From NCBI RefSeq assembly GCF_014534685.1, contig NZ_JACVVX010000008.1:106540-170539 (forward strand): DNA of 64,000 bases, in the 5' to 3' direction. Position 1 is the first letter of the stretch. The number at the start of each line of letters is the position of its first letter. The notes below the pieces were generated by a model. The model did not search any database, had not been told where the DNA came from, and saw nothing but the letters and a program-made list of their open reading frames with translations. This DNA is from Oryzicola mucosus (GTDB lineage Bacteria; Pseudomonadota; Alphaproteobacteria; Rhizobiales; Rhizobiaceae). Both the position numbers and the translations under genes were made by a program. Positions 1 through 64,000 of the stretch are shown in pieces.

Positions 1-8
1 GAGGTGTA

Positions 9-1727
9 ATGGTCGAGCCTGTTGGTACTGGAACTTACGACAGAAAGCTTAGGACGGGCATAGATGGCTTCGACTGCATGTCGGAAGGAGGCCTGCCGGT
101 TGGAAAAGTCTCAGCGGTGGTAGGAACCGCTGGCGCCGGCAAGACGGTGTTTGCCATGCAGAGCATGATCCATTGTCTCCGCTCCAATCCCGGCGTAGGC
201 GTTGTGGTGTCATTCGAGCAGTCGACCGCGAGCCTGACGGCAGACCTCGCTTCCTTCGACTGGAACGCGGCAGAACTTATCGAGCAGGGTCGTTTGATCG
301 TGATCGACGGGCGACCGCGAGCGGATGTCCTGTTCAGCGGCGCCTTCGACATCTCCGGATTGCTTGCAATGGTCGAGGGCGCAGCGGCGCCTGATCGCCC
401 GGCTTGCGTGGTCTTCGACGGGATCGACACACTCATGACTCTGTTGAGTTCATCTTCATCCCAACGCTTGGAGTTGTTGCGCCTTCAAAACCATATTCAG
501 TGCCTTGGCACCACGGCGATTCTAACTCTCAAGGCCAACCCCGCTACAAGCGGTGGGTTTGAAGAGATTGCGCTGTATATGGCCGATTGCGTGGTGGAGA
601 TGAGACGTGAAGGACAGGATAGCGTTTCCCGACGCAGCATATGGATTCAGAAATACCGTGGTTCAGGACATTCTTTGGCGCGAGTGCCGTTTATTGTAAC
701 ATTCAAGGGGGTGGAGGTCGAAGGCGTCGACTCCAGGCCGAATACTGCGCAGGTCTCGAACGATCGCCTGTCCATGGGCGTTACGCAGTTGGACGAAATG
801 CTCGGCGGTGGACTTTTCCGCGGCACGAGCACGCTGATATCGGGCGCACCAGGTACAGCGAAAACGACACTAGGCTTGGCTTTTTTAAACGCTATGTGCC
901 AGCGTGGGGAGCGTGCACTTGGCATTTGTTTCGACGAGCGGCCTAACGAGATCGTCCGAAACGTCTCCTCTGTCGGGATTGACCTCACGCCGCACATTGC
1001 ATCAGGATTGCTCCATCTGCACGGCATCGCCAACCAAACAGCAGGCCCGGATGAGTTTGCTTATGAGATAGCGACAGCGATCCGGCAGCACCGTGCTCGC
1101 CATCTCCTCATCGATCCGATATCCGTTTTCACCCAGGAAGCTCCCGCACAGAATGCCGTACGCCGCATTATTCAGCTGTGCAAGCGCGAAGGTATTACGG
1201 TCATCCTGACCAGTCTTCTGGATCGCAACGCGCTCGAGGCGGAAGCCTCGCGTTCCTACGTCTCAACGATTTGCGACACCTGGGTTCACTTGACTTATGT
1301 GATCCACGGTGGGGAGCGGAATCGTGCCTTGACCATTATCAAGTCCCGCGGAACTGCCCATTCAAATCAGGTTGGAGAGCTTTTGCTCGACGATAACGGT
1401 CTTACGATAGCGCGTACCTATACGGAGGAAGGCGAAGTTCTCATGGGTTCGCTGAGATGGCAGAAGGAAAGAGCCAACGAGCAGGCCATCCGCGATGCGG
1501 AAGAGGAGGCGGCCCGCCATTACAGGGAGGCTGAACAATCTGTCGAGGAACTTTCAGGACGTGTCACATCCCTTAGCAACGAGTTGGAGGCAAAGCGCGA
1601 AGAGTTGAAGCGACTGTCCCAAAAAGCGGCCATGATCACCCAACTGGAACGTGAAAGACGGTCTCAACTGTCGCGCCTGCGGAGTGCTGGCGAACCAATC
1701 CAGCAGGCCGTGCAGGAGGTGCCATAA
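9..1727 (+). CDS. kaiC: KaiC-like dual-domain RecA/DnaB-type ATPase
   Basis: A 572-residue protein with two tandem KaiC domains. Walker A motifs are visible at residues 39-46 (GTAGAGKT) and 279-286 (GAPGTAKT). In cyanobacterial KaiC this family is the autokinase and ATPase of the circadian clock; in non-photosynthetic bacteria its role is less clear (stress or timing functions have been proposed). The adjacent Ser-Thr pair used for phosphorylation in cyanobacterial KaiC has a counterpart at S418/T419 (YVSTICDTW). Of each catalytic acidic pair only one Glu is kept: E70-Q71 in the first domain and D309-E310 in the second. The C-terminal ~80 residues (about 480-560) are charged and predicted coiled coil, unlike the short tail of cyanobacterial KaiC. 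A strong GAGGTG ribosome site lies at 1-6. kaiB follows with a one-base overlap. Upstream partners, if any, lie outside the window. Confidence 0.9.
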   Translation: MVEPVGTGTYDRKLRTGIDGFDCMSEGGLPVGKVSAVVGTAGAGKTVFAMQSMIHCLRSNPGVGVVVSFEQSTASLTADLASFDWNAAELIEQGRLIVIDGRPRADVLFSGAFDISGLLAMVEGAAAPDRPACVVFDGIDTLMTLLSSSSSQRLELLRLQNHIQCLGTTAILTLKANPATSGGFEEIALYMADCVVEMRREGQDSVSRRSIWIQKYRGSGHSLARVPFIVTFKGVEVEGVDSRPNTAQVSNDRLSMGVTQLDEMLGGGLFRGTSTLISGAPGTAKTTLGLAFLNAMCQRGERALGICFDERPNEIVRNVSSVGIDLTPHIASGLLHLHGIANQTAGPDEFAYEIATAIRQHRARHLLIDPISVFTQEAPAQNAVRRIIQLCKREGITVILTSLLDRNALEAEASRSYVSTICDTWVHLTYVIHGGERNRALTIIKSRGTAHSNQVGELLLDDNGLTIARTYTEEGEVLMGSLRWQKERANEQAIRDAEEEAARHYREAEQSVEELSGRVTSLSNELEAKREELKRLSQKAAMITQLERERRSQLSRLRSAGEPIQQAVQEVP

Positions 1728-2026
1728 TGGGGGAGGCCTGGAATGATCGGCAGGATACGTCCGACGACAAATCTACGCTGGAACTCTATGTCGCAGGTGA
1801 TAATCTCAATTCGCGCCGCGCCGTCGCCAATCTTGATGAAGTAGTCAGGCGCCTCGACGTAAAAACAAAGGTGCTCATCGTCGACGTGTTGAAAGAGCCT
1901 AAAACCGCCTTCACCCGCCGTATATTCGTGACACCATCGTTGATTTACACTGTCGGGGGACGTCAAAATCTTGTCGTTGGCGATCTTTCTGATGTCAATG
2001 GCGTGCTTGAAAAGCTGAGGACTTAA
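1727..2026 (+). CDS. kaiB: KaiB-like thioredoxin-fold protein
   Basis: A 99-residue protein matching the KaiB family: an N-terminal LELYVAG strand, NSRRAVANL helix start, IVDVLKEP, a VTPSL turn and a GDLSD motif near the C-terminus. KaiB binds KaiC and, in cyanobacteria, refolds to a thioredoxin-like state during the clock cycle. The start ATG overlaps the last base of the kaiC stop codon (TAATG), so the two are translationally coupled. No kaiA is visible, which is usual outside cyanobacteria. Confidence 0.9.
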   Translation: MGEAWNDRQDTSDDKSTLELYVAGDNLNSRRAVANLDEVVRRLDVKTKVLIVDVLKEPKTAFTRRIFVTPSLIYTVGGRQNLVVGDLSDVNGVLEKLRT

Positions 2027-2041
2027 TTCGGGTCCGCCGTG

Positions 2042-2150
2042 TCATTGTCCGGCTGCGGTCGTCATAGTAGCAGTGCCGGGGCCTTCGGGCGTGAGAAACA
2101 GTGATGCCTCGACCCGGTTTCTTCCATCGTGCTTTGCCTGGTTTGGTCGC
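2042..2150 (-). pseudogene. Possible remnant of a GGDEF-domain (diguanylate cyclase) C-terminus
   Basis: The minus strand between kaiB and proV reads, in one frame ending at a TGA at 2042-2044, QAKHDGRNRVEAS and about 20 further codons. QAKxxGRNRV is the usual end of a GGDEF domain. The expected preceding helix (ADxALY) is missing and the reading upstream (to about 2265) is broken among frames, so this looks like a decayed gene tail. Short match, judged by eye only. Confidence 0.35.
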
Positions 2151-2264
2151 TCGAAATGGCGGTGGAAGAGCGAAGATTGAAGCCGGCCTGTGGGTCGGGC
2201 GTTTCTCGGGGATCGAATTGCTGGCTACAGATTCCGAACACAGCATCGGCATCAGTTCGCAATC

Positions 2265-3320
2265 TCAATGAAGGGCACGCTCCGTCGTCAACATGGCGTT
2301 CATGACCTCACGTAGACTGATGGTGCCTATGGGCATGTTTGCGTCATCGACTACAGTCAGCTTGTCGACATCGTTCTGCCTGAAGACATAAGCGGCTGCT
2401 TCCAGTGTCGCTTCCCCGGCAATGGAAACGGTCGAGCGGCTATCGCCGTCTCCAAGTGGCGCCATCGCCGATGCGACGCGAACGACACGGCCGCGGTTCA
2501 CCTCCTTCACGAAGGAGGCGATGTAGTCATCTGCGGGTCTTAGGACGATATCCTGACTGTTTCCCTGCTGAACGATCTCGCCGTCCCTCAAGATAGCGAT
2601 ACCGTCCCCCAGTCGAAGGGCTTCATCCAGGTCATGCGTGATGAAAACGATAGTTTTGCGGATTTCCTTCTGAAGGTCGAGCAATACGGATTGCATGTCG
2701 GCTCTGATCAACGGGTCGAGCGCGGAAAAGGCCTCGTCCATGAGCAGGATCGGGGCATCGTTGGCCAACGCTCGTGCCAACCCGACCCGTTGCTGCATGC
2801 CGCCCGACAACTGGTTCGGGTAGCGGTTCTCGAAACCTGTCAAGCCGACGCGGTCGAGCCATGTCATGGCGGCTTCGACCTGTTTGCCACGGGGCAGGCC
2901 CTGTACTTCGAGGCCGTATACGGTGTTCTCCAGAACGGTTCGATGCGGCAGCAATCCAAATTTCTGAAAAACCATCGCCGTCTTGTGACGCCGAAACTCA
3001 CGCAGATCGAGTGGAGTAAATTTGACCACATCCGTCCCTTCCACCAGGACTTGACCGGCCGTGGGATCGATAAGGCGATTTATATGCCGGATCAAAGTCG
3101 ACTTGCCCGAGCCCGACAATCCCATGATCACCTGAATCGAGCCGGCCGGCATGTCGATGTTGATGTCCTTCAGGCCCAGCACATGTCCGTGCTTTTCGAG
3201 CAACTCGGTCTTGGACATCCCGCGTTGAACCTTGTCGACATATTCAAGTCCCGACCGACCGAAGATTTTGAAAAGGTTGCGTATTTGAATGCCGGTGCTG
3301 TTTCCGCCGGTGTTAACCAT
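2265..3320 (-). CDS. proV: Glycine betaine/proline betaine ABC transporter, ATP-binding subunit (ProV/OpuAA type)
   Basis: A 351-residue ABC ATPase with Walker A at 67-75 (GLSGSGKST), Q-loop Q119, signature LSGGM at 171-175 and Walker B ILLMDEAF at 191-198. The extra N-terminal segment before Walker A and the CBS-like C-terminal tail (from about residue 270) are typical of quaternary-amine uptake ATPases of the ProV/OpuAA group. It powers import through ProW. It is the last gene of the minus-strand unit and overlaps proW by 8 bases. The solute cannot be told from this subunit; neighbours favour a betaine such as proline betaine, possibly DMSP. Confidence 0.92.
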   Translation of the reverse strand: MVNTGGNSTGIQIRNLFKIFGRSGLEYVDKVQRGMSKTELLEKHGHVLGLKDINIDMPAGSIQVIMGLSGSGKSTLIRHINRLIDPTAGQVLVEGTDVVKFTPLDLREFRRHKTAMVFQKFGLLPHRTVLENTVYGLEVQGLPRGKQVEAAMTWLDRVGLTGFENRYPNQLSGGMQQRVGLARALANDAPILLMDEAFSALDPLIRADMQSVLLDLQKEIRKTIVFITHDLDEALRLGDGIAILRDGEIVQQGNSQDIVLRPADDYIASFVKEVNRGRVVRVASAMAPLGDGDSRSTVSIAGEATLEAAAYVFRQNDVDKLTVVDDANMPIGTISLREVMNAMLTTERALH

Positions 3321-4200
3321 GAGCCACCTCCATGTGCCTCTGCAGCCGACGGCCGTAGGCCTGGCTGACCCGATCGAAGATGATGGCTATGCCGACAATC
3401 GCTAAGCCGTTGAACATGCCGAGCGTGAAGTACTGGTTCGAAATGGCTTTCAAAACCGGCTGTCCAAGTCCTTGCACCCCGATCATCGCAGCGATTACCA
3501 CCATGGCCAGCGCCATCATGATGGTCTGGTTGATGCCTGCCATGATGGTTGGCAGTGCCAAAGGCAATTGGACCTTGAACAGCCGTTGCCACCCCGAGGA
3601 GCCATAGGCGTCGGCGGCTTCGAGCACATCCTTGTCGACAAGGCGGATACCCAGATTGGTCAACCTGATCATTGGCGGAACCGCGTAGATGACAACGGCG
3701 ATAAGTCCGGGGACGCGACCGATGCCAAGCAGCATGACGACGGGGATCAGGTAGACGAAACTTGGCATCGTCTGCATCACATCCAAAATTGGATTGACCG
3801 TGTTTTGCAGCCTGTCGGAGCGCGACATGGCGATCCCGAGAGGAAGGCCGACGGCAATGGCCAGCACCGTGCAGACGAAGATCATCGAAATGGTCTTCAT
3901 GGTGTCGTCCCACATGTCGAAAAAGCCGATCAAGAGGAGCATCACCACACATCCAAGCGCCAGCTTTACACTGCGGCTGGCGAGCCATGCCAAGCCGGCG
4001 ATGACGAGAATGACGATTGGCCAGGGAGTGCGCGTCATGATGCGTTCGCACTGGATGAGGAAGAACTGGAGCGGTTGAAAGAAGGTTTCTATCCCCCCGC
4101 CATAAGTGCGGGTGAACGTCCGAAAACCTTCGTCGATGGATTTCTTCAGCGCGGTCAGTGACGCATCATCGAGATGCGGGAATGTGCTTAGCCATTCCAT
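3313..4200 (-). CDS. proW: Glycine betaine/proline betaine ABC transporter, permease (ProW/OpuAB type)
   Basis: A 295-residue inner-membrane protein with several hydrophobic segments and the binding-protein-dependent permease EAA-type loop (EAADAYGSSGWQRLFKVQLP region), typical of the OpuAB/ProW family. The N-terminal ~60 residues are hydrophilic and amphipathic, as in ProW. It forms the membrane channel for the ProV ATPase and is fed by ProX. It lies between proX (98 bases upstream, with a strong hairpin in the gap) and proV (8-base overlap). Confidence 0.92.
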   Translation of the reverse strand: MEWLSTFPHLDDASLTALKKSIDEGFRTFTRTYGGGIETFFQPLQFFLIQCERIMTRTPWPIVILVIAGLAWLASRSVKLALGCVVMLLLIGFFDMWDDTMKTISMIFVCTVLAIAVGLPLGIAMSRSDRLQNTVNPILDVMQTMPSFVYLIPVVMLLGIGRVPGLIAVVIYAVPPMIRLTNLGIRLVDKDVLEAADAYGSSGWQRLFKVQLPLALPTIMAGINQTIMMALAMVVIAAMIGVQGLGQPVLKAISNQYFTLGMFNGLAIVGIAIIFDRVSQAYGRRLQRHMEVAHG

Positions 4201-4262
4201 TGCTTACACCCCTCTTTTTTTATGATTTTGGTTTCGGACTTGATTGGCCCGTCACAGTATTG

Positions 4263-4291
4263 GGACGGGCGGCAGTGTCTGCCGCCCGTCC
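4263..4291 (-). promoter_or_regulatory. Strong intercistronic hairpin between proX and proW
   Basis: A perfect 13-bp stem (GGACGGGCGGCAG / CTGCCGCCCGTCC) with a 3-nt loop sits just after the proX stop. No U-run follows on the minus strand, so I favour an mRNA-stabilising or partial-attenuation hairpin over a full terminator. Such elements often raise binding-protein mRNA above permease mRNA. Confidence 0.7.
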
Positions 4292-4297
4292 AGCTTG

Positions 4298-5299
4298 TCA
4301 GAGGCTAGCCTTGATCTTTTCAGCGGCTTCGGGAGACACCCACTTGGTCCAAAGGTCCTGATTCTCCTGCAGGAAATGCTTTGCGGCTGCTTCGCCCGTC
4401 GCCTGGTTGTCCGTCATCCACGCCATAAGCTTGTTGACCGTATCATTGCTCCATGAGCGCTTGTTCAGGTAATCCATGACTTCCGGGCCGGCGCGATCGG
4501 CGAATGATTTTGCGACCAGAGTGTAGACCGGATCCTTAGCCCACGCATTTTTCTTGGGATCGGGGCAGTCGGCCACCGTTATGCAGCGCTTCCATTCGGC
4601 GGCATCGACGGGAACGCCGGGGTCCAACTGCACCATTTCGTATTTTCCGAGCATAGCGGTCGGCGCCCAATAGTAGCCGAGCCAGCCCTGTTTGCGCTCG
4701 TAGGCCTTGGCCATCGAGCCGTCCAGACCTGCCGCGGAACCCGTATCCACAAGCGTGAAATTCGCTTTCTCGGCGTCGAAGGCCTTGTAGAGTTGAGCGG
4801 TTACGACCGTTCCGCCCCATCCCTGCGGACCATTGTAGATAGCGCCTTTGCTGGGATCTTCCGGGTCAGGAAAGAGCTCGGGATGCTTCAACGCATCTTC
4901 GATGGTCTTGATGTCAGGGTTTGCGTCTGCGAGGTACTTGGGGATCCACCATCCCTGCACGCCTCCGTCCGGCAGCGCCTGCGCGGCCTTGACGATGGTG
5001 CCTTCCTTCAGACCGCGCTCGACGACCTCAGGCTGCAGGTCGATCCATGCTTCCGGTGCAATGTCGGGCTGACCCTTTTCCGACATCGAGGTCAAGGTCG
5101 GTACCGTATCGCCGACCGTAATCTCGGCGCTGCAGCCATAACCTACATTGAGGATGTACTTGTCCAGGCTGGACAGCACTTCCGCGCTTTGCCAGTTCAT
5201 GCTTGCAATGGACACTTCACCACAATCGGCCGCCGACGCGGCGGATGCGAGACCGAAGCTGGCGAAGGCCAGGCAGGTTGCGAGTAAGATTCGTTTCAT
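4298..5299 (-). CDS. proX: Glycine betaine/proline betaine ABC transporter, periplasmic substrate-binding protein (ProX/OpuAC type)
   Basis: A 333-residue secreted protein with a signal peptide (MKRILLATCLAFASFG..., cleavage near residues 22-23). The mature part is an OpuAC-type binding domain rich in Trp and Tyr (PEAWIDLQ, GVQGWWIPKYL, GWLGYYWAPT), as needed for the aromatic cage that holds quaternary ammonium or dimethylsulfonium ligands. It delivers solute to ProW/ProV. It follows the ProC-like gene by 77 bases, so the unit probably reads tetR, proC, proX, proW, proV. Confidence 0.92.
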   Translation of the reverse strand: MKRILLATCLAFASFGLASAASAADCGEVSIASMNWQSAEVLSSLDKYILNVGYGCSAEITVGDTVPTLTSMSEKGQPDIAPEAWIDLQPEVVERGLKEGTIVKAAQALPDGGVQGWWIPKYLADANPDIKTIEDALKHPELFPDPEDPSKGAIYNGPQGWGGTVVTAQLYKAFDAEKANFTLVDTGSAAGLDGSMAKAYERKQGWLGYYWAPTAMLGKYEMVQLDPGVPVDAAEWKRCITVADCPDPKKNAWAKDPVYTLVAKSFADRAGPEVMDYLNKRSWSNDTVNKLMAWMTDNQATGEAAAKHFLQENQDLWTKWVSPEAAEKIKASL

Positions 5300-5376
5300 T
5301 CTCTATGTTCCCATTTTATTCGCGTCAGTCGTTTGAAGGCCGCGGCGACGCTTCCGCAGCTTCTGTTCCCTACCGA

Positions 5377-6201
5377 CTATCCCGCAGGCTTGTCGGCAGA
5401 TGCTGTCATATCTGCGACGGATAATGCCGCAGCTCGCAATCCGGCGTGGACCGCATCTGAAAATCCGGCTCGGATCATTTCATGCAAAGCTGCTGCCGTA
5501 GTTCCTCGATAGTTCAGAAAACTCTCCACAGTGGAATTGGGCATGAACTCATCGCTGTCGATCAATCTGCTTGCCCCGCAAACCACGCCACGAACCGCTT
5601 TTTCTGCAACATGCGACGGTATCCCGGCGGTCTCGGCGTGAGACAGCATAGAGCTTGCAAGCAAAGCTGGGAATGCCGGGCCGGATCCGCTGAGCCCGGT
5701 CAGATAGTCGAGGTGCGCTTCCATTCCCACTTCGTCTTCTTCGCCGCACGCGGCCATGAGCGAACTGACGAAGAGACGATCTGATGCGGTTACGTTGCCG
5801 GTTGCGACCCATGGGCTGTAAGAGCGGCCTATCTCGGCGGCGGCGTTCGGCATTGCACGGACGATGCGATCAGCGTTCAGTCGCCGCTTGAGCGTCTCCA
5901 GGGAAATCCCGGCCATGACGGAGATGACCAAACGGCCTTCCAAGTTGAGGGAAATGTCTCGGAACTGGTGCGGTCTGACAGACAGAACGACTATGTCTGC
6001 GCGACGGGAAAGTTCTTCATTGTCCGCCGTCCACACGATTTCCGGCCAGTTTGCGAACCGGTTACCTCGTGGCGACCGAGAGGAGATGATGAGCAAGGAC
6101 TTTGAACTAAGCACCCCCGCCGACAATCCCCGCGTCGCAATGGCGCTCCCCAGCCAACCGGCGCCGCCAACGATGCCCACAACGGCCGAACCGTCCATCA
6201 A
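5377..6201 (-). CDS. Pyrroline-5-carboxylate reductase family protein (ProC-like)
   Basis: A 274-residue NAD(P)-binding reductase with an N-terminal Rossmann loop (GIVGGAGWLGSAI), the RAMPNAAAEIG segment and the family signature around LTGLSGSGPAF. ProC reduces pyrroline-5-carboxylate to proline. It overlaps the TetR gene by four bases (ATGA) and precedes the betaine transporter. This placement suggests a catabolic or salvage role on a cyclic imine or imino acid derived from the imported betaine, not housekeeping proline synthesis. Actual substrate unknown. Confidence 0.8.
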   Translation of the reverse strand: MMDGSAVVGIVGGAGWLGSAIATRGLSAGVLSSKSLLIISSRSPRGNRFANWPEIVWTADNEELSRRADIVVLSVRPHQFRDISLNLEGRLVISVMAGISLETLKRRLNADRIVRAMPNAAAEIGRSYSPWVATGNVTASDRLFVSSLMAACGEEDEVGMEAHLDYLTGLSGSGPAFPALLASSMLSHAETAGIPSHVAEKAVRGVVCGASRLIDSDEFMPNSTVESFLNYRGTTAAALHEMIRAGFSDAVHAGLRAAALSVADMTASADKPAG

Positions 6202-6842
6202 ACGAATTCCTCGGCACCTTGTTTAGCATTGAGCGTGAATTTGTGACGCGATGCAAATCTCTCCATTTCGCGGCGTTGCGGAGCCTGACCGGTATAGATT
6301 TCCACATAGGAGGGTATGCGCTTCATCCGCACTGCGAGGTCCTCCTTGGTGTTCATGGAAATATAGCCGATCTGGACAAGATAGATCGTCCGCGCACGGA
6401 CCTCGGCTGCCAGTTGCGGAAAGCCGAAACGCACGAACATTGCCGTCAGCGCGGAAATCCTTGCTTCGTCGGCTCCCTTTATTTCGGCGGCGACTGCAGG
6501 CGACTGGAGAGCCCAACTCCGCACTGCGAACTCGAACTGGGAGTCGAACAGGGATTGATCGAGCCAGCAGTCGAAAACGTTCAGCATGGCTTCGGCTATC
6601 GTTTCGGCGTAGGCGTCGCAGCGTTGCTGAATGCTCGCGGTATTCCGCGCCTTCCAACTCTGCAGAAGAGCGTCGAGAAGCGCTTCACGGTCGGCGAAAA
6701 ACCAATAAAAGCTCGTTCTCGACAGATTAAGCTTCTTGGCGAGGGGAAGTATGCGTACGGCATCGACCCCGGCATCGATGAAGGCGTCATAAGCGCTTTT
6801 CAGCCAGACGTCCTTTGAGCCGCGCCACACTGTCTCGTTCAA
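6198..6842 (-). CDS. TetR/AcrR family transcriptional regulator
   Basis: A protein of about 214 residues with an N-terminal TetR-type helix-turn-helix (AVRILPLAKKLNLSRTSFYWFFADREALLDALL) and a helical ligand domain. I prefer the TTG start at 6842 because a GGGAGG ribosome site stands 6 bases upstream; an ATG at 6905 in the same frame has no such site. It heads the minus-strand betaine unit and is divergent from the StcD-like gene, so it probably controls both from the shared intergenic region. The inducer is likely an imported betaine or its demethylation product (inference). Confidence 0.85.
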   Translation of the reverse strand: MNETVWRGSKDVWLKSAYDAFIDAGVDAVRILPLAKKLNLSRTSFYWFFADREALLDALLQSWKARNTASIQQRCDAYAETIAEAMLNVFDCWLDQSLFDSQFEFAVRSWALQSPAVAAEIKGADEARISALTAMFVRFGFPQLAAEVRARTIYLVQIGYISMNTKEDLAVRMKRIPSYVEIYTGQAPQRREMERFASRHKFTLNAKQGAEEFV

Positions 6843-6931
6843 ATCTGCCTCCCGGCAATTCCACGTCGACCGGCTGAGGATGCATCGGCGGAACATCTGT
6901 GTCAACCGAATAGACGGCTGTATACGTTATC

Positions 6932-6961
6932 TTGACAGCACTGTACATTTTAGGATTTTAT
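6932..6961 (+). promoter_or_regulatory. Candidate promoter of the stcD-like/cupin unit
   Basis: TTGACA at 6932-6937 and TTTTAT at about 6956-6961 (18-bp spacing) lie 30-60 bases before the chosen ATG at 6991, in the divergent region shared with the TetR gene. Confidence 0.35.
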
Positions 6962-6990
6962 CGCCTGCATCCGTTGTCAAGGCAGGTAAA

Positions 6991-9027
6991 ATGTCCGGCG
7001 ATCCACTGCTCCAGCCCTACCAGCTCAAGCATCTCACCTTGAAAAACAGGATAATCGTAACGTCGCACGAGCCTGCTTACCCGGAGGACGGTATGCCGAA
7101 GGAGCAATACCGCGCCTATCATGTCGAACGCGCTAGAGGTGGGGTGGCTTTGACGATGACGGCGGGGTCGGCTGCGGTGTCGCGCGACAGCCCCCCGGTA
7201 TTCAACAACGTCCTGGCCTATAAGGACGAGGTCGTTCCATGGCTCAGGGACCTTGTGGACGCCTGCCATGAACATGGCACGGCGGTGATGATCCAGCTGA
7301 CTCATCTCGGTCGCCGCACGCGCTGGGACAAGGGCGACTGGCTGCCTGTTTTGGCTCCGTCGCATGAAAGGGAGGCCGCGCACCGGGCTTTTCCGAAGAA
7401 GATGGAAGACTGGGACATTGCACGGGTCATCAAAGATTTCGCCGATGCCGCCGAACGCATGAAGGCTGCCGGCATGGACGGCATCGAGCTCGAGGCCTAT
7501 GGCCACCTCATCGATCAGTTCAATTCACCGCTGACGAACACGATGGATGCCCCCTATGGCGGCGCGCTGGATAACCGGGCGCGGTTCATGTTCGAGGTTT
7601 TGCGAGCGATCCGCGACAGGGTCGGGCAGGAATTCATCGTCGGTATTCGCTATACGGCCGATGAAAAACTTGGCGGGGGAAACGCCAAGGACGAAGGCCT
7701 TCAGATATCCAAGCGGCTCAAAGATAGCGGGCTGATCGATTTTCTGAACGTGATCCGCGGACACATCGATACCGACGCTGGCCTTACCGACGTGATCCCC
7801 ATCCAGGGCATGGCCAATTCGCCACATCTCGATTTTGCCGGAGAGATCCGCGCGGCTACTCAATTCCCGACATTTCATGCGGCAAAGATCCCAGACGTTG
7901 CTACTGCCCGGCACGCGATCGCGACTGGCAAGGTGGATATGGTCGGCATGACCCGCGCGCATATGACCGATCCGCATATCGTTCGGAAGATTATGGAAAA
8001 GCGCGAGGACGAGATACGCCCTTGCGTCGGCGCGAACTATTGTCTCGACCGGATCTACCAAGGTGGCGCAGCCTACTGCATCCACAACGCCGCGACGGGG
8101 CGGGAACTGACAATGCCGCATACGATTCCGAAGGCCTCGACCAGACGAAAGGTCGTGATCGTCGGTGCCGGACCGGCTGGTCTGGAGGCGGCGCGTGTCG
8201 CAGGCGAACGCGGCCATGATGTCGTCGTGCTGGAGGCCGCCGGACAGGCGGGCGGCCAAATCCGGCTGACGGCCCAGAGCCCTAGGCGCCACGAGATGAT
8301 CAGCATCATCGACTGGCGGTTGGCCCAATGCGACAGGCTTGGTGTCAAGATCCGTTACAATCTGTGGGCGGATACCGACACGATCCTCGCCGAGCAGCCT
8401 GACGTGGTGATCGTCGCGACCGGCGGGTTGCCTCACACGGATGTTTTGTCGAGCGGAAACGACCTGGTCGTGTCGTCGTGGGATATCATCGCGGGCGATG
8501 TGAAGCCGGGGATGAACGCCCTTGTCTATGACGATGCTGGCGACCATGCCGGCCTTCAAGCGGCGGAGGTCATCGCGGCATCGGGAGCCAAGGTCGAGAT
8601 CATGACTCCCGACCGGGCGTTTGCGCCTGAGGTGATGGCGATGAACCTGGTGCCCTACATGCGATCGTTGCAAAAGCTCGACACCACTTTCACGGTGACG
8701 TTCAGGCTGGAGGAGGTTCGCAAGGACGGCAACCAGTTACTGGCCGTTATCGGCAGCGACTATGGCGGGGTTCGCAAGGAGCGGACATTCGACCAGATTG
8801 TCGTCAATCATGGCACGATTCCGCTAGACGAGCTGTATTTCGAACTCAAGCCGATGTCGCGAAATCTCGGTGCCGTCTCTCATGGAGATCTCGTAGCAGG
8901 TCGGCCCCAATCGCGCGTCGACAATCCGGATGGGACTTTTCAGCTCTTTCGCATCGGCGATGCGGTCGCTGCACGCAACACGCATGCCGCTATCTACGAC
9001 GGTTTGAGGATCGCGAAAGACATCTGA
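6991..9027 (+). CDS. Old-yellow-enzyme/FAD-disulfide-type oxidoreductase, probable N-methylproline demethylase (StcD-like)
   Basis: A 678-residue two-part flavoenzyme. Residues 1-360 form an OYE-type TIM barrel (LTLKNRIIVTSHEP, MIQLTHLGRR, GIRYTADE). A Cys cluster for an Fe-S centre follows (CVGANYCLDRIYQGGAAYC). The C-terminal half carries an FAD/NAD domain (VVIVGAGPAGLEAARVAGE). This layout is that of the dimethylamine dehydrogenase, 2,4-dienoyl-CoA reductase and StcD group; StcD demethylates N-methylproline in stachydrine (proline betaine) breakdown. Start: the ATG at 6991 begins the family N-terminus MSGDPLLQPYQLKHL; an upstream in-frame ATG at 6880 overlaps the divergent TetR gene. Context with a betaine transporter and a ProC-like gene supports the call; no first-step betaine oxygenase lies next to it, although gbcAB is 33 kb away. 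Confidence 0.85.
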   Translation: MSGDPLLQPYQLKHLTLKNRIIVTSHEPAYPEDGMPKEQYRAYHVERARGGVALTMTAGSAAVSRDSPPVFNNVLAYKDEVVPWLRDLVDACHEHGTAVMIQLTHLGRRTRWDKGDWLPVLAPSHEREAAHRAFPKKMEDWDIARVIKDFADAAERMKAAGMDGIELEAYGHLIDQFNSPLTNTMDAPYGGALDNRARFMFEVLRAIRDRVGQEFIVGIRYTADEKLGGGNAKDEGLQISKRLKDSGLIDFLNVIRGHIDTDAGLTDVIPIQGMANSPHLDFAGEIRAATQFPTFHAAKIPDVATARHAIATGKVDMVGMTRAHMTDPHIVRKIMEKREDEIRPCVGANYCLDRIYQGGAAYCIHNAATGRELTMPHTIPKASTRRKVVIVGAGPAGLEAARVAGERGHDVVVLEAAGQAGGQIRLTAQSPRRHEMISIIDWRLAQCDRLGVKIRYNLWADTDTILAEQPDVVIVATGGLPHTDVLSSGNDLVVSSWDIIAGDVKPGMNALVYDDAGDHAGLQAAEVIAASGAKVEIMTPDRAFAPEVMAMNLVPYMRSLQKLDTTFTVTFRLEEVRKDGNQLLAVIGSDYGGVRKERTFDQIVVNHGTIPLDELYFELKPMSRNLGAVSHGDLVAGRPQSRVDNPDGTFQLFRIGDAVAARNTHAAIYDGLRIAKDI

Positions 9028-9066
9028 CGATCGGATCGGCCGAATTCAGGATCGGGAGGCAGTGAC

Positions 9067-9666
9067 ATGGCAGCGCGCAGAGAGGATTTGCAGTCGTTTC
9101 TGGAAGCGGCATCGATTGCCTTCCGACAGTTCGCCACCGCGCCGTCATCGCAAACATCCCTGCAACATATCTTTGCCGCTCTTGAAAAACCTTGCGCGCA
9201 ACGTGGCGGAGCCGGGAGCCGCCTGCCGGTTTGCGAGGTGCTTGACTCGGCGTTTTGGGTCGACATCCATCATGATACGCTGCGGAAGCTGATGGATCGT
9301 TTCAAGGCGCTGGAGCCGATACTTGAATGGCGGACGCGGACGAAGAACGATGGAACCGCGAGCGCGAATTTCGCAGAGGGGCACGCAAACGCGATAGTCG
9401 TCGGTCCAGGAGGCCTGGAGTCGCGCGAAGATGTGTGGCTCGGCGTCAGCCTTCTGGCACCGAACGTCCGTTATCCCGACCACGATCATGCCCCCGAGGA
9501 AGTGTATCTCGTGCTGTCGCAAGGCGAATTCCGGCAAGGCGACGGCGAGTGGTTTTCTCCCGGTATCGGCGGTTCGTTCTACAATGCGCCGGGCATCAAG
9601 CACGCGATGCGTTCGCTCGACACGCCGCTCCTGGCTTTTTGGGCTCTACGGGTGGATGCGGCTTGA
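9067..9666 (+). CDS. DMSP lyase family cupin (DddQ-like)
   Basis: A 199-residue single-domain cupin. The C-terminal half shows the DMSP-lyase family motifs YPDHDHAPEEVY and YNAPGIKHAMRS. Family knowledge: RlDddQ uses Tyr120, His125, Glu129, Tyr131 and His163 for metal binding and catalysis. Here Y136, H141, E145, Y147 and H179 have exactly the same spacing (offset 16 at every site). DddQ splits dimethylsulfoniopropionate into dimethyl sulfide and acrylate. The gene lies 39 bases after the StcD-like gene with its own GGGAGG site, so they share an operon opposite a betaine transporter that could also import DMSP. No acrylate-handling genes (acuN/acuK, prpE, acuI) are adjacent, so the true substrate may be another betaine. 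Confidence 0.75.
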   Translation: MAARREDLQSFLEAASIAFRQFATAPSSQTSLQHIFAALEKPCAQRGGAGSRLPVCEVLDSAFWVDIHHDTLRKLMDRFKALEPILEWRTRTKNDGTASANFAEGHANAIVVGPGGLESREDVWLGVSLLAPNVRYPDHDHAPEEVYLVLSQGEFRQGDGEWFSPGIGGSFYNAPGIKHAMRSLDTPLLAFWALRVDAA

Positions 9667-9761
9667 GAGAAGGCGGCCATTCGTTCCAAAAAACAGCTTT
9701 TTCAACGTCAGGACTCAGGTAAGCCAGCGAGAACGCAGTTTGCATCGCGCCCGGAGTGCCT

Positions 9762-10439
9762 ATGTCGGAGAGTGACTTCTATCTTCCCCTGAAAGCCTTC
9801 ATGGAGACTCTCGGCTATTCTGTGAAAGGCGAGGTCAACGGATGCGATCTGCTGGCGCTCAGGGAAGGCGAGCCGCCCGTCTTGGTCGTCTGCGAGATGA
9901 AGTTGAGCTTCAATCTCGAACTCATCCTTCAGGGCGTGGACCGGGCACCCGCCTGCGATGAGGTCTGGCTGGCCGCGGCGCTTTCGAAATCCGGCAGGGG
10001 AAGAGAGCAGGACGCCCGCTATCGCAACCTTTGCCGGCGGCTCGGGTTCGGTCTGCTGGGCGTCGCAACCGATGGCTCTGTTCATGTGATCGTCGCCCCT
10101 TTCGCCGCCACCCCGCGCCGTGAACCGCGTCGGCGGTCCCGATTGGTGGAGGAGCATCGTCGCCGTATAGGCGATCCAAACAAGGGCGGCGGCAACCGCA
10201 AGCCGATCATGACGGTCTACAGGCAGGATTGTATCGCCTGCGCCACCGCGATGCTGTCCGGCCCGCAGACACCGAAGCAATTGAAGGCCATTGTCGATAG
10301 GGCGCCAGCGATCCTGAGACGGAATGTCTATGGCTGGTTCGTACGTGAGGGCAGAGGGCTCTACGGGCTGTCACAACTCGGCAGGTCCGCGGTCGAGTCA
10401 AGCGGCGTCGATGCCGAGCCTGGTTCAGCGGCGGCATAG
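9762..10439 (+). CDS. DUF2161 family protein, putative PD-(D/E)XK-type phosphodiesterase
   Basis: About 225 residues. The N-terminal third has the elements of a PD-(D/E)XK nuclease core: GCDLLAL (D29) and VVCEMKLSF (E45, K47). An Arg-rich stretch (PRREPRRRSR) follows, then a C-terminal part with a DCIACATAML motif and a winged-helix-like end. Function unknown; the family is common in alphaproteobacteria. The ATG at 9762 is preceded by GGAG; a GTG two codons upstream (9756) is an alternative. It lies about 95 bases after the cupin and may be independent of it. Confidence 0.7.
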   Translation: MSESDFYLPLKAFMETLGYSVKGEVNGCDLLALREGEPPVLVVCEMKLSFNLELILQGVDRAPACDEVWLAAALSKSGRGREQDARYRNLCRRLGFGLLGVATDGSVHVIVAPFAATPRREPRRRSRLVEEHRRRIGDPNKGGGNRKPIMTVYRQDCIACATAMLSGPQTPKQLKAIVDRAPAILRRNVYGWFVREGRGLYGLSQLGRSAVESSGVDAEPGSAAA

Positions 10440-10475
10440 TTCCAACGGATGGTTAGCTGCTCCTGACGGTTAGCG

Positions 10476-10952
10476 TTAGCTGCCCGGCTTGCCAGGAGAG
10501 TAAGGCCCCTTGGTTTCTCCCCAACCCCATCGGGGCATCGGTGCATTCTCCCAAACGGTTGCACCCGACTGGGAATTCATGACTGCGAGCCGCGACCCCC
10601 ATTCGAGATAGCCGACCAGCGACGATGCGAATTCCGGATCGGCCGGCAAGCCGAGGTCGGTATAGCTATCCATCAGCAGGTTGATCCACCGCCGGCGCAT
10701 GGGTTCGCTCAGGTGCTTGTTGAGATGATGGCGTATCATCGCGGGGTGACCGCCATGTTCCTGCGAATACAGTGCCGGACCGCCCATGACCTCGGCCAGG
10801 AACAGGGCGACGTGGCGGGGATGCTCGTCGTTCATTCCGGCAAACACCGGGCCGAGCAGCTCATCGGCGCGGACGCGGCGGTAGAACTCCTGCGTCAGGC
10901 GGTTGAGTGCGTCGATGCCGCCTAGCCAGTCGTAAAGCGTTGGTGTGCTCAT
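10476..10952 (-). CDS. Group II truncated hemoglobin
   Basis: A 158-residue globin of the truncated (2-on-2) type. It has an N-terminal LYDWLGG, the FYRRVRADELLGPVF helix and EHGGHPAMIRHH, where His75 is the likely proximal haem ligand, then a Trp in RRRWINLLMDS. Group II members bind oxygen or nitric oxide and are linked to oxidative or nitrosative stress. The ATG at 10952 has GGAGG six bases upstream; an in-frame ATG four codons earlier has none. It is divergent from an HxlR regulator 58 bases away, which may regulate it. Confidence 0.85.
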   Translation of the reverse strand: MSTPTLYDWLGGIDALNRLTQEFYRRVRADELLGPVFAGMNDEHPRHVALFLAEVMGGPALYSQEHGGHPAMIRHHLNKHLSEPMRRRWINLLMDSYTDLGLPADPEFASSLVGYLEWGSRLAVMNSQSGATVWENAPMPRWGWGETKGPYSPGKPGS

Positions 10953-11010
10953 GCTGACCTCCATTCCGGCAATATGATAGGAGGTAGAAAGTCCCGCAAG
11001 GAGTTACCCG

Positions 11011-11367
11011 ATGGTGAGTACCCCGGTGCCCGATCCCAAGATGCTCGACTGTCCAGCTCTGGTCACGATCCAACTGGTGTCGGGCAAATGGAAAACCCGG
11101 GTCCTCTGGCATTTGCGGCAGGGTGGTGCCGGTTTCGGCGATCTGAGGCGGGCAATGCCGGGCATCTCGGCTAAGGTCTTGACCGAGCATCTGGATGCGC
11201 TCGTCGCCGATGGCCTTCTTGCCCGCACGGAAAGCCTTGAAGGCAAGGTCCTTCACACCCGCTATCGCTTTTCCGACTATGGGTTCACCCTCATTCCGGT
11301 TCTGGACGCGTTGGGCAGTTGGGGCTTGAATCACGCGGAGCGTGCGGCCGGGCATCGGTTTCCTTAA
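11011..11367 (+). CDS. HxlR family helix-turn-helix regulator
   Basis: A 118-residue protein with the HxlR winged-helix layout: LVSGKWKTRVLWHL, FGDLRRAMPGISAKVLTEHLDALVADGLL, then the wing HTRYRFSDYG. An N-terminal Cys (LDCPALV) is typical of family members that sense electrophiles or redox state. The ribosome site is AAGGAG. It is divergent from the truncated hemoglobin, a common arrangement for a regulator and its target. Confidence 0.88.
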   Translation: MVSTPVPDPKMLDCPALVTIQLVSGKWKTRVLWHLRQGGAGFGDLRRAMPGISAKVLTEHLDALVADGLLARTESLEGKVLHTRYRFSDYGFTLIPVLDALGSWGLNHAERAAGHRFP

Positions 11368-11491
11368 AATTGAAGCGGGAGCGAGGCGCGGCGTGGCGTC
11401 GAGCGTAGCTGCCAACAGCCCACGAGTTCCATTCCCACCAGAACAAACACTCCATTCGACAATATCATATTGAATATGCCAATAATGAATT

Positions 11492-11516
11492 ATAAGTCTC
11501 CCTGATATAGGCCTTG
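11492..11516. promoter_or_regulatory. Weak copy of the ATATCAGG-N3-CCTGATAT palindrome upstream of the molybdopterin-subunit gene
   Basis: A perfect right half-site CCTGATAT lies within CTCCCTGATATAGG, about 70 bases before the start codon. The left half matches only about 5 of 8 positions. Its place in front of an island operon is consistent with the other copies. Confidence 0.35.
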
Positions 11517-11580
11517 ATGCTGGCCACGGAAGTTGCCGTGTCGGCTGTCGAAGGCGACTCCGAGGGAGGAGGACGATCGG

Positions 11581-13956
11581 ATGAAGGGAATTGGCGACGA
11601 CGTCCGGCGCAGGGAAGATGATCGCCTCGTACGGGGTGCCGGCAGCTTCGCCGACGACCTGACCTTCGAGCGGACCGCCTATGCCGTGTTCGCGCGATCG
11701 CCCCACGCCCATGCGCGGATCGTCAAGCTCGACGTGTCCGCCGCACGAGTCTTTCCCGGCGTGCTCGCCGTGCTGACGGGAGAGGATGTCATTGCGGCGG
11801 GTGTCGGGCCGATGCCGCACAGCATCGGTTCATCCAAGGCCGGCGCGGATGTACCGCTGGCCAATGCCGACGGCTCGGAGCGCGCGCAGACGCCGCATCA
11901 TGTTCTGCCTCGCGACAGGCTGCGCTTCGTCGGCGAGGCCTACGCGGCGGTGATCGCCGAAAGCGTCGACATTGCAAAGGATGCTGTCGATCTGATCGAG
12001 GTTGAATGGGATGACCTCGGCGCGGTCACGCGCGCAACGCAGGCGACCGGCCCGGACGCACCTCTCCTATGGGATCATGTGTGCGACAACATTGCGCTCG
12101 AAGCGGTGATCGGCGACCCGGAGGCGACGGATATTGCATTCGCCGGTGCCGTCCACCGCGTGGCTTTCACCAGCCATGTGCAGCGTGTCACCGGTGTTCA
12201 TATGGAGCCGCGCAGCGCCGCCGCACGCCATGACCCCGCCACCGGCCGTTTCACGCTTCATGCCTCGATGGGCATCGGTGTGGTGATGATGCGCGACCAG
12301 ATCGCCGCGACGCTCGGGATCGACCCGGCGCTGGTGCGGGTCATTGCACCGCCCGATGTCGGCGGAAATTTCGGCACGCGCAACGCGCTATATCCGGAAT
12401 TTGTCGTGCTGGCGCTCGCCGCCCGGCAGGTCGGCCGTCCGGTAAAGCATGTCGCCGAGCGCACCGAAGCCTTCCTGTCCGACTATCAGGGCCGCGACCT
12501 TGAGATCGAAGCCGAGCTGGCGCTGGACGAGGAGGGCAATTTCCTGGCGTTCCGCTCGACCAATACGGCCAATGTCGGCGCCTATGCCGTATCCTATGTG
12601 CCGCTCAACAAGGGCGCACAACTGATGACCAGCCTTTATCGCGTTCCAGTCGCGTCAGTCATGGCGCGCGCGGCCTTGACCAATACGCCGCCGACTATTC
12701 CCTATCGCAGCGCTGGTCGGCCCGAGGCGATGTATGCCATCGAGCGGATGATCGACCTAGCGGCCCGCGAGTGCGGATTTGACCGGATCGAACTCCGCCG
12801 CCGCAATATGATTGCGCCGGAGCAGCAGCCATACCGCAACCCGTTCGGCGTGACCTACGACAACGGCGCTTACGAAACGGTGATGCAGCGCGCGCTCGAC
12901 CTTGCCGACTGGGACGGGTTCGAGGAACGCCGTGCCGAGGCGCGGTCACGCGGTCGTTGCCGTGGCATCGGCTTTGGCAACTACATTGAAGGCACCAGCG
13001 GCGTGCCGCGCGAACGCGCCGAAATACTCATCGACGGAACGGCGGAAACAATCGATGTCATCGTCGGCACGCAAAACACCGGCCAGGGCCATGAGACCGC
13101 GTTCTCGCAGCTGGTCGGCGCCATGCTCGGCGTTTCCCACGAAGCCGTCAGAATCAGAACCGGCGACACCGACTTCGTGACAGCCGGCGGAGGCTCGCAT
13201 TCCGGGCGCTCGCTGCGCTTCGCCTCGATCGTGTTCCAGCAGGCATCGGATGCGATCATCCTTCGGGGTCGGGCGGTTCTCGCCGATCTGTCCGGCCGGC
13301 CGCTCGAAGAGATCGACTTCACCGACGGCCTCTTTCGCGTCACCGGCACGAACCGCGTCGCCACCCTGTTCGAACTGGCGCGCCATGGCGAGGACGACAG
13401 CCTTCTGCCTGAGGCGCTGCGCGGGCCGTTCCGCGCGGTCGCCGATCTCATCACCCCCGGCCTCGCATTCCCATATGGCGCGGCCGTCTGCGAGATCGAG
13501 ATCGATCCAGAGACCGGCGAATGGGACATCCAGCGCTACACCTCCGTCGACGATGTCGGCCGCGCGCTCAACCCTATGATCGTGCACGGCCAGACGCATG
13601 GCGGCATCGTTCAGGGTGCGGGCCAGGCGCTGCTGGAGTGGTCGCGCTTCGATGACGACAGCGGCCAGGCGTTGTCGGCGAGCATGATGGATTATGCGTT
13701 GGCGCGCGCCAGCGACTTTCCGAGTTTCGTGACCGATGTGAGCGAGGTGCCGTCGATAAACCATCCGATGGGTTTCAGGCCAGGCGGCGAAGGCGGCACG
13801 ACCCCGGCGCTTGGCGTCACCATCAATGCCGTCGTCGATGCGCTCGCCCATCTCGACGTCCGTCATGTCGAGATGCCGGCGACGCCGATGCGCATCTGGC
13901 AGGCAATACAGGACGCACAGGGAAGTCTGAAAGACAACGGAGGAACAGGCCAGTGA
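11581..13956 (+). CDS. Xanthine dehydrogenase/CoxL family molybdopterin-binding subunit (orphan)
   Basis: A 791-residue large subunit of a molybdenum hydroxylase. It begins with the family N-terminus (IGDDVRRREDDRLVRGAGSF). It holds the aldehyde-oxidase a/b hammerhead and the Mo-binding domains, including GGNFGTRNALYPE, YRSAGRPEAMYAIERMID (resembling form II AYRGAGR rather than the AYxCSFR of CO dehydrogenase) and the active-site Glu in RPGGEGGTTPALG. It likely oxidises an aromatic aldehyde or N-heterocycle. The usual 2Fe-2S and FAD subunits are absent here and the protein has no N-terminal Fe-S domain, so it must borrow them or act differently. The ATG at 11581 follows GGGAGGAGG. It is coupled to the next gene by a GTGA overlap. 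Confidence 0.88.
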   Translation: MKGIGDDVRRREDDRLVRGAGSFADDLTFERTAYAVFARSPHAHARIVKLDVSAARVFPGVLAVLTGEDVIAAGVGPMPHSIGSSKAGADVPLANADGSERAQTPHHVLPRDRLRFVGEAYAAVIAESVDIAKDAVDLIEVEWDDLGAVTRATQATGPDAPLLWDHVCDNIALEAVIGDPEATDIAFAGAVHRVAFTSHVQRVTGVHMEPRSAAARHDPATGRFTLHASMGIGVVMMRDQIAATLGIDPALVRVIAPPDVGGNFGTRNALYPEFVVLALAARQVGRPVKHVAERTEAFLSDYQGRDLEIEAELALDEEGNFLAFRSTNTANVGAYAVSYVPLNKGAQLMTSLYRVPVASVMARAALTNTPPTIPYRSAGRPEAMYAIERMIDLAARECGFDRIELRRRNMIAPEQQPYRNPFGVTYDNGAYETVMQRALDLADWDGFEERRAEARSRGRCRGIGFGNYIEGTSGVPRERAEILIDGTAETIDVIVGTQNTGQGHETAFSQLVGAMLGVSHEAVRIRTGDTDFVTAGGGSHSGRSLRFASIVFQQASDAIILRGRAVLADLSGRPLEEIDFTDGLFRVTGTNRVATLFELARHGEDDSLLPEALRGPFRAVADLITPGLAFPYGAAVCEIEIDPETGEWDIQRYTSVDDVGRALNPMIVHGQTHGGIVQGAGQALLEWSRFDDDSGQALSASMMDYALARASDFPSFVTDVSEVPSINHPMGFRPGGEGGTTPALGVTINAVVDALAHLDVRHVEMPATPMRIWQAIQDAQGSLKDNGGTGQ

Positions 13957-14681
13957 CCGAAGAGGTGAGTATCAGCCAGAGGGATGATCATGTCCTTGAG
14001 ATAGAGTTGAATCGTCCTGAACAAGGCAACGCCCTGACCCCGGTCATGGCGGATGCAATCACGGCGGGGCTGCGTGTCCTCGATCCCGAAACGCGCGTGG
14101 TGTTGATCAAGGCTGCGGGCGCTGATTTCTGCACTGGACGCAGCGCGGCGATGCCGGCTGCTGGGACGCGAGCTACGGCGCTCGACTTGCGGCGGCGGAT
14201 CTCGGACCCCGTGCTCGATTTCTACCAGACGCTCCGGGAGATGCCGGTGCCCTTCGTAACCCAGGTGCGCGGGAGCGCCAACGGCGTCGGTTGCGCGATT
14301 GCGGCTCTCGCGGATGTCGCAGTGGCAGCCGACACGGCGCGCTTCCAGGTGCCTGAGATGAACCACGACATCGCGCCGACGCTGGTGATGAACGCATTGG
14401 CCGACCGCATCCCGCGAGCCGCCTTGGCCCGTCTGGTGCTGACCCGCGACGCCGTGGACGCGGCGGAGGCCAAAACGCTCGGCCTGATCGGAGTGGTCGT
14501 CGCGGACGAAGCACTGGGAGCCGAGACCGAGCGGATCGTCGGCCAATTGGCGATGAACTCGGTCGCCACCGTCCGTGCGGTAAAGGCCTTCCTGTCCACG
14601 GCGCCCGAGACATCTTTCGCCGCCCGCAAGGAACTCGCGGCGTTGATGAACAGCGTCGCGACCGCCGAGCGTTTTCGCTGA
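13953..14681 (+). CDS. Enoyl-CoA hydratase/isomerase family protein
   Basis: A 242-residue crotonase-fold protein with the N-terminal LEIELNRPEQGNALTP, the first oxyanion-hole region (DFCTGRSAAMPAAG) and the second region VRGSANGVGCAIAALADVAVAA. It acts on a CoA thioester, substrate unknown. The GTG start overlaps the stop of the molybdopterin subunit, so both are made together. It is clearly different from the two hydroxycinnamoyl-CoA hydratase-lyases at 36.5 and 41.0 kb. Confidence 0.85.
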   Translation: MTEEVSISQRDDHVLEIELNRPEQGNALTPVMADAITAGLRVLDPETRVVLIKAAGADFCTGRSAAMPAAGTRATALDLRRRISDPVLDFYQTLREMPVPFVTQVRGSANGVGCAIAALADVAVAADTARFQVPEMNHDIAPTLVMNALADRIPRAALARLVLTRDAVDAAEAKTLGLIGVVVADEALGAETERIVGQLAMNSVATVRAVKAFLSTAPETSFAARKELAALMNSVATAERFR

Positions 14682-14757
14682 TCGGAATTCCCGAGAGGGG
14701 GAGCATAGGTCGCGGTGGTATGGGATTGGAACTGACCAAATCCAAAGGGGAGGAGAG

Positions 14758-16299
14758 ATGATGCAAACGAAACGTACGACCATCGCCTTGGGACTGGCAT
14801 GGGCCTTGGCAGCGGGGAGCTCGCAAGCGGCCCAGGCTGCCGAATGCGCCGGACTCATGCAGCCTGGTCTTGTCGCCGACACAGTCGTCAGTGCTGCTCG
14901 GGATGTGGCGGCCGCCGACGGGTTGCCCGCCTATTGCGAAGTCGAGGCGACGAATTCGTCCGCGCCCGGTTCCAAGATCGTCACGATGACGAGGCTTCCG
15001 ATGGATTGGAACGGCAAGCTTCTGGCGGCGGGCGGCGGTGGGTTCGCGGGCGATACCAAGCTGGAGACGGTGGCTCCGGCGCTGAAGCGGGGCTATGCGA
15101 CGATCGGCACGAATATGGGCCATGCTGGAACGGAATCGCTCGGCATGGAGTGGATGATCACCGAGAAGGGCAAGCTGAACGAAGTCGTCCTTGCCGATTT
15201 CGGCGAGCGCGCGGCACATGTGTCCGCAATCGTCGGTAAGGAACTGATCAAGGCGTATTACGGGCGACCGCAAACGCAGGCTTATTGGCAGGGCTGTTCT
15301 ACGGGCGGACGCCAAGGCATGACGGAGTCGCAGCGTCATCCCGAAGATTTTGATGGCATCATCGCCGGAGCGCCGGTGTTCAGCTGGGTGCTCTATTCGC
15401 AGTCGATCCAGCGGGCGCAGTTTTTCCGCAACACGCCGGGGGCGCTCATCACAAAGGAGCAGGTGCCGCTGATCCGCGATGCGGTCGTCACCGCCTGCGA
15501 CGGCCTCGACGGCGTAAAAGATGGCTATCTCACCAACCCGCTAGCCTGTTCGTGGGACCCTGCGGAGATCGAGTGCAAGGAAGGTCAGGCGGCTGGTGCG
15601 CAGTGCCTGTCAAAAGAGCAGGCAGGAGCAGTCCGTAAGCTCTACGCCGGCTATGTCACGCCCGACGGGCTGACCGTGTCGGATCCGACAATGCGCGGCG
15701 GCGAAGGCGACTGGACAATGCGTTTCGTCGGCATCCCGCCATTGCCCAAGGGGCTGAACGTGCATTTCGGCGGTGTAGCCACGGCATATCTCTACAAACT
15801 TGATCCTGAGTGGGATCCGCTCAGCTTCGACCCTGACACGGAGATGGCCGAATTGCTCAGGACCAAGGCGACGCAGCATATGATCCCGGACAATCCGGAC
15901 ATCTCGCCTTTCGTCAAGCGCGGCGGCAAGATGCTTTTGTGGCACGGCTTCAACGATTCCGGCCCGAGTGCGCTGCAGACCTTGCATTATTACAAGCAGA
16001 TGGAGGCCGTCGTTGCGCCGCAGATCGATACGCCGGTGACGGATAGCGTGCGCTACTTCCTCGCGCCCGGCGTCGGTCATTGCGGTGGCGGTGCTGGACC
16101 GGACCGGTTCGATATGCTGACGGCGCTGGAGAATTGGGTCGAGAAGGGCGAGGCGCCAGAACGCATCATCGCTTCGAAGAAGGACAGTGAAATGACGCGG
16201 CCGCTGTGTCCTTATCCGACCATTGCGACCTACAAGGGGTCGGGCAACACCGACGATGCGGCCAATTTCGACTGCGCGCCGATGAACCCGGCCGAATAG
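14758..16299 (+). CDS. Tannase/feruloyl esterase family hydrolase, secreted
   Basis: A 513-residue protein with a signal peptide (MMQTKRTTIALGLAWALAAG..., cut near AQA). The serine-hydrolase nucleophile lies in YWQGCSTGGRQGM (G-C-S-T-G-G, typical of the tannase/FaeB family, whose Cys pairs with another Cys next to the catalytic His). An HGFNDSG Asp region and C-terminal GVGHCGGG His complete the triad. Members release ferulic, p-coumaric or gallic acid from esters. In this island it would supply hydroxycinnamates to the CoA ligase and hydratase-lyases. It follows the enoyl-CoA hydratase by 76 bases with GGGGAGGAGAG before the ATG. Confidence 0.88.
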   Translation: MMQTKRTTIALGLAWALAAGSSQAAQAAECAGLMQPGLVADTVVSAARDVAAADGLPAYCEVEATNSSAPGSKIVTMTRLPMDWNGKLLAAGGGGFAGDTKLETVAPALKRGYATIGTNMGHAGTESLGMEWMITEKGKLNEVVLADFGERAAHVSAIVGKELIKAYYGRPQTQAYWQGCSTGGRQGMTESQRHPEDFDGIIAGAPVFSWVLYSQSIQRAQFFRNTPGALITKEQVPLIRDAVVTACDGLDGVKDGYLTNPLACSWDPAEIECKEGQAAGAQCLSKEQAGAVRKLYAGYVTPDGLTVSDPTMRGGEGDWTMRFVGIPPLPKGLNVHFGGVATAYLYKLDPEWDPLSFDPDTEMAELLRTKATQHMIPDNPDISPFVKRGGKMLLWHGFNDSGPSALQTLHYYKQMEAVVAPQIDTPVTDSVRYFLAPGVGHCGGGAGPDRFDMLTALENWVEKGEAPERIIASKKDSEMTRPLCPYPTIATYKGSGNTDDAANFDCAPMNPAE

Positions 16300-16324
16300 C
16301 CGATGCAAGAGCTTTTGCGCCCGG

Positions 16325-17236
16325 TCAGGCGAGCATCAGAGGGCGGAGCGCGTCGGTTGCGGTCTGTGTGATGCCGACGATCTTGCGTCGGTCGAGATCG
16401 AAGACGACAGCGACCGATTCCATGTAGCCCCAGACTTGTCCGTCGACCGGATCGACCATCCAGTGTTCAACCGATAGGGTCTTCGTATCCGCGCCGGTGA
16501 AGGCGGAGCGGACTTCGAAGCAATCGCCGATGCGGGGCTGGCCGAGATGGACGATGCGGAACTCGAGCACCGCTCCGCCGAACCGTTGCGGCACGGCTTC
16601 AGCATGCTGCGCGACGAGCGCACGCAACGGCGCCATCAAGCCGCGGATGCCATCTGCGACGGTGCCTATGAATTTTTGCGGGAGCATGCGCCCGAAGGCA
16701 TCGCAGTCGGCCATGCCAACGGAGCCAAGGGCGATCCGCCTGTGGGAGGCAAGCGCCGAGATGCCATCGAAGGACGGAGCGGGGCCGGCTTTCACGCTGC
16801 GCGGGCGCGCCTCGGGGGGTACTTTCATGAGGAGATCGGCGGCCTTCCGTGAAAAGTCGGCCGGCCAGGCGATGGCGTCGCCGGATGGCGTGCATGCATG
16901 CAATGCGACGCGCAAGGTGGCTGCAACGGCGCCATCGGCATCATGCCGCAACAGGGCCACGATCTCCGCATCGTGTCCGCCGAGTCTGGAGAACCCTGCC
17001 ACCAGATAAAGAGGCGCCGCTGCCTGGGCCTCGCGATGGAAGCGGATATGCATCTCGTCGACCTCGGCGGTGACGGTCGCGCCTGATGCGAAACAGCCCG
17101 GTAGGCCGGCGAGCGCGAACAGAACGGAGATGCCTTCCATACAGCGCGCGACATAGAAGCGCGTGTTCATGTGGCCCATCTCGTCGCATTCCCAGGAATT
17201 GACGCCGCCCCGCCACACCTCCGTGCCGTCATTCAT
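16325..17236 (-). CDS. Double-hotdog acyl-CoA thioesterase family protein
   Basis: A 303-residue protein. The N-terminal motif NSWECDEMGHMNTRFYV is the 4HBT-type thioesterase signature (Asp/Glu and the helix-start HMN). A second hotdog-like half follows around residues 165-290 (MADCDAFGRMLPQKF ... FRIVHLG). It likely hydrolyses an aromatic or short acyl-CoA, which could prevent CoA trapping in the island's pathway (inference). It converges on the tannase gene and is divergent from the aldehyde dehydrogenase; the shared region carries two palindromic operators. Confidence 0.75.
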   Translation of the reverse strand: MNDGTEVWRGGVNSWECDEMGHMNTRFYVARCMEGISVLFALAGLPGCFASGATVTAEVDEMHIRFHREAQAAAPLYLVAGFSRLGGHDAEIVALLRHDADGAVAATLRVALHACTPSGDAIAWPADFSRKAADLLMKVPPEARPRSVKAGPAPSFDGISALASHRRIALGSVGMADCDAFGRMLPQKFIGTVADGIRGLMAPLRALVAQHAEAVPQRFGGAVLEFRIVHLGQPRIGDCFEVRSAFTGADTKTLSVEHWMVDPVDGQVWGYMESVAVVFDLDRRKIVGITQTATDALRPLMLA

Positions 17237-17275
17237 CCCCTGAGCCTCCAGATCGCATTCAATGATGGTTGATGA

Positions 17276-17294
17276 ATATCAGGCATCCTGATAT
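17276..17294. promoter_or_regulatory. Palindromic operator, copy 1 (ATATCAGG-CAT-CCTGATAT)
   Basis: A perfect 8-3-8 inverted repeat in the divergent region between the thioesterase and the aldehyde dehydrogenase. It recurs, less perfectly, near 17333, 24889, 30142 and 36491. Size and symmetry fit a dimeric MarR-type repressor; the candidate is the MarR gene at 26.3-26.8 kb. Confidence 0.75.
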
Positions 17295-17316
17295 CATTCA
17301 ATCGCGTGATCCACCC

Positions 17317-17346
17317 TTGACAAGTATCAGGTTCCCTGATGATACG
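17317..17346 (+). promoter_or_regulatory. Promoter with embedded palindromic operator, copy 2
   Basis: TTGACA at 17317-17322 and GATACG at 17341-17346 (18-bp spacing) form a candidate promoter for the aldehyde dehydrogenase operon. The palindrome ATCAGG-TTC-CCTGAT (17326-17340) lies in the spacer, as expected for a repressor that blocks RNA polymerase. Its centre is 48 bases from that of copy 1. Confidence 0.6.
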
Positions 17347-17379
17347 GTCAGGCCTGCATCGGATCGAGGAGGACGACTG

Positions 17380-18846
17380 ATGAACGCCCTATCCATGACC
17401 CCAGCCGCGCCGGGCGACTATGTTTCGCCGACACTTCTCATCGACGGCGATTGGATCGAAGCATCCGAGCGCGAGACTCAGCCGGTGGTCAACCCCGCCA
17501 CAGGCCGCGCCATTGGCGTCGTACCGCATGCCACCACAGCCGATCTCGACCGCGCCTTGGCGGCCGCCGAACGGGCATTCGCGTCTTGGCGACATGTCAA
17601 TCCACGCGAGCGTGGCAAGATCCTCAAGAAGGCTGCCGAGCTGATGCGTGAGCGCCAGGAGGACATCGCCCGCCTGGCCACCTTGGAAATGGGCAAACCG
17701 CTGGCAGAAGCTCGGCTCGAGACGCATTTCGCCTGCGAGGAAATGGAATGGTTCGCCGAGGAAGGCCGCCGCAGCTATGGCCGTGTCATTCCCGGCCGCC
17801 TGCACGACACGCGCTTCACCGTGGTGCGCGAACCGGTAGGCCCCGCTGCCGGTTTTTCCGCCTGGAATTTCCCGATCGGCAACGCCGCGCGGAAGATGGG
17901 TTCGGCGCTCGCCGCAGGCTGCACCATGGTCTACAAACCGGGTGAGGAAGCCCCTGCCTCGGCGCTTGCGGTGGCTCGCTGTCTGGTCGACGCTGGCGTA
18001 CCGGCCGGCGCAATCGCTGTCGTGTTCGGTGTGCCGGACACGATCTCGCGCCATCTGCTGGCCTCGCCGATCATTCGCAAGGTCTCCTTCACCGGCTCGG
18101 TGGCGGTCGGCAAGCATCTGATCAAGCTCGCCGCGGACGGGCTCAGGCGCACGACGATGGAGCTTGGTGGCCACGCGCCGGTCCTGGTCTTCGACGACGC
18201 CGATATCGCCAACGCGCTCGATATGGGCGTGCTGCGCAAATTCCGGAATTCCGGCCAGGTTTGCGTCTCTCCGACACGCTTCTATGTGCAGGAAGCATCT
18301 TACAAGCACTTCTGCGAGGGCTTCGCCGAGCGGGCGGGCAAAATTCAGGTCGGCGACGGGCTGGACGCAAGCACCCAGATGGGGCCGCTCGTCCATAATC
18401 GACGGCGCGACGCGGTGGAAGCGCTGGTGCAGGACGCGGTTGCCAAGGGGGCGAAGCTGTTGAGCGGGGGAAGGCGCATCGGAAACGACGGCAGCTTCTT
18501 TGAGCCAACGGTGCTTGCGGATGTGCCCGGCGATGCGCGGATCATGAGCGAAGAGCCGTTCGGTCCTGTCGCCGTGCTCAATCCGTTCACCGACCTGGAC
18601 GACGCTGTTCGTAAGGCCAACAGCCTGCCTTACGGTCTGGCGGCCTATGCCTTTACCTCATCTGCCGCAAATATTGTCCGGCTGGGCGACGCCATCGAGG
18701 CGGGCATGGTCGGCATCAACTCGTTTAACATCTCCATGCCCGAAACGCCGTTTGGCGGCGTCAAGGAGAGCGGTCACGGGTCCGAGGTCGGCATGGAAGG
18801 TATAGACGCCTTCCTCGTCACCAAGACGCTGAGCGTCACCGTCTAG
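17380..18846 (+). CDS. NAD(P)-dependent aldehyde dehydrogenase (GabD/vanillin dehydrogenase-like)
   Basis: A 488-residue aldehyde dehydrogenase. It shows the cofactor-binding segment FSAWNFPIGNAARK, catalytic Glu in MELGGHAP and catalytic Cys in SGQVCVSPTRF. The ATG at 17380 has AGGAGG upstream. It is closely similar along its length to the second aldehyde dehydrogenase at 39.5 kb. As the first gene of the operon with two thiamine-diphosphate enzymes and two hydroxy-acid oxidases, it most likely oxidises the aldehyde formed by 2-oxo-acid decarboxylation. Confidence 0.9.
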   Translation: MNALSMTPAAPGDYVSPTLLIDGDWIEASERETQPVVNPATGRAIGVVPHATTADLDRALAAAERAFASWRHVNPRERGKILKKAAELMRERQEDIARLATLEMGKPLAEARLETHFACEEMEWFAEEGRRSYGRVIPGRLHDTRFTVVREPVGPAAGFSAWNFPIGNAARKMGSALAAGCTMVYKPGEEAPASALAVARCLVDAGVPAGAIAVVFGVPDTISRHLLASPIIRKVSFTGSVAVGKHLIKLAADGLRRTTMELGGHAPVLVFDDADIANALDMGVLRKFRNSGQVCVSPTRFYVQEASYKHFCEGFAERAGKIQVGDGLDASTQMGPLVHNRRRDAVEALVQDAVAKGAKLLSGGRRIGNDGSFFEPTVLADVPGDARIMSEEPFGPVAVLNPFTDLDDAVRKANSLPYGLAAYAFTSSAANIVRLGDAIEAGMVGINSFNISMPETPFGGVKESGHGSEVGMEGIDAFLVTKTLSVTV

Positions 18847-18874
18847 GACGGCTCAAACAAGGGAGGCCGATGCC

Positions 18875-20572
18875 ATGAAGCACATCCGTCCAGAAGGCGC
18901 ATTTGCCGCGGAGGCCGTGCTCGGCCGCATGAAGGCAGCCGGCATCGACGTTCTGCTGGCCAATGGCGGCACTGATTTCCCATCGATCATCGAGGCTTAT
19001 GCGCGCTCACCGGAAAGCGGCATTGCGATGCCCGAACCTCTGGTGATCCCGCATGAAGGCGTCGCTGTGGGCATGGCGCATGGCTATTATCTTGCAACCG
19101 GCAAGCCGGCTGCCGTGATGGTGCATGTCAATGTGGGCCTGGCCAATTCGGTCATGGGGCTGATCAACGCAGCGTCTGAAAACGTACCGATCCTGATGTG
19201 CTCCGGACGCACTCCGTTGACCGAGAGCGGGCGCTTCGGCAGCCGGTCGAGCCCGATCCATTGGGGCCAGGAGATGCGCGACCAGGCCGGGATGGTGCGT
19301 GAGATCGTCAAATGGGACTACGAGCTGCGTTATGCCGACCAGGCGGGGCCGGCGATCGACCGCGCGATCAGCATCGCGATGAGCGAGCCGCGCGGTCCGG
19401 TCTATGTCAGCCTGCCGCGCGAGGCTCTTGCCGAGGCCTCCGCAGCGCCGGCTTCCCAGCCCAATCTTGCACCGACGACCTATGGCCCGCCGGCCGGCGA
19501 TCTGGTGGCACGCGCGGCTGATGTGCTGGCCCAGGCGCACAACCCCGTCATCATCACGCAAAGCGGCGAGGTTAGTGACGGCTTCGAGCCGCTGGCCGGG
19601 TTCGCCGAACGCTTTGCCCTGCCGGTTGTCGAATTTTGGGCGACGCGCCAGTCGCTCCCGACAAGCCACCCGATGCATGTCGGCCGTGAGCCGACGGCGT
19701 GGGTCCGCGACGCCGATGTGATCGTCGTTGCAAGTGCAATGGTCCCGTGGATCGCCGACCACGTCCAGCCTTCGGACACCTGCACGATCATTGCCGTGGG
19801 CCCAGAGCCGCTGTATCGCGCTCTGCCCATGCGCAGCTTCCGCATCGACATTTCGCTGGCGGGCGGACTGAACGCAGGCATTGCCGCGTTGGATACGGCC
19901 ATGCGCGAGCGCGCGCCCGCAGCCGAGGATTTCGCCCACCGCCGCGCCCGCATTGCCGCCTTTCGCGCCGAGGCCGATGCCGCATTGCAGAAGCGGCTGT
20001 CGACGGGGAACGGCGCGCCGATGTCGCCTGGCTATGTCAGCAAATGCCTGTCCGATGCGGCCGACCAGAACACTGTGTTTTTCAACGAGCTCGGCGTTGA
20101 TCCGAGCGCCATGCAGTTCGATGCGCCGGGCAGCTACTTTTCGACACCACTCTCCGGCGGTTTGGGTTGGGGCCTGACGGCTGCGCTCGGCGCGCAGCTT
20201 GGCAATCGCGCCAAGCAGGTCGTCGCCACGATCGGCGACGGATCCTATATGTTCGCCAACCCCGTGGCCTGCCACCAGACGGCGGCAGCGCTCAAGCTTC
20301 CGCTGCTCACCGTCGTTTTCAACAACGGGATCTGGAACGCGGTGCGCCGCTCGACGCTCTATATGTATCCGGACGGCAAGGCGGCGGCAGCCAACGTGAT
20401 GCCGATCACGGCACTCGACCCATCGCCGGATTATGCCGCGATTGCGCGGGCGCATGGCGCGCATGCGGAACGGGTCGACGACGGCGCAGCACTCCCCGCC
20501 GCGATCCAGAGAGCGCTGGCCGAAACCCGGTCGGGCCGGCAGGCTCTGCTGGAAGTCATCGTGGGATATTAG
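18875..20572 (+). CDS. Thiamine-diphosphate-dependent enzyme, acetolactate synthase/benzoylformate decarboxylase-like (first copy)
   Basis: A 565-residue protein with the three-domain TPP fold. The N-terminal Pyr domain contains HEGVAVGMAHGYYLATGKPA with the conserved Glu. The C-terminal PP domain has the GDG motif (ATIGDGSYMFANPVACHQ) ending in VVFNN. The family includes benzoylformate and other 2-oxo-acid decarboxylases. Beside two hydroxy-acid oxidases and an aldehyde dehydrogenase, decarboxylation of an aromatic 2-oxo acid is the natural role. The next gene starts within its stop codon (one-base overlap). Confidence 0.85.
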   Translation: MKHIRPEGAFAAEAVLGRMKAAGIDVLLANGGTDFPSIIEAYARSPESGIAMPEPLVIPHEGVAVGMAHGYYLATGKPAAVMVHVNVGLANSVMGLINAASENVPILMCSGRTPLTESGRFGSRSSPIHWGQEMRDQAGMVREIVKWDYELRYADQAGPAIDRAISIAMSEPRGPVYVSLPREALAEASAAPASQPNLAPTTYGPPAGDLVARAADVLAQAHNPVIITQSGEVSDGFEPLAGFAERFALPVVEFWATRQSLPTSHPMHVGREPTAWVRDADVIVVASAMVPWIADHVQPSDTCTIIAVGPEPLYRALPMRSFRIDISLAGGLNAGIAALDTAMRERAPAAEDFAHRRARIAAFRAEADAALQKRLSTGNGAPMSPGYVSKCLSDAADQNTVFFNELGVDPSAMQFDAPGSYFSTPLSGGLGWGLTAALGAQLGNRAKQVVATIGDGSYMFANPVACHQTAAALKLPLLTVVFNNGIWNAVRRSTLYMYPDGKAAAANVMPITALDPSPDYAAIARAHGAHAERVDDGAALPAAIQRALAETRSGRQALLEVIVGY

Positions 20573-21807
20573 TGGACCCCGTCTCACACCAGACCCCTGA
20601 GGAGGCAAGGCTGGCGCAACGGCTCCCGCTGCTTCGGCGGAAGTTTCCGACTGTCGAGGATCTGGAGAAGAGCGCGGCGCGGCGGATACCGCGATTTGCC
20701 TTCCAGTTTCTCCAGGGCGGAGCGGGCGACGAAAGCGGTTTGTCGCGCAACCGTTCGGCATTGAAGGGCATCGAGATCGTGCCGCGCTATGGGCGGGATG
20801 TTCGGGATGTCGACTCCTCGGTGGAGTTGTTCGGCCATCGCTACGCTGCCCCGATCGGTATCTCGCCGATCGGCATGGACGGGCTGATGTGGCCTGGCGC
20901 GACGGAACTGTTCGCGCGTGCGGCGCAGAGGATGAACATTCCTTATCTCGTCGGCACGCTGGCGACGGCCCGCATCGAGGACGTCGCGCGCTGGGCGGCT
21001 GACGTTACCTGGTTTCAGCTCTATCCGATTGCAGCCGACGAGCACCGCGTGAGTTTCGATCTAGCAGCGCGCGCGCAGAACGCGGGCGCCAAGGTGCTGG
21101 TGGCAACACTGGATGTGCCCGTCCGTTCGAAGCGGCCTCGCGATCTGCGCAACGGTTTCGCCATGCCGTTTCGGCTCGGCTACCGTAACATGCTGGATGT
21201 CGCCGCGTCGCCGCACTGGCTCCGGGCCCTGGCGAAGCGGGGCAAGCCAAGCTTCGCCAATATGGAGGCCTATGCCGGAGGGCGCGATCCTGCTGCGTTT
21301 GTGGCCGGCCATGTCGGCGGTGGCTTCGGCTGGGACGTTCTGGTCCGGCTGCGCGAGACATGGCGCGGGCCGATGCTTGTCAAGGGCGTGCTGCACCCGG
21401 CAGATGCGGAGACGGCGCGCTCTCTCGGCTTTGACGGCGTCATCGTTTCCAACCATGGCGGCCGCCAGTTCGACGCCGCGCCAGCGTCGATCGACATGCT
21501 GCCGGCCATCGCCGCGGCTGTTGGTCGCGATATGACGGTGATCCTCGACAGCGGCGTGACCTCAGGCGTCGACATGATGCGGGCGCTCGCCTGCGGCGCG
21601 CAATCCTGCTTTTCCGCACGTGCGTTCATGTTGGCGCTCGCGGCCATCGGCGATGACGGCGCCCGCCACATGGCGGCGAGCTTCATCGACGAATTCACCA
21701 TTGCACTGGGCCAGTCCGGACTGCGCTCGACCGCCGAGGCCCGCAAGGCGCCCGTAAGACATCCGACGGCCTGGACGTGGAAAGCCAAAGAAGGAGATTC
21801 TGCATGA
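20572..21807 (+). CDS. FMN-dependent alpha-hydroxy-acid oxidase/dehydrogenase (L-lactate/mandelate dehydrogenase family)
   Basis: A 411-residue TIM-barrel flavoprotein. It shows the FMN-binding barrel start (YAAPIGISPIGMDGLMWP), Lys in LVKGVLHPADAE, and the active-site His-Arg in SNHGGRQFDAAPASIDMLP. Family members oxidise L-2-hydroxy acids (lactate, glycolate, mandelate) to 2-oxo acids. The GTG at 20572 overlaps the stop of the previous gene; the next gene overlaps its stop (ATGA). This tight coupling to two TPP enzymes resembles the mdlB-mdlC logic of mandelate breakdown. Confidence 0.87.
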   Translation: MDPVSHQTPEEARLAQRLPLLRRKFPTVEDLEKSAARRIPRFAFQFLQGGAGDESGLSRNRSALKGIEIVPRYGRDVRDVDSSVELFGHRYAAPIGISPIGMDGLMWPGATELFARAAQRMNIPYLVGTLATARIEDVARWAADVTWFQLYPIAADEHRVSFDLAARAQNAGAKVLVATLDVPVRSKRPRDLRNGFAMPFRLGYRNMLDVAASPHWLRALAKRGKPSFANMEAYAGGRDPAAFVAGHVGGGFGWDVLVRLRETWRGPMLVKGVLHPADAETARSLGFDGVIVSNHGGRQFDAAPASIDMLPAIAAAVGRDMTVILDSGVTSGVDMMRALACGAQSCFSARAFMLALAAIGDDGARHMAASFIDEFTIALGQSGLRSTAEARKAPVRHPTAWTWKAKEGDSA

Positions 21808-23453
21808 AACTCGGTGCAGCGATTGCCGAAATCCTCAAGCGCGAGGGCGTTGAGCTTATCTGCGGCTATCCCGTCAACCATGTGCTGGAGCGGGCTGCGG
21901 AAGCCGATATCCGCCCCGTCATCGTGCGGCAGGAGCGCACCGGCATCCACATGGCCGATGCGATCTCGCGGCTGTCCTCCGGCCGCAAGATCGGCGTTTT
22001 CGCCATGCAGCTCGGCCCCGGCACCGAGAACGCCTATGGCGGTGTCGCGCAGGCCTATTCGGAATCGGTGCCGCTGCTGGTTCTTCCGATGGGATACGAA
22101 CGTCGGCTTGCCCATATCGCGCCAAACTACAACGCCACCGTTTCGATGGCCACGATCACCAAGTCGGCCGAGCCGATTACATCGGCCGACGAGGTGCCGA
22201 ACGTTTTTCGACGCGCCTTCAGCCGGCTGCGCAACGGTCGCGGCGGTCCGGTCTTGATCGAGATCCCCAATGACATGTGGCAACACGAGGTACCGGAGCC
22301 GCTTGACTATCGGCCGGTGCTGACAACCCGCTATGGACCCGATCCGGCAACTGTAGCGGCTGCCGTCGATCTGCTCGTAGCTGCGAAGCGTCCGGTACTT
22401 TATGCCGGGCAGGGCGTACACTATGCCCGTGCCTGGCCGCAGTTGAAGGCGCTGGCCGAGCGTCTGGCGATACCCGTTTCCACCAGCCTCGAAGGCAAGA
22501 GTGCATTTCCCGAGACGCATGCCCTGTCCATTGGGGCAGGCGGTGCCGCGATCTCGAAAACGCTGCGCCACTTTCTCGATACCTCGGACCTGATCTTCGG
22601 CATCGGTTGCTCTTTCACCGAAACCCCCTTCGGGGTGCAGATGCCCCTCGGCAAGACCATGATCCACGCCACGCTCGATCCGGATCATGTAAACAAGGAC
22701 ATCGAGGCCAAGGTGGCGCTTATCGGCGATGCCGGCCTGACGCTCGACGCCGTGCTGGCGGAACTCGACGCACGCGGCACGCCCGGCCGGGACGCGGCGG
22801 AGATTTCTGCGGAGATCGCCGAAGTCCAGGCGGCTTGGCTTGCCGAATGGATGCCGAAACTGACATCGCAGGACGCACCGCTTTCACCGTATCGGGTGTT
22901 GTGGGATTTGCAGCACACGGTCGACGTAGCGAACACGATCATTACGCATGACGCCGGCAGCCCGCGCGACCAGCTTTCGCCGTTCTGGAAGACGGTCGAG
23001 CCGCTGACCTATATCGGCTGGGGGAAAACGACCCAGCTCGGTTATGGGCTCGGCCTCGCCATGGGCGCAAAGCTTGCCCATCCCGACAAGCTCTGCATCA
23101 ATGTTTGGGGCGATGCGGCCATCGGCTTTACCGGCATGGACTTTGAGACCGCCGTGCGCGAGCGGATCCCGATTCTGTCGATCCTGCTGAACAATTTCTC
23201 CATGGCAATGGAGTTGCCGATCATGCCGGTCTCGACCGAGAAATACCGTTCGACGGACATTTCCGGTGACTATGCCGCCTTCGCGCGCGCCATGGGAGCC
23301 TATGGCGAGCGGGTGACCCAGCCGGAGGAAATCGTACCCGCGATCCTGCGCGGTATCGAGAAAACGGAGGCCGGCATTCCGGTCCTGCTGGAGTTCATCA
23401 CCTCCAAGGAAATCCAGCGCTCGCGCTATCACCGCGCAGCCGCAGGGGCGTGA
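21804..23453 (+). CDS. Thiamine-diphosphate-dependent enzyme, acetolactate synthase/benzoylformate decarboxylase-like (second copy)
   Basis: A 549-residue TPP enzyme, distinct in sequence from the first copy. The Pyr domain holds RQERTGIHMADAISRLSSG with the catalytic-type Glu. The PP domain carries VWGDAAIGFTGMDFETAVRERIP and LLNN. The ATG at 21804 follows AAGGAG and overlaps the upstream stop. Two non-identical TPP enzymes flanking one hydroxy-acid oxidase could mean two substrates, or a decarboxylase plus a carboligase. Confidence 0.85.
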   Translation: MKLGAAIAEILKREGVELICGYPVNHVLERAAEADIRPVIVRQERTGIHMADAISRLSSGRKIGVFAMQLGPGTENAYGGVAQAYSESVPLLVLPMGYERRLAHIAPNYNATVSMATITKSAEPITSADEVPNVFRRAFSRLRNGRGGPVLIEIPNDMWQHEVPEPLDYRPVLTTRYGPDPATVAAAVDLLVAAKRPVLYAGQGVHYARAWPQLKALAERLAIPVSTSLEGKSAFPETHALSIGAGGAAISKTLRHFLDTSDLIFGIGCSFTETPFGVQMPLGKTMIHATLDPDHVNKDIEAKVALIGDAGLTLDAVLAELDARGTPGRDAAEISAEIAEVQAAWLAEWMPKLTSQDAPLSPYRVLWDLQHTVDVANTIITHDAGSPRDQLSPFWKTVEPLTYIGWGKTTQLGYGLGLAMGAKLAHPDKLCINVWGDAAIGFTGMDFETAVRERIPILSILLNNFSMAMELPIMPVSTEKYRSTDISGDYAAFARAMGAYGERVTQPEEIVPAILRGIEKTEAGIPVLLEFITSKEIQRSRYHRAAAGA

Positions 23454-23457
23454 CCTG

Positions 23458-24837
23458 ATGACGAGCCCCCTGCAGCAGACGATAGAGCTGCTGAAAGCGC
23501 ATTTCGGCGAGCGGCTGTCTGTTGCCGATGCGGTGCGCGACCATCACGGCCACGACATGTCGCGTCAGCCGACCCGTTTGCCTGATGCCGTGGTTTTCGC
23601 CGAGAGCGAGGACGATGTCCAACGCGTGGTAGCATCCTGCTTCGAGCATGGTGTCCCGGTCACGCCGTTTGCCGCCGGCTCTTCGATGGAGGGTCACACG
23701 ATCCCTCTGAGGGGCGGCATCTCGCTGGATGTCAGCCGTATGAACCGCATCGTCGCGGTCAACAGCGAGGACTTCGACGCAGTGGTCGAAGCCGGCGTGA
23801 CGCGCAAGCAGTTGAATACCCACCTGCGCGACATGGGCCTGTTCTTTCCTGTCGATCCGGGCGCCGACGCCTCGCTTGGTGGCATGGCCTCGACGCGGGC
23901 GAGCGGTACCACGGCGGTCCGCTACGGTACGATGCGTGAGAATGTGTTGGCGCTGCGCGTCGTTACGCCCACCGGTGCGGTCATTGCCACCGGGCGGCGT
24001 GTCAAGAAATCGTCCACCGGCTACGACCTGACCAAGCTGTTCGTCGGCGCCGAGGGCACGCTGGGCGTCATCACCGAGGTGACAGTGCGGCTGCAGCCCA
24101 TCCCCGAGACGATTGCATCGGCGATCTGCACTTTCGAGACGATGCGCGGCGCGGTCGAAGCGGTGGTTGCCACGATGCAGAGCGGCATTCCCGTCGCCAG
24201 GATCGAGTTCCTCGACGAGGTCGCCGTCGATGCCGCCAATGCCCATTCCAATCTCGGTCTCAAACGGGCACCGACCTTGTTCCTCGAGTTTCATGGCAGT
24301 CCGCGCTGGGTCGAGGAGCAGTCGCAGTCGGTCGCAGCCATCGCCGCCGATTTCGGCGGCTCGGACTTTGCCTGGTCGACTCTGCCGGAAGACCGCGAAC
24401 GGCTGTGGAAGGCGCGGCACGAAACGATCTACGCCAACCAGTCGCTGCGGCCGGGCTGCAAGACCTACACGACGGATGTCTGCGTGCCGATCTCGCGTCT
24501 TGCCGAAGCTGTGCTTGCCGCGCGGGCCGATGTCGACCAGTCCTTCCTGACAGCTAAGATCATCGGCCATGTCGGCGACGGCAATTTCCATGTCGGCTAT
24601 CTCATCAAGCCGGAGATCGTCGAGGAGCTGGCGGAGGCGGAGCGCCTTGCTGAACGTCTCTATGCACGCGCGATGGAGATGGGGGGTACGTTCAGCGGCG
24701 AGCACGGCATCGGCATCACCAAGCTGCCGTATCTGCGCAGGGAGCATGGCGACGCGGTAGACGTGATGAACGCCATCAAGGCAGCGCTGGATCCGGCAGG
24801 CATCATGAACCCCGGCAAGCTGGGCCAGGTTGGTTAA
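23458..24837 (+). CDS. FAD-linked oxidase, D-lactate dehydrogenase/glycolate oxidase GlcD family
   Basis: A 459-residue protein of the VAO/PCMH family. The FAD-binding domain shows PFAAGSSMEGHTIPLRGG and DPGADASLGGMASTRASG. The C-terminal cap shows GHVGDGNFH and SGEHGIG, which are metal and substrate-site motifs of D-2-hydroxy-acid dehydrogenases. It should oxidise D-2-hydroxy acids to 2-oxo acids. Together with the FMN-type enzyme two genes upstream, both stereoisomers of one hydroxy acid can be funnelled to the same 2-oxo acid. It starts 4 bases after the preceding stop and ends the operon. Confidence 0.87.
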   Translation: MTSPLQQTIELLKAHFGERLSVADAVRDHHGHDMSRQPTRLPDAVVFAESEDDVQRVVASCFEHGVPVTPFAAGSSMEGHTIPLRGGISLDVSRMNRIVAVNSEDFDAVVEAGVTRKQLNTHLRDMGLFFPVDPGADASLGGMASTRASGTTAVRYGTMRENVLALRVVTPTGAVIATGRRVKKSSTGYDLTKLFVGAEGTLGVITEVTVRLQPIPETIASAICTFETMRGAVEAVVATMQSGIPVARIEFLDEVAVDAANAHSNLGLKRAPTLFLEFHGSPRWVEEQSQSVAAIAADFGGSDFAWSTLPEDRERLWKARHETIYANQSLRPGCKTYTTDVCVPISRLAEAVLAARADVDQSFLTAKIIGHVGDGNFHVGYLIKPEIVEELAEAERLAERLYARAMEMGGTFSGEHGIGITKLPYLRREHGDAVDVMNAIKAALDPAGIMNPGKLGQVG

Positions 24838-24853
24838 ATCACGTCCCCGCCAG

Positions 24854-24898
24854 TTGACCCGACATCATCAATCAATACATTATCAGGCAACCTGACAT
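24854..24898 (+). promoter_or_regulatory. Promoter and palindromic operator, copy 3, before the amidohydrolase
   Basis: TTGACC at 24854-24859 and TACATT at 24876-24881 (16-bp spacing) form a candidate promoter. Immediately downstream is TTATCAGG-CAA-CCTGACAT (24880-24898), 14 of 16 positions matching the consensus palindrome. The amidohydrolase therefore appears to have its own start site under the same regulator. Confidence 0.55.
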
Positions 24899-24912
24899 AT
24901 CGGAGGAACCCC

Positions 24913-25929
24913 ATGAAGAAGATCGATATCTTCAACCACATCTGGCCGAAGCCGTTCTTCGAGCGCCTCGTCAAGGAACTGGGCACCATGACCCAGATGA
25001 CCAAGCGCTCGGGCGACGTGCCGATGATGACCGATCTCGACCGCCGCTTCGAGGTCATGGACATGTTCGGGGGCGACTATCAGCAAATTCTCTCTCTGGC
25101 CTCGCCGCCGCTTGAAAAATTCGCCGGGCCGGACGTGGCGCTCGAACTGTCGCAGATCGGCTCGGACTCCATGGCCGAACTGGTGCAGAAATACCCGGAT
25201 CGCTTTCCCGCCTTTGTCGCCACAGCGCCGATGAACAATCCCGACGCGATGGTCGAGGAAAGCCGCCGCGCGATCGAGGATCTCGGCGCTGTCGGGGTGC
25301 AGATATTCACCAACATCAACGGCAAGCCGGTGGATCTTCCGGAGTTCGAACCGTTCTTCGACTATATGGCGAAATCCGGTAAGCCGATCTTCCTGCATCC
25401 GGCACGAACGCAGGAGTTCTCCGATTATGAGACCGAGAAGCGCTCCGAATACGAGATATTCTGGACTCTCGGCTGGCCATACGAAACCTCGGCCACCATG
25501 GCGCGCATGGTGTTCTCCCGCATGTTCGACAAGTTCTCCGGCCTGAAGGTGCTGACCCACCACGCCGGCGGCATGATCCCGTTTTTCGAGGGTCGCGTCG
25601 GCGCAGGCTGGGACCAGATGGGCAAGCGCACTTCCGACCGCGATCTGCGGCCGGTGCTGTCGGCATTGAAAAGGCCGCATCTCGAGTATTTCAAGGAATT
25701 CTATGCCGACACCGCCTCTTTTGGGTCGCGGAAGGCGATCGAGCACGCAGTCGAGTTCTTCGGCGAGGATCGCGTCGTGTTCGCTTCGGATGCACCCTTC
25801 GATCCAGAAGGCGGGCCGATGTATATTCGCGAGACGTTGAAGATTCTCGATGCGCTCGATATCACCGACGAGCTTCGCAACAAGCTGTATCATGGCAATG
25901 CCGAGAAACTGCTCGGCTTGAAAGGGTAG
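24913..25929 (+). CDS. Amidohydrolase-2 family protein (ACMSD/hydroxybenzoate decarboxylase-like)
   Basis: A 338-residue TIM-barrel protein of the Amidohydro_2 family, which includes ACMS decarboxylase, gamma-resorcylate and 5-carboxyvanillate decarboxylases, and LigY-like ring-fission hydrolases. Metal-site features are visible: IFLHPAR, LTHHAGGMIPFFEGR and FASDAPFD. At the N-terminus the usual HxH after strand 1 reads DIFNHIWP, so the first metal His is Phe. A CGGAGG ribosome site precedes the ATG. It could decarboxylate an aromatic acid or hydrolyse a ring-opened product made by the island; the exact reaction is unknown. Confidence 0.75.
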   Translation: MKKIDIFNHIWPKPFFERLVKELGTMTQMTKRSGDVPMMTDLDRRFEVMDMFGGDYQQILSLASPPLEKFAGPDVALELSQIGSDSMAELVQKYPDRFPAFVATAPMNNPDAMVEESRRAIEDLGAVGVQIFTNINGKPVDLPEFEPFFDYMAKSGKPIFLHPARTQEFSDYETEKRSEYEIFWTLGWPYETSATMARMVFSRMFDKFSGLKVLTHHAGGMIPFFEGRVGAGWDQMGKRTSDRDLRPVLSALKRPHLEYFKEFYADTASFGSRKAIEHAVEFFGEDRVVFASDAPFDPEGGPMYIRETLKILDALDITDELRNKLYHGNAEKLLGLKG

Positions 25930-25984
25930 GGTCAGGACCTGTTAATATGGTCGAAATGGTGTGAGGCTATTTGGCTGGGTACAT

Positions 25985-26031
25985 TCGCATGCGCCGAAAA
26001 AGTTGCAGACTTTTTCGATAAGCGCATGCGA
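25985..26031. terminator. Large two-part hairpin downstream of the amidohydrolase
   Basis: A palindromic 10-bp GC-rich stem enclosing a second 9-bp stem whose arms contain A5 and T5 runs. It could act as a bidirectional terminator or be one copy of a dispersed palindromic repeat; only one copy is seen here. Confidence 0.5.
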
Positions 26032-26049
26032 GAACCTTCATTCTAGTAT

Positions 26050-26067
26050 TTTTTCGCAAGCGAAAAA
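26050..26067. terminator. Hairpin with T-run, likely bidirectional terminator
   Basis: Stem TTTTTCGC/GCGAAAAA with a 2-nt loop, lying between two convergent genes. The T- and A-runs make it suitable for either strand. Confidence 0.5.
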
Positions 26068-26283
26068 TGCATGAGCGGAGGCGAAGGAAATGTTGACCAT
26101 TTTCGAGCCTGCGTGACGCAGTTGCCGGTCAAATGGACTACATCCTCCGGACGCCGAAACGGCTGTGACCTGCGGCGTCGAACCGCTCGGTCGGTGGATA
26201 GACATCGACCTTCCCGCTTCTCCGGGCATCTCTTTGCCGTTTCAGGCGCCATTTCGATCATCTTAAGGGGTTCTGAACCCTAG

Positions 26284-26784
26284 CTACCCCGCCGGCTCAT
26301 CTCGCGTGCGCAGATGCCGCGCGAGATCGCGGGCGAGTTCTGCCAGCCTGCGATAGTCTTCTTCGGGCATCGCGCCGAAGACATCCTGTTCGACAGCATC
26401 GGCGAGCGCATCGCATTTCGAAAGCATGTCGCGGCCGGTATCTGTGACGTTCATGCGCAGAATCCTGCGGTTCGCCGGATCGGCCTTCCTGACGATGAGA
26501 TCGCGGCGCTCCAAGGCGGAGATGAGTTCGTTCATCGTCTGCGGCGTGACATAGAAACGCCGCGAGAGTTCCGCCGACGACAGCCCCGCATGAGCGCCTA
26601 TAACGCTGAGCACCGTATATTGGATGCCCGTCATCTCCATGACGCCCAGCGCCGCGTCAAGCCGGCTGCGGACGGCATGGTTCGCCTGATTGAGAAAGAA
26701 CATAGCGCGCGGCCGCAGGATCTTGCGGTCGGCCTTGGCTGAAGTCTTGGTCTTGGACAATGCAGTCTGCCCCTCTTTCCTCAA
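26284..26784 (-). CDS. MarR family transcriptional regulator
   Basis: A 166-residue protein with the MarR winged helix: QYTVLSVIGAHAGLSSAELSRRFYVTPQTMNELISALERRDLIVR, then the wing ADPANRRILRMNVTDTGRDML. The N-terminal ~25 residues are Lys/Arg-rich. MarR proteins of hydroxycinnamate pathways (FerC, CouR, HcaR) repress until a hydroxycinnamoyl-CoA or the free acid binds. This one sits in the middle of an aromatic island whose promoters carry the ATATCAGG-N3-CCTGATAT palindrome, and it is the best candidate to bind it. No clear copy is seen before its own start, so autoregulation is not evident. Confidence 0.88.
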   Translation of the reverse strand: MRKEGQTALSKTKTSAKADRKILRPRAMFFLNQANHAVRSRLDAALGVMEMTGIQYTVLSVIGAHAGLSSAELSRRFYVTPQTMNELISALERRDLIVRKADPANRRILRMNVTDTGRDMLSKCDALADAVEQDVFGAMPEEDYRRLAELARDLARHLRTRDEPAG

Positions 26785-26896
26785 TCCGGCCTAACCGAGA
26801 AGAGCCGCCACTGCAAGCATACGGGACGCATGCTATCTTGCCGGAACGCGTTTATACGGAGAAGAAAGGGCATGCGCTTGATCGACCTTGGAACAA

Positions 26897-26922
26897 GGGC
26901 GCCGGCGTTTACGCCGACGCCC
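26897..26922 (-). terminator. Hairpin terminator after the tctC-like gene
   Basis: On the minus strand, an 11-bp stem (GGGCGTCGGCG/CGCCGGCGCCC, one mismatch) with a 4-nt loop lies 20 bases past the stop codon and is followed by TTGTT. Confidence 0.6.
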
Positions 26923-26942
26923 TATGGTCGAGGTATTTCCGA

Positions 26943-27932
26943 TCACTGAGCCGGTATCTTCGCCACTTCGACGAGGCGCTTCCACTCCGTAATGGTGTCT
27001 TCCATCAGCTTCTGCGACTCCTCCGGAGTCGAGATGTAGGGGTCGCCGCCCTGCTTCATGAGGAATTCCTTCGTCGCATCCTCGGCAAGCACCTTGTTGA
27101 ACCAGCCGTTGATCGTGGTGGCGACATCGGCGGGCACGCCGGCCGGCACCATAACTCCCCACCAGCCGAGTTGGTCGATGTCGTAGCCCTGCTCCTTGAA
27201 GGTGGGAACGTCGGGGATGCCCTGAAGCCGTTCGCCAGCGCCTACGGCCAGAACCCGGAAACGGTCGCCGCGCACCTGCGACAGGGCGAAGACCGGATCA
27301 TGCACGCCGAAATCGACCTGCCCGCTCAGCATATCGTTGACCGAATCCGATGCGGTTCCATAGGAGACGGGGAGCGTCTCTAGGCCGGCAAGCTGCTTGA
27401 ACTCCTCGGCCAGAACCCTGCCGGACGTCGCATTGACGGCATAGGAGCCCTTGTCGCCTTTCGCTTTCTGATCCGCGACAAGATCGGCCAGCGTCTGGTA
27501 GGGGCTGTCCTTGCGCACGGTGACCATGAAGGCCTGCTTGTTGACGGTCGCAATCGTATGCAGATCCTTGGCGGCGTCCACCGGCGGCTTTTTCATCAGC
27601 CACATATTGCCCGCGACCGAATTGCCGGAATGCACGAAGATCGTATGGCCGTCGGCCGGCGCGCGGGCGGTGAACTGGCTCGCAATGCCACCGGCGGCGC
27701 CGGGCTTGTTCTCGACGATGACCGTCTGTCCGGAGACCGCAGCCACCTTGTCGGCAAAGAAGCGGACGAGAACGTCCGCGCCGCTGCCCGCCGGAAAAGC
27801 GCAGATGAAGCTGATGTTCTTGCTGGGATAGCCGCTTTGGGCGAAGGCAAGCCCTGGCGCAAGCAGCACCGCGCCGCCGAGCGCGAGGGCCAGCGCCTTA
27901 CGGCGTGTAATGGAAAACTGGTGGTCGGACAT
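26943..27932 (-). CDS. Tripartite tricarboxylate transporter substrate-binding protein (TctC/Bug family)
   Basis: A 329-residue secreted protein. The N-terminus MSDHQFSITRRKALALALGG contains twin arginines and a hydrophobic stretch ending in AFA, so Tat or Sec export is possible. The mature Bug domain begins YPSKNISFICAFPAGSGADVLVRFFADKV, with family motifs GGIAS and DFGVHD. It binds a carboxylate in the periplasm for TctA/TctB. It is the third gene of the minus-strand unit, 56 bases after TctA, with AGGAGG before the ATG. Given the aromatic genes around it, an aromatic carboxylate is likely (as for terephthalate uptake by TphC), but this is inference. Confidence 0.88.
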   Translation of the reverse strand: MSDHQFSITRRKALALALGGAVLLAPGLAFAQSGYPSKNISFICAFPAGSGADVLVRFFADKVAAVSGQTVIVENKPGAAGGIASQFTARAPADGHTIFVHSGNSVAGNMWLMKKPPVDAAKDLHTIATVNKQAFMVTVRKDSPYQTLADLVADQKAKGDKGSYAVNATSGRVLAEEFKQLAGLETLPVSYGTASDSVNDMLSGQVDFGVHDPVFALSQVRGDRFRVLAVGAGERLQGIPDVPTFKEQGYDIDQLGWWGVMVPAGVPADVATTINGWFNKVLAEDATKEFLMKQGGDPYISTPEESQKLMEDTITEWKRLVEVAKIPAQ

Positions 27933-27988
27933 TCTCTTCTCCTCCTGGGTGATTTTTATGTACGGCACGAATGGATGCGAAAGCGGGC

Positions 27989-29494
27989 CTAATCCTCCTG
28001 GAAGGCCACCTCGCGGGTCTTGCGAAACTGCGGCAGCACGATCAGCAGGATCATCAGCAGCGTGGCTGCCAGCAGCACTGCCGAGATCGGCCGGTCGAGG
28101 AAGATCATCGGATCCCCGCGCGAAAGGGTGAGCGAGCGCCGGAGATTGGTTTCCATCAGCGGTCCGAGGATGAAGCCGAGGACCAGCGGAGCCGGTTCGC
28201 AGCCGAATTTCATCAGAATGTAGCCGAAGACCGCAAAGACCATCATCAGCACCATCATGAAGGGCTCGGTGCTGGTCGAATAGACGCCGACAGCGCAGAA
28301 CAGCAGGATTGCCGGATAGAGGAAGCGGTACGGCACCGAGAGCAGCTTCACCCAGATGCCGAGCAAAGGCAGGTTGATGATGACCAGCATCAGATTGCCG
28401 ATCCACATTGAAGCAACCATGCCCCAGAACAATTCCGGCCGTGCGGTCATGACGGCGGCGCCGGGCTGGATGCCCTGGATGATCATCGCGCCCATCATGA
28501 TCGCCATCACCGGGTTGGACGGAATGCCGAGGGTGAGCAGGGGAATGAAGGATGTCTGCGCCGCGGCATTGTTGGCTGCCTCCGGCCCCGCCACGCCTTC
28601 AATGGCGCCCGTCCCGAATCTCTCAGGCTGCCGCGTGATCTTCTTTTCGACCGTATAGCTGGCGAAAGAAGCCAGCACCGCCCCGCCACCGGGAAGGATG
28701 CCGAGCACGGACCCGATGCCCGTGCCTCTGAGCGCCGCCGGCCAGGCCAGGCGGAACTCCTCGCGCGTCGGCCAGACGTCGCGCAGGCGGGTCGAGATCG
28801 GGGCTCGTTTGGCCGGCGGATTCTCGAGGTTGCGGATGATCTCGACGATGCCGTAGAGCCCGAGCACGAGCGGCAGGAAATCGATGCCTTCCCACAGGCC
28901 GTTGATGTCGAACGTGTAGCGTGTCAGGCCGGTGTTGACGTCGGTGCCGACGAGGCCGAGCAGCAGGCCGATGAGCACCATGGCGACTGCTTTCAGCACC
29001 GACCCGTGCGCCAAGACGACTGCCATCACAAGTCCGAGCACCATCAGCGAGAAATAGTCCGGCGAGGTGAACTGCTGGGCGATTTTGGAGAGCAATGGCC
29101 CGAAGCCGGCGAGGAAGACGGTTCCGACGCAGCCGGCAAAGAACGAGGCTAGCGCGGCGGTTGCGAGCGCCGATCCGGCACGGCCGCGCTTGGCCATTTG
29201 ATGGCCCTCGATACAGGTCACCACCGAGGACGCTTCGCCCGGCATGTTGACCAGGATCGAGGTGGTCGAACCGCCGTATTGGGCACCGTAATAGATGCCG
29301 GCCATCATGATGAGCGCTGACAGCGGATCGAGCCCGAAGGTGATGGGCAGCAGGATGGCCAGGGTTGGAATAGGCCCAATGCCGGGCAGAACGCCGATCA
29401 GCGTGCCGAGCAACACGCCGATCAGGCAGAACAGCAGGTTTTGCCACGAGGCGGCGGCGGCGAAACCCGTCGCCAGATGATCGATCATTTCCAT
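27989..29494 (-). CDS. Tripartite tricarboxylate transporter, large permease (TctA family)
   Basis: A 501-residue membrane protein with about 11-12 hydrophobic segments. TctA hallmarks are GVLPGIGPIPTLAILLPITFGLDPLSALIMMAGIYYGA read in pieces (GVLPGIGP, YYGAQYGGS), STSILVNMPGE and GILPGGGAVLASF. It catalyses proton- or sodium-coupled uptake with TctB. Its ATG directly follows the TctB stop, so the order is tctB-tctA-tctC. Confidence 0.92.
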   Translation of the reverse strand: MEMIDHLATGFAAAASWQNLLFCLIGVLLGTLIGVLPGIGPIPTLAILLPITFGLDPLSALIMMAGIYYGAQYGGSTTSILVNMPGEASSVVTCIEGHQMAKRGRAGSALATAALASFFAGCVGTVFLAGFGPLLSKIAQQFTSPDYFSLMVLGLVMAVVLAHGSVLKAVAMVLIGLLLGLVGTDVNTGLTRYTFDINGLWEGIDFLPLVLGLYGIVEIIRNLENPPAKRAPISTRLRDVWPTREEFRLAWPAALRGTGIGSVLGILPGGGAVLASFASYTVEKKITRQPERFGTGAIEGVAGPEAANNAAAQTSFIPLLTLGIPSNPVMAIMMGAMIIQGIQPGAAVMTARPELFWGMVASMWIGNLMLVIINLPLLGIWVKLLSVPYRFLYPAILLFCAVGVYSTSTEPFMMVLMMVFAVFGYILMKFGCEPAPLVLGFILGPLMETNLRRSLTLSRGDPMIFLDRPISAVLLAATLLMILLIVLPQFRKTREVAFQED

Positions 29495-29947
29495 CTAGCC
29501 ATTCCACCACAGCGGCATCGGCTGGTTGAGGCCGAACACGAACACGACTGCCACGAAAATCGCGACGCAGACGGCGAAGATCAGGGTCTCGACGATCCTG
29601 ACGTGCGGCCGGGCATAAGCCGCCACGATCATCATCAGGATCGAGGTTAGTACGACGCCGATCTGGCTGATGAGAAAACCGAAGACGGCGAGCGCGACGA
29701 GCAGCATGAAGATCGGTCGGAACTGCACCCGCTCAATCGCAGGGCCTTCGACCAAAAACGCCCGGCCCGCGACGATCGCTCCGATGACAACGATGAAACA
29801 GGAAATGAGAATCGGGAAATAGCCGGGACCCATGTTTCGCGCGCTGCCGAAATCGAGATCGCGGCCGAGAAAGATACCCGCCAGCCCGAACAGCAGAAAC
29901 AGTATTCCCGCGCCAAGATCCTGCGGGCTCCTCACCTTGATCATCAA
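29495..29947 (-). CDS. Tripartite tricarboxylate transporter, small permease (TctB family)
   Basis: A 150-residue membrane protein with four hydrophobic segments and the TctB opening GAGILFLLFGLAGIFLGRDL, GSARNMGPGYFP. It is the first gene of the tctBAC unit, divergent from the flavin monooxygenase gene across a 357-bp regulatory region. Confidence 0.88.
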   Translation of the reverse strand: MMIKVRSPQDLGAGILFLLFGLAGIFLGRDLDFGSARNMGPGYFPILISCFIVVIGAIVAGRAFLVEGPAIERVQFRPIFMLLVALAVFGFLISQIGVVLTSILMMIVAAYARPHVRIVETLIFAVCVAIFVAVVFVFGLNQPMPLWWNG

Positions 29948-30123
29948 TCTCCTCCCGGGTCTATGTCACTCCAGTGCGTCGCTGTCTTCACCGTATGGCT
30001 CACTTAGGTGACAGAGACCTTCTCCCGAGGTCGCTCGTCGTGGCCAACTCGATTTGATTATTTCAAAGCGCCGCACATCGTTCGCTTGCCGTTTTCCCGT
30101 GCTTCAAATCTGGCAGATCACAT

Positions 30124-30177
30124 GGTACCCATATATCAGGACACCTTACATCCAATGTCAATGCGGACATTGGATGT
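30124..30177. promoter_or_regulatory. Divergent regulatory region: palindromic operator copy 4 and a 12-6-12 inverted repeat
   Basis: The gap 29948-30304 separates tctBAC from the monooxygenase-iclR operon. ATATCAGG-ACA-CCTTACAT (30133-30151) matches the island palindrome at 14 of 16 positions. Overlapping it is a perfect 12-bp inverted repeat, ACATCCAATGTC-N6-GACATTGGATGT (30148-30177), a likely IclR-family operator. The preceding 14 bases GGTACCCATATATC also occur, inverted, at operator copy 5. Nothing else is seen in the gap except a candidate promoter at 30191. Confidence 0.65.
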
Positions 30178-30190
30178 CCTGCCAACAAGA

Positions 30191-30219
30191 TTGACCGATG
30201 GTCAGTCATTGGATTTAAG
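30191..30219 (+). promoter_or_regulatory. Candidate promoter of the flavin monooxygenase operon
   Basis: TTGACC (30191-30196) and TTTAAG (30214-30219) are 17 bp apart, 85-115 bases before the ATG and just downstream of the 12-6-12 inverted repeat. Confidence 0.4.
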
Positions 30220-30304
30220 CAAATTGAGTTATACTCTGTCAAAACGAAATTGACATCGATCAGGTTGCGTTTCATCCTTCACGTCAATTCGGAGTGTCCC
30301 AGGC

Positions 30305-31525
30305 ATGAAAATCTCGATCGTCGGAGGCGGTATCGGCGGGCTCACTGCAGCGCTTGGGTTGCTGCGGCAGGGTTTCGATGTTGAAGTCTTCGAGCAGGCG
30401 CCGGAGCTTCGAGAGGTTGGCGCGGGTGTCCAGATCAGTGCCAACGGTACACGTGTCCTGTTTGCTCTCGGCCTTGAAAAAGAAATCATGGACGTCGCCA
30501 GCGAGCCGGGCGGCAAGCAAATCCGTCTATGGAACACCGGCAAGACATGGAAGCTGTTCGATCTCGGCCCGGTATCGGTAGCACAGTACGGCTTTCCCTA
30601 CATCACGATCCATCGAAACGACCTGCACCAGGCCCTCGCGGCCGGTATCCGAAAAATCGCTCCCGACGCGATCAAGCTCGGCATGAAGTGCATTGGCGTC
30701 GACCAGACTTCGCGAACGGTGACGCTGCGCTTCGCCGACGGTGCCACGGCCGCATCCGATATCGCAATCGGCGCCGATGGCGTGCATTCGGTGATCCGTG
30801 AAGCGCTCTTCGGCGTCGACAAGCCGACATTTACCGGCATCGTCGCCTGGCGCGGTGTCATTCCGGTCGACCGGCTTCCGGAACGCTTCCACCTGCCCGT
30901 CGGCACGAACTGGATCGGACCGGGCGGACACGTCATCCACTATCTGCTGCGGCGCGGCGAACTGATGAATTATGTGTCGGTTGTCGAGCGGGACAACTGG
31001 CAGGTCGAGTCATGGTCGGTGGCGGGAACTGTCGAGGAATGCCTCGCCGACTACCAAGGCTGGCATGAGGACGTGCACACGCTGATCAAGGCTATCGACA
31101 CACCCTACAAGTGGGCTCTGATGCTGCGCCAGCCGATGAAGCACTGGACACAGGGCCGGGTCACGCTGCTGGGCGACGCGTGCCATCCGACGCTGCCTTT
31201 CCTGGCGCAGGGGGCGGCGATGGCGATAGAAGACGGTTTCGTTCTCGCACGAGCGCTGGCCGCCAATGGCGACGACCATCGCTCGGCATTCCGACATTAC
31301 GAGGCGGCGCGCAACGACCGCACTTCGAAAATCGTCAAGGGCGCGGAGTCCAATCTCGGCCGCTTCCACAATCCGGCGCTGTCGGACACGGCACTTGCGG
31401 ACGCCTATATCAACGCCGAATGGGAGGAATCCAAGGTCCGGCAGCGCTACGAGTGGCTTTTCACCTATGACGCAACCACAGTACCTGTCTCCGCAGGTCT
31501 TACCACGAGTGTGAACGCGTCATGA
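30305..31525 (+). CDS. FAD-dependent aromatic monooxygenase (salicylate/hydroxybenzoate hydroxylase family)
   Basis: A 406-residue class A flavoprotein hydroxylase. It has the N-terminal dinucleotide site ISIVGGGIGGLTAALGL, the DG motif GADGVHSVIRE and the GD motif VTLLGDACHPTLPF. The length and spacing match salicylate 1-hydroxylase, 3-hydroxybenzoate 6-hydroxylase and 6-hydroxynicotinate 3-monooxygenase. It hydroxylates an aromatic acid with NAD(P)H and O2. It is coupled to an IclR regulator by an ATGA overlap and is divergent from a carboxylate uptake system, so the transporter probably brings in its substrate. Confidence 0.87.
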   Translation: MKISIVGGGIGGLTAALGLLRQGFDVEVFEQAPELREVGAGVQISANGTRVLFALGLEKEIMDVASEPGGKQIRLWNTGKTWKLFDLGPVSVAQYGFPYITIHRNDLHQALAAGIRKIAPDAIKLGMKCIGVDQTSRTVTLRFADGATAASDIAIGADGVHSVIREALFGVDKPTFTGIVAWRGVIPVDRLPERFHLPVGTNWIGPGGHVIHYLLRRGELMNYVSVVERDNWQVESWSVAGTVEECLADYQGWHEDVHTLIKAIDTPYKWALMLRQPMKHWTQGRVTLLGDACHPTLPFLAQGAAMAIEDGFVLARALAANGDDHRSAFRHYEAARNDRTSKIVKGAESNLGRFHNPALSDTALADAYINAEWEESKVRQRYEWLFTYDATTVPVSAGLTTSVNAS

Positions 31526-32340
31526 CAGCCAAGATCCGCACACAGCGCCGTATCCAGTCGATCGATGTCGGCTTTCGGCTTATTCGCGTGCTTGAAGGAG
31601 CCAGCGGCAAGCTGCCGCTGAGCAAGATCGCCGAGCTTGCAGACATGCCAGCCAGCAAGGCGCATCTCTATATGGCGAGCTTCGTCCAGGCCGGTCTCGT
31701 CGAGCAGGATCCGGTCACGATGCGTTACGGTCTCGGCCGCTACGCCCTGCAACTCGGCGCAGCCGCGATGCGTCAGCTCGATGTCGCGCAAGTTTCGCGG
31801 GAAGCGCTCGACATGCTGCAATCGGAAACCGGGCTGCTCGTTTTTCTCACCGTCTGGGGCAATCGCGGGCCGGTAATCATCGCCAAGGTCGACGCCACGG
31901 TCGAGGTGCTGGTGTCGGTCCGCGTCGGCCACGTCCTGCCGCTCTACCAGGCGGCGACAGGGCGGGTTTATCTTGCCTACAAAGCGCGGTCCGCGATCCA
32001 GCATGTGGAGACCCGCGAGCGGCCGGTGGACGCAACGCTCAAGCAGCGGGCCGAGGAGAGCCTAGCGCTGATACGGCAACGACAACTGGCCTTCTCCGAC
32101 AGTCAGATCAATGCGGGCTTCGCCTCCATTTCGGCGCCGATCTTCGACTATGCCGGTGAAATCGCCGCCGCGGTCACTGCGCTCGGCATGAAGAACGATA
32201 TCGATATCGACCCCCAGGGGCGTACAGCGCAGCGCGTGCATGCTGCCGCGGTGGAAGTGTCGCGAAAGCTCGGCTGCCCGCCGGATGTCTTGCGCGAAGA
32301 TTTCGCCGATCCGATCTCCAACGACCGCAAATCAGCCTGA
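31522..32340 (+). CDS. IclR family transcriptional regulator
   Basis: A 272-residue regulator with an N-terminal winged helix (RLIRVLEGASGKLPLSKIAELADMPASKAHLYMASFVQAGLV) and a C-terminal IclR effector domain (LPLYQAATGRVYLAY, GFASISAPIFDYAGEIAAAVTALG). IclR proteins control aromatic acid catabolic operons such as pca and mhp. It probably acts on the divergent tct/monooxygenase region, where the 12-6-12 repeat is a good binding site. Confidence 0.9.
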   Translation: MTAKIRTQRRIQSIDVGFRLIRVLEGASGKLPLSKIAELADMPASKAHLYMASFVQAGLVEQDPVTMRYGLGRYALQLGAAAMRQLDVAQVSREALDMLQSETGLLVFLTVWGNRGPVIIAKVDATVEVLVSVRVGHVLPLYQAATGRVYLAYKARSAIQHVETRERPVDATLKQRAEESLALIRQRQLAFSDSQINAGFASISAPIFDYAGEIAAAVTALGMKNDIDIDPQGRTAQRVHAAAVEVSRKLGCPPDVLREDFADPISNDRKSA

Positions 32341-32351
32341 AGGATACAGAC

Positions 32352-33032
32352 ATGGGAGAAATGCTGCGGCTTCGCGCCGCCGACGGTCATGAACTGGGCT
32401 GCTATCGCGCAGCGCCTGCGGGAACGCCGCTTGGTGGCGTCGTTGTCCTGCAGGAGATTTTTGGCGTTAACGACCATATCCGCAGCGTCTGCGACAAGTT
32501 CGCCGCGGACGGCTATGTCGCATTGGCGCCGGCTTTGTTCGACCGCTTCATCCGAGATTTCGAGTCCGGCTATTCGCCTGACGAGATCGCTGCCGCGCTC
32601 GGCTATCTGAAGTCGCTCGACTGGGATGCGTTGATGCTCGACACGGAAGCCGCGATCGAACGCCTGCGCAAGGAGACGGATGCGGTGTCACTTGTCGGGT
32701 TCTGCCTCGGTGGATCGCTGGCGTTCCTGGCGTCCACAAAGCTGGACGGCCTCGACGCCGCCGTCTGCTATTATGGCGGCATGATCGCGAAGTTTGCCGA
32801 TGCAAAGCCCTTGTGCCCGGTGCTGATGCATTTTGGCGAGATGGACGGCTCGATCCCCTTGAGCAACGTGGACACCGTGCGCGCCAAACGTACTGAGGCC
32901 GAGATCCGCCTTTATCCGGCCGGGCACGGCTTCAACCGCGGTGCGCCGGGCACGCCGGATGCAGAGCAGGCGGCTGTTGCCTGGGAGCGCACAATGCATT
33001 TCCTGGCAGACGCCAGGGGTGATGGACAATGA
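32352..33032 (+). CDS. Dienelactone hydrolase family protein
   Basis: A 226-residue alpha/beta hydrolase with the dienelactone hydrolase nucleophile motif GFCLGGSLAF (Cys nucleophile), Asp in GEMDGSIP and His in YPAGHGFNRG. Classical members open dienelactone to maleylacetate in chlorocatechol or related pathways. It lies 11 bases after iclR and overlaps the next hydrolase by four bases (ATGA), so it belongs to the monooxygenase operon. Confidence 0.87.
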   Translation: MGEMLRLRAADGHELGCYRAAPAGTPLGGVVVLQEIFGVNDHIRSVCDKFAADGYVALAPALFDRFIRDFESGYSPDEIAAALGYLKSLDWDALMLDTEAAIERLRKETDAVSLVGFCLGGSLAFLASTKLDGLDAAVCYYGGMIAKFADAKPLCPVLMHFGEMDGSIPLSNVDTVRAKRTEAEIRLYPAGHGFNRGAPGTPDAEQAAVAWERTMHFLADARGDGQ

Positions 33033-34237
33033 AGCAGGAGCAGGCGAGAGAGCGGATGTTGGCCAACGACCCCACCTGGACACGGGTGCCGCTGATCGTC
33101 TCCTTCCCGGATACGGCCCGTTTCACGGAAACCTACGGCTTCGCCGGCAATTCGGGGCGCGTCAATCTCGAGGGTCAATTGTTGCGGCCCGCTCAGCCAT
33201 CATCCACGGTCTATGTGTTCATGCACCCGACCTCGACCTTGCAACTCCTGCCAATGCCGATGGCGCTCGCCGACCGTGGGCTGCATGTGCTGTGCGCGGC
33301 GAGCCGCTATCCGAAGAATGACAGCGCACTGATCATGGAGAAGGTGGCGATAGATCTGGGCCGCTGGCTGGATTACGCCCGAAACGAACTTGGTTACGCC
33401 AAGGTCGTGCTGGTCGGCTGGTCGGGCGGCGGCTCGCTGTCGCTGTTCTACCAGGCGCAGGCGGAAAACCCGACGATCACCCACACGCCGGCGGGCGACG
33501 AGGTAAACCTGGTGGAGGCCGGTCTCAAGCCGGCAGATGGGGTGATCTTCATCGCCGCGCATCTGTCCCGGGCGGAGACGCTGACCGAGTGGCTCGATCC
33601 TTCCGTCCTCGACGAGCTCAACCCGGACCGGCGCGACCCTTCGCTCGACATCTACGCTCCGGATTGTCCCGACCAGCCGCCTTATTCGCCGGCCTTCATC
33701 GCGCGTTTCCGCGCTGCACAGGTGGCGCGAAACCGCAAGATCACCAACTGGTGTCTCGACACATTGGAACGTCTCAAGGCACGCGGAGGGCCGGAACAGG
33801 AGCGCGCCTTCGTCGTCCACCGCACGATGTGCGACGTGCGGTGGTTCGACACCTCGATCGATCCGAACGACCGCAAGCCGGGCTGGAGCTATATGGGCGA
33901 TCCGCGTACCGTCAATGTCGGGCCGGTGGGATTGGCGCGCTATACGACGCTGCGCTCATGGCTCAGCCAGTGGAGCTACGATTTGTCAAACGCCAAAGGG
34001 CCGATGAACGCGCGGCTGATCAGCCGCTCGCCCGTGCTGCAGATCGAAAACAATGCCGACGAGGCCGTTCCGGCGACGCATAATCCGACGATCGCGGCAG
34101 CGCTGGCCACGCCGGACAAGGACTATCTGCGGATACCGCATGCGACGCATTACTATCTCGGACAGCCGGAGCAGCTGAAGAGCTGTCTCGACACGCTGAC
34201 CGACTGGAGCAGGCGGCACCGTCTGCTGGACGAATGA
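33029..34237 (+). CDS. Alpha/beta hydrolase of unknown specificity
   Basis: A 402-residue protein with the nucleophile elbow VVLVGWSGGGSLSLFY (G-W-S-G-G) and a likely catalytic His in IPHATHYYLGQPEQL near the C-terminus; an Asp at NNADEAVP may complete the triad. A ~130-residue insert separates elbow and Asp. Similar proteins occur in aromatic gene clusters without a defined role. It is translationally coupled to the dienelactone hydrolase and is the last gene before a terminator hairpin. Confidence 0.75.
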   Translation: MKQEQARERMLANDPTWTRVPLIVSFPDTARFTETYGFAGNSGRVNLEGQLLRPAQPSSTVYVFMHPTSTLQLLPMPMALADRGLHVLCAASRYPKNDSALIMEKVAIDLGRWLDYARNELGYAKVVLVGWSGGGSLSLFYQAQAENPTITHTPAGDEVNLVEAGLKPADGVIFIAAHLSRAETLTEWLDPSVLDELNPDRRDPSLDIYAPDCPDQPPYSPAFIARFRAAQVARNRKITNWCLDTLERLKARGGPEQERAFVVHRTMCDVRWFDTSIDPNDRKPGWSYMGDPRTVNVGPVGLARYTTLRSWLSQWSYDLSNAKGPMNARLISRSPVLQIENNADEAVPATHNPTIAAALATPDKDYLRIPHATHYYLGQPEQLKSCLDTLTDWSRRHRLLDE

Positions 34238-34243
34238 TGGCGG

Positions 34244-34268
34244 CCGCAGGCGTTGGAGGCGCCTGCGG
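34244..34268 (+). terminator. Hairpin between convergent hydrolase and VOC genes
   Basis: A perfect 9-bp GC stem CCGCAGGCG/CGCCTGCGG with a 7-nt loop, 7 bases after the hydrolase stop. No long T-run, so termination may be partial. Confidence 0.5.
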
Positions 34269-34289
34269 TCCTGGGAGGATAAGACGATG

Positions 34290-34826
34290 TCAGGCAGCCC
34301 GGCCCTTCTTGGCGGCGACCATCTTCGCTTTCTTTTCGGTCCATGCCGTCATGGCGGCGTGAGCTTCGCTCTTGGCCTTCTCGATATAGCCCGGCTCTTC
34401 GGTCCGCGCCGTGATCTCGAGGCGAAGGCCGTTCGGGTCGAAGAAGTAGATCGAATTGATAAACTCATGATCGATCACATCGGTCGTCGTCACGCCTGCC
34501 GCGATCAGACGTTCTTTCATCTGCAGCACCTTTTCGACCGATTCCACTTCCATCGCAAAGTGCATCACCCAGCTGGGCGTGTTAGGGGAGGGCAGCGGCA
34601 TCTCGTTCTCGCCGAGGTCGAAGAAGGCCATGTACGAGCCGTCGCCCATCTCGAAGAAGAAATGCGCGTACGGCTTCTCTTCCCCAGTGCTTGGCACCTT
34701 GTCGGCGGTCATGCAGTTGACCAGCGGCAGGCCAAGCAGATCCTCGTAGAATTTCCGCGTCTCCTCGCCATCGCGGCATGGAAAGGAATAGTGGTAAAGT
34801 CCCTTGATCTTCGGGGCGGGTACCAT
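34290..34826 (-). CDS. VOC superfamily protein (glyoxalase/extradiol dioxygenase-like)
   Basis: A 178-residue protein with the VOC beta-alpha-beta-beta-beta fold: LYHYSFPCRDGEETRKFYEDLLGLPLV at the start, PSWVMHFAMEVESVEKVLQ in the middle and INSIYFFDPNGLRLEITARTE with the metal Glu near the end. Such small VOC proteins include fosfomycin-type enzymes, glyoxalases and single-module dioxygenases. A His (H12) and the C-terminal Glu could bind metal. Substrate unknown. It is divergent from the LuxR-type regulator. Confidence 0.78.
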   Translation of the reverse strand: MVPAPKIKGLYHYSFPCRDGEETRKFYEDLLGLPLVNCMTADKVPSTGEEKPYAHFFFEMGDGSYMAFFDLGENEMPLPSPNTPSWVMHFAMEVESVEKVLQMKERLIAAGVTTTDVIDHEFINSIYFFDPNGLRLEITARTEEPGYIEKAKSEAHAAMTAWTEKKAKMVAAKKGRAA

Positions 34827-34890
34827 GGCGTGTCCTCCTTGTTCTCGTTGACCGCAAAACTGCTTCCGAAGCTAGCCCGTCCCACGTTGC

Positions 34891-34919
34891 GGTCTGTCCC
34901 CCCGACGGGAGGACAGACC
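34891..34919. promoter_or_regulatory. Inverted repeat GGTCTGTCC-N11-GGACAGACC before the LuxR-type gene
   Basis: A perfect 9-bp inverted repeat 14 bases before the LuxR-type ATG and in the divergent region with the VOC gene. It is a candidate autoregulatory operator; it could also fold as an mRNA hairpin close to the ribosome site GGGAG. Confidence 0.55.
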
Positions 34920-34932
34920 CGGGAGAACCGTC

Positions 34933-35712
34933 ATGGCTGAGCGGGATAGTACGGAGCCATTGACTGCCGCTGTCGCCGCCATCGGAACGGCGGACTTCGC
35001 CGAGCGCTTCCTCGCTGTCTTGCGTGACATTGCCGGCACGGACCTGTGCTCGGCCTTCGAAATCGGACTGGACGGTGCCCCGCACTATGTGTTCGCGGTG
35101 GGCCGCCACCCCGAAATTCCCGACTTCGCCGAGAGTGCGTCGCTGGCTTATGCCCGCAACTACTGGCAGCGCGATCGCACAACCCAGCGCGCACTGGTTC
35201 AGTCGGCAGGCACGGTGCAACTCGTCCGGCAGGCCTGGAACGGCATTACCGATCCCGACTACCGACGCGCCTGCTATGAACGCGGCGGCATCGTCGAGCG
35301 CCTGACACTCTATGCCGGAGGCGCCCGACCGCTTTTCGCCAGCGCTTACCGGACACGCACCAGCGGCCATTCGAGTCCGAGCGAGGTCGAGGCGCTGGGA
35401 AAGGCAGCCGGCTTGATCATGGCGATGCTGGCCAAGCATCTGGAAATGAAGCACCGGCCGGTCGAGGCAGGAGGCATGCCGCTGCACGAACATGCCCGTC
35501 GCCTGCTCGACAGCGGCCATGCGCTGAGCGAGCGGGAGGCCGCCGTCGCAGCCGCGCTCTTTTTGGGAAGAACGCAGAGGGAAATCTCCGAAGCCACCGG
35601 CATCGCGCTCAGCAGCGTCATCACCTATCGGCGGCGCGCCTATCGCAAACTGTGCGTCAGCGACCGGCGTGGGCTGGCCGCGTTTTTCCACGCGCTCGAT
35701 CGACGGCACTGA
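34933..35712 (+). CDS. LuxR-type helix-turn-helix regulator
   Basis: A 259-residue protein with a C-terminal LuxR/GerE HTH (LSEREAAVAAALFLGRTQREISEATGIALSSVITYRRRAYRKL). The N-terminal ~190 residues do not show an autoinducer-binding signature that I recognise and may sense an aromatic ligand. It is divergent from the VOC protein and followed 19 bases later by an SDR gene, suggesting local control. Confidence 0.82.
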   Translation: MAERDSTEPLTAAVAAIGTADFAERFLAVLRDIAGTDLCSAFEIGLDGAPHYVFAVGRHPEIPDFAESASLAYARNYWQRDRTTQRALVQSAGTVQLVRQAWNGITDPDYRRACYERGGIVERLTLYAGGARPLFASAYRTRTSGHSSPSEVEALGKAAGLIMAMLAKHLEMKHRPVEAGGMPLHEHARRLLDSGHALSEREAAVAAALFLGRTQREISEATGIALSSVITYRRRAYRKLCVSDRRGLAAFFHALDRRH

Positions 35713-35731
35713 AACCGCAAAGGAAACGACA

Positions 35732-36457
35732 ATGGATCTCACGGGCAAGGTTGCGATCGTCACCGGCGCGAGTTCCGGCATTGGCTGGGAGATTGCCAAA
35801 GCTTATGCGGCGGTGAGTGCAAAAACGGTGCTGGCGGCACGCACGGCTGCAAGGCTGGACGAACTTGCGAGCGAGATAGAGCGCGCGGGCGGTTCGGCGC
35901 TCGCCGTCGCCTGCGATGTGACCGATGAAGAGCAGGTCGAAGCGCTTTTCGCTCGGTGCCGCGAGGGTTTCGGCGAACCCGACATCCTGGTGAACAATGC
36001 GGGCATTGCCGATCACACGCCGACCGTCGACATGACGCTGGCTCGCTGGGAAGAGGTGATGCGGATCAATATCACCTCGGTCTTTCTGTGCAGTCGCGCC
36101 GCCCTGAAAGCCATGATCCCGCGCCGCAAGGGACGGATCATCAATATCGGCAGCATCTCGGCGAAGGTGCCGCGCCCCCATACGGCCGGCTATACCGCCA
36201 GCAAATTCGCGCTGGAGGGGCTTACCCGCTCGCTGGCGCTGGACGGGCGAGAACACGGCATCGCAGTGTCGATGCTGCATCCGGGCTCGACCCAAAGCAT
36301 GCTGGTGCCGGGCGTCACCGACAAGCCGCGTCCGAACTCGATGAATCCGTCTGACGTTGCCCGCGTTGCTTTGGTGATGGCCACGTTGCCGGACGATGTG
36401 AACCTGTTCGAAACGACGATCCTGCCGGTCGCAATGCCTTTTCTCGGACGCGGTTGA
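35732..36457 (+). CDS. Short-chain dehydrogenase/reductase
   Basis: A 241-residue classical SDR: TGASSGIGWEIA cofactor loop, VNNAGIAD, a Ser region (INIGSISAKVPRP) and the catalytic Tyr-Lys in GYTASKFALEG. It interconverts an alcohol and a ketone or aldehyde with NAD(P)H. The ATG at 35732 begins the usual MDLTGKVAIVTG and has an AAAGGA site; an upstream in-frame ATG lies inside the LuxR gene. Possible role in side-chain oxidation of a lignin-type aromatic (inference). Confidence 0.88.
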   Translation: MDLTGKVAIVTGASSGIGWEIAKAYAAVSAKTVLAARTAARLDELASEIERAGGSALAVACDVTDEEQVEALFARCREGFGEPDILVNNAGIADHTPTVDMTLARWEEVMRINITSVFLCSRAALKAMIPRRKGRIINIGSISAKVPRPHTAGYTASKFALEGLTRSLALDGREHGIAVSMLHPGSTQSMLVPGVTDKPRPNSMNPSDVARVALVMATLPDDVNLFETTILPVAMPFLGRG

Positions 36458-36466
36458 CTCTTGTAT

Positions 36467-36502
36467 GTCAGGTTGACGGATATATGGGTACCTGATATCC
36501 AA
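36467..36502. promoter_or_regulatory. Palindromic operator, copy 5, with an overlapping weaker copy, before the ferulate operon
   Basis: GGATATATGG-GTA-CCTGATATCC (36480-36502) is a 10-3-10 palindrome with two mismatches, matching the island consensus. A partial copy, ATGTCAGG-TTG-ACGGATAT (36467-36485), overlaps it. TTGACT (36456) or TTGACG (36475) can serve as -35 elements, placing the palindrome over the promoter of the hydratase-lyase/CoA ligase operon. Confidence 0.65.
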
Positions 36503-36528
36503 ACCACGACTTTCACGGAGTTTTCCTC

Positions 36529-37392
36529 ATGCAGACCGCCGAAACCGCGTCCGTTGCACCGAAACCGAACGGGACATGGGGCGAGAACGTCACCGTCGAG
36601 TTCGAGGACGGCATCGCCTGGGTGACGTTGAACCGCCCGGCGCGGCGCAATGCGATCAACCCTGGCATTGTCTGGGAAATGAACGCGATCATGGACGCGC
36701 TGGAGGCCGACGACCGTTGCAAGGTGATGGTCGTGACCGGCGCTGGCGAATCCTTTTCCGCCGGCATGGATCTCAAGGAATACTTCAGGGCGACCGATTC
36801 GGTGCCGCCGATCGAGCGAGAACGGCTGTTTCGTGCCAACGCCGCATGGCAGTGGCGCCGTATGATGCAATTTCCCAAGCCGACCATCTCGATGGTCAAT
36901 GGCTGGTGCTTCGGCGGAGCGTTCCAGTTCTTGGTCGCTTCCGATCTCGCCGTCGCTTCCGAGGATGCGGTGTTCGGTCTGTCAGAGATCAATTGGGGCA
37001 TCATCCCGGCCGGTATCGTTACCAAGGCCGTGGTCGAGGTGATGAGCTTCCGCGATGCGATGTATTACATCATGACGGGCGAGACGTTCACCGGTCGCGA
37101 GGCGGCCGACATGAAGCTGATCAACAAGGCGGTGCCGGCTGCGGAGTTGAAGGACAAGACGCGGGATTTGGCCAGGACGCTGATGGGCAAGAACCCCTAT
37201 GTGCTTCGCCAGGCAAAAACAGCGGCTCGTTTCGTCAAGGACCTGACCTGGGAGCAGGCCGGCGACTATCTGATGGCAAAGTCCGACCAGACCGAATTCC
37301 GCGATCCCGAGAACGGCCGCAATACGGGCATGAAACAATTCCTCGACGACAAATCGTTCAAACCGGGACTGGAAACCTATGACCGTGGCTGA
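36529..37392 (+). CDS. p-Hydroxycinnamoyl-CoA hydratase/lyase (feruloyl-CoA hydratase-lyase), copy 1
   Basis: A 287-residue crotonase-family enzyme with strong likeness to HCHL (Ech/FerB). It shows EFEDGIAWVTLNRPARRNA, SAGMDLKEYF, NGWCFGGAF and GLSEINWGI. Family catalytic residues are visible: the Glu (E153, in LSEINWG) and the HCHL-specific Tyr (Y247, in GDYLMAKSDQ). It hydrates feruloyl-, caffeoyl- or p-coumaroyl-CoA and splits the product to the benzaldehyde (e.g. vanillin) plus acetyl-CoA. It is the first gene of the operon and overlaps the CoA ligase gene by 14 bases. Confidence 0.9.
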   Translation: MQTAETASVAPKPNGTWGENVTVEFEDGIAWVTLNRPARRNAINPGIVWEMNAIMDALEADDRCKVMVVTGAGESFSAGMDLKEYFRATDSVPPIERERLFRANAAWQWRRMMQFPKPTISMVNGWCFGGAFQFLVASDLAVASEDAVFGLSEINWGIIPAGIVTKAVVEVMSFRDAMYYIMTGETFTGREAADMKLINKAVPAAELKDKTRDLARTLMGKNPYVLRQAKTAARFVKDLTWEQAGDYLMAKSDQTEFRDPENGRNTGMKQFLDDKSFKPGLETYDRG

Positions 37393-39517
37393 AGCTGCGC
37401 TCTCGGCCGTACACCCCTCGACTCCAATCCTGGACCTCGACCGGCTGTTGAGGCCGCGCTCCATCGCCATTGTCGGCGCGCAGCCCGAGCCCACATCCAT
37501 CGGCGGCGGCGTTCTCGGCAATCTCGAGGCGTTTCATTATGCCGGTGAGATACATCTCGTCAGCCGCTCGCGCGATGAAATCCGCGGTCGTCCCTGCGTC
37601 AAGTCGATTGCCGAGTTGCCGCGCGATATCGACGTGGCGGTGCTGATCGTGCCGCAAGCCGCGATCCTCGACTCGGTTCGCGCCTGCGTCGAGCGCGGCA
37701 TCGGCGCGGTCGTCGTATTTGCGTCGGGCTTCGCCGAGGCGGGTGACGAAGGACGCCAGCAGCAGGACGAACTTGCCGAGTTGTGCCGCGATAGCGGCAT
37801 TGCGCTGCTCGGCCCTAACTGCATGGGCTACACCAATTATCCCGACGGGATTCCGCTCACCTTCGAGCCGGTTGATGTCCGCCCGCTTGCGGCTGCCGGA
37901 AAGAGGGTCGCCGTGGTGGCGCAGAGCGGTGCGACTGCTGCCAACATCCGCTTTGCCATGCACGCGCGGGGTATCGACGTCTCCTATGTGATCGCCACCG
38001 GCAACGAGGCGACCCTTGGCGCGGAACACTTCATCGACGTGCTGATCCACGATCCGCAGAACGCCGCGATTGGCTGTTATGTCGAGCAAATCCGCAATCC
38101 CGGGCTGTTTCTCGACGCAGCCCGCCGCGCTCGCGCCAAGGGCATTCCAATCGTCCTTCTGCATCCCGGTTCCAGCGCGCGAGGACGCGCCGCCGCGCAG
38201 TCTCACACCGGCGCGCTTGCCGGTGATCACGCGGTAATGGAGACCATTCTGCGCAACGAGGCCATCGCGCTTGTCGAGACGACGGACGAGTTGTTCGATG
38301 TGTTGGCGATCCTGTCGCGCTTTCCGACACCCGTACCGGGCAAAGCCGGTGTTGTGACCAATTCCGGTGCGATTCGCGGCCTATGCTTCGATTTCTGCGA
38401 GCGGATCGGTCTCGACCTTGCGACCCTTTCCCCCGAGATCGAGGCGGAGATGCAGGCGCTGGTGCCGCCCTATGTGCATGTCGACAATCCGTTCGACATC
38501 GGGACGGTCGGCTTCGCCAATCCGGCCATCTACGGTACCTCGGTGGCGGTGCTGCTCAAACAAGCGGATATCGGCATGGCGCTTCTGTCTTATGCCGGCG
38601 GTTCGCCCAAAATGCAGATCGCAAAGTCGGACGCGATCATTCCGGTCTATGCGGCAGCGACGAAGCCCGTCATTCTCAACATCGTCGGCGACGACTATCC
38701 GCTGGACGAGAAATTCATGGCCGACGTGCGCGCCAGCGGCATCCCGTTCTTCCGCTCGCCCGAGCGGGCGCTTCGGGCAATGGCGGCAATCTCAGCCTAT
38801 GCCGATGCGCTGGCTGCCACAGGCGAGCCGAAACCGCTCCTTTCGGTCGAGGCTATCGTGCCCGGTTCCGGCGTCATTCCCGAATATGCGGGCAAGCGCG
38901 TGCTGGCCGATCTCGGCATCGCCGTGCCGCGCGGCGAGATGGCGAGGAGTGTCGAAGACGCCGTCGGCGCAGCGGCGCGGATCGGCTATCCCGTCGTCAT
39001 CAAGGCACAGGCGGCGGCACTTGCCCATAAGAGCGATGTCGGTGGCGTCATCATCAACATCGCAGACGAAAAAGCACTACGCTCCGCATGGGACCGGCTT
39101 CACGCCGGTGTATCGGCGGCCAAGCCCGGCCTTGCGCTGGACGGAGTGCTGATCGAAGAAATGGCGCAGCCCGGCCTCGAAATGGTCGTCGGCGCCCGGC
39201 GCGACCCGCAATGGGGGCCTGTGGTTTTGGTAGGCCTTGGCGGCGTCTGGATCGAGGCGATCAGGGACGCGCGGCTCCTGCCTGCGGCAACGACCCGCGA
39301 GCGCGTAATCGCAGAACTCGGCAAGCTCAAGGCGGCATCGCTTTTGGGGCCGTTCCGGGGGCAACCCGCACGCGATGTCGGCGCCATCGCTGATGTCGTC
39401 GTGAAGCTCGGCCAGCTGATGCTGTCGGACCCGTCGATCTCGGAAGTCGACATCAATCCGCTGATGGTCGGGGCAGAGGGCGCGGTGGCGTTGGATGCGC
39501 TGTTCGTAAAGGACTGA
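37379..39517 (+). CDS. ADP-forming acyl-CoA synthetase, probable feruloyl-CoA synthetase (FerA-like)
   Basis: A 712-residue protein of the nucleoside-diphosphate-forming acyl-CoA synthetase superfamily. In order: CoA-binding Rossmann domain (RPRSIAIVGA, GVLGNLE), succinyl-CoA ligase-like domain with the phospho-His region (AAQSHTGALAGDHAV), and a C-terminal ATP-grasp domain (VVIKAQAAALAHKSDVGGV, DINPLMVG). Family knowledge: FerA of Sphingobium SYK-6 is of this type and activates ferulate. Lying between a hydroxycinnamoyl-CoA hydratase-lyase and a vanillin-type dehydrogenase makes the hydroxycinnamate role likely. Confidence 0.87.
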   Translation: MTVAEAALSAVHPSTPILDLDRLLRPRSIAIVGAQPEPTSIGGGVLGNLEAFHYAGEIHLVSRSRDEIRGRPCVKSIAELPRDIDVAVLIVPQAAILDSVRACVERGIGAVVVFASGFAEAGDEGRQQQDELAELCRDSGIALLGPNCMGYTNYPDGIPLTFEPVDVRPLAAAGKRVAVVAQSGATAANIRFAMHARGIDVSYVIATGNEATLGAEHFIDVLIHDPQNAAIGCYVEQIRNPGLFLDAARRARAKGIPIVLLHPGSSARGRAAAQSHTGALAGDHAVMETILRNEAIALVETTDELFDVLAILSRFPTPVPGKAGVVTNSGAIRGLCFDFCERIGLDLATLSPEIEAEMQALVPPYVHVDNPFDIGTVGFANPAIYGTSVAVLLKQADIGMALLSYAGGSPKMQIAKSDAIIPVYAAATKPVILNIVGDDYPLDEKFMADVRASGIPFFRSPERALRAMAAISAYADALAATGEPKPLLSVEAIVPGSGVIPEYAGKRVLADLGIAVPRGEMARSVEDAVGAAARIGYPVVIKAQAAALAHKSDVGGVIINIADEKALRSAWDRLHAGVSAAKPGLALDGVLIEEMAQPGLEMVVGARRDPQWGPVVLVGLGGVWIEAIRDARLLPAATTRERVIAELGKLKAASLLGPFRGQPARDVGAIADVVVKLGQLMLSDPSISEVDINPLMVGAEGAVALDALFVKD

Positions 39518-39547
39518 CGCGGCGCGCTGCGCAGTAGGGGAGGGACC

Positions 39548-40993
39548 ATGACCGAAGACCCGCGCTATGGAACACTTCGGCTGTTCATCGATGGGCATTG
39601 GCTCGACGCGGGCACCCGCGTCACCGAGGATGTCATCAACCCGGCGTCCGGCGAAGCCATCGCCGCCCTGCCGCACGCCAGCCGCGACGATATCGATGCG
39701 GCGGCGCGGGCAGCGGATAGAACCTTCAAGCCATGGAAAGCTCTTCCCGCTTACGACCGAGCCAAAATCATCCGCAAGGCGGCCGACCTCCTGCGCGAGC
39801 GGGTCGAACCCATCGCCCGGCTGGTGGTTCTGGAACAGGGCAAGCCCATCTTGGAGGCGCGGCAGGAGGTGTTGGCCGCCGCGGACATCTTCGACTGGAC
39901 GGCCGATGAAGGCAGACGCACCTACGGCCGCATCGTGCCGTCGCGCATGCCGGGCGCGCGCTGGCTGGTGACGAAAGAGCCGGTCGGCCCGGTCGCGGCC
40001 TTCACGCCGTGGAACATTCCGATCGTCATCCCCGCGCGCAAAATCTCGGCTGCACTCGCCGTCGGCTGTACCATGGTCATCAAGCCTTCGGAGGAGACGC
40101 CTGCCTCGGTGCTGGAGCTCGCCCGCGCCCTGGATGACGCCGGCCTGCCCAAAGGCGTGCTCAATGTCGTATACGGTGTTCCGGCCGAGGTGTCCGAACA
40201 TCTGATCGCGCATCCGGCGATCCGCAAGATCACCTTCACCGGCTCCATAAGCGTCGGACAGGAACTGGCGAAGCTCGCGGCCCAGGCGGGAGTCAAGCGC
40301 GCGACGATGGAGCTCGGCGGCCACGCGCCGGTTCTGGTGTTCGAAGATGCCGATCTCGACCACGCGGTGCGGTCGATGGTCGCCGCCAAATATCGCAATG
40401 CCGGCCAGGTCTGTGTCTCGCCTACACGGTTTTATATCCACGAAAGCCTGCATGACAGGTTCGTCGAAGGCTTCGCCAGCGCCGCGAAGGCGATCAAGCT
40501 GGGCGACGGGCTCGACGCCGCCACCGGCATGGGGCCTCTCGCCAACCCGCGTCGAACCGCGGCTATGGAGCGTCTCGTTGTAGACGCCGTCGATCGTGGA
40601 GCGAAGCTGGTGACTGGCGGGGAGCGAAGCGGCAACCGCGGGTATTTCTTCCAGCCAACGGTGCTTGCCAACGTGCCGACAGAAGCTCGTGCGATGAACG
40701 AGGAACCCTTTGGCCCGATGGCGATCACCTCGTCTTTCTCGTCGTTCGACGAAGCCATAGAGCAGGCCAACCGGCTGCCCTTCGGCCTGGCCTCCTACGC
40801 CTTCACCACATCGGGCAAGACCGCTGGGATGGTTGCGGACGCGTTGGAGGCGGGCATGGTCGGCCTCAACAACAATTTCATCAACATGCCCGAAACGCCG
40901 TTCGGCGGGGTGAAGCAAAGCGGCTACGGCAGCGAAGGCGGTACCGAGGGCATGGACGCCTACCTCACCACCAAATTCGTCAGCCAGACGTGA
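39548..40993 (+). CDS. Aldehyde dehydrogenase, probable vanillin/hydroxybenzaldehyde dehydrogenase
   Basis: A 481-residue NAD(P)-dependent aldehyde dehydrogenase. It shows FTPWNIPIVIPARK, catalytic Glu in MELGGHAP and Cys in AGQVCVSPTRF. It follows the FerA-like ligase by 30 bases with GGGGAGGG before the ATG and precedes a second hydratase-lyase, so it should oxidise the vanillin or 4-hydroxybenzaldehyde they release. It closely resembles the aldehyde dehydrogenase at 17.4 kb, which implies duplication within the island. Confidence 0.9.
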   Translation: MTEDPRYGTLRLFIDGHWLDAGTRVTEDVINPASGEAIAALPHASRDDIDAAARAADRTFKPWKALPAYDRAKIIRKAADLLRERVEPIARLVVLEQGKPILEARQEVLAAADIFDWTADEGRRTYGRIVPSRMPGARWLVTKEPVGPVAAFTPWNIPIVIPARKISAALAVGCTMVIKPSEETPASVLELARALDDAGLPKGVLNVVYGVPAEVSEHLIAHPAIRKITFTGSISVGQELAKLAAQAGVKRATMELGGHAPVLVFEDADLDHAVRSMVAAKYRNAGQVCVSPTRFYIHESLHDRFVEGFASAAKAIKLGDGLDAATGMGPLANPRRTAAMERLVVDAVDRGAKLVTGGERSGNRGYFFQPTVLANVPTEARAMNEEPFGPMAITSSFSSFDEAIEQANRLPFGLASYAFTTSGKTAGMVADALEAGMVGLNNNFINMPETPFGGVKQSGYGSEGGTEGMDAYLTTKFVSQT

Positions 40994-41003
40994 GGATACC
41001 GAC

Positions 41004-41864
41004 ATGACATCCGATATGACCCATAAGGACAGCCGGCCCGAACCCTGGGGCAAGGACGTGCTCGTCGAATTCGAGGACGGCATTGCCTGGGTCAAGCTCA
41101 ATCGCCCGGAAAAGCGCAACGCGATGAGCGTCGGCCTCGCCGAGGAGATGAACAAGGTTCTGGACGCGCTGGAGATCGACGAGCGCTGCGGCGTCATCGT
41201 CCTGACCGGCATGGGCGAGGCCTTCTCCGCCGGCATGGACCTCAAGGACTTCTTCCGCGCCACCGATGGCGTGAGCGATATCGAGCGCATGCGCGCCTAT
41301 CGTTCGACCCGCGCCTGGCAGTGGCGCACGCTGATGCACTATTCCAAGCCGACCATCGCCATGGTCAATGGCTGGTGCTTCGGCGGCGCCTTCACGCCGC
41401 TGATATGCTGCGATCTCGCTATCGCCTCGGAAGACGCGGTGTTCGGCCTGTCGGAGATCAACTGGGGCGTGATACCGGGGGGCGTTGTCTCCAAGGCGAT
41501 CTCGACCCTGATGAACGACCGCAAGGCGCTCTACTATGTGATGACCGGGGAACAGTTCGGCGGCAAGATCGCCGAGCAGCTGGGCCTGGTCAACGAGGCG
41601 GTTCCGGCCGACCGGTTGAGAGAGCGTACGGTCGAGTTGTGCAAGGTGCTGCTGGCTAAGAACCCGACCGTGCTGCGCCAGGCGCGGATGGCCTATAAAT
41701 ATGTGCGCGAGATGAGCTGGGAAGAATCGGCGGAATATCTGACGGCCAAGGCCGATCAGACCACATTCGTCGATCCCGAGCGCGGCCGCGCCAAGGGCCT
41801 GTCGCAATTTCTCGACGAGAAGACCTTCCAGCCGGGTCATGGGACGTACAAGCGCGAGGGCTGA
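41004..41864 (+). CDS. p-Hydroxycinnamoyl-CoA hydratase/lyase, copy 2
   Basis: A 286-residue HCHL with VEFEDGIAWVKLNRPEKRNAM, SAGMDLKDFF, NGWCFGGAF and GLSEINWGV. Catalytic Glu (E151) and the HCHL-type Tyr (Y245 in AEYLTAKADQ) are present. Copy 1 and copy 2 are close paralogues differing mainly at the N-terminus and in the segment after the first oxyanion loop, so they may split ferulate-type and coumarate/caffeate-type substrates. It ends the operon, 10 bases after the aldehyde dehydrogenase. Confidence 0.9.
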   Translation: MTSDMTHKDSRPEPWGKDVLVEFEDGIAWVKLNRPEKRNAMSVGLAEEMNKVLDALEIDERCGVIVLTGMGEAFSAGMDLKDFFRATDGVSDIERMRAYRSTRAWQWRTLMHYSKPTIAMVNGWCFGGAFTPLICCDLAIASEDAVFGLSEINWGVIPGGVVSKAISTLMNDRKALYYVMTGEQFGGKIAEQLGLVNEAVPADRLRERTVELCKVLLAKNPTVLRQARMAYKYVREMSWEESAEYLTAKADQTTFVDPERGRAKGLSQFLDEKTFQPGHGTYKREG

Positions 41865-41954
41865 CAGGTCGCACCGGACAACGCCATTGGATCGTCGCGC
41901 GTTGCGTATGCGATGTCGCTTTCATGACCTTGTTTTAACCGCGCCTGTGGTGTC

Positions 41955-42145
41955 ATCCCGGTGTTCAAGGTGCTCGTCGGCACGGTGCCGGAGAGATAAT
42001 TGGGAAGCCGGTTTGATGCCGGCGCTGCCCCCGCAACGGTGGCGGAGTTGACGTTTCGACGGGAGACCACTGGGCCAAAAGCCTGGGAAGGTGTCGAAAC
42101 GGTCCGAAGGGACGGCTCCGGAGCCCGGAAACCAGCCTTGACGTG
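41955..42145 (+). promoter_or_regulatory. Cobalamin (B12) riboswitch
   Basis: The sequence carries the class-I cobalamin aptamer landmarks in order: a GGTG-rich 5' helix, AGATAATTGGGAAGCCGGT, GCCGGCGCTGCCCCCGCAACGGT (read as two halves), ACCACTGG, CCTGGGAAGG, and the B12 box GAGCCCGGAAACCAGCC at 42121-42137. When cobalamin binds, such elements normally switch off expression. It lies in the 411-bp gap before gbcA, on the same strand, with no other gene between; bases 41865-41954 show nothing recognisable. B12 control of betaine demethylation genes is unexpected. Confidence 0.92.
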
Positions 42146-42250
42146 TTGATGAACTCGACTGATCGCGGTGGGCGGTCAAGAGATGGAACGTTCAGGGCGG
42201 TCGGCGACCGCTGCCCCGACGCCCTTCCTTCTCAAATCGCCACCGGTTCA

Positions 42251-42270
42251 GTCCTTGGCTTTGTAAGGAC
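42251..42270 (+). promoter_or_regulatory. Hairpin overlapping the gbcA ribosome-binding site
   Basis: GTCCTT (42251-42256) pairs with AAGGAC (42265-42270) across an 8-nt loop; the right arm is the Shine-Dalgarno of gbcA, whose ATG is at 42276. It could be the translational switch of the cobalamin riboswitch. Confidence 0.5.
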
Positions 42271-42275
42271 AGGAC

Positions 42276-43523
42276 ATGGACGTCCGCAACGAAATGCTGA
42301 GCCTCATTCGCGGTCGCCGCGAAGGGTTCAGCCTGCCGCAGCCATTCTATCTCGATGAGGCGTTCCACAAGCTGGACATGGAACTGATCTGGTATCGGGA
42401 CTGGCTCTTTGCCGGCCACGATTGCGAAATCGCCAAGCCGGGCAGCTTCTTCACCATCCAGGTCGGCGATTATCCTGTCGTGGTTGTGCGCGGTCGTGAC
42501 GGCGTCATTCGCGCGTTCCACAATTCGTGCCGGCACCGCGGCAGCAGGGTCTGCAACACCGAGAGGGGAACATCAGCGCGTCTGGTCTGTCCGTATCATC
42601 AATGGACCTATGATCTCGACGGCTCGCTGGTGTTTGCCCGACAGATGGCCGACAGTTTCGACAAGGCCGACTTCAGCCTGAAACCGGTGGCCTGCGAGAG
42701 CGTCGCCGGCTATATCTTCATCTGCGTTGCCGAGCGTCCCGCTGATTTCGCGCCGTTTCGTACGCTGATGGAGCCCTATTTCGCGCCCCACAATCTGACG
42801 GGCGCAAAGGTCGCCTACGAAAGCACCATCATCGAAAAGGGCAATTGGAAGCTGGTCTGGGAAAACAACCGCGAGTGCTATCATTGCGCCGCCAATCATC
42901 CGGAACTCTGCAAGACATTTCCCGAAGCTCCCAACGTCACGGGCGTCAACGGCGCAGATAGCGACCCCGAAATGCAGGCGCATTGGGCGAAGTGCGAGGC
43001 GGTCGGGCTGCCGTCGCGCTTCCGCATCGACGGGGAGGGCCAGTATCGCGCCACGCGCGCGCCTCTGCTGCGCGATGCGGTCAGCTACACGACGACCGGC
43101 AAGCGCGCCGTCCGCAAGAATCTGTCTGAGAAGGTTGCCGCGGATCGCATCGGCGCGCTGATGCTGTATCACTATCCGACCACCTGGAACCATGTGCTCG
43201 TCGACCATGCGGTGACGTTCCGCGTGCTGCCGATCAGCGCGACCGAAACGGCGGTTACCACCAAATGGCTGGTCCATGGGGATGCGGTCGAAGGCGTCGA
43301 CTACGATCTCAAGGACCTCATCCACGTCTGGACGGAAACCAACGACGAGGACCGGCGCATCGTCGAGGAGAATGCGTTCGGCATCAAGTCTCCCGCCTAT
43401 GAGCCGGGTCCATATTCCGAGTTGCATGAAGGCGGCGTCATCCAGTTTGTCGACTGGTACACGCGCTTCATGGAAACGCGCCTGGTCGAAGGCGAAAAAC
43501 CTGCCTTGCGCAACGTCGCCTGA
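42276..43523 (+). CDS. gbcA: Glycine betaine demethylase/monooxygenase, Rieske oxygenase subunit (GbcA)
   Basis: A 415-residue Rieske non-haem iron oxygenase. The Rieske ligands are C85, H87, C105 and H108 (CRHRGSRVCN ... CPYHQW). The mononuclear iron site includes H203 and H208 (NNRECYHCAANH). The C-terminal TTKWLVHGDAVEGVDYD and YEPGPYSELHE closely match GbcA of Pseudomonas, and the FSLPQPFY start does too. The enzyme removes one methyl group of glycine betaine, giving dimethylglycine and formaldehyde, with electrons from GbcB. Length and motifs do not fit vanillate O-demethylase VanA (about 350 residues). It is preceded by a cobalamin riboswitch. Confidence 0.9.
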   Translation: MDVRNEMLSLIRGRREGFSLPQPFYLDEAFHKLDMELIWYRDWLFAGHDCEIAKPGSFFTIQVGDYPVVVVRGRDGVIRAFHNSCRHRGSRVCNTERGTSARLVCPYHQWTYDLDGSLVFARQMADSFDKADFSLKPVACESVAGYIFICVAERPADFAPFRTLMEPYFAPHNLTGAKVAYESTIIEKGNWKLVWENNRECYHCAANHPELCKTFPEAPNVTGVNGADSDPEMQAHWAKCEAVGLPSRFRIDGEGQYRATRAPLLRDAVSYTTTGKRAVRKNLSEKVAADRIGALMLYHYPTTWNHVLVDHAVTFRVLPISATETAVTTKWLVHGDAVEGVDYDLKDLIHVWTETNDEDRRIVEENAFGIKSPAYEPGPYSELHEGGVIQFVDWYTRFMETRLVEGEKPALRNVA

Positions 43524-43532
43524 GGCCCGGAC

Positions 43533-44639
43533 ATGAACGCTGTCACAGAAACCAATCTCTATCGTCATCTCGACGAGATGGCGCCCTGGAACGATCGTTT
43601 GCAGGTGCTGGAGGTGATCGGCATCACCGAGGAGGCACCGGAGGTGAAAACCTTCACCTTCCGCTCGGATGCTCAGACCTGGTTTCGCTACAAGCCCGGC
43701 CAGTTCATCACGCTGGAACTGCCTATAGAGGGTGGGCCGGTGATGCGGACCTACACTTTGTCGTCGAGCCCGTCTCGGCCGTTCTCCATCGCCGTGACGG
43801 TGAAGGCCCAGGCCGACAGCATTGGAACGCGCTGGATGTTCAACCATTTCAAGCCCGGTTCAACGGTCAAGGCTTTCGGGCCTGGAGGCACTTTCAGCCA
43901 TCATGAGCACCCAGCCGGGAAATACCTTTTCATATCGGCGGGATCGGGCGTGACTCCGATGATGTCAATGCTGCGTTGGCTGAACGACTGCGCGCCATGG
44001 ACGGACGTCTCCTTCGTCAACTGCGCCCGCAGGCCCGAAGAAATAATCTTCCGCAAGGAACTCGAACTTCTCGGCACCCGCATGCCCGGGCTGTCGCTGG
44101 CCTTTGTGATCGAGGAACGCTCGGCCTCGCGCGAAAGCTGGTTTGGACATATGGGCCGCATCGATGCGGTACGGTTGCCACTGCTCTCTCCCGATTTCCA
44201 GGAGCGTGAAGTCTTTTGCTGCGGACCCGACCCTTTCATGCGCGCGGTGCGCGGCATGCTCGAAGCAGCAGGCTTCGACATGGGGCGTTATCACCAAGAG
44301 AGCTTTGGCGCGCCGCCTGTCGAACCAATACAGCTGTCGGTCGGCGAGGAGATACTGAACCTGGCTTCAGCCGAAACCGGTCAGCCGATCCGGTTTGCCC
44401 AATCCGATGTCGATGCCGAATGCCTCGCCGGCCAGACCATCCTTCAGGCGGCACGCGCCAGCGGGGTCCGTATTCCCGCTGCCTGCGAGTTCGGCCTGTG
44501 CGGCACCTGCCGGGTTATGAAGATTTCGGGCGATGTCGAGATGGAGCACAATGGCGGCATCCTCGACGATCAGATCGCCGAAGGCTACATCCTGGCATGC
44601 TGCTCGAAACCGCTTACAGCGGTTGAGATCGAGGCCTGA
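43533..44639 (+). CDS. gbcB: Glycine betaine demethylase reductase subunit (GbcB)
   Basis: A 368-residue flavin/iron-sulfur reductase. The N-terminal FAD-binding domain shows MRTYTLSSSPSRP; the NAD domain shows ISAGSGVTPMMSML and CCGPDPFM. The C-terminal 2Fe-2S domain has CEFGLCGTC and a later Cys in LACCSKPL. This FAD-NAD-ferredoxin order is that of GbcB and hybrid-cluster-protein reductases. It passes electrons from NADH to the Rieske centre of GbcA. It lies 9 bases after gbcA and ends the riboswitch-controlled transcript, since the next gene is on the other strand. Confidence 0.88.
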   Translation: MNAVTETNLYRHLDEMAPWNDRLQVLEVIGITEEAPEVKTFTFRSDAQTWFRYKPGQFITLELPIEGGPVMRTYTLSSSPSRPFSIAVTVKAQADSIGTRWMFNHFKPGSTVKAFGPGGTFSHHEHPAGKYLFISAGSGVTPMMSMLRWLNDCAPWTDVSFVNCARRPEEIIFRKELELLGTRMPGLSLAFVIEERSASRESWFGHMGRIDAVRLPLLSPDFQEREVFCCGPDPFMRAVRGMLEAAGFDMGRYHQESFGAPPVEPIQLSVGEEILNLASAETGQPIRFAQSDVDAECLAGQTILQAARASGVRIPAACEFGLCGTCRVMKISGDVEMEHNGGILDDQIAEGYILACCSKPLTAVEIEA

Positions 44640-44714
44640 GGGCAGACTTATCCATCGGATGGTCGTCTAACTCCAGTGCGACCGCCGAAAAGAAGCCGCG
44701 ACTTCGATGCCGCG

Positions 44715-45455
44715 TTACCCTGCCGTATCGCCATTGTCCGGCTTGATTCTCGACGTCTCATCCAAGGCAGACCGTCGGGAGATGGTTTTGGGTGGACGCG
44801 CTTTATAGACCGGCAGCCTCCAGCCGAACTGCAGCGATCCGGCGCGGAGCAGGAAGGTTACGCCTGAAGCGCTCATCAGCGAAAGCGTCTCATGGGCAGG
44901 AAGCAGGTGAAGCAACAAGACGCTGGTGAGTGCGCCGGCGAGGCAAGCGCTGACATAAAGATCGCCCTGGCGGAGAACCAGCGGGATTTCGTTGGCAACC
45001 ACGTCCCGCATCAATCCACCGAATGTGCCGGTCGCTACGCCCATGATCAGCACAATAGGCCAGGACGCACCGGAATCGCGGGCGATGCCGACACCCGCAG
45101 CGACCGCGACCGGGAGCGCCAAGGCATCGAGCCAGAGGATCGCGTTGTAGCGTGATTCAAGACGGTGCGCGGTGAAGAAGGTCAACATCGCCGCGGCGCA
45201 GGCGACACCCATATAATGCGGACTTGCGACCCAGAACACCGGGGCGCGGCCCAGCAAAAGGTCGCGCAGCGTTCCGCCGCCCACGCCTGTGAGGCATCCG
45301 AGAAACAGAAACCCGACGATGTCAAGCTGCGCGCGAGACGCCACGATACCGCCGGTCAGTGCAAAGACGAAGACCGCGATCAGGTCGAGGACGGCGTCAA
45401 GCGGCATGGCTTTCTCCCATCTGGCGGGCGGCGCCTGAAACAATCCGGCAATCAC
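44715..45455 (-). CDS. TRIC/UPF0126 family membrane protein
   Basis: A 246-residue inner-membrane protein with two repeats of three transmembrane helices: FVFALTGGIVASRAQLDIVGF with GGTLRDLLLG in the first, then TGTFGGLMRDVVANEIPLVL in the second. The Gly-Gly-x-x-R-D signature in both repeats marks the trimeric intracellular cation channel-like (YadS/YicG) family; some members carry glycine. Given gbcAB next door, whose pathway ends in glycine, a glycine role is possible but unproven. The C-terminal ~40 residues are hydrophilic. Confidence 0.85.
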   Translation of the reverse strand: MIAGLFQAPPARWEKAMPLDAVLDLIAVFVFALTGGIVASRAQLDIVGFLFLGCLTGVGGGTLRDLLLGRAPVFWVASPHYMGVACAAAMLTFFTAHRLESRYNAILWLDALALPVAVAAGVGIARDSGASWPIVLIMGVATGTFGGLMRDVVANEIPLVLRQGDLYVSACLAGALTSVLLLHLLPAHETLSLMSASGVTFLLRAGSLQFGWRLPVYKARPPKTISRRSALDETSRIKPDNGDTAG

Positions 45456-45667
45456 ATATCATTCTTGGCACAGGACAAACCACCAAGGAATTTCCGACAC
45501 GATCTCACCATTGGGGCGCGCAAGGGGGCAGTGCAGCCGTCTACACCATTGAATTTGCGTCCGTTTCTCCACTCTAACGGAGAAAAGAATCTTTCTGTCC
45601 GATTGGGCGGAACCATGCCGGGGCAATGGCGTTTGCAAAAGTATCCCCAAACCTCAGGAGTTTCCAT

Positions 45668-48151
45668 ATGGCCAACCCACACCGTACATTTGGCCAATGG
45701 GCTACGATTGCCTTGGCCGTGGTGATGGGGCTTTTCGGGCTTCCGATCATGCTGGGCGGTGTATGGCTGATCACCTTGGGCGGCTCCTGGTACTATGCCT
45801 TCGCCGGCCTGGGCCTGCTGGTCTCGGCCTATTTCCTGTTTCGCCAATCCATGGCTGGTGTTTCGGTCTATCTGCTCACCTTCATAGCCACTGTGGCCTG
45901 GGCGCTATGGGAATCGGGCCTCGATGGCTGGGCCCAGGTGCCTCGCCTTGTGGCGCCCACTGTCATTCTGGTGCTGGTCCTGGCTACAATTCCGGTGTTG
46001 GGCGGACGTTTCAGCGCTCACCGTGGCGCTTTCGCAGCCTCCGCAGCCGCAATCATAGCAATCGGCGCCGCGCTGATTGCTTTGACATCCGGCAGCGAGG
46101 GCACGGCCGTTGCGCAGGAGGTGTCGCCACCGCCAGCAACCCAGGCTCCCGCATCGCAAGCGCCAGATGCCGCAACCTCCGCGCCGCAGACTTCAGCGAC
46201 ATCGTCCCCCGCGGCCTATGCGACTTTGGAAACAGGCGCTGACTGGCCGGCTTATGGCGGAACGCACCGTGCCACGCGTTATTCGCCGCTTGATCAAATA
46301 ACAGCTGAAAATGTCGGCAAGCTGGAGAAAATCTGGGAGTTCCGCACAGGCGATCTTCCGAAGGATGGAGAGCCTTTCGGCAATCAGAACACGCCCGTCA
46401 AGGTCGGCAATCGGCTCTATTTGTGCTCGGCCCTGAACAAGATCAGCGCCTTGGATGCGGCGACGGGAGCGGAATTCTGGACCTACGATCCGAAAACGCC
46501 GGCCGACGCAATCGGCTACAATGCGTCCTGTCGCGGGGTGGTCTATTTCGAGGACACAACCGCCGAAGCCGGTTCGCTCTGCGCCGCCCGCATCGTCAAT
46601 CTGACCCACGATGCGCGGATGATTGCCCTCGACACCGAGACGGGCCAGCTGTGCCCTAACTTCGGCAATGGCGGCATCGTCAATCTGCTCGAAGGCATTG
46701 GAGATACTGCCCCTGGTTTCTATGCGCCGACCTCACCGCCGACGCTCGTGCGTGACGTGCTGGTAGTCGGCAGCCAGGTCAGCGACGGCCAGACCCGTGA
46801 AGCTCCCTCGGGCGTTATTCGCGGTTTCAATGCGGTGACCGGTGAGCTTGATTGGGCCTGGGACATGGGCCGTCCTGATGAGAAAGGCTTGCCGCCGCAA
46901 GGCGAGGTCTACACGCCGGGCACGCCCAATGTCTGGACGATTGCTTCCGGCGACGACGAACTCGGCCTGGTCTATCTGCCCATGGGCAATTCGGCCGTTG
47001 ATTATTGGGGCGGCGACCGCTCCGACGCGGAGAACACTTATTCGACAGCCATCGTAGCGCTGGACGTAGAAACAGGCGACGTCGCCTGGCATTACCAGAC
47101 GGTGCATTACGACGTGTGGGACTATGACCTTGGCGGTCAGGGGACCCTGGTGGACTTTCCAACCGAAAATGGTCCGGTACCCGCCATCGTCATGCCTTCC
47201 AAGCAGGCCCAGTTCTACATTCTCAACCGGGCGACCGGTGAGCCCCTTGTCACCATAGAGGAGCGTCCGGCGCCTCAGGGCGGCGTGGAGCCCGAGCGCT
47301 TGTCGCCGACCCAACCCTATGTAACGGATTTTCCCAATCTGCTGAAACCGGACCTGACCGAAGCAGACATGTGGGGCGCAACGCCGCTCGACCAGTTGTG
47401 GTGCCGCATCCAGTTTCGTCAGGCGAGCTACGCGGGTGTCTATACGCCGCCCACCGTCGATCAGCCATGGATTCAGTTTCCCGGCTACAATGGCGGATCG
47501 GATTGGGGCGGTGTCGCCATCGATCCCATAAAGGGCATCATGATTGCCAACTACAACAACATGCCGAATTTCAACCAGCTGGTGCCGCGCGAGACCATCG
47601 ATGAACTTGGTATCCTGCCGATCACCGATCCGAACTACGATCCGGACGCCGGCGGCGGCTCGCATGGCAGCATCAGCCCGCAAGCGTTGTCGCCTTACGG
47701 CATTCGTGTGAATGCCGGATGGCGGGTTCCGCTTACCGGTTTGCTGTGCAAGCAGCCGCCTTATGGAGGCATTGCGGCCATCGATTTGAACACACGAGAA
47801 GTTTTGTGGGATCGTCCTTTCGGGACTGCGCGCAAGAACGGGCCGTTTGGCATCCCTTCCATGTTGCCGATCGAGATCGGTACGCCGAACAATGGCGGCG
47901 GATTCATCACGGCCTCAGGTTTGTTCTTCATCGCGGCCGCGACAGACGACCTCTTGCGTGCAATCGATATCAAGACCGGCAAAGAAGTGTGGCAGGTTGC
48001 GCTACCGGCTGGCGGTCAGGCGACACCGATGACCTATGAGGCCGGCGGACGGCAGATCGTCGTCATCAATGCTGGCGGACACGACTTCATGGAGACGGCC
48101 ATCGGCGATTACTTCATCGCCTATGCCTTGCCGAAGAGCGAAGCGCCCTAG
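45668..48151 (+). CDS. Membrane-bound PQQ-dependent dehydrogenase, glucose/quinate/shikimate family
   Basis: About 827 residues. The N-terminal ~150 residues hold five hydrophobic segments, followed by an Ala/Pro/Gln-rich linker and a periplasmic eight-bladed propeller. Hallmarks are DWPAYGGTHRATRYSPLDQI at the propeller start, RGVVYFED, HYQTVHYDVWDYDLGGQG, DWGGVAIDP and GGGSHGSISPQALSPYG. It oxidises glucose or quinate/shikimate in the periplasm and feeds ubiquinone. The ATG at 45668 has AGGAG at proper distance; the longer frame from 45626 lacks this. The adjacent oxidase cluster may be the electron sink. Confidence 0.88.
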   Translation: MANPHRTFGQWATIALAVVMGLFGLPIMLGGVWLITLGGSWYYAFAGLGLLVSAYFLFRQSMAGVSVYLLTFIATVAWALWESGLDGWAQVPRLVAPTVILVLVLATIPVLGGRFSAHRGAFAASAAAIIAIGAALIALTSGSEGTAVAQEVSPPPATQAPASQAPDAATSAPQTSATSSPAAYATLETGADWPAYGGTHRATRYSPLDQITAENVGKLEKIWEFRTGDLPKDGEPFGNQNTPVKVGNRLYLCSALNKISALDAATGAEFWTYDPKTPADAIGYNASCRGVVYFEDTTAEAGSLCAARIVNLTHDARMIALDTETGQLCPNFGNGGIVNLLEGIGDTAPGFYAPTSPPTLVRDVLVVGSQVSDGQTREAPSGVIRGFNAVTGELDWAWDMGRPDEKGLPPQGEVYTPGTPNVWTIASGDDELGLVYLPMGNSAVDYWGGDRSDAENTYSTAIVALDVETGDVAWHYQTVHYDVWDYDLGGQGTLVDFPTENGPVPAIVMPSKQAQFYILNRATGEPLVTIEERPAPQGGVEPERLSPTQPYVTDFPNLLKPDLTEADMWGATPLDQLWCRIQFRQASYAGVYTPPTVDQPWIQFPGYNGGSDWGGVAIDPIKGIMIANYNNMPNFNQLVPRETIDELGILPITDPNYDPDAGGGSHGSISPQALSPYGIRVNAGWRVPLTGLLCKQPPYGGIAAIDLNTREVLWDRPFGTARKNGPFGIPSMLPIEIGTPNNGGGFITASGLFFIAAATDDLLRAIDIKTGKEVWQVALPAGGQATPMTYEAGGRQIVVINAGGHDFMETAIGDYFIAYALPKSEAP

Positions 48152-48177
48152 TTGGCGTTGTATCGAAAAGGATCTGT

Positions 48178-48933
48178 ATGCCCGCAGCCTTGCCTGTCAT
48201 AAGCTATTGCGGCCCATCGCCGATGCCCGCGGATCTTTGGGGGCGGTGGAATCTGGACCCTGTGCTTCTGGCAGTCATGGCGATAGCCCTTGGCCTATAT
48301 TTTTTCGGGTGCAAACACGCTCCGCGTGACCGAACTAGCTTCATCGCCGGCATGGCGGTGTTGGCAATCATCTTCATCAGCCCCCTTTGCGCATTGACGG
48401 TGGCGCTGTTTTCGGCTCGGGTGGTTCACCATGTCCTGCTTGTGGCGGTGGCCGCACCCCTGCTTGCCTGGGCCTTGATCGACCGCATAAGCGTAAATCG
48501 TCGTGTGCTGCTGGCCCGGTTCCTTACGCCGCTGTTTGTGTTTCACGCCGTGATCTTCTGGCTGTGGCATGCTCCAGCCATCTACAGCTTGGCCTTGGCC
48601 AGTACTCCGGTCTACTGGGCGATGCAGGTGAGCCTGCTGTCCAGCGCGGCCTTGTTTTGGGCATCCGCCTTGCTCGCATCACCTTCCAGAGCGATTACAG
48701 CACTGTTGGCTGTAACCGTGCAAATGGCACTGCTCGGCGCGATCCTCGTCTTCTCCGGCAGGCCGCTCTACGAGCCGCATTTCTTCACCACCGAGGCGTT
48801 CGGCATAGACCCCCTTTGGGACCAGCAATTGGCTGGGCTCATCATGTGGGTGCCGGCGAGCCTGCCCTATCTGCTGGTGGCGATGCTGCGCCTCATTGCC
48901 TGGCTACGGCAAGGCGAGGTGCGACGGGCGTGA
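48178..48933 (+). CDS. CtaG-type cytochrome c oxidase assembly protein (caa3_CtaG family)
   Basis: A 251-residue membrane protein with about six or seven hydrophobic segments and caa3_CtaG family features: MSPLCALTVALFSARVVHHVLLVAVAAPLL (FISPLC, ARVVHH), HAVIFWLWHAPAIYSLAL and the C-terminal WDQQLAGLIMWVPASLPYLL. Homologues help assemble caa3-type oxidases. It is 26 bases after the PQQ dehydrogenase and overlaps the next gene by four bases (GTGA). Confidence 0.85.
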   Translation: MPAALPVISYCGPSPMPADLWGRWNLDPVLLAVMAIALGLYFFGCKHAPRDRTSFIAGMAVLAIIFISPLCALTVALFSARVVHHVLLVAVAAPLLAWALIDRISVNRRVLLARFLTPLFVFHAVIFWLWHAPAIYSLALASTPVYWAMQVSLLSSAALFWASALLASPSRAITALLAVTVQMALLGAILVFSGRPLYEPHFFTTEAFGIDPLWDQQLAGLIMWVPASLPYLLVAMLRLIAWLRQGEVRRA

Positions 48934-49430
48934 TCGTCATCCTCCTCAAATTCGTCCACATCCTTTCTATTGCGATCTGGTCGGCGGGGCTTCTGTGCCT
49001 TCCGTTCCTCTATGTTCAACGGCGCCGGTTGGAAGACGATGCCTTGCATCGTCTGCACAATTTTACCCGCTTCATCTATGTCGGTGTGATTTCTCCGGCC
49101 GCCTTTATGGCGGTGGCCTGTGGTATTGCACTCATCTTCCTGCAGGCGACGTACCAGCCTTGGTTCTCGGTGAAACTCGCGCTCGTCGGCATCATGGTCA
49201 TGATCCATGTGATGAGCGGACTGATGATCCTGCGCTTGTTCGAGCCCGGGCAGACCTACCCTTACTGGCGGTTCGTTGCTGTGACGGTGCTTACGACCTC
49301 GGTCATCGGCGCCATTCTGTTCGTAGTGCTGGGCAAGCCTGTATGGTCTATCGACCGTCATATCGCTGGGATCTTTGCGCCCGGTGCGCTCGGCGTCATG
49401 CTCGGCGAGCTTATTGCTTGGTTGAGATGA
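48930..49430 (+). CDS. CopD-like small haem/copper membrane protein
   Basis: A 166-residue membrane protein with four hydrophobic helices: IVILLKFVHILSIAIWSAGLLCLPF, RFIYVGVISPAAFMAVACGIALIF, LALVGIMVMIHVMSGLMIL and VTVLTTSVIGAILFVVLGKP. His residues in helices 1 and 3 (KFVHI, MIHVMSG) could bind haem, as in CopD/HemJ-like proteins. The GTG start overlaps the CtaG stop. Likely an accessory factor of the oxidase cluster. Confidence 0.72.
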   Translation: MIVILLKFVHILSIAIWSAGLLCLPFLYVQRRRLEDDALHRLHNFTRFIYVGVISPAAFMAVACGIALIFLQATYQPWFSVKLALVGIMVMIHVMSGLMILRLFEPGQTYPYWRFVAVTVLTTSVIGAILFVVLGKPVWSIDRHIAGIFAPGALGVMLGELIAWLR

Positions 49431-49962
49431 TGAGGCCGGCTCCATGATCGAAAACCAGCTTCCCACCATGCCATCCAGCCAGCGCCGTCAACACGCTTGC
49501 GAGCAGGGACAGAAGCAACCCGTGTGGCAGCACGGCATCGGGTATGTTGAGACGCAGGCCCCAATTCGCGCCTGCGACCGCGAGCAGCGTCATGGCGGCA
49601 ATCGCATGGTTCCAACTGGCGACGCGTACCCGAATGCCTGGAACTGCGAGCAGTTCGGCTGTGCCCGCCACGGAGGCGAGCAAGCCGAAGGCAAAGGCGA
49701 AGCCGGTGGACCAGAGACCGACCCGCAGCCAGAACGGGTCGCCGTTCAGCCAGTAGAGGCCGTCGATCCCCAAGGTGCAAACGACCAGCGCGATCGGAAA
49801 ATGCACGAGCATGACATGGATGGGGTGGCCGGCGACGGCGATGGCCGAGCCAATATCCTGCTCGGCAACGGCGCGGATGGCGGGATTGTCATGCGAACTG
49901 GTCGCCTCCGGTGGCGTTTCCTCCAGAGCGATCTCAGTCTCTTCCGTATCCGACTTCGTCAA
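49411..49962 (-). CDS. DUF2231 family membrane protein
   Basis: A 183-residue protein with about 45 hydrophilic N-terminal residues and four hydrophobic segments. The DUF2231 opening GHPIHVMLVHFPIALVVCTLG is clear. Family function is unknown, though members often sit beside cytochrome or electron-transfer genes and the conserved His residues hint at haem binding. It converges on the CopD-like gene (20-base overlap of 3' ends) and its start abuts the coxB start on the other strand. Confidence 0.82.
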   Translation of the reverse strand: MTKSDTEETEIALEETPPEATSSHDNPAIRAVAEQDIGSAIAVAGHPIHVMLVHFPIALVVCTLGIDGLYWLNGDPFWLRVGLWSTGFAFAFGLLASVAGTAELLAVPGIRVRVASWNHAIAAMTLLAVAGANWGLRLNIPDAVLPHGLLLSLLASVLTALAGWHGGKLVFDHGAGLIISTKQ

Positions 49963-49983
49963 GTCAGCCCTCTCGCTGTTCGG

Positions 49984-50646
49984 TTGGCACCTGCTGCAAT
50001 AACACCGCTTGTCCTCTTAGGTTGCGCTGCTCCTTTGTCCACCCTCGATCCCGCAGGTCCATCCGCGTCGAGCATCGCAGCGCTCTGGTGGGTGATGTTC
50101 TGGGGTGCCCTTGCCCTATTTGCCTTGGTCATTGCGCTTCTTGCGGTGAGTTTGCTTCGTCCTTCCGCGCTCGCCTCCATCAAGCCGGGAACCTGGATCG
50201 TCGGCGGCGGGCTGGTCCTGCCGGTGCCGATCCTCGTGGCGTTGCTAGTCGCTGCGCTACTGCTGGGCGAGCAATTGCTGCCCAAGCCGGGCGGCGCTGC
50301 TCCTGTTCGCATCGACGCCCATGCCAGCCAGTGGCAATGGCGTTTCAGCTATCCATTCATTCCAGATGCCGCGTCGACGTCGATTTTGCATCTTCCTGCG
50401 GGGGAGCCGGTGGATGTTGTGGTGACGGCAGAGGATGTCATTCACAGTTTCTGGGTTCCTCGTCTCGGAGGTAAGATCGACGCCATCCCGGGACACACCA
50501 ACATCATACGTCTGCAGGCCGACAAGCCGGGCGTCTATCGCGGCATCTGCGCCGAATATTGTGGCGAAGGCCATGAAACCATGGGCTTCGAGGTCCGGGC
50601 ACATGCGCCGGCGGATTATGCTGCCACGATCGGAGGCCAGCCGTGA
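49984..50646 (+). CDS. coxB: Cytochrome c oxidase subunit II
   Basis: About 220 residues. A lipoprotein-type signal (ITPLVLLGCAAP, LLGC lipobox) and two transmembrane helices precede a cupredoxin domain with QWQWRFSYPF and the CuA site (H in EDVIHSFWVP; CAEYCGEGHETM with the C-x3-C-x3-H-x2-M pattern). It accepts electrons from cytochrome c. The start is uncertain: the TTG at 49984 leaves a minimal lipoprotein signal, while an ATG at 49891 adds 31 residues that run antisense to the DUF2231 gene. A GTG of subunit I overlaps its stop. Confidence 0.82.
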   Translation: MAPAAITPLVLLGCAAPLSTLDPAGPSASSIAALWWVMFWGALALFALVIALLAVSLLRPSALASIKPGTWIVGGGLVLPVPILVALLVAALLLGEQLLPKPGGAAPVRIDAHASQWQWRFSYPFIPDAASTSILHLPAGEPVDVVVTAEDVIHSFWVPRLGGKIDAIPGHTNIIRLQADKPGVYRGICAEYCGEGHETMGFEVRAHAPADYAATIGGQP

Positions 50647-53141
50647 GTGGGGAACATCTCTCGCCCGTCGCCTTGCATAAGGCGCTTACCAGGATATGGG
50701 GCACACCGCCCGGTTTGGCGCGGTTCTCGGCGGTGAACCACAGTATTCTGGGCAAGCGCTTCATGGTGGTGGCGATGGTTTTCTTTGCCATTGGCGGGGT
50801 CCTTGCCATGCTGATCCGCGCCCAATTGGCGACGCCCGACAGCGCCTTCATCGGCCCGGAACTCTACAATCAGATTTTCACCATGCATGGCACGGTGATG
50901 ATGTTCCTCTTCGCAATCCCGATGTTCGAGGGCTTGGCGATCTACATGCTGCCCAAGATGTTGGGCGCTCGCGATCTCGCCTTTCCGCGTATGACCGCCT
51001 ACGGCTTCTGGTGCTATCTGTTTGGCGGCACAATCCTGATTGTCGCCATGGTCATGGGCTATGCGCCGAATTCCGGCTGGTTCATGTATACGCCGCTGTC
51101 GTCGGGCATCTACACGCCCGGCATCAATGCCGATGTCTGGCTGCTGGGAATCACATTCGTCGAGATTTCGGCGATCACGGCAGCTGTCGAACTGATCGTC
51201 ACCATCCTCAAGATGCGCGCGCCCGGCATGTCGCTGACCCGCATGCCCATCTTCGGCTGGTATATGCTCGTGACCGCTACCATGATGCTGATCGGCTTCC
51301 CGCCTTTGATCCTGGGCTCGATCCTGCTGGAGATGGAGCGGGCATTCGACCTGCCTTTTTTCGACCCCACGCGCGGCGGCGATCCGCTGCTCTGGCAGCA
51401 TCTCTTCTGGCTGTTCGGACATCCGGAGGTCTACATCATCTTTCTTCCCGCCGCCGGTATGCTGTCGACCATCATTCCCACATTCGCGCGTCGCCCATTG
51501 ATCGCCTACAACGCCATCATCGTGGCAATCGTCGCCATGGCCTTTCTCAGTTTCGGACTGTGGGTGCACCACATGTTTACCGTCGGGATTCCCCATCTGG
51601 CGCTGGGCTTCTTTTCGGCGGCGAGCGCATTGGTGGCCATTCCGACCGCTGTGCAGATATTCGCCTGGATCGGCACCATCGCCTCGGGGCGGCCGAGGCT
51701 CGATGTTCCCATGCTCTACGTCATCGGCTTCTTCATTGTCTTCGTCTGCGGCGGGTTGACCGGCGTGATGCTGGCGATGGTGCCGTTCAACACCCAGGCG
51801 CATGACAGCTATTTCGTCGTAGCCCACCTGCACTATGTGTTGGTCGGCGGGTTTGTTTTCCCAATGCTGGCAGCGCTTTACTACTGGTTGCCGCATTTCA
51901 CCGGGCGGAGCAGCGTTTACCGCCTGTCGGTGCCTGCCTTCTGGCTCATCATCATCGGGTTCAACTTGACGTTCTTCCTGATGCACCTGACCGGGCTGAT
52001 GGGTATGCCACGCCGCATATCCACATATCCGTCCAACTGGGGTTGGGACTGGCTGAACCTATTGTCCTCCTTCGGCGGGTTCATCATGACGATGGGGTTT
52101 GCGCTGGTGCTGGTCGACATTGTCATGCAGTTTCGTTTAGGCAGGCGCGGAACCCGAAACCCCTGGGACGCCGGCACTTTGGAATGGGCCATGCCCACGC
52201 CGCCGCCGGATTATAACTTCGCCGCACTTCCCGCTGTCACACAGCGCGCCGACTCCCTCGATCCTGGACGCCTTGGCAACAACCTTGCGGCAGGCGACGG
52301 TTATCTCGGCTTCGCCCGAGCCAGCCGCCAGGAGAGCCTTGGGGTCGACATGATGACCGGCAAGCCAGACCAGGTGATCGTTCTTCCGCGCCGGACCTGG
52401 CTACCGCTGTGGACGGCGCTCGCAACGGCGGTCTTCTTTCTCGGCCTGCTGTTCAAGATTTACTGGGTCGTGCCTTTGGGTGCGCTAGCAGTCGTTGGGC
52501 TGTTCCTCGTATGGCCGCGTGCGCTCGGTCAGAGGCACGATGCAGGCCCTATCGACATCGGGCAGGGCGAAGCCGTTCCGGTCGACGCCGAGGTTGAGGA
52601 CAACGTCACTTGGTGGGCCTCTAAAATCGCCGCCGTGGCCGACGCCACCCTGTATGCCTCTCTTTTGTTCGGCGCACTGTATCTGGCTGTCGTCGCGCCC
52701 GGTTGGCCGGGGCAGTCGACAGAGACCAACTGGTGGCCGGCTCTCGGGCTCCTGGCGGCATTTGGTGGAAGCGTCTCGGTCCGCCTTGCGCGCAGCCGAA
52801 ATGCGGATGGAACGTCGCCTTACGGCTGGCTATTGGGAACAGCTGTACTGGCTGCACTGGCGGCTGCCGCCTGCATTGTCGGCATGGTCCAGTTGGGCGA
52901 TGCGACCATTCATGCCAACATCTCGCTGCGTTTTGCGCTCTACGCCTACTGCGCTATTCATGCCGGTATCGCGATGTTGATCGCCGCTCACGCCGCGTGG
53001 CGCTGGCGTGGCGGCTATGTCTCGGCCGTCCGCGCAACGAGCCTCCGCCTCTCGGTACTATGGACCGATTATGCCACGGCCGCCTTGATCCCGGCATGGG
53101 GATTGACGCTGTTGCTTGCAAGATCCGGCGGGGCTTCATGA
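50643..53141 (+). CDS. Cytochrome c oxidase subunit I/III fusion (caa3 type)
   Basis: An 832-residue membrane protein. Residues 1-~560 are haem-copper oxidase subunit I, with TMHGTVMMFLFAIP, WLFGHPEVYIIFLPAAG (CuB His and cross-linked Tyr), LWVHHMFTVG (two CuB His) and AHDSYFVVAHLHYVLVGG (haem ligands). The C-terminal ~270 residues add further helices (starting about KIAAVADATLYASLLFGALYLA) like subunit III. Fused I-III chains occur in caa3-type oxidases. It reduces O2 to water and pumps protons. It is coupled to coxB (GTGA) and to the next small gene (ATGA). Confidence 0.9.
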   Translation: MSGEHLSPVALHKALTRIWGTPPGLARFSAVNHSILGKRFMVVAMVFFAIGGVLAMLIRAQLATPDSAFIGPELYNQIFTMHGTVMMFLFAIPMFEGLAIYMLPKMLGARDLAFPRMTAYGFWCYLFGGTILIVAMVMGYAPNSGWFMYTPLSSGIYTPGINADVWLLGITFVEISAITAAVELIVTILKMRAPGMSLTRMPIFGWYMLVTATMMLIGFPPLILGSILLEMERAFDLPFFDPTRGGDPLLWQHLFWLFGHPEVYIIFLPAAGMLSTIIPTFARRPLIAYNAIIVAIVAMAFLSFGLWVHHMFTVGIPHLALGFFSAASALVAIPTAVQIFAWIGTIASGRPRLDVPMLYVIGFFIVFVCGGLTGVMLAMVPFNTQAHDSYFVVAHLHYVLVGGFVFPMLAALYYWLPHFTGRSSVYRLSVPAFWLIIIGFNLTFFLMHLTGLMGMPRRISTYPSNWGWDWLNLLSSFGGFIMTMGFALVLVDIVMQFRLGRRGTRNPWDAGTLEWAMPTPPPDYNFAALPAVTQRADSLDPGRLGNNLAAGDGYLGFARASRQESLGVDMMTGKPDQVIVLPRRTWLPLWTALATAVFFLGLLFKIYWVVPLGALAVVGLFLVWPRALGQRHDAGPIDIGQGEAVPVDAEVEDNVTWWASKIAAVADATLYASLLFGALYLAVVAPGWPGQSTETNWWPALGLLAAFGGSVSVRLARSRNADGTSPYGWLLGTAVLAALAAAACIVGMVQLGDATIHANISLRFALYAYCAIHAGIAMLIAAHAAWRWRGGYVSAVRATSLRLSVLWTDYATAALIPAWGLTLLLARSGGAS

Positions 53142-53452
53142 TCCGCCACCTCTGGCCATTGCTGATCGGGTTTTCGCTATGGGCGATGGCCTTCACTGCG
53201 CTTTATACCGTGCAGTATCTGGGCTGTTATCTCGGCTGGTCACCTCAGGCACACCGTCTCGCATTGGTCGCCGGCGCGGCGATTGCAATCGCTGTCTCGG
53301 TTGGCGTTTTGGTGGTCCAGATCGCCTATGTCAGAAGACTGGGACAAGCGACGACGTTCATGCATCGTGTCGGCATCGGTGCAACCGTCGCGGCCATCGC
53401 GGCGACGATCATCACATTTGCGCCGATTGTCCTGGCATCGGCCTGCATATAG
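53138..53452 (+). CDS. Small membrane protein of the oxidase cluster
   Basis: A 104-residue protein with three hydrophobic segments (LLIGFSLWAMAFTALYTVQYLG, LALVAGAAIAIAVSVGVLVVQ, IGATVAAIAATIITFAPIVL). The ATG overlaps the stop of the fused oxidase subunit, so it is translated with it. It may stand in for a small subunit IV or an assembly aid; no family recognised with certainty. Confidence 0.68.
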   Translation: MIRHLWPLLIGFSLWAMAFTALYTVQYLGCYLGWSPQAHRLALVAGAAIAIAVSVGVLVVQIAYVRRLGQATTFMHRVGIGATVAAIAATIITFAPIVLASACI

Positions 53453-53661
53453 CTTCGCTGATGTTTTCAGAGCTGTTCTGCCGACAGCGACTGGGCTAGC
53501 GCTGAGCCGGAAGCTGAGGGCTTTGGCCCACGCGTTGGAATGGCTGGCGCAATCCGTCATCTTTGTCGGGATGAATGAGGCAAGGCTGTGAACGATGATT
53601 TGGTTTATGCTGTCTGGCGCAGACTCGATGGCTGGATCCGCATCACTCACGGTACAATGAC

Positions 53662-54747
53662 ATGTCCTTTATAGAACAGCTGAAACTTTCGATCCCGCTC
53701 ATCCAGGCTCCGATGGCGGGGGTGTCGACGCCGACGCTGGCCGCAGCGGTATCGGACGCGGGCGGTTTGGGTTCCATCGGTGTAGGTGCAACCGATGCCG
53801 AAGGCGCGCGGGCGGTGATCGCGGAAGTCCGCGAGCGCACCAAACGCCCGTTCAATGTCAATCTCTTTGTGCATGCGCCCGCGACGGCCGATCAAAAACG
53901 CGAGGCCGAATGGCTCAACTGGCTTCGGCCCTTGTTTCTGGAATTTGACGCAGAGCCGCCGGTATCGCTGCGTGAAATCTACAAAAGCTTCCTTGAGGAT
54001 ACCGAGATGTTGGCGATGCTCTTGGAGGCGGCCCCGCCGGTGGTCAGCTTCCATTTCGGCCTGCCGTCCGACGAGGTGCTGTCGGCACTGCGTGCCCGCA
54101 ATGTCCTTCTGCTCGCCACCGTCACCAGCCTTGACGAAGCGCGCATGGCGGAGGCTGCCGGGATCGATGTCCTGGTTGCCCAGGGAATAGAAGCGGGCGG
54201 TCATCGCGGTGTTTTCGATCCGTCACATCATGACGCCGCCTTGGGTACCATGGCGCTGACGAGACTGTTGGTGCTGAAGTCCGGTCTGCCGGTCGTTGCG
54301 GCTGGTGGCATCATGGATGGCGCTGGCATCGCCGCTGCTCTCAATCTCGGTGCGGTGGCCGCTCAACTGGGCACGGCGTTTATCGCGTGCCCTGAATCCG
54401 CTGCCGACGATGCTTATCGGGCGGCGCTCATGGGGCAGGGCGCCTGTCACACGACAATGACCTCCCTCATTTCAGGCCGGCCGGCTCGTGCGCTTGCAAA
54501 CCGGTTTACCGCTCTGGCCCGACAATTTGGCAAACCGCGTCAGCCTGATTATCCCATTGCCTATGATGCCGGCAAAGCGCTCCATGCTGCTGCCAAGGCA
54601 AAGGGAGAACATGGTTTCGGCGCGCAATGGGCGGGAAAAGGTGCGCCGCTTGCACGCGCGATGCCTGCCGCAGAGCTTGTCAAGTCGCTCCAGGCGGAGC
54701 TTCGGATATGCCGAAGCAACGGAGCGGTTGAACAACCTGGGTCTTGA
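53662..54747 (+). CDS. Nitronate monooxygenase family protein (FMN-dependent)
   Basis: A 361-residue TIM-barrel flavoprotein of the 2-nitropropane dioxygenase/nitronate monooxygenase family. Visible are [29 protein letters not shown], the active-site His in [11 protein letters not shown], and the FMN phosphate site [30 protein letters not shown]. It oxidises alkyl nitronates, which are toxic plant and fungal products. It stands alone after a 209-bp gap (53453-53661) in which I see no clear signal. Confidence 0.9.
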
Positions 54748-55128
54748 CCGGAGTAGCATTGTTGCGGAAACCGATGTCTGCTCGGCATCCGGATATGCGG
54801 CGTGGCCCGGCATTGAGACTGGCAAGTTTCGACAATCCCAAACGTCAGGCGGGTTTCCATCATCTCTCGCTGACCCGCCAATGAGTCCGCCCCCACGCCC
54901 ATGAGCAGATCGTCAAGCTCGACGTTTCCGCCACGAGCCTTTCCCGGCGCGCTCGCTGCAAAGATAGCGACGGTCGGCACACGCGCTTGGCCTATTACAA
55001 TCCCGACGAAAGCGGTGCCGACCGCAACGTCATTATGTGATAGTCAGCTCTTGGATGGATCGCAGCTTTTATGCAGGCGGTGCATGCCAAGGCACTACGG
55101 CCGTTCCAAATGCACAAGTTAAAGGGAT
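54748..55128. other. Gene-free region holding one gene fragment
   Basis: A 381-bp gap between the nitronate monooxygenase and RsgA genes. Apart from the fragment at 54891-54963, nothing is recognised; no long reading frame on either strand has family features. Confidence 0.6.
54891..54963 (+). pseudogene. Fragment of a molybdopterin-subunit (CoxL/XdhA-like) gene
   Basis: About 70 bases match 11701-11773 within the molybdopterin-subunit gene with only a few substitutions (shared runs include CCCCACGCCCATG and GATCGTCAAGCTCGACGT) and a 2-base deletion that breaks the frame after KLDVSA. The similarity stops abruptly on both sides. It is a relic either of the gene at 11.6 kb or of a lost paralogue. 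Confidence 0.65.
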
Positions 55129-56157
55129 ATGACACTGTTTCCTGACACGACGTCTCCGGTGCTGACCGATCTCGGCTGGTCCCCGTTTTTCGCGGAGCAG
55201 ATTGAGCCGGCTGAAAACGGCCTCGTTCCGATTCGCATTGCTACCGTCCATCGGTCCCGTTTGATTGGGGAAACGGGATCCGGTCAGGTGGAGCTTGGCT
55301 TTCAGCAAAACACGGGTGATTTCGCGGTCGGGGATTGGGTGCTGATCGACTCTGAAACCCAGGATATCGTCCGCAGACTGGACAGAAAAACGGTGCTGCG
55401 TCGGCGGACGGAGAACGCCAACGTTCCACAACTGATCGCAGCGAATGTCGACACCCTGTTTATCGTGACCTCGTGCAATGACGATTTCAACCTGGGGCGG
55501 CTGGAGCGCTATCTGGCGCTGGCGAACGAGGCCGGCGCCAATCCGGTGGTCGTCCTGACGAAAGTCGATCAGGTATCCGACGCCCAGTCCTATCGGCCGC
55601 AGGTGGAGGCTTTGCAGCAAGGTCTTGATGTGGTGTTGGTAAATGCCAAATCCTCCGATGCCGCCATCGCCCTGGCGCCATGGTGCGGCCCGGGACAGAC
55701 CGTGGCGCTAGTCGGCTCGTCAGGGGTCGGTAAGTCGACGCTCCTGAACATCCTGGCCGATAAGGCCGCGGATGAGGCGCAACCCACCGGCGGTATCCGC
55801 GAACATGACTCCAAAGGCCGCCATACGACCACCTCTCGCTCTCTCCATGCCATTTCGGGCGGCGGTTGGGTAATCGATACGCCGGGGATGCGGACGCTGC
55901 ATGTCGGAAATGTCGCCGCCGGCCTGGACGTGGTGTTTGCCGAGATTAACCAGTTGGCCTTGAAGTGCCGGTTCCGGGACTGCACCCACGCGCATGAACC
56001 CGGCTGCGCCGTGCAGGCCGCTGTAGCCGACGGAACACTGTCAGCCGAGCGGTTGGGCCGCTGGCGCAAGCTGCATGAGGAAAACAGCGCAAACACGCCG
56101 GTTCAATCGGGTCCGCGCGGCAATAAGTCGGACGCTTGGCGTGGCAAACGGCGTTGA
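55129..56157 (+). CDS. rsgA: Ribosome small-subunit biogenesis GTPase RsgA
   Basis: A 342-residue circularly permuted GTPase: an N-terminal OB-like domain, then G4 (TKVD, 144-147), G1 (GSSGVGKS, 196-203) and G3 (DTPG, 250-253), in the permuted order typical of RsgA/YjeQ. The C-terminal zinc knuckle is C280, C285, H287 or H289, and C293. It acts in late maturation of the 30S subunit. Standard member; no operon partner is apparent. Confidence 0.93.
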   Translation: MTLFPDTTSPVLTDLGWSPFFAEQIEPAENGLVPIRIATVHRSRLIGETGSGQVELGFQQNTGDFAVGDWVLIDSETQDIVRRLDRKTVLRRRTENANVPQLIAANVDTLFIVTSCNDDFNLGRLERYLALANEAGANPVVVLTKVDQVSDAQSYRPQVEALQQGLDVVLVNAKSSDAAIALAPWCGPGQTVALVGSSGVGKSTLLNILADKAADEAQPTGGIREHDSKGRHTTTSRSLHAISGGGWVIDTPGMRTLHVGNVAAGLDVVFAEINQLALKCRFRDCTHAHEPGCAVQAAVADGTLSAERLGRWRKLHEENSANTPVQSGPRGNKSDAWRGKRR

Positions 56158-56223
56158 AGGTGAATATTCTGCCGGGCTAGGGTGCATAAGGTTTCGCCAA
56201 CCATCTTGACGCAAGGAGAACCG

Positions 56224-57897
56224 ATGGCAGATCTTAGTGCGCGCCAACACCAGATGTTTCCGGTGCTGAACAGCCATCAGATCGAAACGGCAAAGCGCTT
56301 TGCCAATGGCGAGCCACGCTATTTCGCGCCCGGCGAATTTCTCTCCAAGGTCGGCGACCACGCCGCGCCGGCCTGGCTCGTGCTGCAAGGCTCGATGGAT
56401 GTCTTCCGCCATGAAGGCCTGTCGCGCGAGACGCTGATAACGACACACGGCGTCGGCCAACTGTCCGGCGAGGTTAATCAACTGTCAGGGCGGCCGACGC
56501 TCGCCGGCGCGCGTGCGGGAGCGGAAGGTTGCACGGCCATGGCCTTCGACGCCGCTCATCTACGTGCACTGGTCATAGGTTCGGCCGATGTCGGCGAGAT
56601 CATCATGCGTGCGTTCATTCTGCGTCGGGTCGGGCTCATCGATGCTGGTGCAGGATCGGTTCTGATCGGGGCTGCGGGCAATGCCGCTCTGTCGCGCCTG
56701 CAGGGTTTTCTCGCCCGCAACGCCTTCCCCTATATCGTGCTGGATTCGTCGACCGAAAGCGAAGCCAAAGCTCTGATTGAGCGGCTGGGGATTCTTCCTT
56801 CCCAACTTCCCCTGATGGTCTGCCCCAACGGTACTGTTCTCCGGAATCCGACGGATATCGAAGCGGCGGCGTGTCTGGGCCTGACGCCTGAGCTTAGGCC
56901 CGACAAGCTTTATGACGTCGCGGTCGTGGGTGCCGGTCCGGCGGGGCTTGCCACCGCCGTCTATGCCGCATCCGAGGGACTGGAGGTCATCGTTATCGAT
57001 GAACGGTCTGTGGGTGGACAGGCCGGTGCTTCGTCTCGGATTGAGAACTATCTCGGTTTCCCCACCGGCATTTCCGGTCAGGCCCTGGCAGGCCGGGCTT
57101 ATAGCCAGGCACTGAAATTCGGTGCGGAGCTGGTTCTGCCGGTCGAGGTCAACAGGCTCGTGGCGCCGAAGGTCGACGATGGTGCGCTGACGCTGGAACT
57201 TGCTGGCGGCAAGTCGGTGGCCGCGCGCAGTGTCGTGATCGCATCGGGTGCCCGTTATCGGCGGCCAAGCATCGCCGAGATCCGGACATTCGAGGGCAAC
57301 GGCGTTTCCTACTGGGCTTCGCCGATTGAGGCAAAGCTCTGCGCGGGTGAAGAGGTAGCGCTGGTTGGCGGCGGAAATTCTGCCGGCCAAGCGATCGTTT
57401 TCCTGGCGCCGCAAGTGCGGAAACTGCATCTCATTGTTCGCCGCGCTCTTGAAGAGACGATGTCGCAATATCTGATCGACCGCATCAGGGCTCTTCCCAA
57501 TGTCGAACTCCAAATGCAATGCGAAGTGGTTGCGATCGATGGCGATCCCGGCTCCGGCCTCGCCGCGGCAACTCTACACAACCGGCTGGATGGCAGCGAA
57601 CGGCGCCTTGCCTTGCACCATCTTTTTCTCTTCATCGGAGCCGATCCAAATGCGGGCTGGATCTGCGACCGGGTCCATACCGACGAAAAGGGTTTCATTG
57701 TCACCGGCCAGTCGTTTGATGCGCACTGCGGCTTCACTCGCAAGCCGCTATCGTTGGAAACCAGCCTGCCAAATGTTTTTGCGATTGGCGACGTCCGAGC
57801 CGGGTCGACCAAGCGGGTCGCCGCGGCCGTCGGCGAAGGAGCAGCCGTCGTCTCACAGGTTCACGCCGCGTTGAGCTTTATGAATGCCGGCCGCTGA
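56224..57897 (+). CDS. Cyclic-nucleotide-binding domain fused to a thioredoxin-reductase-like flavoprotein
   Basis: A 557-residue fusion. Residues 1-~130 form a cNMP-binding-like beta barrel (FAPGEFLSKVGDHAAPAWLVLQGSMDVF, GQLSGEVNQLSG). A ~100-residue linker domain resembling a thioredoxin fold follows (FPYIVLDSSTESEAKAL). From ~230 a TrxB-like FAD/NADPH domain begins (DVAVVGAGPAGLATAVYAASEGL, GGQAGASSRIENYLGFP, EVALVGGGNSAGQA, VFAIGDVR). The redox CxxC of TrxB, normally in a YCATC context, is replaced by SYWASPIEAKLC, so it is not a standard thioredoxin reductase. An AAGGAG site precedes the ATG at 56224. Confidence 0.85.
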   Translation: MADLSARQHQMFPVLNSHQIETAKRFANGEPRYFAPGEFLSKVGDHAAPAWLVLQGSMDVFRHEGLSRETLITTHGVGQLSGEVNQLSGRPTLAGARAGAEGCTAMAFDAAHLRALVIGSADVGEIIMRAFILRRVGLIDAGAGSVLIGAAGNAALSRLQGFLARNAFPYIVLDSSTESEAKALIERLGILPSQLPLMVCPNGTVLRNPTDIEAAACLGLTPELRPDKLYDVAVVGAGPAGLATAVYAASEGLEVIVIDERSVGGQAGASSRIENYLGFPTGISGQALAGRAYSQALKFGAELVLPVEVNRLVAPKVDDGALTLELAGGKSVAARSVVIASGARYRRPSIAEIRTFEGNGVSYWASPIEAKLCAGEEVALVGGGNSAGQAIVFLAPQVRKLHLIVRRALEETMSQYLIDRIRALPNVELQMQCEVVAIDGDPGSGLAAATLHNRLDGSERRLALHHLFLFIGADPNAGWICDRVHTDEKGFIVTGQSFDAHCGFTRKPLSLETSLPNVFAIGDVRAGSTKRVAAAVGEGAAVVSQVHAALSFMNAGR

Positions 57898-58009
57898 GGC
57901 TGATCACGTAAGACAGTACCATAGTGCCTGACCTTCGACATCTCACCGGAAACGATTTTGCGATGTCGATCCGGTCACGGTGGACCTGCCGTCGACACAT
58001 GATCCAGAG

Positions 58010-58780
58010 TTAAGCACCACCGTTAACGTCAGCTGCGAAGATCAGGCGGATGCCTTCCAGGCCTTTCAAATCGGCGCTGAGGGTGCCTGGGCTCGTGATG
58101 GGAATAGCCCCGCAAAGGGCGCCGGTTGTGACGATCTCGCCGGCATTGAGCGATTCCGACGGACGGTTGATATCCGATGCGTATGCGATGAGCCAGGCGA
58201 GTACATCGCCGGCCGGGTGTTGCGCGTTTCCGGAATATAACAATGCCTCGCCGAGGTGGATATCGAGCTGGCACCGCCCAACCCTGCCAAGGATTTCCTT
58301 CGGCAGTTCAGGTCCCAGCGCATAGCCCGCATTGCCCAGCCGGTCCGCGAGAAACAGGAGGTACGGCGCCTCGCCGCCTTCCTCTATCCGGCTGTCGAGA
58401 ATTTCGACACCGAGGTGAAGCGCTTCAATAGCGGTGACCAACTCCGCGCGGCTGTAGCCGCCATCGCGGGGCGGCAGCGCAGTGCCAAGCCTGACGGCTA
58501 TCTCGACCTCGATCCTCACGCCATCGCGCCATGGGAAAGCCGCGGGATGGCCCTCAACAATTGATTTCAGGGGTGCCAGCCATCCGGTCACGGGCAATCC
58601 GTCAGGCGAAAGCGCCACCTTGCAGCCCGGCGTGCGACCCGTCGACGCCAGTTGCACGGCCATCGAGTCCGCGATCGTTGCTGGCACGGCTAGGGAAGCT
58701 GCCGGAATGCGGTCGCGCGCAACGGAAAGGTCTTGTGCGAGCCGATGCGCGTCGAAGGCCTTGGGAGCGGAATGGGACAT
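58010..58780 (-). CDS. 2-Keto-4-pentenoate hydratase/FAH family protein
   Basis: A 256-residue protein of the MhpD/HpaH hydratase and decarboxylase branch of the FAH superfamily: GCKVALSPDG near the N-terminus, the metal-binding acidic motif RIEVEIAVRLG, EILDSRIEEG and a C-terminal AGEIVTTGALCGAIPI. Such enzymes hydrate 2-oxo-alkenoates from meta-cleavage pathways. Its ATG directly follows the lacI stop, so it is co-transcribed with the regulator, opposite a TRAP transporter and an HpcH/HpaI aldolase. A hydratase followed by an aldolase is the usual pair that finishes meta-cleavage. Confidence 0.83.
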   Translation of the reverse strand: MSHSAPKAFDAHRLAQDLSVARDRIPAASLAVPATIADSMAVQLASTGRTPGCKVALSPDGLPVTGWLAPLKSIVEGHPAAFPWRDGVRIEVEIAVRLGTALPPRDGGYSRAELVTAIEALHLGVEILDSRIEEGGEAPYLLFLADRLGNAGYALGPELPKEILGRVGRCQLDIHLGEALLYSGNAQHPAGDVLAWLIAYASDINRPSESLNAGEIVTTGALCGAIPITSPGTLSADLKGLEGIRLIFAADVNGGA

Positions 58781-59851
58781 TCATTTATCCGGAAGAACTG
58801 GGCGAGAGCGGGGTGCAGCGGTGGACTTGCGCAGCATCAGGTGGAATTCGACGGGTTGTGGGTCGTCCGGAGCGCCGTCCTCAAGACAGGCACGGAGATA
58901 GTCGGCAGCACGGCGGCCGATTTCGGCGTTGTCCACGCGCATCGTCGTCAGCGGCGGTTCCATATGCGCCGCCATGGCCACGTCGTCGAAGCCTGTAATC
59001 GAAAGTTCGTCGGGCACCTTGATACCCAAGGCGCGCGCTTCGATCAGCGCCCCCATGGCCAGCGTGTCGTTGCCACAGACAATCGCCGTCGGACGCGGTT
59101 CGGACGTTTCCATGATCGCCTTCAGTCCCTGGCGGCCAAACAGCAGGGAGGGCGCGCCTTCGTGAACATGCTGGGGCCGAAGCGCAATGCCGTTCTCTGC
59201 CAGCGCCCCACGCAGCCCGTCGAGGCGCGCCTGCACGCGGTCATTATCTCCAGCAGGCTGATGGATCAGGCCGAAATCCCGGTGGCCGAGATCAAGCAGG
59301 TGACGTGCAACGCTGCGAAACGCTCCTGCGTTGTCGAAGCCGGCAAAGGGATGCTCCGCGCTGTCGCGGTAGGAATACATGACGACGTAGGGAACGCGGC
59401 GAGCGCGGATCATGTCGAACACGCCCTCGCGCTGTGCCTCGCCGACAATCGCGAGCGCCTCGACGCCCCTCGCCAACATGGCCCGCAACTGGGCTTCCGC
59501 CTGTGCGCTATCATAGTTGGAGCAGCCGATGAGTACCGTTATGCCCGCTTCCGCCAGCCGCGCCTGCAAAGCCCCGACCTGCGAGGCGAAGACGTCGTGA
59601 TCAAGCGTAGGAATCAGAACGCCGACCAGCCATGTGCGCCGGCTGGCAAGGGCCGCACCAGCGGGATGAGGCATCCAGCCGAGGTCGGCCGCGATCTTCA
59701 GAATTTTGTCGCGGATTTCAGGCGCCACCTTTTCAGGCGTGTTGAACGCCCGTGAAACTGTGGCCGTGGAGACGCCCGCCGCCGCCGCGACGTCGAGCGC
59801 GCGCGGTGCCGCCGCTTTGTTCCGTTCCTTGCTCCCCCGTGCCATGCGCAT
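58781..59851 (-). CDS. LacI family transcriptional regulator
   Basis: A 356-residue regulator with an N-terminal LacI HTH (ALDVAAAAGVSTATVSRAFNTPEKVAPEIRDKI) and a periplasmic-binding-protein-like sensor domain (LVGVLIPTLDHDVFA, GFDNAGAFRSVARHLLDLGHRDFGLI, SITGFDDVAMAAHMEPPLTTM). It is divergent from the TRAP transporter genes, in front of which lies a classic LacI palindrome, so it most likely represses them until a sugar acid or related inducer binds. Confidence 0.9.
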   Translation of the reverse strand: MRMARGSKERNKAAAPRALDVAAAAGVSTATVSRAFNTPEKVAPEIRDKILKIAADLGWMPHPAGAALASRRTWLVGVLIPTLDHDVFASQVGALQARLAEAGITVLIGCSNYDSAQAEAQLRAMLARGVEALAIVGEAQREGVFDMIRARRVPYVVMYSYRDSAEHPFAGFDNAGAFRSVARHLLDLGHRDFGLIHQPAGDNDRVQARLDGLRGALAENGIALRPQHVHEGAPSLLFGRQGLKAIMETSEPRPTAIVCGNDTLAMGALIEARALGIKVPDELSITGFDDVAMAAHMEPPLTTMRVDNAEIGRRAADYLRACLEDGAPDDPQPVEFHLMLRKSTAAPRSRPVLPDK

Positions 59852-59920
59852 CCCATACAGAATTATGTATTCGCGTACAATACGATAAGTCTTGCTAGAA
59901 CGCGTGCCCGGTCCGGTCGA

Positions 59921-59959
59921 TTGACAAAATTTCGATGCCTGATATGTAAGCGCTTACAT
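59921..59959 (+). promoter_or_regulatory. TRAP operon promoter with LacI-type operator
   Basis: TTGACA at 59921-59926 and TATGTA at 59943-59948 (16-bp spacing) form a promoter. The perfect 16-bp palindrome ATGTAAGCGCTTACAT (59944-59959) with a central CG overlaps the -10 element; this is the standard shape of a LacI-family operator. Confidence 0.7.
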
Positions 59960-60026
59960 GCAGATTGCGAGGGGGCGGAAGCGGCTGTGGGACGCCGGAT
60001 CCGAGGCACATCTGAGAGGAGAGGGC

Positions 60027-60578
60027 ATGAACGTCGCCATAAGAACTTTGGTCAAGCCGGTCGAGGCTATCATTGCCGCCTGTATGGCTGTGATGCTTCT
60101 GTTGGTGTTCGGAAATGTCGTCCTCCGCTACGTTTTCAACACCGGCATTTCGGTTTCAGACGAGCTGTCGCGTCTGCTCTTCGTCTGGATGGTGTTTCTG
60201 GGGGCGATGGCGGCACTTGTCGAGCGCGCTCATCTCGGTGTCGACACCTTGGTCAAGCGGCTGTCGCGGACGGGGCGCATCGTCTGCTTCGTCCTGTCCA
60301 ATATCCTCATGCTCTATGCGACATGGCTGATCGCATCCGGCACCTGGAAGCAGTTCGGCATCAATCTCGGCATGACGACCCCGGTCATGGGCATCTCCCA
60401 GGCCTGGTTCTTCGCGCCGCTGTTGATCTTTGCCGCACTGTCGGCGGGCTGGTTCTGCTTCATGATCCTTCGCGTCATGACGGGACGCATCGACAGCGAC
60501 GAGTTGATCGGCGTGCGCGAAAGCGAGGAAGAGGTCGATATCGAGGCCTTCCGGAGGTCGGACAGGGACAAGCCCTGA
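60027..60578 (+). CDS. TRAP transporter small permease (DctQ family)
   Basis: A 183-residue membrane protein with four helices (VEAIIAACMAVMLLLVFGNVVLRYVF, SRLLFVWMVFLGAMAALVERAHLGVD, FVLSNILMLYATWLIASG, PLLIFAALSAGWFCFMIL). The DctQ signature RYVF...EL(S)RLLFVW and RAHLGVD is clear. The ATG at 60027 follows GGAGAGG; an in-frame ATG at 59958 overlaps the LacI operator and is unlikely. It pairs with DctM and DctP downstream. Confidence 0.88.
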   Translation: MNVAIRTLVKPVEAIIAACMAVMLLLVFGNVVLRYVFNTGISVSDELSRLLFVWMVFLGAMAALVERAHLGVDTLVKRLSRTGRIVCFVLSNILMLYATWLIASGTWKQFGINLGMTTPVMGISQAWFFAPLLIFAALSAGWFCFMILRVMTGRIDSDELIGVRESEEEVDIEAFRRSDRDKP

Positions 60579-60658
60579 ACGACCACCAAGCCTTCGCCGA
60601 CCCTTCAACCGTGCCGTAGTTGCGCCAGACGCGCATGGCTGTCGCAGGAACCAGCACA

Positions 60659-61939
60659 ATGACCATTTTGATCTTCGTAACGTCTTTGCTCGCCGCCATG
60701 GCGATCGGCATGCCGATCGCCTACGCGCTGATCATCTGCGGCGTCGCGCTGATGCTGCAGCTCGACATCTTCGACGCTCAGATCCTGGCGCAAAATCTGG
60801 TCGGCGGCACCGATAGCTTCACCCTCTTGGCCGTGCCCTTCTTTATGCTGGCGGGTGAGGTCATGAACGTCGGCGGCCTGTCACGCCGCATCGTCAATCT
60901 CGCACTGGCCCTTGTCGGCCATGTGCGCGGCGGGCTCGGCTATGTGGCGATCATCGCTGCCTGCATCCTGTCTGCCTTGTCGGGCTCGGCGGCGGCGGAT
61001 GCGGCCGCGCTCGGCGCGCTTCTCGTGCCAATGATGGTGAAGGCCGGCCACGACAAAGCCCGCTCCGTCGGCCTTGTCGCCTCCGCGTCGATCATCGGGC
61101 CGATCATTCCGCCCTCCATCGCCTTCATCCTGCTCGGCGTGACGACGAACCTCTCTATTTCAAAGCTGTTCATGGCCGGGATCGCGCCCGGCCTGATGGT
61201 CGGCCTCGCGCTGGCGGTGGCCTGGTACATCGTTGCGCGCAAAGAACAGACACAGCCACGTCCGCGTGCGTCGGCCACCGAGCGGGTGAAGGCGCTGCGC
61301 GAGAGCCTTTGGGCGCTGGGCCTGCCGGTGATCATCATTTTCGGCCTCAAATTCGGCCTCTTCACTCCCACCGAAGCCGCAGTGGTGGCTGCCATCTATG
61401 CGCTTTTCGTCTCGATAGTGATTTATCGCGAACTCAACCTCAAGCAACTCTACGGCGTCTTCGTCACCTCGGCGAAGATCACCAGCGTCGTCATCTTCAT
61501 GGTGTCGGCCGCGCTTGTCTCCGCGTGGCTGATCACCATTGCCGATCTTCCGGGCCAGGTCGTGGCACTGCTTTCGTCCTTCATGGACAGCCCACGCCTG
61601 TTGATGCTGATGATCATGATCCTCGTGGTCATCGTTGGCACAGCGATGGACATGGCGCCGACCATCCTGATCCTGGGCCCGGTCCTCGTACCTGTGGTCC
61701 AGGCGGCCGGCATCGACCCCATCTATTTCGGCGTCCTGTTCATCATCAACAATTCCATCGGCCTTATCACGCCGCCTGTCGGCACCGTGCTCAACGTGGT
61801 TGCCGGCGTTACCCGAACCAGCATGGAGACGGTCATCCGCGGCGTCACGCCGTTCATGATCGCCCAGATTATTGTTCTGGGTCTCATGATCATCTTTCCC
61901 GAACTCGTCACCGTTCCGGCTGCATGGCTCAGCCGCTGA
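60659..61939 (+). CDS. TRAP transporter large permease (DctM family)
   Basis: A 426-residue membrane protein with about 12 helices and DctM motifs: FTLLAVPFFMLAGEVMN, ALSGSAAADAAALGALLVPMM, SASIIGPIIPPSIAFILLG, FTPTEAAVVAAIYAL and LFIINNSIGLITPPVGTVLNV. It performs Na+-coupled solute import. Start choice: ATG at 60659, giving the normal DctM length, with AGGA 9 bases upstream; longer starts at 60620 and 60635 exist. Confidence 0.9.
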   Translation: MTILIFVTSLLAAMAIGMPIAYALIICGVALMLQLDIFDAQILAQNLVGGTDSFTLLAVPFFMLAGEVMNVGGLSRRIVNLALALVGHVRGGLGYVAIIAACILSALSGSAAADAAALGALLVPMMVKAGHDKARSVGLVASASIIGPIIPPSIAFILLGVTTNLSISKLFMAGIAPGLMVGLALAVAWYIVARKEQTQPRPRASATERVKALRESLWALGLPVIIIFGLKFGLFTPTEAAVVAAIYALFVSIVIYRELNLKQLYGVFVTSAKITSVVIFMVSAALVSAWLITIADLPGQVVALLSSFMDSPRLLMLMIMILVVIVGTAMDMAPTILILGPVLVPVVQAAGIDPIYFGVLFIINNSIGLITPPVGTVLNVVAGVTRTSMETVIRGVTPFMIAQIIVLGLMIIFPELVTVPAAWLSR

Positions 61940-61984
61940 TACTCGCTTGAGCCCTTTCACATCGTCACCAGGAGGAAAAAACCT

Positions 61985-62998
61985 ATGCGTCAGTTCATCA
62001 ATGCTCTTCTCGCCAGCGTCATCTTGGCATCCGCCTCCGCGCTGCCCGCCGTGGCAGAAATCCGCGAACAAACAATCCGCTTCGCCAGCGCCGGTTCGGA
62101 AGGATCGCCGCTCGTCATCGGCCAGCGCAAGTTCGCGGAGATCGTCAAGGAAAAAAGCGGCGGGAAGATCGACGTTAAGGTGTTTCCAGCCGGCATGCTC
62201 GGCGGTGACATGCAGTCGGTTTCCTCGCTGCAGGGCGGCCTGTTACAGATGTCGGCCCTCAATGCCGGTCTGATGGCGAGCCTTGCCCCGGATTTCGCGC
62301 TTCTCGACATTCCTTTCTTGTTCGAGAACACCAACGAGGCCGACGCCGTCATGGACGGTGAAGTTGGCAAGATATTCAAGATGGAACTTGAGGCGAAGAA
62401 CCTGATGGTCCTCGCCTATTGGGAGCTTGGTTTCCGCAACCTGACGAACAGCCGTCGCGCCGTCGAGAAGGTCGATGACATCGAAGGTTTGAAAATCCGT
62501 GTGGTCCAGTCACCCATCTATCTGGAAATGTTTCAGGCCCTCGGCGCCAATGCCGTGCCGATGCCCTTCCCGGAAGTCTATACAGCTCTCGAAACCGGCA
62601 CAGTGGATGGACAGGAGAACCCGGCGGCGTCCATCCTCACGGCAAAGCTCAACGAAGTGCAGAAATATCTGACCCTGACGCGCCATACCTACAATCCGAT
62701 GGTGCTGCTTTATTCCAAGCCGGCCTGGGACAAGCTGGATGCTGACGAGCAAGCCCTGCTGCAAGAAGCCGCCACCGAGGCGGCCGCTTTCCAGCGCCAG
62801 ACCTCGCGTGACGCCGACGCCAAGGCAGTGGAGGCGCTTGCCGCTTCCGGCATGACGGTTTCCAAGCTTACGCCTGAGGAAATCGCGCGGTTCCGCGAAA
62901 AGACCAAGCCGGTCGCCGAAAAGTTCTCGGCCGCTGCCGACCCGGCGCTGGTCAAGCTGCTGAACGATACGATTCAGCAGGTCCGCGCCGCCAAGTAA
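61985..62998 (+). CDS. TRAP transporter solute-binding protein (DctP family)
   Basis: A 337-residue secreted protein with a signal peptide (MRQFINALLASVILASASAL..., cut after AVA) and DctP family features: EIVKEKSGGKIDVKVFPAGMLGGDMQSVSSLQGG, the conserved Arg in GLKIRVVQSPIYLEMFQALGANAVPMPFPEVYTALETGTVDGQENP (carboxylate-binding). The solute is a carboxylate, probably an aldonate, uronate or keto acid given the aldolase that follows. It starts 45 bases after DctM. Confidence 0.9.
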   Translation: MRQFINALLASVILASASALPAVAEIREQTIRFASAGSEGSPLVIGQRKFAEIVKEKSGGKIDVKVFPAGMLGGDMQSVSSLQGGLLQMSALNAGLMASLAPDFALLDIPFLFENTNEADAVMDGEVGKIFKMELEAKNLMVLAYWELGFRNLTNSRRAVEKVDDIEGLKIRVVQSPIYLEMFQALGANAVPMPFPEVYTALETGTVDGQENPAASILTAKLNEVQKYLTLTRHTYNPMVLLYSKPAWDKLDADEQALLQEAATEAAAFQRQTSRDADAKAVEALAASGMTVSKLTPEEIARFREKTKPVAEKFSAAADPALVKLLNDTIQQVRAAK

Positions 62999-63065
62999 AC
63001 TCGTTCGCAGGCGCGCAGACCCGCTCCGCGCCTGCACCTCTTTCAATGTTTCGAAGGTATCACCA

Positions 63066-63881
63066 ATGTTCAAGACCAATGGGCTCAAGGCTCGACTTCT
63101 CGCTGGCGAAAGCGTTTACGGCTGCTGGGTCGGCGGTGGGTCGCCGACCAATGCCGAAATCCTCGGCCATGTCGGGTTCGACTTTCTACTGGTTGACCAC
63201 GAGCACGGCATCGGTGAGACCCGCGAGATCATGGAAACCCTACGGGCGGTTCAGACCACGCCGACGCTGGTGCGCGTGCCGTGGAACGACCACGTCCTGC
63301 TAAAGCGGGTCATCGATGCCGGCGTGCAGTCGGTGATGATCCCCTCTGTCGATACGCCGGAAGCCGCACTGGCAGCCGTGCGCGCCTGCCTTTATCCGCC
63401 GCACGGCATTCGCGGGTATGCGGCCGGCGTCGTGCGGTCGTCCACTTTCGGACTTGAAGCGGGCTATGTTCACAAGGCAAACGGCGAAATGCTGATCGCT
63501 CTTCAGCTGGAATCCTACACCGCCGTCGAGAATGCCGCTGAGATTGCCGCCACCGAAGGCGCCGACATCATCTTCATTGGCGTCAACGATCTGGCCGGTT
63601 CGATCGGCCTGCTCGAACAGACCGGACATCCGGACGTGCGGGCCTTGGTCAAGAAGGCCGAGGACGCCATCCTCGCTTCGGGCAAGATCATGGGAACCGT
63701 GCCCAACGGGGGAGCGACGGTCGGCCAGCTTCTCGATCGTGGATATCGTATCGTCGCTGGACCACACGATGTCGCGCTGCTGCGCGATGCCGGCAGCGCG
63801 GCCATGGCCGACTATAAGGCACTGGTTGACGCCCGCGCTGCCGGGGGCTCCAATGAGGGTGGACTCCAGCGCTCGTACTAA
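63066..63881 (+). CDS. HpcH/HpaI family class II aldolase
   Basis: A 271-residue TIM-barrel aldolase of the HpcH/HpaI family (4-hydroxy-2-oxoheptanedioate or 2-keto-3-deoxy-L-rhamnonate aldolases). Motifs: GCWVGGGSPTNAEILGHVGFDFLLVDHEHG (catalytic His in DHEHG), TLVRVPWNDH, SVMIPSVDTPEAA, LIALQLESYTAVENA and DIIFIGVNDLAGSIG (metal Glu and Asp). It splits a 2-oxo acid to pyruvate plus an aldehyde. It closes the TRAP operon and fits with the divergently encoded 2-oxo-pentenoate hydratase. Confidence 0.88.
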   Translation: MFKTNGLKARLLAGESVYGCWVGGGSPTNAEILGHVGFDFLLVDHEHGIGETREIMETLRAVQTTPTLVRVPWNDHVLLKRVIDAGVQSVMIPSVDTPEAALAAVRACLYPPHGIRGYAAGVVRSSTFGLEAGYVHKANGEMLIALQLESYTAVENAAEIAATEGADIIFIGVNDLAGSIGLLEQTGHPDVRALVKKAEDAILASGKIMGTVPNGGATVGQLLDRGYRIVAGPHDVALLRDAGSAAMADYKALVDARAAGGSNEGGLQRSY

Positions 63882-64000
63882 AGCGTGTCGCGTTTGACGT
63901 GATTCAGGATTCCCATTTTGGTTGGGGGATGATTCATTGAGGTTCGAAGGAGAACCGCGATGGGCAAGCCGCTACCGATGGCGTTGCGTGAACGTGTTGC
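63882..64000 (+). mobile_element. Left end of an IS630-type insertion sequence (cut by the window edge)
   Basis: Directly after the aldolase stop is AGCGTGTCGCGTTTGACGTG, an end resembling those of IS630-family elements. A strong GAAGGAGAA site then precedes an ATG at 63960 that reads MGKPLPMALRERV, the usual start of IS630 family transposases. The element runs off the window, so its intactness cannot be judged. Confidence 0.7.

Follow-up and report, generated by a model that had tools for sequence, protein, structure and literature searches.

What would a cobalamin riboswitch regulate when it precedes genes for a probable betaine-demethylating oxygenase that does not use B12? The window, that is, the whole 64-kb stretch of DNA analyzed here, poses this question: a structured leader is followed by a gbcA-like and a gbcB-like gene (Table 1).

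The leader and its expression platform

The preliminary description had placed a class-I B12 aptamer ahead of gbcAB and suggested checking it against Rfam, where a poor score would have spoken against it. The cmscan search bore the assignment out: the match to RF00174 covers the full model (1–189) and scores 104.9 bits against a gathering score of 31.5. It is the only Rfam match above gathering score in the window, and the aptamer holds the core motifs CCACTG and GGGAAGG as well as the B12 box GGAAACCAGCC. By sequence and structure, the leader is a class-I cobalamin riboswitch, for which B12 binding is predicted.

Table 1 Coordinates of the leader elements and of the genes that follow them.
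Feature	Position	Strand	Basis
Cobalamin riboswitch aptamer, class I	41951–42154	+	RF00174, cmscan 104.9 bits, E 3.3e-25, model 1–189 of 189
B12 box GGAGCCCGGAAACCAGCC	42120–42137	+	Read from the sequence
P13-like hairpin GATCGC-GGTGG-GCGGTC, immediately 3′ of the aptamer	42161–42177	+	Stem conservation among leaders
Predicted hairpin GUCCUUG...UAAGGAC enclosing Shine-Dalgarno-like AAGGA (weak evidence)	42251–42270	+	Fold of 42236–42290
gbcA-like Rieske oxygenase, 415 aa	42276–43523	+	PF00355 and PF00848; NCBIfam GbcA below cut-off
gbcB-like reductase, 368 aa	43533–44639	+	PF00970, PF00175 and PF00111; NCBIfam GbcB below cut-off

The aptamer ends 121 nt from gbcA. Since the next Pfam-matching gene beyond gbcB (44715–45455) lies on the opposite strand, gbcAB are the only same-strand genes 3′ of the leader before the strand switch. 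The earlier view of gbcA and gbcB as the only genes on the transcript thus stands for the downstream side. Upstream, the genes at 35669–41864 share the strand of the leader, the last of them stopping 86 nt ahead of the aptamer, and neither a sigma-70-type promoter nor an intrinsic terminator was matched in 41860–42300; transcription from these genes may therefore run into the leader.

Of 149 distinct leaders, 131 can form a P13-like stem of at least four pairs around GGNGG, and the stem varies in a compensatory way, as in GGTTGC/GCAGCC and GATCAC/GTGATC. Stems of at least five pairs occur in 59 of 76 leaders versus 1.3% of mononucleotide shuffles. Just 29 of 131 leaders have a six-pair hairpin at the ribosome site comparable to that at 42251–42270, versus 8.2% of shuffles, and the folding energy is unremarkable (z −1.63 for 41951–42300; z −1.49 for 42236–42290). 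The P13 hairpin lies ~100 nt from the gbcA start codon. Two other B12 leaders of the same genome have, by our reading, a hairpin directly before the ribosome site. Terminator-based control was discarded because of the missing terminator match. An anti-sequestor pairing of the P13 loop GGTGG with a downstream CCACC fits 66 of 88 GGTGG leaders, but only 6 of 39 GGCGG leaders show CCGCC; therefore, we do not propose it as a general feature.

Distribution of the leader and of B12-dependent methyltransferases

A search of 397 genomes of the window’s order (E ≤ 1e-120) yielded 49 that bear gbcA, and the survey of these orthologues proposed in the preliminary description found RF00174 just upstream of gbcA, on the same strand, in 25. 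In a second, named set of 80 gbcA loci (Alphaproteobacteria and one gammaproteobacterial MAG), the leader is present at 49, with a spacing to gbcA of 96–146 nt in 46 loci and ~220 nt in three. Leaders in the named set and in a family set (below) were called with a custom nhmmer profile of 26 aptamers. Rfam agreed for all 10 leader-plus family loci checked and, more weakly, for four others; RF00174 was absent from the Rfam runs of all 39 leader-minus family loci and of 30 leader-minus named loci, with one exception. At this locus (L235), the gbcA-like gene has a 95.4-bit match 1.26 kb upstream, ahead of an ORF, cobalt/nickel-transporter-like in our reading, that ends just before gbcA; the locus was counted as leader-minus. 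In many genera, the leader occupies the same position ahead of gbcA.

Presence of the leader goes with that of the MttB-family methyltransferases (PF06253). In the order set, PF06253 occurs in 25/25 leader-plus versus 8/24 leader-minus genomes; in the named set (50 of 80 checked, omitting 29 of the 49 leader-plus loci and L227, apparently mislabeled as ‘Bacillus subtilis’), in 20/20 versus 10/30; and in 114 of 115 further genomes of the window’s family (G677, whose gbcA match has two stops, was omitted), in 73/77 versus 7/37. Because the three sets share species, their counts cannot be added as independent. L098 was omitted from alignment A1. Raw Fisher values of 2e-7, 2e-13 and 2e-18 were obtained for the association, and one of 1e-19 for the family set after dropping six genomes whose sole copy is Stc2-like; all are inflated by kinship. 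We therefore prefer a test on independent pairs, based on a FastTree phylogeny of 160 of 218 loci (58 near-identical ones collapsed). In 14 pairs differing in PF06253, the leader differed in the same direction in 8.3, in the opposite direction in 0.0 and not at all in 5.7 (median sign-test p 0.008); smaller samples did not reach significance (52 loci, median p 0.25; 102 loci, median p 0.0625).

The association could be a by-product of shared ancestry, with the leader gained once together with a gene cluster and then carried along. Both traits, leader and PF06253, do indeed form clusters on the tree, and of the kinship-corrected tests only the one on the largest sample reaches significance. However, the independent pairs run 8.3 to 0, and a single genus (g2) includes one genome with both leader and PF06253 (G396) and four with neither (G023, G187, G281, G385). 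Moreover, the aptamer is degraded in the sole genus that has the leader but no PF06253, and we regard common descent as a highly improbable explanation. This genus accounts for all four leader-plus, PF06253-minus family genomes. Its leaders score 56–61 bits with RF00174, and CCACTG, GG(G/A)AAGG and the B12 box are found in 0/4 of them versus 71/73, 71/73 and 70/73 leaders of PF06253 family genomes. They may still function, as they stay above the Rfam cut-off and retain three of the six conserved motifs tested.

A rule that the leader is present if and only if PF06253 is present separated the first 16 genomes (9/9 versus 0/7) and failed in larger samples. Only the direction from leader to PF06253 holds, apart from the four degraded exceptions. 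Since genomes with PF06253 but no leader are not uncommon (the 8/24, 10/30 and 7/37 above), a B12-dependent partner does not force a riboswitch. Among the eight such order-set genomes, G217 and G264 carry Stc2-like copies, a dgcA-like gene lies nearby in five (G188, G365, G237, G286, G341) and one (G274) is without explanation, as are G541 and G608 in the family set; the ten named-set cases include L235, whose riboswitch is separated from gbcA by one gene. PF06253 covers a broad family, with members for other amines named in paper titles.

In the window’s genome (G000), MtgB matches PF06253 with 785.6 bits and lies in a single ~15-kb stretch with MtgC (PF02310 and PF02607), MtgD (PF00809), MtgE (PF02574), a RACo activase and DUF1638 (Pfam). 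MtgC beside MtgB was checked in G000 and eight other genomes, three of which showed MtgB alone in the stretch. Physical linkage to gbcAB is seen elsewhere: Roseibium aquae (L247) and R. hamelinense (L253) have mtgC as a divergent neighbor, its start ~300 nt from the leader, and a leaderless locus in a gammaproteobacterial MAG (L243) has an mtgB-like gene ~150 nt downstream of the gbcA-like gene. The MtgBCD-type set probably demethylates the same substrate as gbcAB, using B12.

Identity and substrate of the oxygenase

The name gbcAB given in the preliminary description holds in part. GbcA and GbcB are the top NCBIfam models for the window oxygenase (506.6 bits) and reductase (373 bits), but both scores fall under the equivalog cut-offs (670 for NF058607 and 500, respectively), whereas Halomonas GbcA scores 835.5 bits on NF058607. 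We therefore dropped a plain equation of the gene with GbcA. The GbcAB systems of Pseudomonas and Chromohalobacter likewise pair an oxygenase with a reductase; unlike them, the window proteins miss both cut-offs and carry a B12 leader. The Pseudomonas gbc genes are controlled by the regulator GbdR. The best 120 of 8000 scored candidates from a 5.8-billion-protein set included close homologues, none of them characterized.

The Rieske enzyme could act on another quaternary amine (proline betaine, a carnitine-like compound or a mixed substrate range), with another MttB-family enzyme as partner and the same regulatory logic. The window oxygenase is 57.7% identical to the stachydrine demethylase Stc2 and 48.3% to the above-cut-off Halomonas GbcA; a PDB search gave near-equal scores for 3n0q (534.5) and Stc2 (527). 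In addition, six leader-plus copies (G044, G254, G377, G355, G390 and G186) resemble Stc2 more closely than they do the window oxygenase, and one of these genomes, G044, has 12 PF06253 genes. On the other hand, close relatives of Stc2 (76–92% identity to it) lack the leader even in PF06253 genomes, and in G651 and G688 a Stc2-like copy is leaderless although another gbcA copy in the genome has a leader. In the tree, Stc2 clusters with G217 and G264 at 100, and the window oxygenase falls outside this clade. Two relatives of the window clade, from Paracoccus versutus (72.9% identity) and A. tumefaciens pAt1D1609a (60.8%), sit in betaine-catabolic clusters; their neighbors are fdhA together with a BCCT transporter, a GlxA regulator and ETF, or a transporter of the ABC type for glycine betaine. 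A different amine appears unlikely, and the window gbcAB likely encode a glycine betaine demethylase.

Regulatory model and significance

Because the same genome encodes an MtgBCD-type B12-dependent set, we predict, with a probability of roughly three in four, that the riboswitch shuts off the B12-independent gbcAB when B12 is plentiful, while the Mtg set would probably perform the same demethylation with B12. In the proposed mechanism, B12 would bind the leader aptamer and repress gbcAB, probably at translation via the P13 hairpin and the ribosome site, with GbcAB and the Mtg set both acting on glycine betaine. In the presence of B12, the methyl group would pass to tetrahydrofolate or homocysteine; in its absence, it would be burnt off by O2 as formaldehyde. 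That low B12 would turn gbcAB on is inferred from the mode of action of the riboswitch family.

The opposite polarity, in which B12 turns gbcAB on, could draw on the distance of the P13 hairpin from the start codon, unlike the two other B12 leaders of the genome. Nevertheless, B12 riboswitches ahead of B12-independent isozymes repress, according to PMC9600662 and PMC2211319, and with the opposite polarity the oxygenase would be made just when the B12 route works; we consider this polarity the least probable of the alternatives.

The preliminary description had offered two readings. In one, low B12 switches GbcAB on in order that betaine breakdown may supply corrin synthesis with glycine and C1 units. 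Betaine feeding lifts the B12 yield of industrial producers (PMC8123684, in part), and cobK is present in the window’s genome. Yet in 80 hand-picked genomes, cobK/cbiJ (PF02571) was similarly frequent in the 45 gbcA genomes that lack both leader and PF06253 (35/45) and in the 31 with both (27/31; Fisher p 0.38), and it was present in 4/4 of the degraded-leader genus; the leader tracks PF06253 instead. As cobK frequency is similar in both groups, we disfavor a supply of corrin precursors, which seems very unlikely. The other reading, which sees in gbcAB a B12-independent counterpart to the corrinoid methyltransferases, gains support from the co-occurrence with PF06253, MtgBCDE in the genome, the Roseibium neighborhood and the degraded aptamers in the PF06253-less genus.

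This arrangement is reminiscent of metE/metH, in which a B12-independent enzyme stands behind a B12 riboswitch with a B12-dependent counterpart in the genome. The rule that such isozymes come under B12 riboswitches where both forms coexist is given in PMC2211319, and PMC9600662 tested it for the P. megaterium pair. For gbcAB, the presumed counterpart lies in G000, and the same arrangement is found repeatedly across genomes, its presence depending on that of the counterpart. In contrast to metE/metH, the gbcAB/Mtg pair breaks down an osmolyte and joins different enzyme classes, an O2-dependent Rieske oxygenase and a corrinoid methyltransferase set, with different fates of the methyl group.

The MtgBCDE set of Ruegeria pomeroyi and Sinorhizobium meliloti (Mausz et al. 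2025, PMC12478193) is the one found in the window’s genome. In the available main text, that paper handles GbcAB as a separate, rarer route, and ‘riboswitch’ occurs only in a cited title on a glycine riboswitch. An Rfam B12 riboswitch before smc00982 of S. meliloti 1021 appears in the accessible parts of PMC2245857 (2007) and PMC2573895 (2008) as an Rfam match with no function given; the gene was later termed ‘likely encoding a dioxygenase’ (PMC2848018, in part). In S. meliloti Ak57 (L285), the riboswitch precedes the gbcA orthologue, which is likely smc00982: the smc00982 locus, as far as these sources describe it, is a divergent pair with a 637-base intergenic region (954440–955076), and Ak57 has the same length and orientation. 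The main text of PMC3766115, excluding the supplementary regulon tables, does not contain ‘betaine’, ‘Rieske’ or ‘dioxygenase’, and the open-access literature searched, comprising parts of texts, yielded no link between a B12 riboswitch and gbcAB. The riboswitch class is already known, and gbcAB is a new target.

Betaine abounds as an osmolyte in plants and in sea water; B12 is a scarce, shared resource. It is fairly likely that, in many Alphaproteobacteria, B12 supply sets the chemistry of betaine demethylation: a corrinoid route would feed tetrahydrofolate and methionine, or else a riboswitch-released oxygenase would yield formaldehyde, with the aptamer decayed in a lineage lacking the B12 route. 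If true, osmolyte carbon would be coupled to B12 supply through the choice of demethylation route, the metE/metH rule would reach into catabolism, and the flow of osmolytes and one-carbon units would pass a junction set by a vitamin. The riboswitch target smc00982 of a model symbiont, left without a function in the literature as consulted, would likewise acquire one, and the switch may be relevant to a second betaine route described for S. meliloti (Barra et al. 2006, as recounted in PMC12478193).

The cobalamin leader and its gene pair

The preliminary description had placed a class-I B12 aptamer ahead of gbcAB, and the Rfam search bore this out with a full-length RF00174 match, the sole match above any gathering score within the window. 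A spacer of 121 nt separates the aptamer from the Rieske oxygenase start codon, and the gene next downstream of gbcB lies on the opposite strand. Four RF00174 aptamers are present in the window's genome in all; the remaining three precede ordinary B12 genes, which by ORF reading are DUF1636/CobW, CbiX-like and CbtB/CbtA/CobU loci.

Features of the window around the leader
Feature	Coordinates	Strand	Basis or remarks
Cobalamin riboswitch aptamer, full length	41951-42154	+	RF00174, 104.9 bits vs gathering score 31.5
Rieske oxygenase (gbcA-like)	42276-43523	+	Pfam Rieske and ring-hydroxylating alpha
Reductase (gbcB-like)	43533-44639	+	Pfam FAD/NAD/2Fe-2S reductase
Same-strand cluster, likely a hydroxycinnamate (ferulate-type) pathway with duplicated lyase	35669-41864	+	Ends 86 nt ahead of the riboswitch; SDR (ORF reading), two p-hydroxycinnamoyl-CoA hydratase/lyases (411 and 408 bits, above the cut-off of 276), ADP-forming acyl-CoA ligase type protein, aldehyde dehydrogenase
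PF03458 protein	44715-45455	-	Directly 3' of gbcB; the Pfam name 'Gly_transporter' may mislead on function
Membrane-bound PQQ-dependent glucose/quinate-type dehydrogenase	45626-48151	+	927.9 bits, above NCBIfam cut-off

The top NCBIfam models for the two proteins are GbcA and GbcB, both below cut-off (506.6 vs 670 and 373 vs 500, respectively). The GbcA cut-off was missed by 10 of 10 relatives in one scan and 5 of 6 in another, the sole relative above it being a Halomonas protein (835.5). A 72-row tree places the window oxygenase among many orthologues whose genes carry the riboswitch, along with proteins of two betaine clusters, one on Paracoccus versutus pTAV3 (GlxA regulator, FAD oxidoreductase, FolD, EtfAB, FdhA and BCCT transporter) and one on A. 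tumefaciens pAt1D1609a (FdhA and glycine betaine ABC transporter), while the stachydrine demethylase Stc2 of S. meliloti, which adjoins stc3 and stc4, falls in a separate clade. This placement suggests that glycine betaine is the likely substrate. A second gbcA-like oxygenase of the same genome (contig C22, locus L114, 8574-9845, minus strand; 41.6% identical) lies beside a LysR-type regulator by ORF reading, with no RF00174 match nearby.

Recurrence of the leader upstream of gbcA

A survey of Rhizobiales gbcA orthologues, as the preliminary description had proposed, found the leader to recur. The window protein was searched against 397 genomes of the order, of which 49 matched at E ≤ 1e-120 (52 loci). 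In 25 of these 49 (26/52 loci), RF00174 was detected immediately ahead of the gene and in the same orientation. RF00174 occurs in every one of the 49 at E ≤ 0.001, and in 48 it scores above cut-off; B12 riboswitches are therefore general in this set, and the variable part is whether gbcA has one.

In a second set, of named loci, the leader was found at 49 of 80 gbcA loci, including those of Mesorhizobium, Aminobacter, Shinella, Sinorhizobium, Labrys, Roseibium, Sulfitobacter, Phaeobacter and one gammaproteobacterial MAG. Loci titled Rhizobium were divided (present in 11 of 17, absent from 6), and the leader was absent from all five Agrobacterium loci and from the Brucella, Ochrobactrum and Pseudochrobactrum loci of this set. 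The S. meliloti Ak57 locus (L285; leader 3684-3886, gbcA 4001-5245) agrees with the chromosomal smc00983/smc00982 layout; its record, CP090106.1, is titled pSymB, and its 3.7 Mb length presumably fits the chromosome better. A record titled Bacillus subtilis (L227, JAHREI010000004.1) carries a rhizobial-type gbcA (65%) and is probably mislabelled or contaminated. At locus L011, two cobalamin riboswitches stand back to back (813-1017, minus strand; 1174-1375, plus strand), one preceding gbcA and the other facing the opposite way. At L235, from a Hyphomicrobiales MAG, a cobalamin riboswitch (3605-3745, plus strand) is followed by a cobalt/nickel-transporter-like ORF (3833-4906; ORF reading) and immediately afterwards by the gbcA-like gene, an arrangement that looks like the entry of gbcA into an operon under a B12 riboswitch.

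Association with a probable B12-dependent demethylation route

In R. pomeroyi, MtgC (predicted to bind cobalamin) and MtgD are reported to be essential for betaine demethylation; the same article names PF06253 proteins MtgB and states that the set is present in S. meliloti (Mausz et al., PMC12478193). The window's genome encodes MtgB, MtgC, MtgD, MtgE, RACo activase and DUF1638 all together. The same cluster occurs at the MtgB site in five of eight other leader-bearing genomes examined; the remaining three have MtgB alone within the fetched stretch.

The preliminary description had offered GbcAB as a B12-independent counterpart of corrinoid methyltransferases, and the distribution of PF06253 agrees with this. 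In the order set, PF06253 was found in 25/25 genomes with the leader vs 8/24 without it. The corresponding figures are 20/20 and 10/30 in the named set (50 of 80 tested), and 73/77 and 7/37 in the family set (114 genomes of the window's family, out of 297 searched). In five of the seven family genomes with PF06253 and no leader, the sole gbcA copy is Stc2-like (64-82% identity to Stc2), which leaves two (G541 and G608) without this explanation. A 160-locus tree yielded 14 independent pairs; on average the leader goes with PF06253 in 8.3 of them, and in none does it run opposite (median p 0.008); the same test was not significant in the smaller samples.

The four family genomes with a leader and no PF06253 all belong to one genus. 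Their leaders score 56-61 bits, still above cut-off, and retain three further motifs, but none of the four has CCACTG, GG(G/A)AAGG or the B12 box, each of which nearly all of the remaining 73 leaders in the family contain. Such a pattern would be expected if constraint had been relaxed once the B12-dependent enzyme was lost; as the four represent one lineage, at most one such event is involved. All four carry cobK.

The mtgC-DUF1638-mtgD genes of Roseibium aquae and R. hamelinense are divergent from leader-gbcAB, ~300 nt apart, and in a leaderless gammaproteobacterial MAG (L243) an mtgB-like gene lies directly 3' of the gbcA-like gene. In the stretch from -8 to +10 kb around gbcA, sequence reading placed a dgcA-like gene at 10 leaderless and 0 leader loci, and metH at 6 leader loci (L123, L125 and L134-L137; genomes G061, G265, G050, G087, G198 and G121) and 0 leaderless loci. 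The L243 MAG also gave a match to the pyrrolysine insertion element of mttB (6240-6336, plus strand); the match is marginal (39.9 bits vs cut-off 38) and, as it lies inside an MtgB-like gene, probably reflects shared coding sequence, not pyrrolysine use.

The other earlier proposal, that betaine breakdown feeds corrin synthesis, fared poorly: among picked genomes, cobK was present in 27/31 with leader and PF06253 vs 35/45 with neither (p 0.38). Leader genomes are set apart by B12-dependent methyltransferases, not by B12 synthesis.

Mode of control and precedent

In 131 of 149 distinct leaders, the aptamer is directly followed by a P13-like hairpin whose loop reads GGNGG and whose stem shows compensatory changes; the ribosome site lies ~100 nt beyond this hairpin. 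As a terminator search gave no match, the simpler guess is that the leader acts on translation. B12 riboswitches ahead of B12-independent isozymes are described as repressing (PMC9600662, PMC2211319); by analogy, the leader would repress gbcAB when B12 is present.

A B12 riboswitch ahead of S. meliloti smc00982 was cited from Rfam in 2007 (PMC2245857) and was listed in 2008 (PMC2573895), and the gene was later termed a likely dioxygenase (PMC2848018). Among the matches listed in a literature search, the available text holds no statement of gbcAB as a B12-riboswitch target or as the B12-independent partner of MtgBCD. Both the class of riboswitch and the isozyme rule, by which metE stands behind a B12 riboswitch where metH is present, were already known; what is added here is this target gene pair, together with the dependence seen in the comparison of genomes.
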